A DNA stretch of 34,620 nucleotides. It comes from Magnetococcales bacterium (lineage in GTDB: Bacteria > Pseudomonadota > Magnetococcia > Magnetococcales > JADFZT01). The position numbers and the translations under genes are program-made. The stretch is from positions 32,002 through 66,621 of the forward strand of contig JADFZT010000014.1 in the NCBI GenBank assembly GCA_015232395.1, read 5' to 3'. Under the pieces are notes generated by a model. It searched no databases and was not told the DNA's origin. It saw only the letters and a program-made list of their open reading frames with translations. Numbering within the stretch: the first letter of the stretch is position 1; each line of letters opens with the position of its first letter. Of this stretch, positions 1 through 34,620 are shown one piece after another.

Positions 1-5
1 GGAAA

Positions 6-80
<75 letters not shown>

Positions 81-108
81 AATGGAGCTGATGCTGACTG
101 GATGGTGC

Positions 109-185
109 TGGAGGCCGGGGTGGGATTCGAACCCACGAATAAAGGTTTTGCAGACCTCAGCGTTAGACCACTTCGCCACCCGGCC
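109..185 (-). tRNA. tRNA-Cys (anticodon GCA)
   Basis: On the minus strand the acceptor stem GGCCGGG pairs with CCCGGCC. The anticodon stem AGGT/ACCT closes the loop CTGCAAA, giving anticodon GCA. The T arm has GGTTCGAATCC, and CCA is encoded at 109-111. It lies between two identical tRNA-Gly genes, 90 bases downstream of the first, and all three are probably cut from one transcript. Confidence 0.97.
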
Positions 186-275
186 ATCTTGTTGCTGCGG
201 AAAATCGTTCCGCTACCAGAAATAGACGCTTTCCTGATAAAACAGGAGAAAAATGGGTCTATACTGGGTAAAAAA

Positions 276-350
<75 letters not shown>

Positions 351-403
351 TTGGAGCTGTTCGGCTCAATGGCCCAACTGCCCTGTCCAACTAAAGCACC
401 ATA

Positions 404-432
404 TATATAGAGGGTGAAATCCCATGCGTCAA
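404..432 (-). promoter_or_regulatory. sigma70-type promoter of the tRNA cluster
   Basis: On the minus strand TTGACG (plus positions 427-432) is followed after exactly 17 bases by TATATA (404-409). Both boxes are close to consensus with ideal spacing. Transcription would start near 397, about 47 bases before tRNA-Gly, so the tRNAs need not depend on read-through from pgsA. Found by eye only. Confidence 0.6.
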
Positions 433-505
433 CCACCAAAGGCCAAGTGCATCCCAAGGACACCATTTACACCTTGCCGACCCCTCTTTTCTGATGAAGC
501 GCTCT

Positions 506-1054
506 TTAAGTGCTCGCCCGCAGTTTTGGCCAAGCTTCATTCATGTAAGTGTATCCCGAAAACAGGGCTAACGCTGCGGAAAGAAAGAGAAAAAATTGCC
601 CCGGCAACTGAAAGGGAATGCCGAAAAGCGCATCCTGCACCAGCAGCATGATAATCGCCGTCATCTGAAAGCCGGTTTTCCATTTGCTCATCACCGAAAC
701 ATGAACAACAGAGCCAAGCCCCGACATCCGCTCCCGCAGTGCCATGATGATCACCTCCCGGGAGAGAAGAATCATCACCAAAATCAGATTGGCCCGTCCC
801 ATGGCCACCAACAAAACCAGGGCGCAAATCACCAGGAGTTTATCGGCCACCGGATCAAAAAAGCGTCCGAAATTGGTGTGTAGTCCCCGGCGTCGGGCCA
901 CATAGCCGTCCGCCCAGTCGGTGATGGCTGCCAAGCTGAAAAAGCCAGTCGCCAAAAGCAATCCCAGCTTTCCCGGCAGGTGGGCAAAGCCCACAAAAAA
1001 GGGAATCAGGAGAATTCGGGCCGCTGTCAGCAGGTTTGGAAGGTTCCAGACCAT
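506..1054 (-). CDS. pgsA: CDP-diacylglycerol-glycerol-3-phosphate 3-phosphatidyltransferase
   Basis: This inner-membrane enzyme makes phosphatidylglycerol phosphate, the committed step to phosphatidylglycerol and cardiolipin. The 182 residues are the usual length and are mostly hydrophobic helices. The CDP-alcohol phosphotransferase signature DG-x2-AR-x8-G-x3-D-x3-D is complete (Asp46, Asp49, Asp67 and Asp71 are the metal-site acidic residues). The ATG lies 8 bases after the uvrC stop, so the two are surely co-transcribed. The order uvrC-pgsA-tRNAGly-tRNACys matches the well-known enterobacterial neighbourhood, which supports orthology. The weakly similar cardiolipin synthase of the same family is less likely given this context. 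Confidence 0.95.
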   Translation of the reverse strand: MVWNLPNLLTAARILLIPFFVGFAHLPGKLGLLLATGFFSLAAITDWADGYVARRRGLHTNFGRFFDPVADKLLVICALVLLVAMGRANLILVMILLSREVIIMALRERMSGLGSVVHVSVMSKWKTGFQMTAIIMLLVQDALFGIPFQLPGQFFLFLSAALALFSGYTYMNEAWPKLRAST

Positions 1055-1062
1055 AAGGGTGT

Positions 1063-3135
1063 TTAGGTACTTTCGTTAAAATGATCAAAAATACGCTGAG
1101 CCAGTTCTTTGGGGAGTCCGGACATTTCTGTCAACTCCGGCAAAGAGGCCCCTTTTATCGCCTTGACCGACCCAAAGTGGCTTAGAAGCATGCGTTTTCT
1201 CTTCGGACCAATCCCGGCAATTTCGTCCAAAACCGACCGGGTTTGGGATTTTTCCCGCCGTGACCGGTGAAAGCCGATGGCAAACCGGTGGGCCTCATCC
1301 CGAATGTTTTGGATGAGAAACAGAGTCGGTGAATCTGGAGACAGTATAGAGGGTGGTTCTCCCCCCGGCAAGAAAAGCCGCTCTCGACCCGCATTCCGAT
1401 CAGGCCCCTTGGCCACAGCGCAGAATGGAACGTGGCCGAATCCTTCTTCCATCGCCACCGCCAACACCGCATTCAACTGCCCCAATCCTCCATCCAACAG
1501 TACCAAATCGGGCCACTTTTCTTCTGAAATTTCCCCAGAGCTATCCGGCCCACTCCCGGAGATTGCCTTTGGCATGTCGTGTGTTTCTGATTTAACCAGC
1601 TGTTTTTCCTGTGGGATATCACTTTGGTCTGATGATGGATCATCCCGGCCAATCGTTGCCTGATCGGCTTTTCCAGGTGAGGGAAGGCCGCCTGTCGAAT
1701 CCTTCCGGCCACTCTCTTCGCTCTGTTTTTCTCTCTGTGCTCCACCACGCGGTCCATCCGGAGGATTGACCAATCGTCGAAATCGTCGAGAAAGAAGAGC
1801 CGCCATCCGGGCGGTGTCATCCAGCAGGGCGGGATCGGAAAGGATAAACTTTCGATAGCTTTTTTTTTGAAATCCTTCCGATGTAAACACCACCAGGGAA
1901 CCCACCGGATGGCTGTCACTGATATGGGAGATATCGTAGGCCTCAATGCGTTCCAGAGGCTCCTCCAAGCCCAGAGCTGTCGCCAGATCTGCCAACTGTC
2001 GACGATGGGCCGCAGAACCACTCAAGCGGCTGGTCAGGGCCTGACGGGCATTGACCACCGCCATCTCCACCAAGCGCCGCCGGGCTCCCCGAACAGGTTG
2101 CCGTAAATGCACCACCCCTTCCCGCCGCCGACTGAGGGCGGCTTCCAGCCATTGGGGATCCATCACTTGGCGATCCAGCAATATTTCCGGGGGAATCTGA
2201 GCCTGCCCCGCCCCATAATATTGCTCCAAAAAGGCTTCAAGTACCGCCCCTTCCTCCAGATCTCCAGTGTTTTCCGGAAAAAAACTGCGACTTCCCAGGG
2301 TGTTGCCCTGGCGCACCATCAACACCTGTACGGCATACTGGCCCCGATCCCGAAACAGCCCCACCACATCCAGATCCGGGTCACCGGGGAGATTGACCTT
2401 GCGCTGCTCCTGCACGTGGGCCAGGGATTTTATCTGTTCCCGAATCCGTGCCGCTTCCTCATAGGCCTGTTTTTCAGCCGCCTCCCACATCGCTTCATTC
2501 AATAAATCAACCAGCACCCGATCCTTCCCCTCCAAAAACAGCATCACCTCCTGGATCCAGCGGCCATACTCCTCCTTCCCCACCCGATCACTGCAAGGGG
2601 CTCGGCAGCGCTTGATTTGATATTGCAGACAGGGTCGTGTGCGTTGGGAAAACTGGCTGTCCCGACACTGGCGAATGGGAAAGATCGACTGCATGAACCG
2701 CAGGGTTTCCCGAACCGCCACCACCGAAGGGTAGGGACCATAATAACGCCCGCCTTGTTTACGGTCTCCCCGATAGAGGGAGAGCCGGGGAAAAGGGTGA
2801 TCGGTGGAAAGGTGCAGATAGGGATAGGATTTATCGTCCTTGAGGAGGACATTATAGCGGGGGCGGAAGCGCTTGATGAGGTTGGCTTCCAGAATCAGGG
2901 CATCGTTTTCACTGGCCGTGACCGTGATTTCAAGCTCCCGGGCATGCCCCAGCATCACCCGCACCCGGGAGGGTTGGGAGCTGCCGGTAAAATAAGAGGC
3001 TACCCGCTTGCGCAACGCCTTGGCCTTGCCCACATAAAGCACCCGTCCCGCTTCATCCAAAAAACGGTAGACCCCAGGCTCAAGGGGGAGGGTGGGGAGC
3101 CGTTCCTGCAAGGGATGGGGGGGGGCTTGTTTCAC
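1063..3135 (-). CDS. uvrC: UvrABC excinuclease subunit C, with internal insert
   Basis: UvrC makes both incisions beside DNA lesions in nucleotide excision repair. The order of domains is: a GIY-YIG nuclease (residues 20-100, GVY at 21-23, YVG at 34-36, Glu83); a Cys-rich linker (C157, C169, C177, C181); a UVR motif that binds UvrB (about 205-240); an RNase H-like nuclease (Asp401 in DISH, Asp548 in LLDGG, His616 in EAHR); and C-terminal helix-hairpin-helix repeats (635-690). The protein is 690 residues against about 610 for most homologues. The excess is one hydrophilic, charged, Ser/Pro/Gly/Gln-rich stretch at about 456-540, inside the RNase H-like domain. The start is GTG at 3135, with no convincing Shine-Dalgarno sequence, so the exact start is uncertain. 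All catalytic residues are kept, so it should be active. Confidence 0.96.
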   Translation of the reverse strand: MKQAPPHPLQERLPTLPLEPGVYRFLDEAGRVLYVGKAKALRKRVASYFTGSSQPSRVRVMLGHARELEITVTASENDALILEANLIKRFRPRYNVLLKDDKSYPYLHLSTDHPFPRLSLYRGDRKQGGRYYGPYPSVVAVRETLRFMQSIFPIRQCRDSQFSQRTRPCLQYQIKRCRAPCSDRVGKEEYGRWIQEVMLFLEGKDRVLVDLLNEAMWEAAEKQAYEEAARIREQIKSLAHVQEQRKVNLPGDPDLDVVGLFRDRGQYAVQVLMVRQGNTLGSRSFFPENTGDLEEGAVLEAFLEQYYGAGQAQIPPEILLDRQVMDPQWLEAALSRRREGVVHLRQPVRGARRRLVEMAVVNARQALTSRLSGSAAHRRQLADLATALGLEEPLERIEAYDISHISDSHPVGSLVVFTSEGFQKKSYRKFILSDPALLDDTARMAALLSRRFRRLVNPPDGPRGGAQREKQSEESGRKDSTGGLPSPGKADQATIGRDDPSSDQSDIPQEKQLVKSETHDMPKAISGSGPDSSGEISEEKWPDLVLLDGGLGQLNAVLAVAMEEGFGHVPFCAVAKGPDRNAGRERLFLPGGEPPSILSPDSPTLFLIQNIRDEAHRFAIGFHRSRREKSQTRSVLDEIAGIGPKRKRMLLSHFGSVKAIKGASLPELTEMSGLPKELAQRIFDHFNEST

Positions 3136-3160
3136 TGGCCAATGCGGGTTTGAGGGGATT

Positions 3161-3213
3161 GATTAACCAGGATTGGTGGTGGGTTAATCGCTTTGATACG
3201 GATTTTTATCCGT
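3161..3213. repeat. two small inverted repeats between nirJ and uvrC
   Basis: GATTAACC (3161-3168) pairs with GGTTAATC (3182-3189), and ACGGAT (3198-3203) pairs with ATCCGT (3208-3213) around a TTTT loop. They lie after the nirJ stop and before the uvrC start. Neither has a clear T tract in the direction of the minus-strand genes, so they could be weak termination, mRNA-stability or operator elements. Seen by eye only. Confidence 0.4.
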
Positions 3214-3312
3214 GTTCCATTGATAGCTTGGCCACGCTCTTGTTGGTTGGGGTCACAATGAAAAACTCAGCCATGCTCTTTAAAGATTGGAATCACAATG
3301 GATATGGATTCC

Positions 3313-4452
3313 TCAGGAGATCTCTTCGTCCGTAAGATAGCAGCCCGGATCCTCGCTCCAGGGATCTCCCGTCACCTGGAAGGCCCGCACCCGGGTGTTA
3401 CCACCACATATATTGAGATATCGACAGCTGCCACACCGTCCCGTTACCGGTCTGGGTCGTTGACGCAGGCCTGCCAGCAGAGCGTCGGACTCATCGGACC
3501 AAATCTCCGAAAAGGGTCTTTCCTGTACGTTGCCCAGATGGTGGTTCCACCAAAAAATATCGGGATGCACACCGCCACGATTGTCGATGTTGGCAATCCC
3601 CACCCCCGAAGCGTTGCCTCCCCAGCGAATGAGGGCTGCTTCGGCCTTATCAGCAAGCGCCGGTTTTTTTTCCCGCAGCCACTGGAGGAAAAATACCCCA
3701 TCGGCATCGTTGTTGCCGGTGACAAACTCCCGGTCACGGCCATTTTCGATGTCATCCAAGGTGGTTTCGAACAGGTGGGTCATGGCGCGGCGGGTCATCT
3801 GATGGGCCGCATCCTCCAAGCGATTGGCTCTGCCCCGACCCGCATAGTTCCAGTGGGAGAGATAGATCCGGTTTAAGGATTCAGCCGTCATCAAGTCGAG
3901 AATTTTTCCCAGATCTTCGCCGTTATCCCGGGTGAGGGTAAAACGCAATCCCACCCGTACCCCCACCTTTCGGCAGTTGCGGATGCCGGTCAACGCCTCC
4001 TGAAAGGCACCTGTTCGTCCCCGAATATGGTCGTGGTGGGCTTCCAGACCATCAAGGCTCACCCCCACATAATTAAAGCCCGCATCGGCAATGCGATCTG
4101 CGGTGGCGGGATCCATCACCGTGCCGTTGCTGGAGAGCCCCAGATAAAAGCCCAGCTCCTTGGCTTTTTTGGCGATATCGAATAGATCCGGGCGCAGCAG
4201 AGGCTCCCCCCCGGAGAGAATTACCGCCGGCACCCCAAAGCGCTTCATATCCTCCAAAACCCCAAAGCACTCTTCGGTGGAAAGCTCCCCCTCAAAATCC
4301 CGATCCGAGGAGGCGGAATAGCAGTGGCGGCAGTCGAGATTGCAGCGGCGGATGAGGTTCCACACCACCACCGGCCCCCCGCGCGGTGGTGGGCGACCCA
4401 GAGGTGCCCGGGGATTTATCAGCCGGTTGAGCAGTTGTGTCAAACGAAACAT
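3313..4452 (-). CDS. nirJ: heme d1 biosynthesis radical SAM protein NirJ
   Basis: NirJ is the cytoplasmic radical SAM enzyme thought to replace the propionate side chains of didecarboxysiroheme by oxo groups on the way to heme d1. The 379 residues include the radical-SAM cluster motif C37-x3-C41-x2-C44, the GGEP motif shortly after, and a C-terminal SPASM-like cysteine cluster (CGSC, NICGG, and a final GDPW...PGC segment) typical of NirJ. The ATG at 4452 has AGGTG six bases upstream. It is the last gene of the nir series, 50 bases after nirDL. Other SPASM enzymes (heme-modifying AhbC or AhbD) are related, but the neighbours nirS, F, G, H and DL settle the assignment. Confidence 0.94.
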   Translation of the reverse strand: MFRLTQLLNRLINPRAPLGRPPPRGGPVVVWNLIRRCNLDCRHCYSASSDRDFEGELSTEECFGVLEDMKRFGVPAVILSGGEPLLRPDLFDIAKKAKELGFYLGLSSNGTVMDPATADRIADAGFNYVGVSLDGLEAHHDHIRGRTGAFQEALTGIRNCRKVGVRVGLRFTLTRDNGEDLGKILDLMTAESLNRIYLSHWNYAGRGRANRLEDAAHQMTRRAMTHLFETTLDDIENGRDREFVTGNNDADGVFFLQWLREKKPALADKAEAALIRWGGNASGVGIANIDNRGGVHPDIFWWNHHLGNVQERPFSEIWSDESDALLAGLRQRPRPVTGRCGSCRYLNICGGNTRVRAFQVTGDPWSEDPGCYLTDEEIS

Positions 4453-4502
4453 GTTTTCACCTGAACCAACGGTTAAGGCCTTGCATCAGACAAAGCAGCT
4501 TT

Positions 4503-5483
4503 TTACCCAAACCGCAGGCCGGTTTTTTTGAGAATGCGGCTGCTGTAGAGAATTTGGTGGCCCCTGTCATGGGCACCCAGCAGGGTGGAAATCTCTTCAA
4601 CACGGGCGGTCACCACCTCCCGCTCCTGACCATGAACCATGACGAAAAGATTATAGGGCCACTCGGGCAGCCTCTGGGGGCGACGATAGCAGTGGCTGAC
4701 AAAACCGAGGGCGCCGATCTGCTTGCCAAGCGCATCGATACGCTCCTCCGGCAAAATCCAAACCGACATGCCGTTGGCTTTCAGCCCCAGGCGATAGTGG
4801 TTGGGCACCACACCGATGCGCCGGATCCAGGTTTTTTCCAGCATCCCCTTAAGGCGCTCAATCAGGGCTTCCACCTCCATACCGATTGTTCGAGCTATCT
4901 GATGGTAAGGATCGACCACCAGGGGCAGCCCCCCTTGAGTGGCACGAATAATCTTTAGATCGATCTCATCAGGGAGTCCGGGATTTTTGGCTGGGGGGCG
5001 CTCCGGCAGGGGCACGGTATCGATGCCTCCCTGCTCATCCAATCCCACCTGAAACCCCAGCCGATATTCTGTCAGCTTTGGCAGGTTGAAAACAGCCAGT
5101 CCCGTGCGATTTTCTATTTCAGCCAGGGTATTGGTAAGCTCTATCGGGGTTTCAGTCGCCACCACAAACCACATGTTCAGAGTGTGATCCCGGGCATAGT
5201 TGTGGGCCACCTGGGGGAAGGCATTGACCACTTCTGCGACCTGCTCAAAATCCCGGTCAGCAGGCACCGCGAGAGCTGCCAGAGTCAGGCCACCTCCCAT
5301 GCGTTCGGCATTGTAGAGAGGACCAAAACGGGAGAGCAGCCCCTCTTCGAGGAGTTTTTGAATGGTTTGAATCAGACTCTCTTCCGTCAGATCCAAGTTG
5401 GCCCCGGCCTGGGCAAAGGGGGTCAGCGTGAGGGGAAAGCCGGTTTGCAGGCCATTGATGATCCGGCGGGAGAGAGGATCCAA
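4503..5483 (-). CDS. nirDL: siroheme decarboxylase, fused NirD-NirL
   Basis: This protein contributes to removing the two acetate carboxyls of siroheme to give didecarboxysiroheme. Its 326 residues hold two Lrp/AsnC-like halves. The N-terminal NirD/G-type half (1-150) has HNYARDH at 94-100 followed by NMWFV. The C-terminal NirL/H-type half (172-326) has CYRRPQ at 265-270 followed by WPYNLFVM and HG. A Pro-rich linker joins them. Each half keeps a helix-turn-helix-like N-terminus, as is usual in this family. The start is TTG at 5483: the AGGAG inside the end of nirH is nine bases upstream and no ATG fits. The gap to nirH is 6 bases, implying coupling. Fused NirDL proteins are known in Hydrogenobacter and Paracoccus. 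Confidence 0.92.
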   Translation of the reverse strand: MDPLSRRIINGLQTGFPLTLTPFAQAGANLDLTEESLIQTIQKLLEEGLLSRFGPLYNAERMGGGLTLAALAVPADRDFEQVAEVVNAFPQVAHNYARDHTLNMWFVVATETPIELTNTLAEIENRTGLAVFNLPKLTEYRLGFQVGLDEQGGIDTVPLPERPPAKNPGLPDEIDLKIIRATQGGLPLVVDPYHQIARTIGMEVEALIERLKGMLEKTWIRRIGVVPNHYRLGLKANGMSVWILPEERIDALGKQIGALGFVSHCYRRPQRLPEWPYNLFVMVHGQEREVVTARVEEISTLLGAHDRGHQILYSSRILKKTGLRFG

Positions 5484-5489
5484 TCCGGG

Positions 5490-6038
5490 TTACTCCTGGG
5501 CCAGTGCCGGGGTGGATGCGGCGGATGTTGTGGCAGAGGTTTGATCGGCACTTTTAAAATAGTGCGCCCCGCACTGCTTGAAGCGGCGTTTGCTGAAGAG
5601 AATTTTACGGGAGATCGGTTCCAGTTGGCAGCTGGTGACCAGGTGTTGGAGATTATCCAGCACTTCGTTGCGTTCCCGGCCATGGATCATGCAGTAGAGG
5701 TTATAGGGCCATTGGGGTGGGCGTCGCAGTCGTTTATAGCAGAGGCTGACAAACTCAAACCCGCTGAGCTGTTGGCCAACTTCATCAACCTGGGCCTCGG
5801 GAATATCCCACACCACCATGCCGTTGGCGTGATAACCAAGCTCCCGATGCCTGACGATGATCCCCATGCGCCGGATAAGCCCGCGCTCCTTAAGGTCCGC
5901 CAAAAGCGCAATCACTTCCCCCTCGGCGAGCCCAATCTGTTGACCGATTTCCAAAAAGGGTCGTGAAGAGAGGGGGAAACCGCCTTGAATGGCTGCTACC
6001 AGGCGTTTTTCAAGATCGGTGATCGGGGGAGGGGACAA
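5490..6038 (-). CDS. nirH: siroheme decarboxylase subunit NirH
   Basis: This 182-residue Lrp/AsnC-fold protein is of the NirL/H type. After a helix-turn-helix-like region it carries GFEFVSLCYKR and then WPYNLYCMIHG, the same signature as the C-terminal half of the neighbouring NirDL. It pairs with NirG to form a siroheme decarboxylase. The C-terminus ends in an Ala/Thr/Ser-rich tail of about 20 residues that is probably disordered. The best start is TTG at 6038, with AAGGA seven bases upstream that overlaps the end of nirG. nirG, nirH and nirDL are only 6-10 bases apart. Confidence 0.9.
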   Translation of the reverse strand: MSPPPITDLEKRLVAAIQGGFPLSSRPFLEIGQQIGLAEGEVIALLADLKERGLIRRMGIIVRHRELGYHANGMVVWDIPEAQVDEVGQQLSGFEFVSLCYKRLRRPPQWPYNLYCMIHGRERNEVLDNLQHLVTSCQLEPISRKILFSKRRFKQCGAHYFKSADQTSATTSAASTPALAQE

Positions 6039-6048
6039 GGGAGGATCC

Positions 6049-6549
6049 TTATTTCCAGTTCAGGGGAAATCCCAGGTCGATATGATAGTCAGCGAGCATG
6101 GGCAGGGAAAGCACCGGATAGCCGCTTTGCTTTTCAATCTCCATGAGCACTTGATCGAGTTTTTCCTGGTTGGATGCGGTGGCCACGAACCAGAGATTGA
6201 CCTCGTTGTCCCGTTCGTAGTTGTGATTGATCTCGCTGAAGCCATTGACCAGTGCGGCCACCCGATCCAGTTCTTCAGGTGGCACCGCCATGGCGGCCAG
6301 GGTGGAGGCACCCACCCGATGGGGATGAAAAACCACCCCCACCCGGCTGATAATACCCACATCCCGAAGCCCTTCCAACCGTTTAAGAAGCGTTTCTTCG
6401 GAAATCCCCAGGGTTTGGGCCATGTCGGCGTAAGGGCGTTCGGTCAGGGGAAAACGGTGCTGGAATTCGTTGAGAAGCCGTTTATCCAGATCAGAAAGCC
6501 CTTCAGTCTCCAGGGCTGGGTTCATCTCTTCGCCGAGTGGTCGATGCAA
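6049..6549 (-). CDS. nirG: siroheme decarboxylase subunit NirG
   Basis: This NirD/G-type Lrp/AsnC-fold protein of 166 residues has the signature INHNYERD followed by NLWFVAT, the counterpart of the N-terminal half of NirDL. It acts with NirH in decarboxylating siroheme for heme d1. The TTG start at 6549 has GGAGG ten bases upstream. An in-frame ATG at 6525 preceded by GAAGAG is an alternative that would drop eight residues. It opens the nirGH-DL-J group, separated from nirF by a structured 218-bp gap. Confidence 0.9.
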   Translation of the reverse strand: MHRPLGEEMNPALETEGLSDLDKRLLNEFQHRFPLTERPYADMAQTLGISEETLLKRLEGLRDVGIISRVGVVFHPHRVGASTLAAMAVPPEELDRVAALVNGFSEINHNYERDNEVNLWFVATASNQEKLDQVLMEIEKQSGYPVLSLPMLADYHIDLGFPLNWK

Positions 6550-6573
6550 CGGCTTCTAGCCTCCACCATGGGG

Positions 6574-6725
6574 GCCGGTTGGCGACCGGCTGAACATCCG
6601 GGAAAAATTTTCCCGGGATGGTATTGTAAAAAAGCCTTGAGTCAGCTGAATCAGAGATTCAAAGGGAACCAAACCGATCACGGCTGGCTGTCCCAAACCG
6701 TCTGGTAGAGTACGTTACCAGACGG
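6574..6725 (-). repeat. three hairpins in the nirF-nirG spacer
   Basis: The 218-bp gap contains three perfect inverted repeats: CCGTCTGGTA/TACCAGACGG (6698-6707 with 6716-6725), CCGGGAAAA/TTTTCCCGG (6598-6606 with 6608-6616) and GCCGGT/ACCGGC (6574-6579 with 6585-6590). The first lies 43 bases after the nirF stop and on the minus strand is followed by TTTGGG, a weak U tract. Together they look like an attenuator or RNA-processing region between the two halves of the nir cluster. No open frame of interest lies here. Confidence 0.6.
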
Positions 6726-6767
6726 GCCAGCTCAAACCCTATCCCGCAGGTCTCGGCAAAAAAACAG

Positions 6768-7979
6768 TTACAGGCCGGTACGGTGTGCCCTGGAGGAGAA
6801 GAAAATGCCACTCGGTTTTTCCGCCGGAAGTGTCGCAATCCGCTCCATTCTATCGGTATGGTAAACCTCAACCCGGTCCAGATCCCGCACCGAAACCCAA
6901 ACATGCTCCCCCCGGGGAGTAAACTCCATATGCATGATTCCCTTACCCGGTTTGAGGGTTTTGACCACCTTGAGAGAGGTGGTGTCGATCACCTGGATGG
7001 CGTCATTTTTGGGATAGGCAAAGTTGACCCACACCTGGCGGCCATCGGGACGCGCCATGGCAAAGACCGGCTGTCCTTGCAGGGGAATGCGGGCCACCTC
7101 TTCCCAGGTGCCGGTGCGAACCACCAACACTTCGTGGCGACCGATGGCAGGCAGGAAGGCTAAATCCCCAGCCATGGCCCACCCTTCCAGATGGGGCATC
7201 TTATAGACCGGCAGCTTTTTTTCTCCCTTGCCATAGCCGTCCAAAATCCGCTGCACACCCTTTTCAGGCTGCCAGAGATCCAGGAGTACCAAACCATCTT
7301 CACCAAACAGCCCGGCGATATAGTGCCTGCCATCCCCGGAGACCAGGGCATCATAGGGTTTGGAGCCCACATCGAGAAATTTTTGGATTTGGGGCTCTTG
7401 GGGGTTTTTCAGATCAGCGATCCAGATTTCACCCGCATCAAAAAGGCTGAAGACGAAACGCTGCCCGGGGATGTCCACCAACCCCACCACCTTGGAACGC
7501 TCCCCATCTGCACCAATTGCGGGAATGTCGGCGACCAGTTCCAGGGTGACGGCATCAAAAACCCGCACGCCTCCCGGGGTATAGTTGGAAACAGCCACCA
7601 GAGAGCCATCCTGGGAGATCGCCCCACCGATGGCATTCCCCCCCTGAACCACGCGTTTGACCACTTCTCCGGTCAGCACATCCAGCTTGCTGAGCCCCCC
7701 ATCCCGGCCAAAGATATAGGCAAAGCGTTCATCCCGGGAATAGACCGCCGAGGCGTGGGAAAGGTCTCCCAGCCCGGCCACCTGGAAGAGGGACGATTTA
7801 TCGCTGGTTTCTACAATTTGAATGCCCCCGGTGGCTCGTTCGATGACGATCCCCAGATCTCCCGTACCCCGCAGAGGGGTGCAGGCTGGCAGAAAAAACA
7901 GAGCCAGCAGTACCACTATCACAGGGGGAGGGAAGAGCCGGAAAGGGGGGAGGCTTAGGGAATGAGAATGAATAATCAT
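6768..7979 (-). CDS. nirF: heme d1 biosynthesis lipoprotein NirF
   Basis: NirF is a periplasmic, membrane-anchored protein with an eight-bladed beta-propeller fold resembling the d1 domain of NirS. It binds dihydro-heme d1 and acts late in cofactor assembly. With the start at 7979 there are 403 residues: a hydrophobic signal (18-30) ending in the lipobox LPAC with Cys33 as lipidated residue, then propeller repeats such as DAVTLEL and GDGRHYIAG. The ATG overlaps the nirC stop as ATGA, which decides this start over an upstream in-frame GTG/ATG possibility and implies coupled translation. Similarity to NirS and NirN propellers is expected, but it has no CxxCH, which excludes those. Confidence 0.93.
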   Translation of the reverse strand: MIIHSHSLSLPPFRLFPPPVIVVLLALFFLPACTPLRGTGDLGIVIERATGGIQIVETSDKSSLFQVAGLGDLSHASAVYSRDERFAYIFGRDGGLSKLDVLTGEVVKRVVQGGNAIGGAISQDGSLVAVSNYTPGGVRVFDAVTLELVADIPAIGADGERSKVVGLVDIPGQRFVFSLFDAGEIWIADLKNPQEPQIQKFLDVGSKPYDALVSGDGRHYIAGLFGEDGLVLLDLWQPEKGVQRILDGYGKGEKKLPVYKMPHLEGWAMAGDLAFLPAIGRHEVLVVRTGTWEEVARIPLQGQPVFAMARPDGRQVWVNFAYPKNDAIQVIDTTSLKVVKTLKPGKGIMHMEFTPRGEHVWVSVRDLDRVEVYHTDRMERIATLPAEKPSGIFFSSRAHRTGL

Positions 7980-8344
7980 GGGGTTTTTCCACTCTTGATG
8001 CGTTTGACGAGCCAACGGATTTCCTCCCGGGTCAGGAGTTCCCCCCAGGGGGGCATAGCCATGTCGGGCATGCCGTGAAAAATGATCTCTTCCAAAAATT
8101 CTGCCGGTTTTTCGGTGAGATCGCCAGGGGTGAGGGGTGGCCCCAACCCCCCCTTCAGGGTCAAACCGTGGCAGGAGCCGCAGTCATGAAGGAGTAGATG
8201 TTCCAATTTTTCCTGGCGATCAGCCGATAGATCGGCCTGAGCTTGGGTGGAAAACAGCAGAAAAAACAGGATAAGCCCCCGAAATGCCCCCCTTGGGTTT
8301 GGCATGGGAATCGAGCCTTTGCACATTGGTTGGTTGAATCTCAT
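7976..8344 (-). CDS. nirC: periplasmic monoheme cytochrome c NirC
   Basis: This small class I cytochrome c has one heme site, C55-G-S-C58-H59, followed by GLTLKGGLGPPL, which is characteristic of NirC. A Met-rich segment (MPDMAMPP) supplies the probable axial Met. The hydrophobic signal peptide spans about 20-37 and ends QAQA. NirC is an electron donor to NirS or takes part in d1 maturation. The ATG at 8344 is preferred because GGAGGAGAGG lies nine or more bases upstream; the in-frame TTG at 8353 is too close to it. The gene lies 78 bases after nirS and overlaps nirF by four bases. Confidence 0.9.
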   Translation of the reverse strand: MRFNQPMCKGSIPMPNPRGAFRGLILFFLLFSTQAQADLSADRQEKLEHLLLHDCGSCHGLTLKGGLGPPLTPGDLTEKPAEFLEEIIFHGMPDMAMPPWGELLTREEIRWLVKRIKSGKTP

Positions 8345-8366
8345 AAATGACAACCCTCTCCTCCAT

Positions 8367-8422
8367 ACCCGGGGCAGATCCGGTTTGGCTGCCGGAAATG
8401 TTCTGTTTGGGGCGGTCCCGGG

Positions 8423-8423
<1 letters not shown>
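8367..8423 (-). repeat. stem-loop between nirS and nirC
   Basis: ACCCGGG (8367-8373) pairs with CCCGGGT (8417-8423, at the nirS stop). An inner GGCAG/CTGCC stem (8374-8378 with 8389-8393) can form too. There is no T tract. It could protect the abundant nirS message or slow read-through into nirC. Weak evidence. Confidence 0.35.
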
Positions 8424-10141
<1,718 letters not shown>

Positions 10142-10226
10142 TCAAAGCCAAAGTGGATGATTTTTTAAGGTGGACGTTTGAATATTTCAAGATTTCAAGA
10201 AACAGATTGTTTCCAGGGTTCGGTTG

Positions 10227-10256
10227 ATTCTACAGGTAACTGTCATTTATTGTCAG
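10227..10256 (-). promoter_or_regulatory. candidate nirS promoter
   Basis: On the minus strand CTGACA (plus 10251-10256) and TAGAAT (10227-10232) are separated by 18 bases, each one mismatch from sigma70 consensus. Transcription would begin near 10220, giving a leader of about 165 bases. No FNR/DNR box is visible at -41.5. A 13-base palindrome TTGAAATATTCAA lies downstream in the leader; it is one base too short for an FNR site. Confidence 0.4.
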
Positions 10257-10801
10257 AAAAAAATATAAAAAAACATCTCGATTCAGTAGGGCTGGTGGCA
10301 GCAATCCGATTCACACAGCTTATGCCTGGTACGCCCCATTCAACACATCGTGAGAGGAGGCTGGATCGTCAGAGAGAGTGGTCACAGCCTCCCCATTCCC
10401 ATATCTGACATCCTTACCTGCTTACCCCTCTTATGACAAGGGATTCAATGTGTTTGCGTCGCTTTATAACCCGAAGGCCTCTTGGCTGATTCGGCAGAAA
10501 GAAGGGAGTAAAATGCATGCATGAGATGTTGAAACAATAATCATTTTTGCGCGACTTCAGTGTGTATTGTGAGAAGGTTGGTCGAAATGAATGTGTGATA
10601 TTTGCAGCGTGAAAATAAAACAAAAAATGTAGTTTGTTTTGCAAAGCAACACTCATCCAGCTCAGGAAAACGGGGTCGGGTGTGTGTTTGAGTTTATAAA
10701 TGCAGGTGTGTTGTTCTATAAAAAAAATTAATCTCCATTTCCAAAAATCACTCTTGACAATCATAAGGTGGGCTTATAAGGTCCGAAGCCGGGTATATAG
10801 G

Positions 10802-10849
10802 CCGAAATACAGCCATCGACACCAACCGAAATACAGCCATCGACACCAA
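10802..10849. repeat. 24-bp perfect tandem direct repeat (two units)
   Basis: Two identical 24-base units, 10802-10825 and 10826-10849, each beginning CCGAAATACAGCC, follow each other without a gap. They lie 65 bases upstream of the FNR-type box, so they could be paired regulator sites on the same face of DNA roughly every 2.3 turns, or a simple slippage duplication. Confidence 0.85.
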
Positions 10850-10913
10850 TAAGTAGACGGTTGTTTGGGGGCGATGGTTCAAAAGAAAGCAAAATTTTTT
10901 TTGACTTGGTTTC

Positions 10914-10927
10914 TTGATCGGGATCAA
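10914..10927. promoter_or_regulatory. FNR/CRP-family binding site (anaerobox)
   Basis: TTGATCGGGATCAA matches the FNR consensus TTGAT-N4-ATCAA at every specified base. A -10-like TAGAGA lies at 10951-10956, so a start near 10963 would put the box centre at about -42, the class II activator position for the rightward redox operon. The leader would then be about 400 bases. Regulation by an FNR, ANR or DNR/NNR-type protein under low oxygen or NO is inferred. The site is symmetric, and it lies too far (over 850 bases) from nirS for ordinary activation of that gene. Confidence 0.75.
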
Positions 10928-11263
10928 TGCCTGCTATCGGATTCCCGGGTTAGAGATAGTACATTGATCTAACGCGTCTGCCCGGGTTCGGCCATCTTGA
11001 GTCATTGCCGGTTTGGGACGGCGTGATGCAGTTGGGCTGACGGGCCTGACAGGGTTGATGTGATTCCTGTTTGATTTAAGATAATCAAAACCGAACGAGT
11101 CGAGCTGTCGAACGAGGCTAAGCAACCAAACGATTCGAGCAGATAGTCAACGGTATGGACAGTCCCCGGGGATTCGGTGTTTTCGGGGTGTTTCCAAGTC
11201 CATTCCTCCACTACCAATGATACGGATTTTATCTTTCCCCGAGTGATGATCAAGCTCTGTTCC

Positions 11264-11281
11264 GACCACCCTCCGGTGGTC
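11264..11281 (+). repeat. leader hairpin upstream of the redox operon
   Basis: GACCACC (11264-11270) and GGTGGTC (11275-11281) form a perfect seven-pair stem with loop CTCC, 83 bases before the first start codon. There is no T tract. It lies in the long predicted leader, so it might belong to a regulatory RNA structure. No known riboswitch consensus was recognised. Confidence 0.45.
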
Positions 11282-11364
11282 ACCAAGCAGCGCTTAGGTT
11301 CAACGGGTTTGGGTGAATCCAGTCAGCCGGGAGACGATCCCTGAAATGAAAAAAGGCCACAATC

Positions 11365-12222
11365 ATGGGTGAGACGACGCGTCGTTCTTACGGTCTCCAG
11401 ACCCCCGGAACCAAGGGTGTAGCTGGAACCAAAAGATACGCCATGGTGATCGACCTGAGGAAATGCATCGGATGCATGTCCTGTTCGGTCGCCTGCAAAG
11501 CGGAATATGGAGTTCCACTGGGCATGTGGCGGACCTGGGTGAAGGTGGCCGACAAGGGCCGCTATCCCAACACCCGACGGGTCTTCATGCCTCGTCTGTG
11601 TAATCACTGCGACTATCCGGTCTGTGTGCGCAACTGCCCCACCCAGGCCACCTTCAAGCACGAAGACGGCTTTGTGCTGCAGCGCTACAACCGCTGCATC
11701 GGCTGTCGTACCTGCATGGTCGCCTGCCCCTACAACGCCCGGCACATGTTGCCCTTCAAACGGACCGACATGAACCTGCCCAAGATGGTGGTGGACAAGT
11801 GTACCTTCTGCATCCACCGGGTGAAAAAAGGGACCGTCACCGCCTGTGTTCAGGCTTGTGTAGGCGGGGCGCGCATCTTTGGCGATATGAATGATCCCAA
11901 CAGCGAGGTGGCCAGGCTGATTTCCCGGGAACGGGTGTCGGTACTCAAGCCAGAGCTGGGAACTTCTCCTTCGGTCTATTACATTGCCGGTGACTGGGAG
12001 ATCATGGACGAGGTGCATGGCTACCTCAACCGGACCGCCCAGCTCAAAGAGGAGTTCAATACCTACAAGCGAAACCACGAGGGTGACACCTTTGCCGATC
12101 TGGTCGAGGGGGGCGATCCAACTATGGTCCAGATCGGCCATCACTCTGTCGGTTTCCTGAAATCCATTCCGCACAAGGCGAAAGATGTCTGGGACGCCTT
12201 CAAGCTGTTCCTCTTCGGGTAA
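11365..12222 (+). CDS. four-cluster ferredoxin-type electron-transfer subunit (PsrB/TtrB/QrcC-like)
   Basis: This is the electron-wire subunit of a molybdoenzyme-NrfD complex. It passes electrons between the catalytic and quinone-interacting subunits. All sixteen cysteines for four [4Fe-4S] clusters are present: C34/37/40/44, C79/82/87/91, C111/114/117/121 and C146/149/161/165. At 285 residues it is longer than PsrB-type proteins (about 190); the extra is a C-terminal tail of about 85 residues after PSVYYI with no recognised domain. There is no signal peptide, so it would be exported folded together with the Tat-carrying catalytic subunit. The ATG at 11365 has AAGG nine bases upstream. It opens the operon, 14 bases before the NrfD-like gene. 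Confidence 0.9.
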   Translation: MGETTRRSYGLQTPGTKGVAGTKRYAMVIDLRKCIGCMSCSVACKAEYGVPLGMWRTWVKVADKGRYPNTRRVFMPRLCNHCDYPVCVRNCPTQATFKHEDGFVLQRYNRCIGCRTCMVACPYNARHMLPFKRTDMNLPKMVVDKCTFCIHRVKKGTVTACVQACVGGARIFGDMNDPNSEVARLISRERVSVLKPELGTSPSVYYIAGDWEIMDEVHGYLNRTAQLKEEFNTYKRNHEGDTFADLVEGGDPTMVQIGHHSVGFLKSIPHKAKDVWDAFKLFLFG

Positions 12223-12236
12223 GGGAGCCGTCCGTA

Positions 12237-13145
12237 ATGCAAGAGAGCGTGGTTACTTTTAACGTCTTCCATCACGTGGCCTGGGGGACGACCATTTCCG
12301 TCTATTTCTGGCTCGTTGGAGCCAGTGCGGGATCATTCGTCATATCGAGCTTCGGCTGGGTTTTTGGCATCAAGCGCTACAAGCCCTTGGCCATGACCGC
12401 TTCGGCTACCGCGATCATCATGTTGCTCATGGTGCCCATTCTGCTGACCTGGGATCTGGGTAAGCCTTTGCGCTTTATCTACCTGCTGATACCAGGATAT
12501 TGGCATGCCACCGGTCCCATGTCCTGGGGTACAGTGCTGATCTGTGTCTATCCCATGTCGATGCTGGTCTACAGTTATTTCGTCATCAAAAATGACGAAT
12601 TCTGGGCGCGGGCTTTGGGAATCGTCGCAATCATTCTGGCCCTCTCCACCCACTGGTATACCGGTGTGGTGATGGAGCTGAACCCCGGGCGCTTTCTGAA
12701 CCATACCGCCTTGGCACCACTGCTCTTTTTGACGGGTGCCTTTATCTCCGGTATCGGGCTTTTGATCCTGATCCTCTGGGTTCAAAACATGTTGGTCGCA
12801 GCCCACAAGCGGATCGACTGGTCTTTGATCGAGGAGATGGCCCAATACATGATGTACGGCCTGGTCTTCGACATGTTCCTGCTCTTTTTGGAGTTCATGC
12901 AATCCACCTACGGCAACATCAACCTGGTGATCGGTCATGAAGAAGTGCTGATGGGCATGTTCAAGTTTCCCTATTTCTGGTTGGAAATCGTCATCGGCCT
13001 GATGATTCCCATCGTCATCCTCGCATCCCCGCTGAAGAAAGTTAAGCCCGCTGTGCTGACTGCTGCCCTGTTGGTTTGCGTCGGCGTCTACGGCATGCGT
13101 GTCTGGTGGGTTATGGGTGGCCAGTATCTGCAGTCTTACTATTGA
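12237..13145 (+). CDS. NrfD/PsrC-type integral membrane quinone-interacting subunit
   Basis: This is the membrane subunit that exchanges electrons with quinone or quinol at the periplasmic side and contains no heme. The 302 residues form about eight transmembrane helices (around 18-40, 50-72, 95-115, 120-150, 160-182, 200-225, 240-265 and 272-295). WDLGKPLRF after helix 2 and ELNPGRFLNH between helices 4 and 5 are typical of the PsrC/NrfD family. The ATG is preceded by GGGAG. The gene follows the Fe-S subunit by 14 bases and its stop overlaps the ribosome site of the molybdoenzyme gene. Family membership is secure; the exact subfamily (PsrC, TtrC, SreC or QrcD-like) is not. Confidence 0.9.
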   Translation: MQESVVTFNVFHHVAWGTTISVYFWLVGASAGSFVISSFGWVFGIKRYKPLAMTASATAIIMLLMVPILLTWDLGKPLRFIYLLIPGYWHATGPMSWGTVLICVYPMSMLVYSYFVIKNDEFWARALGIVAIILALSTHWYTGVVMELNPGRFLNHTALAPLLFLTGAFISGIGLLILILWVQNMLVAAHKRIDWSLIEEMAQYMMYGLVFDMFLLFLEFMQSTYGNINLVIGHEEVLMGMFKFPYFWLEIVIGLMIPIVILASPLKKVKPAVLTAALLVCVGVYGMRVWWVMGGQYLQSYY

Positions 13146-13158
13146 GGAAACAAGAACA

Positions 13159-15519
13159 ATGGCAGGAATACACAGACGTAACTTCCTGAAAATGGGCGCC
13201 GCGGTTACCACGGCGGTTGCGGCCAACCCCTCCCTCGTGCAGGCCATGGAATTGCAGCTCGGGGGCAGCGACTATCACCAGATCAGGACCTTCCACCCCA
13301 GGCTGCGCAAGCCCCTGCTCTGCACCATGTGCCCCTTCTTCGATGGCGGTTACAGCTATTCGGAAGCCGGGCAGGTGATGAAGACCGAGGGCAACCCGGA
13401 CCACTATGCCACGCGCGGCAAGTTTTGCACCAAGGGACTCTCTTCCCTCTTCAGCGTGACCGATCCCGACCGGATTTTGGCCCCGATGAAACGGGTGGGG
13501 CCCAGAGGTTCGGGCCAGTGGAAAGAGATCACCTGGGAGGAAGCGATTGCTCAGGTCTCGGAAAAAATCAGCGCCAACCTCGACAATCCCGACAGCATCC
13601 ATCTCAACGAAGGGGGCTTTAAGGACGGCGCTACCCTGCGTTTCATGGATACCATCGGTTCCAAGTCGGTGGTTCGCAGCCGCATCCCCTCCATCGGATG
13701 CGCCGCCAAGCAGACCGCCCTGAAAGAGGTCATGGGCGTCAACTATGCTATCCCTGATTTGGAACACGCCAAATATGTGCTCAATTTTGGCGCCAACATC
13801 ATGGAAACGGCGTTCCCGCTGGCACAGCGGTTGACCGATGGTATCGTCAACAACCGGCTGAAGCTGGTCACCTTCGACGTCCGTATGTCCAATACGGCCG
13901 GTCGTAGCGACGAATGGGTTCCGGTCTTTCCAGGCAGCGATGGCATCATTGCGCTGGCCATGGCCAACCTGATCCTTCAGAAAGGCCTGGCAGATACCGA
14001 ATTTATCGATAACTGGACCAACCAATCCAGCGAATCCCTGACTGAACTCCTGGCTCCCTACACCATGGAAAAGGCGGCTCAGGCCAGTGGCGTAGCCGCC
14101 AAGACCCTGGAGAGCATCACCCTTGAGTTTGCCAAATGGAAGCCCGGAGCGATCTTCAGCCTGAACGGTGCCACTTGGCACGAGAACGGCTTGGAGACCG
14201 AATCGGCCATTCTCCTGCTGGCCGCCATCTCCGGCAACGTCGAGGTGGAAGGCGGGCTCTGCCTACCCCGTCAATTCGACATGGCTAACGTCACGCCAGC
14301 CCCCGACCCTGCTGGCAGCGAAGCGGATCGGATGCGCTATAACTATACCTTCCCCTTCGAGGTGAAGGAGGGGAAACAGAAGGTGTCGGTGCTGTTCAAC
14401 CACATGAGCAACCCGGCCTACTCCTCCCCGGCGGCGAGCATCTGGCGGGAGGTGCTGAAGGACGAAGCGCTGGTTCCCTTCGTTGTCGACTTCAGCCCCT
14501 TCATGAGTGAGACTGCTGAGCTTGCGGATCTGATTCTACCCGATGTGGTCAACGTCGAGCGCCATGACGCGGCAAGCAGCCCGACCTCTCTCAAGCAGTG
14601 GGCCTCCATGACCGTCCCCGCCTTCAAGGCCAGAGGTCAGGCCCAGGATGTTCGGGAAACCCTCAAGGCAATCGTCAAATCGATCGATGCCGACGGCTCC
14701 CGTGAGATGGCCCAGTACTGGGCCTTCAAGAATGCCAAGGATTGGGTCAAGAAGGAGATCTACAAGACCGACGGTTTGGGTAAGAAGGCTTATAAGAAGA
14801 TGCGCAAATCCGGGGTCTGGCCCATACTCGGCAAGCTTGATCCCGCTAATCGGCAGATCACCAAGGGCGGCAAGGCGGTCAAAGGGGAGTATGGTTTGCA
14901 CAAGGCTTCCGGTTTTCCCACACCTTCCGGAAAAATGGAGTTGCGCAATCCCTCCTGGTCTCCCAACCCCAAGCATAAGGATCTGGGGGAAGGGCAGTTC
15001 GTGCTGACCACCTACAAAGTGGCCTACCACACCCTCTCCATGACCAGCAACCTCAAGCTGCTGTCGGAGCTGTGGCACTCCAACCCGCTCTGGATCAACA
15101 AGCAGACTGCCAAGGCGCTGGGTATCGGAGATGGTGAACTGGTGCGGGTGACCAGCGATGTGGGTTATCTGGTAACCCGAGCCTGGGCGACCCAAGGGAT
15201 TCACCCCAAGGTGGTGGGCATCTCCACCTCCGTGGGGCGCACCGCCTACGGTCGGGTAGCCAAGGCCGACTCGACGGCCCATGAGCCTTTTGCCGATCCC
15301 GGGCAGCAGGATCTCGATATTGATGACAACCTCTGGTGGCGGGATGGTGGCGTCAATCCCAACGATATCATCCCTCTGGCCATAGATCCGGAAAGCGGGG
15401 TACAGGCCTGGAACGATACCGTGGTGGCGGTTGCCCCTGCAAAGCCGGGAGATCAATACGGTGAAATCAAGGTGGACAATGAAAAGCACGTGGCCATCTA
15501 TAAAAAGCGGTTGGGATAG
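13159..15519 (+). CDS. Tat-exported molybdopterin oxidoreductase, catalytic subunit, with Asp in the Fe-S motif
   Basis: This 786-residue member of the DMSO-reductase/CISM superfamily is the catalytic subunit of the complex. The twin-arginine signal RRNFLK (6-11) sends it to the periplasm. The N-terminal cluster motif reads C55-x2-C58-x3-D62-x27-C90: spacing is canonical but Asp stands where the third cysteine is normal. Cys181 in IPSIGCAAKQ aligns by context with the molybdenum-ligand cysteine of PsrA/TtrA-like enzymes. The middle and C-terminal molybdopterin-dinucleotide binding regions follow. The start at 13159 is chosen for GAGG upstream and the signal peptide; an upstream in-frame start would overlap nrfD. 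The substrate is unknown: polysulfide, thiosulfate, tetrathionate, selenate or arsenic compounds are possible, or, as in QrcB, a protein partner rather than a small substrate. Confidence 0.88.
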   Translation: MAGIHRRNFLKMGAAVTTAVAANPSLVQAMELQLGGSDYHQIRTFHPRLRKPLLCTMCPFFDGGYSYSEAGQVMKTEGNPDHYATRGKFCTKGLSSLFSVTDPDRILAPMKRVGPRGSGQWKEITWEEAIAQVSEKISANLDNPDSIHLNEGGFKDGATLRFMDTIGSKSVVRSRIPSIGCAAKQTALKEVMGVNYAIPDLEHAKYVLNFGANIMETAFPLAQRLTDGIVNNRLKLVTFDVRMSNTAGRSDEWVPVFPGSDGIIALAMANLILQKGLADTEFIDNWTNQSSESLTELLAPYTMEKAAQASGVAAKTLESITLEFAKWKPGAIFSLNGATWHENGLETESAILLLAAISGNVEVEGGLCLPRQFDMANVTPAPDPAGSEADRMRYNYTFPFEVKEGKQKVSVLFNHMSNPAYSSPAASIWREVLKDEALVPFVVDFSPFMSETAELADLILPDVVNVERHDAASSPTSLKQWASMTVPAFKARGQAQDVRETLKAIVKSIDADGSREMAQYWAFKNAKDWVKKEIYKTDGLGKKAYKKMRKSGVWPILGKLDPANRQITKGGKAVKGEYGLHKASGFPTPSGKMELRNPSWSPNPKHKDLGEGQFVLTTYKVAYHTLSMTSNLKLLSELWHSNPLWINKQTAKALGIGDGELVRVTSDVGYLVTRAWATQGIHPKVVGISTSVGRTAYGRVAKADSTAHEPFADPGQQDLDIDDNLWWRDGGVNPNDIIPLAIDPESGVQAWNDTVVAVAPAKPGDQYGEIKVDNEKHVAIYKKRLG

Positions 15520-15528
15520 GTCTGGTTC

Positions 15529-15568
15529 CCAGGCAGATTCAATGACGACCAGGCAGATTCAATGACGG
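15529..15568. repeat. 20-bp tandem direct repeat in the molybdoenzyme-cytochrome spacer
   Basis: Units 15529-15548 and 15549-15568, beginning CCAGGCAGATTC, match at 19 of 20 positions. The last base of the second unit creates CGGAG, the Shine-Dalgarno sequence of the downstream cytochrome gene. It looks like a recent slippage duplication that lengthened the spacer. Confidence 0.85.
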
Positions 15569-15578
15569 AGATAGAAGA

Positions 15579-16274
15579 TTGATAGCCAATAAATTGAAAA
15601 CACAACTTCGCTCCCCGCTCGTTCTGACCGCTATCGCGGCGTTTAGTATCGTCTTGATTGCAGTCCTCAGCTGGAGCTCTGATCGGTTCACGAGAATCAA
15701 CGTATGTCTCACTTGTCATGAAATTTTCGTGGACTATGACGCTTACAAACCAATTGGCGATGTGAGCACGGATATGGAGGATTACAACCCCTCCGAACCC
15801 TATGATCCCGGCCTCTTCAACGTCACCGTCGGTTGTGCCGAGTGTCACGCCTATCCTTATGAAGAGTACAAGGCTTCGCCCCATGGTGAGAATGAACGGG
15901 GAGTTGAGCCAGGCTGTATGGGGTGTCACAACGCCCACAGCGTACGGGAAATCCTCATGTGGAAGTTTTTCTATGTGAACCAGGGTGGACTGGGAGAGAC
16001 TCCCTTCCACGCCATATCCAGTACCCTGAGGGATATCCCGGCTTGGGAAGACTTGCGCATCGAATTGGCCAAACGGGTACGCGAGGAGATGGTCGCCGAG
16101 GATTCGGTCAAGTGTAAAAACTGCCACAAGCCCAAGAGCAAATGGTTCAACAAGATCGAGCGTCACCAGGAAAACATCAAAACCCTCAAAAAGACCTGTG
16201 TGGAGTGTCACTACAACATCGTTCACAAGAGTGTGAAGTGGCATGAGGACGATACCCGAGGGATGAAAAAATAA
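15579..16274 (+). CDS. membrane-anchored pentaheme cytochrome c (NapC/NirT/NrfH-like)
   Basis: One N-terminal hydrophobic helix (12-32) anchors a periplasmic domain with five CxxCH sites: C43/C46/H47, C86/C89/H90, C113/C116/H117, C179/C182/H183 and C207/C210/H211. Of 231 residues, the first part resembles NapC/NirT/NrfH quinol-oxidising cytochromes, which usually bind four hemes; here there are five, with a long insert between hemes 1 and 2 and between 3 and 4. The TTG start at 15579 is chosen because CGGAG lies eight bases upstream and there is no ATG before the helix. As last gene of the operon it should carry electrons between the molybdoenzyme complex and periplasmic partners or quinol. 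Confidence 0.88.
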   Translation: MIANKLKTQLRSPLVLTAIAAFSIVLIAVLSWSSDRFTRINVCLTCHEIFVDYDAYKPIGDVSTDMEDYNPSEPYDPGLFNVTVGCAECHAYPYEEYKASPHGENERGVEPGCMGCHNAHSVREILMWKFFYVNQGGLGETPFHAISSTLRDIPAWEDLRIELAKRVREEMVAEDSVKCKNCHKPKSKWFNKIERHQENIKTLKKTCVECHYNIVHKSVKWHEDDTRGMKK

Positions 16275-16668
16275 GGGACGCGAACCTCTCTCCCTGAATG
16301 CGGAATCCTTGGGATTCTGCTGAAAAATAAAAAATGGTGTGGGTCAAAGTTGATCCACACCATTTTTTTTGGCCCAAGCATGGAAACCACTGTTTTCTTG
16401 TCCATGTATGGAAACCGTTTTCGAATTCATGTGACCTACCTGGAGAAGGTGGGAACCGGTGATGGGGAGGGGGGGAACTACCGGGTGTGATTGGGGTCCA
16501 AGTTTTCGAGGTTTACAGAATGGGTCCAGGGTGTTGGCAGATCTTTCCATAAGCACCTTTGTCACGTTTCAAAAAACCGTTTTGCAGTTACTTTTTGGTT
16601 TATTTGGGTGCGGGTCACCACCTAACCTATACGGGGGGATCCAAACCATGCGATGGGAGGCGATGATT
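16275..16668. other. intergenic region before the monoheme cytochrome
   Basis: Apart from the terminator at 16331-16366, no gene or clear promoter is seen. Longer in-frame extensions of the cytochrome gene exist here but lack export-signal logic and a ribosome site. Confidence 0.5.
16331..16366 (+). terminator. intrinsic terminator of the redox operon
   Basis: AAAATGGTGTGGGTCA (16331-16346) pairs with TGATCCACACCATTTT (16351-16366) around the loop AAGT with one G-U pair, and eight T follow within 16363-16370. A textbook strong terminator, 57 bases after the pentaheme cytochrome stop. Confidence 0.9.
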
Positions 16669-17121
16669 ATGAAATCGGTCACTCTGAAGCTTGTTTTACT
16701 GGGTCTGTTTTGGATAGGGGTCACCACCGCCACGAGTGCCTTGGCGGATGGTCATGAAGGGCATCGGATTCCGGATGCGCCAGCGGAGTGGCTGGCCAAA
16801 ACAAATCCCTACAAGGTCGATGAGGTGGATGCCAAATTTATCAAAAAGACCGGGCGGCTATTCAAGCGCAAGTGCGCCAAGTGTCATGGCATCAAAGGGG
16901 ATGGTCAGGGGTATAAGGCGGAATTTTTCACGATCAAGCCGGCTGCTTTTGCCAATCCGGGCTATATGGCCGGGCGTCAAGATGGGCAACTTGCCTGGAT
17001 CATTACCAAAGGTAGCCCTGATACTGAGATGAAACCCTTTGGCCCCGAATCGGATGTGGGTTTGAAAGAGGATGAAATCTGGCGGCTGATCACTTTCCTG
17101 CGCAAGAGCTTTACCAACTGA
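16669..17121 (+). CDS. periplasmic monoheme class I cytochrome c
   Basis: The 150 residues start with a signal peptide (hydrophobic 7-26, ending SALA). They contain one heme site C69-A-K-C72-H73 followed by GIKGDGQGY, with Met121 in TEMKPFG as the probable second ligand. It is a soluble electron carrier of the periplasm. GGGAGG lies eight bases before the ATG at 16669, which decides this start over ATG 16663 and farther ones. It stands alone between two terminators, but its position next to a molybdoenzyme-cytochrome operon and near nirS makes it a candidate electron donor; that role is inference. No named cytochrome family was recognised. Confidence 0.85.
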   Translation: MKSVTLKLVLLGLFWIGVTTATSALADGHEGHRIPDAPAEWLAKTNPYKVDEVDAKFIKKTGRLFKRKCAKCHGIKGDGQGYKAEFFTIKPAAFANPGYMAGRQDGQLAWIITKGSPDTEMKPFGPESDVGLKEDEIWRLITFLRKSFTN

Positions 17122-17155
17122 AACCGGTTCAGATGAAGGCCTGTATTTGAAAAGG

Positions 17156-17191
17156 GGCGGGGGGATGCTGGTTGATCCTCCCGCCTTTTTT
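17156..17191 (+). terminator. intrinsic terminator after the monoheme cytochrome
   Basis: GGCGGGGGGAT (17156-17166) pairs with ATCCTCCCGCC (17175-17185) with one G-U pair, followed by six T (17186-17191). Strong terminator 35 bases after the stop codon. Confidence 0.88.
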
Positions 17192-17346
17192 GATTTCCCT
17201 GCCAACCTGCTGGGAAAGGGTCTCGCACATTTTTCTGTTTTTTTCATCCTTGAACCACCGTCTGCACTCTCCGTCTATCACCTCTCAGATCCTCTTTGCA
17301 TGGTCCTAAAATACCAAGCCTCCGCACTTTTCCCGAAACGCAACGG

Positions 17347-17376
17347 TTGGACCGATGCCTGATTCCACCTTATAGT
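17347..17376 (+). promoter_or_regulatory. possible promoter of the glycosyltransferase gene
   Basis: TTGGAC (17347-17352) and TATAGT (17371-17376) are 18 bases apart, 43 bases upstream of the start codon. A moderate match, seen by eye. Confidence 0.35.
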
Positions 17377-17418
17377 CTTTGAAGTTCTTTTTGTTCAATT
17401 TCAACAGGTGGATAGGCT

Positions 17419-18447
17419 ATGGAACCCTCACGGAAAATAATTTACGTAACGGGGGCGACCGCCTCCTATTTTCCCATGGTGTGTGGCTTGCTGGCTTCGC
17501 TCAGGGCTTTTGATCCGGGGATTAAACTCCATGTTTGCGACCTGGGGCTCACCCGGGAACAAGCTGCTTTTTTGAATCGATTGGGGCTTCTGCTGCCCAA
17601 ACCGGATCATTTGGAGAGCGGAAGGCATGCGTATTATTACAAAGGGAGCTTGGCCCACTATGTGGCGCACCTGAATTTTGATGCGTTGGTTTGGATCGAT
17701 TCAGACTGTGTGGTGGCCAAACCCCTCTCTGGAGAGGTGGTCAAAATTCTTCAGGGGGTGGGGGTGGATGAGCCCTTCCTGGCGACCACTTCTGACATCA
17801 ATGGGCTCTCCATCGGGGGCTTTATCAAACAGAACGCCGGGATCACCGCTCCCTTTCAGGAGGGTATCAAAAAGGGCGGCATCAATCCCAACTATCCTTA
17901 CCTCAATTCCGGGGTGTTTATTCTCCACGCCCCCAAAGCGTTGCAGGCGTGGGCGGAGTTGGTTGGAGAGATTCCTGAGCATCTGCTTTTCGAACAAAAC
18001 GCTTACAATTTAGCGGTTTACCAGCATGTGAAAAGAATCGGTCAGCTGGATTGGACCACCTGGAGCGTCTGTGGTTCACTCTTGAACCAGCTTACCCTGC
18101 AAAAGGGTGCTGATGATCTTCCCTTCCATATCTATTTGGGAGATCAGCGGGTTTTTGTCGTCCATATTGCTTCTACCCGGGAGCAGGCAGCACTCGATTT
18201 TGACCCCATTGCCCTGCCGGTGGCTGACCGCTATGTGGTGGGGCTCTATCGCTATCTTCGCAATGAGACCATTCAAAAAACCTACCTGGAACAGCTCTAT
18301 CGCTACCTCGCCATCGACCCCGAAAACAGACGACACTTGCTGGAAACCGGGGCTGCACTGGATAAGAACCCCATGGATCCAAACCTTTCTGATCAGGAGC
18401 GAAAGAGGCTTGAGGAGGAGTTGGCCATCTATTTTAAATATGGCTGA
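17419..18447 (+). CDS. GT8-like glycosyltransferase (GT-A fold)
   Basis: The 342-residue protein is cytoplasmic, with no signal or membrane helix. The GT-A metal-binding DxD is D94-S-D96 inside VWIDSDCVV, YLNSGVFILH (161-170) is the usual second active-site segment, and FEQNAYNLAV follows, as in GT8-like transferases that read a nucleotide sugar. The N-terminus IIYVTGATASYFPMVCGLLASLRAFDP is typical of the family. The acceptor and sugar are unknown; a surface polysaccharide or glycoprotein target is plausible. It is monocistronic and converges on the chemoreceptor gene. Confidence 0.75.
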   Translation: MEPSRKIIYVTGATASYFPMVCGLLASLRAFDPGIKLHVCDLGLTREQAAFLNRLGLLLPKPDHLESGRHAYYYKGSLAHYVAHLNFDALVWIDSDCVVAKPLSGEVVKILQGVGVDEPFLATTSDINGLSIGGFIKQNAGITAPFQEGIKKGGINPNYPYLNSGVFILHAPKALQAWAELVGEIPEHLLFEQNAYNLAVYQHVKRIGQLDWTTWSVCGSLLNQLTLQKGADDLPFHIYLGDQRVFVVHIASTREQAALDFDPIALPVADRYVVGLYRYLRNETIQKTYLEQLYRYLAIDPENRRHLLETGAALDKNPMDPNLSDQERKRLEEELAIYFKYG

Positions 18448-18566
18448 AGCATCAGCAATTGAGGTGGGTCAGGCGGGTGATGGCCAAGTGGCTGATGATG
18501 GGGTGGGGCGGGGGAGAGAGAAAAATAGCGAGTCAGGCTGATGGTTTGACAGGATGGTCGGGGGGG

Positions 18567-18605
18567 ATTGGCCCCATGCCGATGGCAGCACGGCACGGGG
18601 CCAAT
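18567..18605. terminator. convergent hairpin between glycosyltransferase and chemoreceptor genes
   Basis: ATTGGCCCC (18567-18575) pairs perfectly with GGGGCCAAT (18597-18605), with an inner TGCCG/CGGCA stem. It lies 14 bases after the chemoreceptor stop on the minus strand and 120 bases after the glycosyltransferase stop. There is no clean T tract on either side, so termination is likely but not certain. Confidence 0.55.
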
Positions 18606-18618
18606 GGATCTCTTGGAT

Positions 18619-20595
18619 CTAAAATTTTTCGAACTCGTCGTCTCCTCTGGAGCTGCCAGCCATATCGAGGCTGAAGCCATCGGAGTTACCACCACCCTGG
18701 GCCTTGGGGGCTGGTAGGGCGCGAGGTGCCCCCCCCGAGGGAGCTGAAACGCTCTTCTTTCTGGGAGCGGCAGCCCGACTTCCACCATTCTTGGTGGTGA
18801 AGAAGCCCATGGCTTGGGAAAGGTTGTCTGCCTGGGAGCTTAGAACCTCGGCAGTGTTGGACATTTTGTGGGCGGCACCGGCGTTGCGTTGGATCATGCT
18901 GTCCAGCTGCTGTACTGCTGAGTTGATCTGACCCACTCCTTCGTTTTGCTCCCGACTGGAAGAGGCGATCTCTTGAACCAGCTCTGAGGTGCGTTCGATA
19001 TCCGGGACCAATTTTTCCAACATGGATCCGGCCTCTTCCGCTACCTGCACGCTGGAAGCAGAGAGACTGCTGATCTCTCCTGCCGCAGTTTGGCTGCGTT
19101 CCGCCAGTTTACGCACTTCTGCAGCCACCACCGCAAATCCCTTGCCGTGCTCACCAGCTCTGGCCGCCTCAATGGCCGCATTCAGGGCCAGGAGATTGGT
19201 TTGTCGGGCGATCTCTTCGATGATGGAAATTTTGTCAGCGATCTCCTTCATGGCATTCACCGCCTGACCCACCGCTTTACCCCCTTCTACCGCATCGTTG
19301 GCCGCCTTCTGGGCAATGGTTTCGGTGGTGGCGGCATTGTCGGTATTTTGCTGGATATTACCAGCCATCTCTTCCATGGCTGAGGAGGTCTCTTCGATGG
19401 AGGCGGCTTGATCGGAAGCGGCCTGGGAGAGCTGTCCGGAAACTTCAGAAAGTTGGCCGGAGCTTTCGTTGACGTGCCCTGTGGCATTCCCCACCTGGCC
19501 GACGATTTTTTGCAGGTTTTCCGCCATACGCATGATGGCGGCATACAGCCCGGTACAGATGGCGGAGTCACAATCGTCCCGAAGATCGCCATTGGCGATG
19601 CGGTCGGCGATCAATTGAATTTCAGCCGGCTCACCACCCACCTGTTTGAGAATGGACTTGGAGAAAAATTGGGCGACAACGATACCGATCACCACCACGA
19701 TCAAAAAGAGAATGAGGGAGGTGTGGGTCTGCTTGGATATGGCGCTGTAGATCTCATCCCGGCTCATCTCGATGCCAATGACCCAAGGGTATTGTTTGTC
19801 GTGTAGGTAGAGGCCGAGATATTCCTCACCCGACTCTTTGGTGAATTCGGTGAAGGCCACACCTTGGGCGATGGCGGGCTGCAATCCGGATCGCTTCAAG
19901 GGGGGGGCTTTTTCTTCGGAGTTGTGGACGATGCGGGTACCGTCCAGGGTCATGATGAAGACGTTTTCGGGATGCTCCTCCTGAAAGTTTTCCTTCAGGA
20001 TCTGGTTTTGGTAGGCGATCATCACTTCAGCTACGACCATACCCAGAGTAGCCCCTTTGGCATCCTTGACCGGCTGCATGGCGAGCTGATGGAAGTGGGT
20101 CGCTTCGGAAAAGCCGAAAAAGTCGGTGATGGTGAACTCCTGCAGCCCCTTGCGGAAGAAGGCGCTGTGGGAGATATCGTGGCCGTAGTGAGAGCCTTTG
20201 GAGTTGCCGTGGGGGGGGCTCAAAATCACCTTACCGGTCGTGTCGGTGATGAAGATGTGATGGAGATTACCCCACACGGTTTCCTGGTAGCTGTGCAAGA
20301 GATCGAAGGAATCCTTGTAGGCGTGTCCCTTTTCAGCCTCTTTGCCCAGGCTCTTGTATTCCCGAAGCATGTTGTGCAGCTCGGGAGATTTGGAGAAGGA
20401 GGCGAGCACCCCTTGGGTGTTGTCGAGATAGTCTTGCAGGGTTTTTTGCTTGATCTTGGCCAGGGTGTTGAGCTGGCTTTTGATATCTTCTTCCATCCGA
20501 TCGGAGCTGGAGAGGATATTGTAGGCCCCGAAAACGACAAGAGGTAGAAAAGCCGCGCAGATGAAAAACAGGATAAATTTTTGTCGAATGGTCAT
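18619..20595 (-). CDS. methyl-accepting chemotaxis protein with Cache sensor
   Basis: This is a transmembrane receptor that signals through CheA/CheW to the flagellar motor. The 658 residues have helix TM1 (7-29), a dCache-like periplasmic sensor (about 35-280, with the FFRKGLQ-type segment near 146-152), TM2 (292-312) and a HAMP segment (313-365, [19 protein letters not shown]). The cytoplasmic signalling domain has its hairpin tip at 461-500 ([20 protein letters not shown]). There is no CheR-binding pentapeptide of the NWETF type at the C-terminus, which instead ends in a Pro/Ala/Gly-rich tail. The start at 20595 is chosen for GGGGGGA upstream and TM1 position; an upstream in-frame start has neither. 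The ligand is unknown; similar sensors bind small metabolites. Confidence 0.94.
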
Positions 20596-21034
20596 GCATG
20601 TCCCCCCGCTTTGTGAATGTACATTTAGCCGGACATTCTCCACTATTTTTCAGGCAAAAGGCAAGGTTAGTTGTACGATAAATTGTAACAAATGGTTTGT
20701 GGCCGCTTGTGAAGAGTTGTGTTTTTTATGAAGGGTTTGTTTTGTATATTGCTGAAAAAGCTGACAAAAAAACGCACACACCTAGTGGTGTGTTTTTAGG
20801 ATACAGCCGGTTCTTCAGGGGGGTGTTCCGTCTTTTTTGTGGATTGATTCCTGTTTACAAAGCGTAGAAATATTTTGTCTATTAATAAATATAATTTCTT
20901 GTTTGTTGTGTTGGTAAATCACTCTTTGCTTAGCCCACATCCTTTAAATGAATGACTCTGAATGATGGCCGTGATTGGTTTGAACAGGTGAGTTTTTTCT
21001 GGATTGTGTGAAGGTTTTGAGGGGGTAAGCTGAT
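20596..21034. other. AT-rich intergenic region upstream of the chemoreceptor
   Basis: This 440-base stretch holds the bidirectional terminator at 20776-20793 and AT-rich DNA (20860-20940) that may include the chemoreceptor promoter. No gene or clear sigma28 motif was recognised. Confidence 0.5.
20776..20793 (-). terminator. intrinsic terminator after the FliB-like gene
   Basis: ACACACC (20776-20782) and GGTGTGT (20787-20793) form a perfect stem with loop TAGT. On the minus strand the stem is followed after GCG by a run of T (20766-20772 is A-rich on plus), and on the plus strand by TTTT. It is therefore bidirectional but most useful for the minus-strand gene ending at 21035. Confidence 0.7.
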
Positions 21035-22276
21035 TTAAAAGGCGATAAACATCATCAGATGCTGAAATGTCTGGAACGTCTTCAAATTGGTGCTTTTCCC
21101 TCCCATGACCTTGAAAAAACGGGAGAAGACTCTCTCGATCGCCTTTTCCAGTTCAGCCTGGGAAATCTGTCGGGGGGAACCCAGGTAGCCAAACAGCAAA
21201 AATTTAAGCATCCCTACGAAGAGCACCAGATCCAAGAGAAAAACCATCAAGCTCGGCGCCTCTGCGGGTCCACGCCAGAAAATCTGGTTTTTGCAATAAT
21301 TTTCAAAGACCCGATCCAGAACCTCCGGAAATTGATCCTGCCAAAACAGCCTGCGTTCCAGATAAACCCCCATGAGTGACTCCATGGCCACTTCATTGCT
21401 CGGGTCAACGCCATATCCTGTGAAAGCTTGCCCCAGCAATTCCCGCATAAAGGCGCTTTCCCCAGCTTGCTCTTCAGAAATGACCATACCCCGTAGCAAA
21501 CTTCGAATGACCCGTAGGGTGAGCGGATGGGGCTGCTTGGAGAGGGGGCTGGCTGAGTGGATGGTCTGGCGGGTTTTTTCCTGTTGGATGTGAGTCATCT
21601 CCTTTTCCAGTCGAGACAAGGAAAATGAGGTGTCTGCATCCCGGTTGAAAAAGGCATCCACCCGATGGGCAAAATAGGCAAGAATAGCCAGCCTGGAGGG
21701 AAGAGGGTAGCTGGTCAGATTGAGGGCTTGGATGAAAAGATCCCGGATGGCTGGCTGGTGGTCCTGATAGGGGTTTTGATCGTTGGCAGGGGTTGGTGTA
21801 TCTGGAATGTTTTGTATGCCACCTTCAGTCCACGCCATAGGCTGCTCCTGAAGGAGGCAGAGGCGGGCTATTTCAGGGCAGGCGAGGGAGGCGGTGATCT
21901 CATACCGCCCCCTGAAACGTGCGATGTTGCGGGGAAATTGACGGCAGACCGAAGGCAGAGCGTTCTCCCCATGGTCATTTTGTATGGTGCACAATCCTGC
22001 CCCATCCAGAAAGCCACACCCGCCATCAATCATTTTCAAACAGGCTTTTTCCCCATCGTGGCCTTCTTTTCTTTGATCCCCTGTGGCTGGATTTTGTGGC
22101 ATCTCCACAAGCCTCTCAAAGCGCTTGCGCATCGCTTCCGAACCGCCAAGGCTCTGGCGCAAGCGGTTGAGATCATCGTTGAGCAGTTTGATGGGCCATC
22201 CCCGGCAACAGCTCAGTTCACACGCCCCACCAATGCACTGAAAATGGGAGAGATAGTTGAGGTGCCGGGATTCCAT
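21035..22276 (-). CDS. FliB-type lysine-N-methylase (flagellin methylase family)
   Basis: In Salmonella FliB methylates lysines of flagellin. This 413-residue protein keeps the family cysteine pattern: C14 and C19 then C23-C24 in FQCIGGACELSCC, C86 and C95 in CGFLDGAGLC, TIQ and HGE next to them, C110 in SVCRQFPR, and C132 in ASLACPEIARL. Such cysteines bind an Fe-S cluster in the family. No separate SAM motif is recognisable by eye, as is usual. The start ATG at 22276 has no clear ribosome site. No flagellin gene lies nearby; the neighbour is a chemoreceptor gene in the same direction, which agrees with a motility setting but does not prove the substrate. Confidence 0.82.
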   Translation of the reverse strand: MESRHLNYLSHFQCIGGACELSCCRGWPIKLLNDDLNRLRQSLGGSEAMRKRFERLVEMPQNPATGDQRKEGHDGEKACLKMIDGGCGFLDGAGLCTIQNDHGENALPSVCRQFPRNIARFRGRYEITASLACPEIARLCLLQEQPMAWTEGGIQNIPDTPTPANDQNPYQDHQPAIRDLFIQALNLTSYPLPSRLAILAYFAHRVDAFFNRDADTSFSLSRLEKEMTHIQQEKTRQTIHSASPLSKQPHPLTLRVIRSLLRGMVISEEQAGESAFMRELLGQAFTGYGVDPSNEVAMESLMGVYLERRLFWQDQFPEVLDRVFENYCKNQIFWRGPAEAPSLMVFLLDLVLFVGMLKFLLFGYLGSPRQISQAELEKAIERVFSRFFKVMGGKSTNLKTFQTFQHLMMFIAF

Positions 22277-22419
22277 GAGAAATGGGCCAGGGTGTCGTCA
22301 AGCTGGGGAGCTGCTGGGTTTTTGAACAGCCTTCAAGCGGGGCCATTTGGGAGGGGAGGTTCTTTGTGCGGATTCCAAGCCTTGCATGATTTTCAGCCTC
22401 CTCCAGGCGTTTAGATCGG

Positions 22420-22461
22420 ATCCGGTTAGGACTCTTTCTGTAGCGTTTGTCCTAACCGGAT
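22420..22461. repeat. 13-bp perfect inverted repeat
   Basis: ATCCGGTTAGGAC (22420-22432) is perfectly complementary to GTCCTAACCGGAT (22449-22461) around a 16-base loop. It lies 40 bases after the stop of the M16 peptidase gene, so it may end or stabilise that message, although no T tract follows. It could also be an operator for the FliB-like gene downstream. Confidence 0.7.
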
Positions 22462-22500
22462 GGATAATTGAGGGACAATGATCGGATTATCTGCAGTGGA

Positions 22501-25419
22501 TCACAATACCGCCACTTCCAACTGCAACGTTTCCCGCACCTCATCCAAGGCTTTGGCGTGGCTGACGATGCCGATGGAAGCGTTGTCGGCAATGAAATAT
22601 TTTTCTCCAACCCGTTGCATGTCCGCCAGGGTAACCTGTAGCACCCGTTGCCTGAATAGATGGCGAAGCTCAGGAGTTTTGCCGTGATGGCGGTCGTGGA
22701 AGGCCCGCATCGCTTCACCTGCCGGGGAGCCGGGACGGTCGATGTTGGCAATGGCACTCAATATCGCCTCTTCCAGGGTGCGGGGTTCGTGTTTGGTTTC
22801 CATGAGCCATTCCAGGGAGCGGTCGAAATCGTTCAGGGTTTCCAGCAAGCGGGGATCCCGATAGGAAAAAAATCGAAACGCCCCGGCATCCGCATCCAGT
22901 CCAGCCCCCGCCCCATAAGCTCCCCCTTGCTCCCGGATGGCTCGGTGGAGATAGCCATTTTTCAGAAAATAGCCCAACACCAAAAGGGTCGATGCATCCG
23001 CATGGGTATAGGGCACTGCCGGATAGGCTTTGGCACAAAAGTGTACCTGGGTATCGGTCGCCCATCCCCGTCGTACCTTGGTGGCCACTGACGGGTGGTT
23101 GAAGGGGGTGGGATTAGCCTCTCCCTTTGGCCACCCCCCCCAAAGGGTGTCCAGGGTTTCGGCAAAGCGGTCGAATTGGTTTTTTTCGCCCACAATCACC
23201 ACTTGGGGCTGGGCTTGATGGATGCGATCCCGCACGCCTTCCAGGGTTTGGGCCAGTCGTTCCAGCTCCGAGGGGGTCTCCAGGGCCTGGTCCAAGGTTT
23301 TGAGGCGTTTGATGGCGGTCATTCCTCCCCAGGATTCTGACAGGGCTCCGGTGGGACTCATGCCACTGGTGGCGGTGGTCATGGCCAGGGCGTGGCCGTT
23401 GTCGGTCACCTTCAATTCCGCCATGGCCCGGGTCTGGGCCACCAGCTCCCGCAGCCGGGGGAGTTCGTCGAAGCGGGCTTGTCCCAGGCTATTACCCAAA
23501 AGCCTGGAAAAGGGTTCATGGTTGCGTACCAGCGCTTTGCCGGAGACCACAAAGGCACTGCTGATATTTTGTACGTTATCCACCCCACCCCGGGTGGCGG
23601 CACGGGCGGCGATTCCTCCACACACCGCAGCCTGTTCGGCCTGGGTTTGCAGGTAATCCTGTTGGCCGTTGCCCACCTCGGTGAGAAAAGAGGTGAAAAG
23701 GGGCAGGATTTCGGTCTGCTCCTGGCTTAAATCCGGCAGGGGACTGATCAGCTGCTGATAGACCAGGCCATTGGTGGGGCAGTCGAACCAGGTGGTTTTA
23801 AAATGCTGTCCGGATTTTTCCTCCCCCGTGGGAATGGTCAGGTTGGGGGGGACATCGCTCAGGCGCACCCGGGGCAAAACTTCCGGGTTGTCGGGTTCTT
23901 CCTGGCGGGCTTTGAGTTTCAGGGCGTTGTCGATGACCTGCTGTTTTTCCGCCGGGCTCATGGCGCTCTTGAGGGCTGCGAGTCGGGCTTGCTCTCTGGC
24001 TCGGCGTTCGCCATCCAGTTGGGTGTCGGGTTTGAGCACCAGGCGTACCCGATGGGGGTTGTCGAGCAACCACTCCTGTACGAGCTTGGAGACGAAGCCG
24101 GGATCAGCGACATCCTGACGCAATTTTTCCAAAGCGGGATCCAGCGCCAGGGCTTGGACCGGGTCGCCGTGGTGCAGGGCCGGGGTCAAGGCGTTCAGCA
24201 TCATCTTCAGGCCGTAAGGGTAGCCGTTACCCCCCACTTCCCGGCGGGAGAGTTCCAGTTGGTGCAACACGGACTCCACCCGTGACGGATCGACCCCCTC
24301 CCGGGCAATCTTTTCGAGCACTCCCAACACCAGGCTTTCCACCTCATCGGCCCGCTCCACTTCTGATCCTTCCACCCCGCAGACGAAGACCATCTCCCGG
24401 GAGGAGTCGTCCAGCCCACAGGCCGGGGAGGGGGCGCTACCCAGTTCAGTGGTTTCCAAAGCGTGGAGGAGGGGGGAGGAGGAGTTGTCCAGCAACACCC
24501 CGGAGAGCAGATGGGCTCTGAGCAGGGTCTCCAGATCGATGGATTTATCCAACAGCCAGCCTACAATGATGTGGGTTCGAGCGGTGGTGGCACTGCCTGC
24601 ATCCAGGGCATAGCTCTCCTCTACCCGGAGGGGTTGGGTGAGGCGTTTTTCATCGGTGACGGCAAACTCCACCGGCATCTTTTCGAAGCGGCTCAAGGCC
24701 AACTCCTCGAAGGAGGCCTGCTGTTCATGGGCGGGGATATCGCCGTAGGTCATGAAGATGGCATTGGAGGGGTGATAGTGCCGGGCGTGAAAGGCCTTGA
24801 GATCAGCCCAGGTGAGATCGGGAATTTTTTCCGGATCGCCGCCACTATTATGGTGGTAGGTGATAGTGGGGAACAGATGGCGGGCGAGTTTTTCCCAGAG
24901 GACGCGACTGGGGGAGCTCATGGCCCCTTTCATTTCGTTGAACACCACCCCCTTGAAGAGTAGCTCGGAATCCGGATCATCCATCTTGTCGAACTCCAGC
25001 CGCCACCCCTCCTGGGCAAAATCCATCTCCTCCAGGTTGGGGAAGAAAGCCGCATCGAGATAGACCTGCAGGAGATTTTGAAAATCCTTGCGAGACTGGC
25101 TGGCAAAGGGGTAGGCCGTCCAGTCGCTAGCGGTAAAGGCATTCATGAAGGTGGAGAGGGAGCGGCGGATCATCATGAAAAAGGGATCCCGTACCGGATA
25201 GCGGGTAGAGCCGCAGAGTGCGGTGTGCTCCAAAATATGGGCGATGCCGGTGGAGTCCTGGGGCAGGGTCAAAAAAGCCACCAAAAAGGCGTTGTGGGGG
25301 TCATCAGCTGCGAGGTGGAGATGGCGCGCGCCGGTTACCCGGTGGCGATAGGACTCCACAGTCAGATTCAGGGTGGCCACCGGCTCGCGGTGGAGAAGCT
25401 CAAAAGCGTCGTGATTCAT
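22501..25419 (-). CDS. M16C zinc metallopeptidase, PreP/Cym1-like
   Basis: The 972-residue length and layout match presequence-protease-type M16C peptidases. These close two halves around short unfolded peptides and degrade them. The inverted zinc motif H61-I-L-E64-H65 is intact, followed by ALCGSTRYPVRDPFF and, farther on, EGWR and GVVFNEMKGA, all family hallmarks. A second, catalytically inactive half with an RxxY-type pocket region (FCAKAYPAVPYTH) occupies the C-terminal part. No signal peptide: it should be cytoplasmic. The ATG at 25419 is the only good start. It is monocistronic on the minus strand. Function in bacteria is peptide turnover; no specific substrate can be named. Confidence 0.92.
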   Translation of the reverse strand: MNHDAFELLHREPVATLNLTVESYRHRVTGARHLHLAADDPHNAFLVAFLTLPQDSTGIAHILEHTALCGSTRYPVRDPFFMMIRRSLSTFMNAFTASDWTAYPFASQSRKDFQNLLQVYLDAAFFPNLEEMDFAQEGWRLEFDKMDDPDSELLFKGVVFNEMKGAMSSPSRVLWEKLARHLFPTITYHHNSGGDPEKIPDLTWADLKAFHARHYHPSNAIFMTYGDIPAHEQQASFEELALSRFEKMPVEFAVTDEKRLTQPLRVEESYALDAGSATTARTHIIVGWLLDKSIDLETLLRAHLLSGVLLDNSSSPLLHALETTELGSAPSPACGLDDSSREMVFVCGVEGSEVERADEVESLVLGVLEKIAREGVDPSRVESVLHQLELSRREVGGNGYPYGLKMMLNALTPALHHGDPVQALALDPALEKLRQDVADPGFVSKLVQEWLLDNPHRVRLVLKPDTQLDGERRAREQARLAALKSAMSPAEKQQVIDNALKLKARQEEPDNPEVLPRVRLSDVPPNLTIPTGEEKSGQHFKTTWFDCPTNGLVYQQLISPLPDLSQEQTEILPLFTSFLTEVGNGQQDYLQTQAEQAAVCGGIAARAATRGGVDNVQNISSAFVVSGKALVRNHEPFSRLLGNSLGQARFDELPRLRELVAQTRAMAELKVTDNGHALAMTTATSGMSPTGALSESWGGMTAIKRLKTLDQALETPSELERLAQTLEGVRDRIHQAQPQVVIVGEKNQFDRFAETLDTLWGGWPKGEANPTPFNHPSVATKVRRGWATDTQVHFCAKAYPAVPYTHADASTLLVLGYFLKNGYLHRAIREQGGAYGAGAGLDADAGAFRFFSYRDPRLLETLNDFDRSLEWLMETKHEPRTLEEAILSAIANIDRPGSPAGEAMRAFHDRHHGKTPELRHLFRQRVLQVTLADMQRVGEKYFIADNASIGIVSHAKALDEVRETLQLEVAVL

Positions 25420-25726
25420 ATATCGGTCCCTTTTTCGGCTCGGTCGGGATGTGGTATTTTTAGTCTCTCGAAAGCATAGTTCCCAAAGGGAAGGGTTACA
25501 AAGGGTTAAGAGACATCCTTTAAGGATTCAGAGTCGTCTTGGTCTTTGGGAGTTCCTGGTGGGGGTGAGAGAGCTTTCCTGAGGATCCCTGCGTCGGATG
25601 GTCTGGGTGGGTTCAATGTGGTCTCCACGGGAAGAGGAATTATTTTTTTCGATGGGGGGATGCGTCTCTCTGGTGGAGAGTTAAATAGCTGTATTTGTTG
25701 TTAAAACTTGTACTAATAAATAACGC

Positions 25727-25755
25727 TTATCATTGATCAGTATTATTTATCATTG
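25727..25755 (+). repeat. direct repeats upstream of qmoA (possible regulator sites)
   Basis: TTATCATTG occurs at 25727-25735 and 25747-25755, exactly 20 bases apart, so both copies face the same side of the helix. The second overlaps the -35 box of the promoter. This is a classic arrangement for an activator or repressor dimer array, but no known consensus was recognised. Confidence 0.55.
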
Positions 25756-25781
25756 TAAAACGTTTCAGCAACCTCTAATAT
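25753..25781 (+). promoter_or_regulatory. sigma70-type promoter of the qmoAB-hdrCB operon
   Basis: TTGTAA (25753-25758), 17 bases, then TAATAT (25776-25781). The predicted start near 25788 gives a leader of about 128 bases. It sits in the only AT-rich part of the upstream region. Confidence 0.55.
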
Positions 25782-25915
25782 TCGAATAGTGTCACATTCC
25801 GCAGTTTGAGCAGTCAGCAAGGTGACAAAATGGTCTGCCGCCACACCGGGAATTCCCATACGGCTACCGGGGGCAGGCCCTCATCCACACACACACCTTT
25901 TCGGAGAGGTGAATC

Positions 25916-27184
25916 ATGGCCGACGGTAACGCCACGAACCGAACAATTTTGGTCGTGGGAGGTGGGATAAGCGGTCTGACCACAGCGGTAGAAGCCGCTG
26001 AGGTTGGATACGATGTCATTCTGGTCGAGAAGGAGCCCCAACTCGGCGGTAGAGTGTCCCAACACCACAAGTATTTCCCCAAGCTGTGCAGTCCCTCCTG
26101 CGGACTGGAAATCAACTTCCAACGAATCCGCAACAATGACCGGATTCGCGTTCATACCCTGGCGGAAGTGGAAGAAATTACCGGCGGTCCAGGCAACTAT
26201 ACCGCTCGTATTCGTCAGAACCCCCGCTTTGTCAACGAAAAGTGCACCGCTTGCGGTGACTGTTCCAAGGCGTGTGACACCGAAGTGGACAATCCTTTCG
26301 ACTTTGGTCTGGGCAAGGTGAAGGCGATTCGCAACGCCCACCAGATGGCTTTTCCCAACCGCTATTTCATGGATCCCGAGTTTGCAGGAACCGATGCCGC
26401 CAAAAAGCTGGTCGAGGTGTGCGATGCCGGTGCCATCGAGCTGGACCAGCAAGCCGAAACCATGGAGCTGAATGTCGGCAGCGTGGTGTGGGCCACCGGT
26501 TGGAAGCCATACGACGCTGAAAAGATCCTCCCCTATGGGTTTGGCCGCTTTGACAACGTCACCACCAACATGCGTTTCGAGCGGCTTGCCTCTGTCACTG
26601 GTTCTACCGAAGGCAAGATCACCCGCCCCTCGGATGGCAAAGAGGTGAAGAATATCGCCTTTATCCAGTGTGCGGGTTCCCGGGATCACAACTATCTGCC
26701 CTTCTGTTCCCGGATCTGCTGCCTGGCCTCCATGAAGCAGACCCAATATGTCCGGGAGCAGCATCCCGACGCCACCATTACGGTTTATTATATCGACCTT
26801 CGGGCCATGGATCGCTATGAGGCGTTCCAGCAAAAGGTACAGGCTGATACCGGCATTCGCTGGATCAAGTCCAAGCCCGCCCGCATCGATGAAAATCCGG
26901 AAAACAAAAATCCCATCGTCGTGGGCGAAGATACCCTCACCGGTGAGCGGTATGCCGATGAATACGACATGGTGGTTCTCGCAACCGGTATGGAGCCCAA
27001 CTCCGACACCAGTCGGGTGCCCGCAGAAGGGGTCACCTATGACGACTACGGATTTGTGGTAAACCAGGGGAGTGGCATCCATGCCAGTGGCTGCTCTACC
27101 GCTCCGGTGGACGTGGCCAGCTCGGTTCAATCGAGCACCGCCATGGCCTTGAAAGCGATTCAAACCGTGGCGAAGGGAGGTTGA
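25916..27184 (+). CDS. qmoA: QmoA, HdrA-like flavoprotein of the quinone-interacting oxidoreductase complex
   Basis: QmoA is a soluble FAD- and Fe-S-binding subunit related to heterodisulfide reductase HdrA. In sulfate reducers and sulfur oxidisers, Qmo links the quinone pool to APS reductase. The 422 residues have the dinucleotide fold VVGGGISGLTTAVEAAE (13-29) with VEKE after strand 2, KLCSPSCGLEIN (57-68) and a [4Fe-4S] motif C110-x2-C113-x2-C116-x3-C120. The NAD-type second half ends with ATGMEP and GCSTAPVDVASS. GGAGAGGTG precedes the ATG. It leads the operon, with qmoB 6 bases after. Its shorter length and the neighbouring long HdrA-like gene favour QmoA over a generic HdrA. Confidence 0.92.
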   Translation: MADGNATNRTILVVGGGISGLTTAVEAAEVGYDVILVEKEPQLGGRVSQHHKYFPKLCSPSCGLEINFQRIRNNDRIRVHTLAEVEEITGGPGNYTARIRQNPRFVNEKCTACGDCSKACDTEVDNPFDFGLGKVKAIRNAHQMAFPNRYFMDPEFAGTDAAKKLVEVCDAGAIELDQQAETMELNVGSVVWATGWKPYDAEKILPYGFGRFDNVTTNMRFERLASVTGSTEGKITRPSDGKEVKNIAFIQCAGSRDHNYLPFCSRICCLASMKQTQYVREQHPDATITVYYIDLRAMDRYEAFQQKVQADTGIRWIKSKPARIDENPENKNPIVVGEDTLTGERYADEYDMVVLATGMEPNSDTSRVPAEGVTYDDYGFVVNQGSGIHASGCSTAPVDVASSVQSSTAMALKAIQTVAKGG

Positions 27185-27190
27185 TCAACC

Positions 27191-29398
27191 ATGGATAAGA
27201 AGATCGGCTGTTATATTTGCACCGGCTGTGGAATTGGCGATGCCATGGATGTGGACGCCCTCGGTGCTGTTGCTGCCAAGGAACAGAAAGTTCCGGTAGT
27301 CAAAAATCACGAACTCCTCTGCGGACCCGAAGGGGTCGCCATGATCCGTCAGGACATGGAATCCGAAGGAGTGAATGCACTGGTCATCGCGGCCTGCTCC
27401 CCTCGGGTAAAGGTCGAAGAGTTCCGCTTTGGTACCGAGCTGATGGAACGGGTGAGCCTGCGGGAAAATGCCCTCTGGATCCATCCGGTTGAAGAAGGGG
27501 TCGAGGAGGCTGAAGAAGATCTGCAGATGGCGGGTGAGGATTATATCCGCATGGGGTGCGTCAAGATCAAAAAGATGAACACCCCCAAGCCCTTCATTGA
27601 TGATAACTTTTCCAAGCAGATTCTGGTGGTGGGTGGTGGTATTACCGGTATGACCGCAGCGAAGGAAGCAGCGGCCACCGGTTACAAAACCATCCTGGTG
27701 GAAAAGGAGGCAGAGCTGGGTGGGCGTATCGGCAAGATGAAGAATATCTCCCCCACCAAGGCCCCCTACAACTATCTGGAAGAGAATCCGGTCCCAGCTC
27801 TGATCGAGGCGGTCAATAACGACGCCAACATCACGGTGCTGACCAATGCCCGGGTGATGCAGACGACCGGCGCTCCCGGACTCTTTGATCTCACCATCAA
27901 GAACGGCTCAGGTGACGTACACGAGCGGGTGGGGGCCATCATCCTCACCACCGGTTCCGAAACCTACGATCCGGCCAAGCTGCCCCACCTGGGTCACAGC
28001 GACAACGCCGATGTCATCACCTCCATGGAGTTTGAGGAGATGGTGAAGGCGGGCAAGATCAACCGTCCTTCCGATGGACAACCGGCCAAGCGGGTGGCGT
28101 TTTCACTCTGTGCCGGTTCCCGGGACAAGGAGCATCTGGAATATTGCTCCGGGGCTTGCTGCACCTACTCCATGAAGCAGGCGCTGAATGTGAAGGAGCA
28201 GTATGCGGATGCCTCCACCTACCTGATCTATCAGGAGATCCGTACTCCGGGTCAGATGGAGGATTTTTACCGTAAGGCCCAGGATGAAGGCAGCGTCTTC
28301 ATCAAGGGGGATGTGAAAAAGGTCGCCAAGGGTTCCGGCGGCGGCTTGAGCGTCGAAGTGGACGACAAGCTCCTGCGGGCCACTGAAAATCTGGAAGTGG
28401 ATCTCCTGGTTTTGGCTACCGGTATGACGCCCAACATCGACACGGTTGATCCCAACAATCCTTCTCCGATGGGAGATGTGGACGAGGGGGCGGTCAAACA
28501 GGTGCTGAATCTCCAATACCGTCAGGGTCCGAGTCTGCCCGAGTTGAAATGGGGTTTTCCGGATTCCCACTTTATCTGCTTCCCTTATGAAACCCGGCGT
28601 ACCGGCATCTATGCGGCTGGTCCCGCCAGGCGTCCCATGACGGCAGCTGCGGCGATGTCTGATGCCACGGGGGCCGCCTTAAAGGCGATCCAGGTTGTGG
28701 AATCGGTCTCCCGGGGGGCCGCCGTCCATCCCCGGGCTGGGGATCTCTCCTATCCTTCCTTTCGGGAAGATGGCTGTACCCAGTGTAAGCGTTGTACCGA
28801 GGAGTGTCCTTTCGGGGCGATCAACGAGGATGAAAAGGGCAACCCCCTCTTCAATCCCACCCGTTGCCGCCGCTGCTCCACCTGTATGGGGGCCTGTCCT
28901 CAAAAAATCATCTCCTTCGACAACTATTCGGTGGATATGATCGGTGCCATGTTGAAGGAGTGCGAAATTCCCGAGGAGGACGAAGAGAAGCCGCGTATTT
29001 TGGTTCTTGGCTGTCAGAACGACGCCATGCCTGCTCTGGATATGGCGGCGACCAAGGGAGCCAAGATCAGTCCTTATGTCCGCTTCATTCAACTGCGCTG
29101 CATGGGCTCCATGAGTCTGGTGTGGATCGCTGATGCGATGTCCACCGGTTATGATGGCGTCATGCTCATGGGCTGCCGTCACGGTGAAGACTATCAGTGC
29201 CACAACGTGCGGGGCTCGGCGCTGGCTGAAATCCGCCTCTCCAAGGTTTCGGAGACGTTGGACCGGCTGCAACTGGAGAGCGAGCGGGTGAAGATGATCG
29301 AGGTCAATATCGTTGACTCCGAAACCCTGCCTGGGGCGATCAACAAGTTTGTTGAAGATCTTGATGAGTTTGATCCGAACCCCTACAAGGAGTTCTAG
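27191..29398 (+). CDS. qmoB: QmoB, HdrA-MvhD-like flavoprotein
   Basis: The 735-residue second flavoprotein of the Qmo complex has a Cys-containing N-terminal segment (CYICTGCGIGDAMD, 7-20). The HdrA-like FAD domain starts at VVGGGITGMTAAKEAAAT (about 146), and two ferredoxin-type [4Fe-4S] motifs lie near 528-541 (CTQCKRCTEECP) and 559-571 (CRRCSTCMGACP). A C-terminal MvhD/FlpD-like domain carries ILVLGCQNDAMPALD and a later MGCRHGEDYQC. This HdrA plus MvhD layout is the QmoB pattern. GGGAGG overlapping the qmoA stop precedes the ATG. It is followed by a terminator-like hairpin and then hdrC. Confidence 0.92.
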   Translation: MDKKIGCYICTGCGIGDAMDVDALGAVAAKEQKVPVVKNHELLCGPEGVAMIRQDMESEGVNALVIAACSPRVKVEEFRFGTELMERVSLRENALWIHPVEEGVEEAEEDLQMAGEDYIRMGCVKIKKMNTPKPFIDDNFSKQILVVGGGITGMTAAKEAAATGYKTILVEKEAELGGRIGKMKNISPTKAPYNYLEENPVPALIEAVNNDANITVLTNARVMQTTGAPGLFDLTIKNGSGDVHERVGAIILTTGSETYDPAKLPHLGHSDNADVITSMEFEEMVKAGKINRPSDGQPAKRVAFSLCAGSRDKEHLEYCSGACCTYSMKQALNVKEQYADASTYLIYQEIRTPGQMEDFYRKAQDEGSVFIKGDVKKVAKGSGGGLSVEVDDKLLRATENLEVDLLVLATGMTPNIDTVDPNNPSPMGDVDEGAVKQVLNLQYRQGPSLPELKWGFPDSHFICFPYETRRTGIYAAGPARRPMTAAAAMSDATGAALKAIQVVESVSRGAAVHPRAGDLSYPSFREDGCTQCKRCTEECPFGAINEDEKGNPLFNPTRCRRCSTCMGACPQKIISFDNYSVDMIGAMLKECEIPEEDEEKPRILVLGCQNDAMPALDMAATKGAKISPYVRFIQLRCMGSMSLVWIADAMSTGYDGVMLMGCRHGEDYQCHNVRGSALAEIRLSKVSETLDRLQLESERVKMIEVNIVDSETLPGAINKFVEDLDEFDPNPYKEF

Positions 29399-29409
29399 AC
29401 CAAAAATGC

Positions 29410-29444
29410 CCGGGGGGCGGCGCTGCCGCCTTCCGGTTTTTTTT
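29410..29444 (+). terminator. intrinsic terminator inside the operon, between qmoB and hdrC
   Basis: CCGGGGGGCGGC (29410-29421) pairs with GCCGCCTTCCGG (29425-29436), with two G-U pairs and loop GCT, followed directly by eight T (29437-29444). It has every feature of a strong rho-independent terminator, 11 bases after the qmoB stop and 29 before hdrC. Partial read-through would make less hdrCB than qmoAB. Confidence 0.85.
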
Positions 29445-29472
29445 CTGAAGTGTTCCGACAGGAGATCAAATC

Positions 29473-30060
29473 ATGGCTTACGACCTCTCCTTTGCCCGAG
29501 ACGTCTATGAAAAATCCGAGATGGGGCATTGGATCAAGATGTGTATGCAGTGCGGCGTATGTGCCGGATCCTGCCCCTTGGGGCCCCACTGGGAGCATTC
29601 CCCACGCCAGCTCTTTCAGATGGTACGGGGGGGGAAGAAAGAGGAGGTATTGAAAAGCTCCTCCATGTGGATGTGCACCTCGTGCTACAACTGCATCGCC
29701 CGCTGTCCCCGGGGCTTGCCCATTACCCATATCGTTCATGGCTTGGCGCGTTATGCCTCCGAGCAGGGTATGGCCGATCCTAAACAGCCGACCCACCGTT
29801 TTGCCAAGGATATTTTTTGGGAAAACATCACCGCGACGGGGCGGGTGGCCGAAGCGCTTCTCACCATGCGGCTCTATTTTGTGGATGGCCTGGGTTCCGG
29901 CATCAAGATGGGCTTGGAGATGAAAGACCAAGCCATTGGCATGCTCAAGACCAAGCGTCTCAATCCCATCCCCTTCCGGGGCAAAATCAAAGGTTATGCC
30001 GGTTTCAAGGCCATGTTGGACAAGGCCTCGGAGTTGGAAAGCAAGCATAAGGAGGCTTAA
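29473..30060 (+). CDS. hdrC: HdrC-like ferredoxin subunit
   Basis: HdrC carries two [4Fe-4S] clusters, here C24-x2-C27-x2-C30-x3-C34 and C68-x2-C71-x2-C74-x3-C78, and feeds electrons to HdrB. The 195 residues end in an Ala/Lys-rich helical tail without membrane helices. In sulfate reducers of the Desulfovibrio type, these domains are the soluble part of QmoC, which is fused to a heme b membrane domain; here that membrane domain is missing and HdrC and HdrB are separate. AGGAG lies eight bases before the ATG. hdrB follows after 2 bases. Confidence 0.9.
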   Translation: MAYDLSFARDVYEKSEMGHWIKMCMQCGVCAGSCPLGPHWEHSPRQLFQMVRGGKKEEVLKSSSMWMCTSCYNCIARCPRGLPITHIVHGLARYASEQGMADPKQPTHRFAKDIFWENITATGRVAEALLTMRLYFVDGLGSGIKMGLEMKDQAIGMLKTKRLNPIPFRGKIKGYAGFKAMLDKASELESKHKEA

Positions 30061-30062
30061 GG

Positions 30063-30947
30063 ATGAAGGAGTACACCTTTTACCCCGGTTGCAGCTCCGA
30101 GAAGGGTGCCTCGGCCGCCAACATGGAAAATTCGGTCCATGCGATGTGTAAGATGCTGGGCATCAAGCTGAACGAAATCGATGACTGGAACTGCTGTTCC
30201 GCTTCCATCGGCTATGCCGGTGGCGGTGAGTTGCCCCGTATGGCCATGTCGGCCCGTAATTTTGCCCTGGCCAAGCAGCAGCAGGGGGACAAGGATCTGG
30301 TAGCGACTTGTGCGGCCTGCTGGCTCGCCATGCGGGAGACCGCCGAGCGCATTGATGAGGAGCCCCAGGTCAAGGCCGATCTCAATACCGCCCTTAAAGA
30401 AGCCGATCTTTCCTATGACGGGGGCATCAAGACCCGGCATATGGTGGAGGTGCTGATTGAGGATTTTGGTTGGGACGCCCTGAAAGCCAAGGTCACCAAG
30501 CCTCTGACCGGGATCAAGATGGCCGGTTATGTGGGTTGCCAGACCAACCGCCCCTTCGGTATCTGTGGCGACAGCTTCGAAAATCCTGAATATCTGGACA
30601 AGATGATCGAAGCGGTGGGGGCTACGGCGGTTCCTTTCGACAAAAAAGTCGCTTGCTGTGGCGGCGCTTTGGCTTTTTCGGAGAATGACAAATCCTGCGC
30701 CCTGATCAAGGATATTCTCCAGGCGGCAGCGGACAATGGCGCGGAAGTGATTGTTACTCCGTGCCCGGTCTGTCAGCTCAATGTGGAAGTGTATCAGTCC
30801 AAAGTGAATCAGATGTTTGGTACCAACTTTAACATCCCGGTGGTCTACTATTCCCAGCTCTTTGTGCTGGCCTGGGGTGGTAGCTGGACCGATTCCGCTT
30901 TGAATCAGCAGGTGGTGTCAGCGGATGTGTTGAAAAAATTCGCCTGA
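30063..30947 (+). CDS. hdrB: HdrB-like subunit with two CCG domains
   Basis: HdrB holds the catalytic noncubane [4Fe-4S] clusters of heterodisulfide reductase. Both CCG motifs are complete: C10, C44-C45, C83-x2-C86 and C159, C198-C199, C234-x2-C237. The 294-residue length is usual. AAGGAGG at the end of hdrC drives translation. It is the last gene of the qmoAB-hdrCB operon, before a terminator. In methanogens the substrate is CoM-S-S-CoB; in organisms with qmoAB the partner is unknown and is probably a disulfide or quinone-linked carrier rather than that heterodisulfide. Family assignment is firm, substrate is open. Confidence 0.9.
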   Translation: MKEYTFYPGCSSEKGASAANMENSVHAMCKMLGIKLNEIDDWNCCSASIGYAGGGELPRMAMSARNFALAKQQQGDKDLVATCAACWLAMRETAERIDEEPQVKADLNTALKEADLSYDGGIKTRHMVEVLIEDFGWDALKAKVTKPLTGIKMAGYVGCQTNRPFGICGDSFENPEYLDKMIEAVGATAVPFDKKVACCGGALAFSENDKSCALIKDILQAAADNGAEVIVTPCPVCQLNVEVYQSKVNQMFGTNFNIPVVYYSQLFVLAWGGSWTDSALNQQVVSADVLKKFA

Positions 30948-30974
30948 TTCCAGCCTGATAGCTGTAAACAAAAA

Positions 30975-31007
30975 AACGCCTCTCCGGGAGACTGGAGGGG
31001 CGTTTTT
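30975..31007 (+). terminator. intrinsic terminator of the qmo-hdr operon
   Basis: AACGCCTCTCC (30975-30985) pairs with GGAGGGGCGTT (30994-31004) with one G-U pair, extended by A/T runs on either side (TTTTT to 31007). Located 28 bases after the hdrB stop. Confidence 0.88.
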
Positions 31008-31079
31008 GTTTAGAGTGCGCTGGTTGATATGCTGAATGGGATATTGCGTGTAAACGTAGCTATCTGATGAGGGGAATGT

Positions 31080-31637
31080 ATGTCGATTCGACTCAATTTG
31101 GGGTGTGGGGAGCGACGGCTGCCGGGGTTTATCAATGTGGATAAATATGGTTCTCCGGATCTGTTGCACGATCTGGAGAGCACCCCCTGGCCTTGGGAGG
31201 ATGATTCGGTGGTTGAGGTGGCAGCCCATCACGTTTTGGAACATCTGGGCGCTACCACAGAGCTATATTTTGCCATCATTCAGGAGCTTTACCGGGTTTG
31301 TGCTTCACAGGCTTTGATTGATATCCGTCTTCCTCACCCCCGACACGATGATTTTATCAATGATCCGAGTCACGTTCGGGCCATTACCGGTGATGGCTTG
31401 ATGCTTTTTTCCAAGGCCAGTAATCGGCAATGGCAGAGGGAGGGGCGATCCAACACACCTCTTGGGCTACAGCTGGATGTGGATTTTGAAGTGGTCAAGA
31501 CCACTCTGCTGTTGGATCCGGCTTGGATGGAAAAGCTCAATACCGGGGTCTGCCAAGAGGAGGATATTCGTCGGGCGATCAGTCAATACAACAATGTGGT
31601 CAAGGAAGTACACGTCGTACTCAAGGTTGTGAAGTGA
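31080..31637 (+). CDS. small SAM-dependent methyltransferase-like protein
   Basis: The 185-residue protein starts with LNLGCGERRLPGFINVD, the class I motif I (GxGxG variant) and acidic loop. It continues with HDLESTPWPWEDDSV, then HHVLEHL, as in methyltransferases acting in surface-polysaccharide or secondary-metabolite pathways. GAGGGGAA precedes the ATG. The gene is alone between the hdr terminator and unrelated DNA, so its target cannot be inferred. Proteins of this shape are often annotated only as 'SAM-dependent methyltransferase'. Confidence 0.75.
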   Translation: MSIRLNLGCGERRLPGFINVDKYGSPDLLHDLESTPWPWEDDSVVEVAAHHVLEHLGATTELYFAIIQELYRVCASQALIDIRLPHPRHDDFINDPSHVRAITGDGLMLFSKASNRQWQREGRSNTPLGLQLDVDFEVVKTTLLLDPAWMEKLNTGVCQEEDIRRAISQYNNVVKEVHVVLKVVK

Positions 31638-31843
31638 GGTCGATATGTTTCCGGTCGCCGGATTGAGCTGTTTTCATGTTTCAAGACCGTTAGAGAGTGG
31701 CACATCTCTTCAGCAGCTTGGTGGAATGACGAAGGAAGCGCCGACAGGAAAGTGCTGAAAGATAATAGTTGTTCGTGTGAGGGGGCTTCGGGTGGGCCAT
31801 TCAGGTGGTGGAGAGGGGCAGCCCAATCGAATTAGGGGGGGCC

Positions 31844-32074
31844 TTATGCCAGCCACCCCACAAAGGTTCCCAGGAGAGCCATCACAAGCCCCAGCCATAG
31901 AATATTCATTACCAGCTCAACCAGTGTGAACGATCCATCAGAGAGGGTTGAAAATAGGCCCAGTATGCTGCCGATTATCATCCCATAAAAGGACCAGCTG
32001 GAAGTGTGGGTGAAGAGCTGCCATCCTCCGAACCCCAGGAGGAGGAAAAATATCAGGAGAGAGAATCGCCCCAT
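31844..32074 (-). CDS. small two-helix membrane protein of unknown function
   Basis: 76 residues begin MGRFSLLIFFLLLGFGGW and continue with a second hydrophobic block (LVELVMNILWLGLVMALLGTFVGW), giving two or three membrane helices joined by a short polar loop. AAAAAGGGG lies just before the ATG. It lies downstream of the hybrid histidine kinase on the same strand, 94 bases away, and might be co-transcribed. Not recognised as a member of any named family; the small size leaves some doubt that it is coding. Confidence 0.55.
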   Translation of the reverse strand: MGRFSLLIFFLLLGFGGWQLFTHTSSWSFYGMIIGSILGLFSTLSDGSFTLVELVMNILWLGLVMALLGTFVGWLA

Positions 32075-32168
32075 GGCCCCTTTTTCGTTAAGAAAGATTG
32101 CTTCTGGCGTGGGGGATCCGTTGTTTCAGAAAAAGTGCGGTGGAATTTTGCTGGTGGAATTCGATCCG

Positions 32169-34199
32169 TCAGCCTTTCAGCCGCTCTTCCCGAATGTGGG
32201 CGATCACCTTCAACACTTCCCCAGCCACGATGGGCTTGGCTGTGACTCCGTCCATACCCGCTGCATGACACATATCCACCGTATCGGTCAGCAGGTCCGC
32301 AGTGAGAGCAATCACCGGTAGGTTGGCCAATACCGGGTTATCCCAAGCTCGGATGCGGCGGGTGGCTTCGATGCCATCCATGCGGGGCATGCGGATATCC
32401 ATCAAAACGGCATCAAAGGAATTTTCATCCATTTTATCCAGAGTTTCCAACGCTTCCAGGCCATTTTCACACACCGTAATCCGATGGCCTTCCGCTTCCA
32501 ATAGTTTTTGGGCCACCAACCGGCTCACCTGGTCGTCTTCCACCAGAAGGATGGCCAGAGGGGGGAGTTGGATGGATGGCAGATCCGCCTCATGGGGCAT
32601 TAAAAAGGGTTTTATTGGTTTTTCAAAGGGAAGGGAGACCAAAAAGGTGCTCCCTTCTCCTTCAACGCTCTGCAAGTTGATCTCACCCTCCATCATATCC
32701 ACCAAGCGCTTGCAGATGGCCAACCCCAATCCCGTCCCCCCATAACGGCGGCTGATGCTGGAATCCTTTTGGACAAAAGGTTCGAACATCCCCTCCTGGA
32801 CATCTTCCGGGATGCCGATGCCGGTATCCACGACCGAAAAAAGCAGCGTTTCCTTGCCAGAAGAAGTCGGCTCTCCCCGCTCCACCCGCACCGTGACACT
32901 GCCCTTGGCGGTAAACTTGATGGCATTGCCGATCAGGTTGATCAACGTCTGGCGCAAGCGGACCGGATCGGTGCGGATCAGGCGAGGTAGATCGCTGGCC
33001 ATTTCAACTTGTAGCGCCAATCCCTTGGTGTTGGCCGGAGCCGAAAGCAGGTCGGTGGTTTCGGTGATCAGTTCTGCCAGGGAAAAATCATTGAACTGAA
33101 CCTCAAGCTTGCCCGCTTCGATTTTGGAGAGGTCCAGGACATCGTTCAAAATAGCCAATAGGGCCTTGTTGGAAGCGGTGATGGTATCCAGATAGCCATG
33201 CTGGGTGGCATTCAGATCGGTCAACAGCAGCAGATCCACCATTCCCTGAATGCCGTTCATGGGGGTGCGGATTTCGTGACTCATGGTGGCTAAAAATTCC
33301 GACTTGGCCTGATTGGCCGACTCAGCGGCTTCCTTGGCCCGTTGCAGCTCTTCCGTTCGGGTTTGTACCAGGCTTTCCAGGTGGTTGCGGTGGGCCAGAA
33401 GCTCCTGATCCCGCTCCTGAATCCCTGCCAACATGTGATTGAACCCCTCAGCCAACCATAAAAGCTCGCCGCTCCCCTCTTCTCGGGCGCGCATGGCATA
33501 GTCCCGGTTGTTGGAAACATTGACCGTCAATCGGGTGAGGCGAGTGAGGGGGGCGGTGATTTGCCCCAGGAGAAGATTGGCCAACAACAGAGCCCCACCC
33601 AAGGCCAGGAGAAACACCCCGGCCATTTTGAGGATGTTTTGAAACATCAATTCGTGAAAAGGCTGGAGTGTGGCCCTCACCCGCACCTGGCCCAGGTATT
33701 CATCTTCCCACAGCACATCCGCTGCCACATATAGCTCTTTTTGGCCCCATTTCACCCCTTGGCTGGGATGCCATTCCGATTGGGGCTGGTAGGTCTGGCC
33801 CGGCTTTTCAAAGTGGGTGAGGGGTTGGTCGTTGGCGAGGCGGAGTTCGGCTGCCAGAACTTCGGGAATGGCGGCTAGAATGGTCAGGCGTTTATTGGCG
33901 GCCTGGGCATCCTGGAAGGCCATGGCCCCCACGCTGTTGGCAGCAACCAGCTGGGTTTGGGCAGAGAGGGAGTTGAGCAGCTGGTAGGACAACATCTGCC
34001 ACTGTTGATAAATGACGATAAAAAAGGTCAGGGCAAAGCTGATGGAAACGGCAACCGTGGTAAATAAAAAAACCCGACCCCGAATCGATCCTCTGCCACC
34101 CTGGTTACTCTTGGCGGAAAACCGGGAGGGGGAGGTGGTGGCGGGGTTGGAAATATTTCCCTCAGTGGGTGGGGGAGTGCTCTTGGGGGTTTGGCTCAT
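32169..34199 (-). CDS. CHASE8-like hybrid sensor histidine kinase
   Basis: Order of the 676 residues: disordered Pro/Ser-rich N-terminus; TM1 (42-64); a periplasmic CHASE8-like sensor (65-185, with [17 protein letters not shown]); TM2 (190-212); HAMP (213-265); HisKA with His308 in [11 protein letters not shown]; HATPase with N box (NLIGNAIKF), DTGIGIP and GTGLGL; and a receiver domain (545-670) with Asp601 in [11 protein letters not shown]. There is no Hpt domain, so the final output protein is elsewhere. The ATG overlaps the stop of the YfiR-like gene as ATGA, so the two are translated together and presumably work together at the membrane, the YfiR-like protein sensing in the periplasm. Confidence 0.93.
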
Positions 34200-34620
34200 G
34201 GGATCACCTTGGCGGCGATTTCAAGAAGTTCCGAGCTGATGGAAAGACCGTTTTCTTTCAAAGCTCCCAGATTGACCCCCAGGCGCAAATAAGAGTCATC
34301 TTCAAAAAGGGATACCATGCCACCCACTTCAGCAAATTGGGGTAGATCGCTGATGGTCAGTGGATGGTGGTGGCCCAGGGTTTTGAGGGTGGCCGGAAGT
34401 TGACCGTTGACCAGGGTGCTGAGAAAAACAGCATGGCAGTTGGCCGCCTGATGGGTTGCCTCTATATGGCGAACTTCCAGAGAGCGGTTGCCGATGATGC
34501 GACCGGAAAGACGATTCAGAGTCTCTATTGATGGTTTTTTCCCTAGTACACAGAGGGTCAGTGGAGCATCACCAACATCCGGCCAAGCCACAAATTTAAG
34601 GATGTTGAAGACGTAAGCCA
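34196..34620 (-). CDS. YfiR-like periplasmic protein (partial at window edge)
   Basis: The 5' end lies beyond the window: the frame stays open to position 34620 and reads [11 protein letters not shown] upstream of the only nearby start-like codon (GTG, 34591). The C-terminal part shows the YfiR (DUF4154) pattern: TLCVLG, a cysteine near the middle (NCHAVFLS), [19 protein letters not shown] and a final [13 protein letters not shown]. YfiR represses the diguanylate cyclase YfiN from the periplasm in Pseudomonas. Here the partner is a hybrid histidine kinase coupled by a four-base overlap, so it likely gates that kinase. Low doubt on family, high doubt on signal. Confidence 0.8.

Follow-up and report, generated by a model that had tools for sequence, protein, structure and literature searches.

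The locus described here raises the question of what is encoded by four co-directional genes at positions 11365-16274 of the window, a 34,620 nt stretch of contig JADFZT010000014.1 from a Magnetococcales bacterium. The genes specify an Fe-S protein, an NrfD-type protein, a molybdopterin-family (Mo-family) protein and a pentahaem cytochrome. All four open reading frames are verified, and they lie in the order given by the preliminary description, which took the third for a catalytic-type subunit. The intergenic gaps are 14, 13 and 59 nt, thus a single operon is plausible. A nirS operon is situated upstream on the opposite strand. The features are as follows.

11365..12222, + strand: Fe-S electron-transfer subunit (PsrB/NrfC-like), 285 aa, 16 Cys, Fer4_11 7.5e-20
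12237..13145, + strand: NrfD-type quinol-binding membrane subunit, 302 aa, PF03916 1.1e-31
13159..15519, + strand: Tat-exported molybdopterin-family (MopB) subunit, 786 aa, PF00384 1e-26, PF01568, TAT_signal
15579..16274, + strand: membrane-anchored pentahaem cytochrome c, NapC/NirT family, PF03264 5.2e-27 (residues 86-219)
16669..17121, + strand: periplasmic mono-haem cytochrome c (cytc1), probable mobile electron carrier, PF00034 4.6e-9
8423..10102, - strand: cytochrome cd1 nitrite reductase NirS (type A, NirS-A), probable electron acceptor; E = 2e-250 to P. aeruginosa NirS (1bl9) versus only 2e-36 to NirN
7976..8353, - strand: NirC-like cytochrome c, PF13442 1.3e-12
6768..8015, - strand: NirF-like d1-haem biogenesis protein, PF02239 3.5e-110, without CxxCH
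4503-5483, 5490-6038 and 6049-6549, - strand: nirD/L/G/H-type d1-haem biogenesis open reading frames, assigned by order and mutual similarity
3313..4452, - strand: nirJ-like radical SAM protein, assigned by the motif CNLDCRHC and position; likewise placed in relatives

Of 48 Magnetococcales genomes, 10 carry the four genes in this same arrangement, which is also seen in Thioploca, Sedimenticola/Chromatiales and other Gammaproteobacteria. The genes stay together across orders wherever the flanks are complete. This bears out the conserved linkage that the preliminary description had proposed to look for, and recurrence in ten Magnetococcales and several gammaproteobacterial groups shows that the order is not due to chance. 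Literature searches gave no published description of the four-gene complex, and the suggestion of an undescribed quinone-linked complex of four subunits, distinct from Psr/Phs and Qrc, apparently holds. The NarGHI-like operon of strain UR-1 (PMC6783814) is another system, with a haem-b gamma chain and a TorD-like chaperone. Among the carriers, Thioploca and Sedimenticola are sulfur oxidisers.

The complex is associated with nitrite reductase. Nine Magnetococcales genomes, and likewise two Gammaproteobacteria, have a nirS gene within a few kb of it. In addition, a distinct NirS clade, NirS-B, co-occurs with the complex. In Magnetococcales, NirS-B is present in 9/10 genomes with the complex vs 1/38 without it (Fisher 6e-8, shared ancestry ignored). 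In the Thioploca order, the identical 4 of 43 genomes carry both the complex and NirS-B, on different contigs (8e-6, again with shared ancestry ignored). All 8 complex-bearing Chromatiales genomes have NirS vs 81/210 overall (4e-4, shared ancestry also ignored here), and NirS-B is present in only 2 of the 8. In the window genome the complex adjoins NirS-A, and NirS-B is found on another contig. Homologues of cytc1 adjoin the complex in relatives and directly follow NirS-B in 17/17 loci with a readable downstream flank. Several genomes have a ba3-type oxidase operon beside the complex or NirS-B. In Chromatiales, three hexahaem cytochromes follow cytc1 in place of NirS; this arrangement is one of a different acceptor with an unchanged core. 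A 403 aa neighbor of the hexahaem genes was considered as an outer-membrane conduit, but it looks like a helical periplasmic protein and belongs to no porin family. Because of the nirS linkage and the unlinked co-occurrence with NirS-B, the earlier idea that a menaquinol hub serves the neighboring nitrite respiration is the favored reading.

Textbook denitrifiers supply NirS with electrons via bc1 and cytochrome c. The bc1 cytochrome b is found in 56/61 genomes, the window genome included, and is present in nearly all Magnetococcales. This rules out the complex as a strict replacement of bc1, and since bc1 is nearly universal in Magnetococcales, the complex is not required merely for cytochrome c reduction.

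The Mo-family subunit displays the most telling changes. Its longest open reading frame begins at 13099, but the likely start is the ATG at 13159, preceded by GAGGAAA, with the stop at 15519. A Tat motif, RRNFLKMG, is followed by an N-terminal cluster motif, C-x2-C-x3-D-x27-C, where the third Cys of the [4Fe-4S] motif is replaced by Asp; this replacement is found in all clade members. The Mo-ligand column contains Gly, Asn or Ser in every clade member, whereas catalytic-type relatives have Cys (SIC). The window sequence has a Cys at position 182 that pairs with PsrA Cys173 in the phmmer alignment. However, it is situated one residue past the ligand column, and every relative has Asn, Thr, Gly or Ser at this position, thus it does not represent a conserved ligand. 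The GHW motif is altered in the clade, while the pterin-binding motifs DVRxSNTAG and PGSDG are largely retained, so that a bound cofactor is possible. Molybdenum itself, assumed in the preliminary description, is not established as cofactor, as its protein ligand is missing. In a sister clade all cluster Cys are gone, although the same four subunits are present, and a cytochrome c4 is fused to the pentahaem subunit. The cluster loss together with this fusion indicates cytochrome c as redox partner.

The closest fold to the Mo-family subunit is PsrA (2vpw_A, TM 0.73), and the closest solved chain to the Fe-S subunit is PsrB (2vpw_B, 3e-67). PsrABC and PhsABC also share the short NrfD-type subunit. 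However, PsrA carries the Mo-ligand Cys and lacks a cytochrome subunit, whereas the window clade lacks the ligand and has the cytochrome, and the PhsA equivalog gives 256 bits against a 694-bit cut-off. From these sequence features the Mo-family subunit is proposed to derive from a Psr/Phs-like catalytic subunit and has probably ceased to catalyze. Since the protein ligand to Mo is lost, it may serve as a scaffold or wire, by analogy with QrcB and ActB.

Arsenite oxidase needs no protein ligand to Mo for its activity. The four genes might encode a true periplasmic molybdo- or tungsto-enzyme of this kind, which would oxidize or reduce a sulfur, selenium or arsenic compound and whose electrons would have two routes, the NrfD subunit and the pentahaem cytochrome. 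The retained pterin motifs, the resemblance to PsrAB, the sulfur-oxidizing carriers, and a Tat signal, which suggests that the exported protein is folded and of the cofactor type, are all consistent with such an enzyme. But the ligand Cys and GHW are lost clade-wide along with a Cys of the N-terminal cluster (FS0), the sister clade keeps the same subunits without any cluster Cys, and the co-occurring partners are NirS and cytochromes; in the loci of relatives compared, the conserved neighbors of the complex include no sulfur or arsenic gene. A sulfur, selenium or arsenic enzyme, as put forward earlier, is therefore unsupported, and it appears unlikely, less likely than an electron-transfer complex. 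Selenate reductase Srd differs as well, in that the Cys ligand used by SrdA (PMC10100899) is absent here.

Instead, the four genes would form a quinol:cytochrome c oxidoreductase, a non-catalytic complex for electron transfer that is analogous to Qrc and ACIII but of separate origin and feeds cytochrome cd1 (probability roughly 0.6). The 16 Cys of the Fe-S subunit fall into four sets of four, all present, giving four [4Fe-4S] sites. The NrfD subunit gives 111 bits with PF03916 (cut-off 25.8), its Fe-S partner gene is present, and it is the only NrfD gene in the operon, as in relatives. Asp73 is invariant and Arg288 nearly invariant, and by motif they match the acid of the quinone site and the gate Arg reported for NrfD proteins (PMC8076601). 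The quinone-site Ser, reported there as strictly conserved, would be Ser in the window but Ala or Met in relatives, provided that the alignment of the motif PMSWG by eye holds.

The pentahaem cytochrome starts with TTG and shows a single transmembrane helix (residues 9-35) and CxxCH motifs at 43, 86, 113, 179 and 207. It resembles the membrane-anchored multihaem cytochromes NapC/NirT/TorC (PF03264, 95.1 bits; gathering score 24.1) but is far below the curated NapC, TorC and NrfH cut-offs (NapC 38/349 bits, TIGR02161 56/310), carries an extra membrane-proximal haem and is tied to an NrfD module. Phmmer shows no significant match in the PDB, and the AlphaFold model (pLDDT 57.6) is too poor for a fold search. 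NapC/NirT family members oxidize quinol unaided, thus with a NapC-type match of 5e-27 this cytochrome alone might oxidize quinol and feed NirS, the NrfD/Fe-S/Mo-like module being a separate, ordinary enzyme. This is highly improbable. The four genes are kept together across orders, and the NapC match begins only at haem 2, so that haem 1 appears to be an addition, not collinear with NapC, and the NapC quinol site near the membrane is not evidently conserved. Given this extra haem, the two points of electron entry from the membrane put forward earlier are no more than possible.

Qrc is similar in its membrane-anchored multihaem cytochrome, ligand-less Mo-family protein, four-cluster Fe-S protein and NrfD-type subunit, and in periplasmic-side quinone/cytochrome chemistry, which is here predicted from the genes. 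QrcB likewise lacks the Mo-ligand Cys and is biochemically cofactor-less (PMC6303296). However, true Qrc loci have the order cytochrome-Mo-FeS-NrfD (qrcABCD) rather than FeS-NrfD-Mo-cytochrome, QrcB retains all four FS0 Cys, QrcD has 410-437 aa and ten helices (PMC6303296) vs 302 aa, and the partners differ. An hhalign comparison of the NrfD alignment with QrcD gives 12% probability, which is uninformative with a single sequence on one side. The Mo-family subunit scores 179 bits with the QrcB equivalog NF041783 (cut-off 440), whereas true QrcB of Desulfobacterota-type genomes exceed the cut-off, with up to 576 bits. Quick trees with SH-aLRT support and an AU test place it outside the QrcB clade (p-AU 0.0003 and 2e-49 for forcing both together). 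Thus, by the AU test for Qrc and the curated model for Phs, it belongs to neither of these two groups; membership of a characterized clade had been named as counting against a new complex.

The electron donor of Qrc is tetrahaem cytochrome c3. A Qrc-like complex could run in the opposite direction, from periplasmic cytochromes to the quinone pool, given the same four subunit types, the hexahaem cytochromes adjoining the complex in Chromatiales and the reversibility of Qrc (PMC6303296). But most genomes have acceptor-side partners (NirS, ba3 oxidase, cytochrome c4, cytc1) and the subunit lies apart from QrcB, which makes this direction quite doubtful.

ACIII (ActABCDEF) shares a pentahaem cytochrome, NrfD, a Mo-family protein without cofactor (here predicted), a mono-haem cytochrome c, a proposed quinol:cytochrome c activity and oxidase linkage. 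It differs in that ActB unites Mo-like and Fe-S parts in one fused chain (1030-1040 aa in the reference), whereas these are separate genes here, and in having two NrfD subunits (ActC, ActF) plus ActD vs one NrfD. The Mo-like part of ActB branches elsewhere, apart from the Mo-family subunit in both quick trees.

In the proposed quinol:cytochrome c oxidoreductase, the four subunits would assemble and quinol would be oxidized at the periplasmic face of the NrfD subunit. Electrons would travel via the four clusters of the Fe-S subunit, probably also via an unusual (Cys3Asp) cluster in the Mo-family subunit, and via the pentahaem cytochrome to the mono-haem cytochrome c and then to cytochrome cd1. 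The ba3 oxidase encoded beside the complex in relatives may be a further acceptor. At about even odds, this is a third NrfD-based quinone/cytochrome c complex beside Qrc and ACIII, arisen independently when a Psr-like enzyme lost its Mo ligand and a cluster Cys (leaving a Cys3Asp cluster), and giving one cd1 clade its own, possibly electrogenic, quinol route that bypasses bc1.

These genes should not be annotated as polysulfide, thiosulfate or nitrate reductase. If the reading is correct, a catalytic molybdo-enzyme would have been converted into a quinone/cytochrome c relay once more, independently of Qrc and ACIII. The steps would be testable along a series consisting of the intact catalytic clade, the clade with ligand lost and Cys replaced by Asp, and the clade with cluster Cys lost and c4 fused. 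With a dedicated NrfD-type route, nitrite respiration in magnetotactic cocci and large sulfur bacteria would also have a different energy balance.

The four genes of the complex are situated on the plus strand of the window and are followed by the gene of a mono-haem cytochrome c, termed cytc1 here. A nir cluster is found on the opposite strand.

11365–12222, +, Fe-S protein with 16 cysteines
12237–13145, +, NrfD protein
13159–15519, +, molybdopterin-family (Mo-family) protein, Tat-exported
15579–16274, +, NapC/NirT-type pentahaem cytochrome, single TM
16669–17121, +, mono-haem cytochrome c (cytc1), next after the pentahaem gene
10102 down to 3313, −, nir cluster, first gene nirS

The nirS product is a true NirS (1bl9 match E-value = 2e-250 vs only 2e-36 for NirN). 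In the host genome (4.94 Mb, 170 contigs) the complex is single-copy, and four other, distant DMSOR-family proteins are present. A 342 aa open reading frame downstream of the cytochrome (17419–18447) shows no Pfam or NCBIfam match. Genes at 25916–30947 encode flavoproteins that resemble QmoA and QmoB, with HdrC- and HdrB-like genes after them, a putative Qmo with HdrBC.

The complex is present in 10 of 48 Magnetococcales genomes, with identities of 59–65% for the Mo-family subunit and 74–84% for NrfD. Among 84,980 species genomes scanned, the cluster recurs in Thioploca, Sedimenticola, Chromatiales and further Gammaproteobacteria (63–67%), and a Deltaproteobacterium has three of the genes (56%) on a contig that starts within NrfD. 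The Mo-family subunit is found at an identity of at least 64% in 8/210 genomes of the order of Sedimenticola and 4/43 of that of Thioploca. The four genes keep the same order at every locus with flanks present; conserved linkage was a check named in the preliminary description.

The AlphaFold model of the Mo-family subunit displays a confident MopB fold (pLDDT 84), whose nearest match is PsrA (2vpw_A, TM 0.73). The sequence scores below every curated catalytic family, e.g. PhsA (256 bits, cut-off 694) and QrcB (179 bits, cut-off 440). In the tree, the subunit and a sister clade form their own branch (support 99–100), neighboured by a clade retaining catalytic features. ActB, the subunit of alternative complex III (ACIII) in which Mo-like and Fe-S parts are fused, branches elsewhere in the trees. 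That the complex might be distinct from the menaquinone reductase Qrc had been suggested earlier, and joint grouping with QrcB is indeed rejected (p-AU 0.0003 and 2e-49).

Where members of the catalytic-type clade carry the Mo-ligand Cys within S-I-C (PsrA Cys173), Gly, Asn or Ser takes its place in the family, and the residue that follows is Cys in the window protein only and Asn, Thr, Gly or Ser in other members. By sequence comparison QrcB likewise has no Mo-ligand Cys, and it is reported to be cofactor-less (PMC6303296). Close to the C-terminal pterin-binding region, GHW becomes GR plus Thr, Ser, Ala or Trp; the remaining pterin motifs are largely retained, so that the subunit may still bind a cofactor. 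The N-terminal cluster motif is C56-x2-C59-x3-D63-x27-C91, numbered from the codon preceding the ATG at 13159, with Asp at the third cluster Cys in all members of the clade. This Asp also occurs in three relatives of the catalytic type (L056, L058, L060), thus the substitution alone is no proof of lost catalysis.

The catalytic-type sister clade (L054, L056:8938–11439, L058–L063, L029, L030) consists of Cys-ligand molybdo-enzymes of approximately 755–916 aa from Bacteroidota, Planctomycetota, Magnetococcales and others; some of the genes adjoin only an Fe-S gene, and none attains a curated family. The Chloroflexi Mo-family proteins (L065–L077, L079; 784–800 aa) are perhaps another Qrc-like lineage, L065, the sole member scored, giving 371 bits with the QrcB model (cut-off 440).

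The sister clade that shares the branch of the Mo-family subunit comprises gammaproteobacterial L053, L055 and L057, plus two loci in one genome of the same phylum (G048). Identities are approximately 51% (Fe-S), 50–56% (NrfD) and 29–37% (Mo-family subunit, whose cluster cysteines are gone). Its cytochrome carries seven haems, a dihaem domain matching cytochrome c4 (6q2u, 6e-20) being appended to the pentahaem part. Cytochrome c4 is an electron donor to oxidases in other bacteria, and the fusion therefore points to a cytochrome c as redox partner.

All nine Magnetococcales genomes with a long enough contig, the window's included, have nirS within a few kb of the complex. Their NirS sequences form two clades, type A, which includes the window's (~67% identity within), and type B (45–49% to type A). 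NirS-B is found in 9/10 genomes with the complex vs 1/38 without (Fisher 6e-8, kinship ignored). The two exceptions are G030, a genome 65% complete, and G008, where the contig stops at the complex; both states occur within each of the genera g7 and g9. The order of Thioploca served as an out-of-sample test: complex and NirS-B (81–84% identity) are in the identical 4/43 genomes (p 8e-6, kinship ignored), on different contigs. In the order of Sedimenticola, NirS accompanies the complex in 8/8 genomes vs 81/210 overall (p 4e-4, kinship ignored), with NirS-B in only 2/8 and in 1/202 without the complex.

NirS-B loci are L120:5323–6912 (the window's own genome, separate contig C12, beside a cytc1 homologue and a ba3-type oxidase operon), L020, L021, L022, L024, L036, L037 and L182–L184. 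A cytc1 homologue directly follows NirS-B in 17/17 loci with a readable downstream flank. In L019 the ba3 oxidase is a neighbour of the complex; L023, L024 and L036 have parts of the oxidase operon adjoining. Adjoining this operon, which has a 167 aa protein, is a 503–530 aa protein (L120:8425–9975, L019:7253–8791) that combines a cytochrome b6-type domain with 4Fe-4S domains plus an FlpD (MvhD) domain, an odd blend of quinone- and Hdr-type modules. In Sedimenticola's order the complex is followed by cytc1, then three hexahaem c7-type cytochromes. This Chromatiales operon 3′ of the complex (L050:12757–17631, L171–L176) is conserved; its 403 aa and 140 aa proteins show no Pfam match.

Qrc has the same parts list as the complex, and ACIII resembles it in the activity proposed below; by membership tests the complex belongs to neither family. 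Ten-helix NrfD accompanies non-standard or cofactor-less catalytic subunits (Duarte et al., PMC6303296), whereas here a short NrfD (302 aa) is paired with a ligand-less Mo-family subunit. The consulted passages of a 2023 MopB survey (PMC10100899) describe three independent cofactor losses and do not mention this group. We claim the complex as new relative to the families, papers and genomes searched, the literature search lying mostly outside subscription journals.

Quinol would be oxidized at the NrfD subunit, which retains D73, the acid of the quinone site, and R288, the gate arginine (compared with PMC8076601). The quinone-site Ser is described as strictly conserved (PMC8076601); in the complex family, with the motif aligned by eye, the site is Ser, Ala or Met. 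The electron path would run from the Fe-S subunit via the Mo-family subunit and the pentahaem cytochrome to cytc1, and on to NirS or an oxidase. As bc1 is present as well, the complex adds a route and does not replace bc1. For Qrc, working the other way, coupling of charge movement at NrfD has been demonstrated (PMC6303296), and such coupling may, speculatively, be a benefit of the complex.
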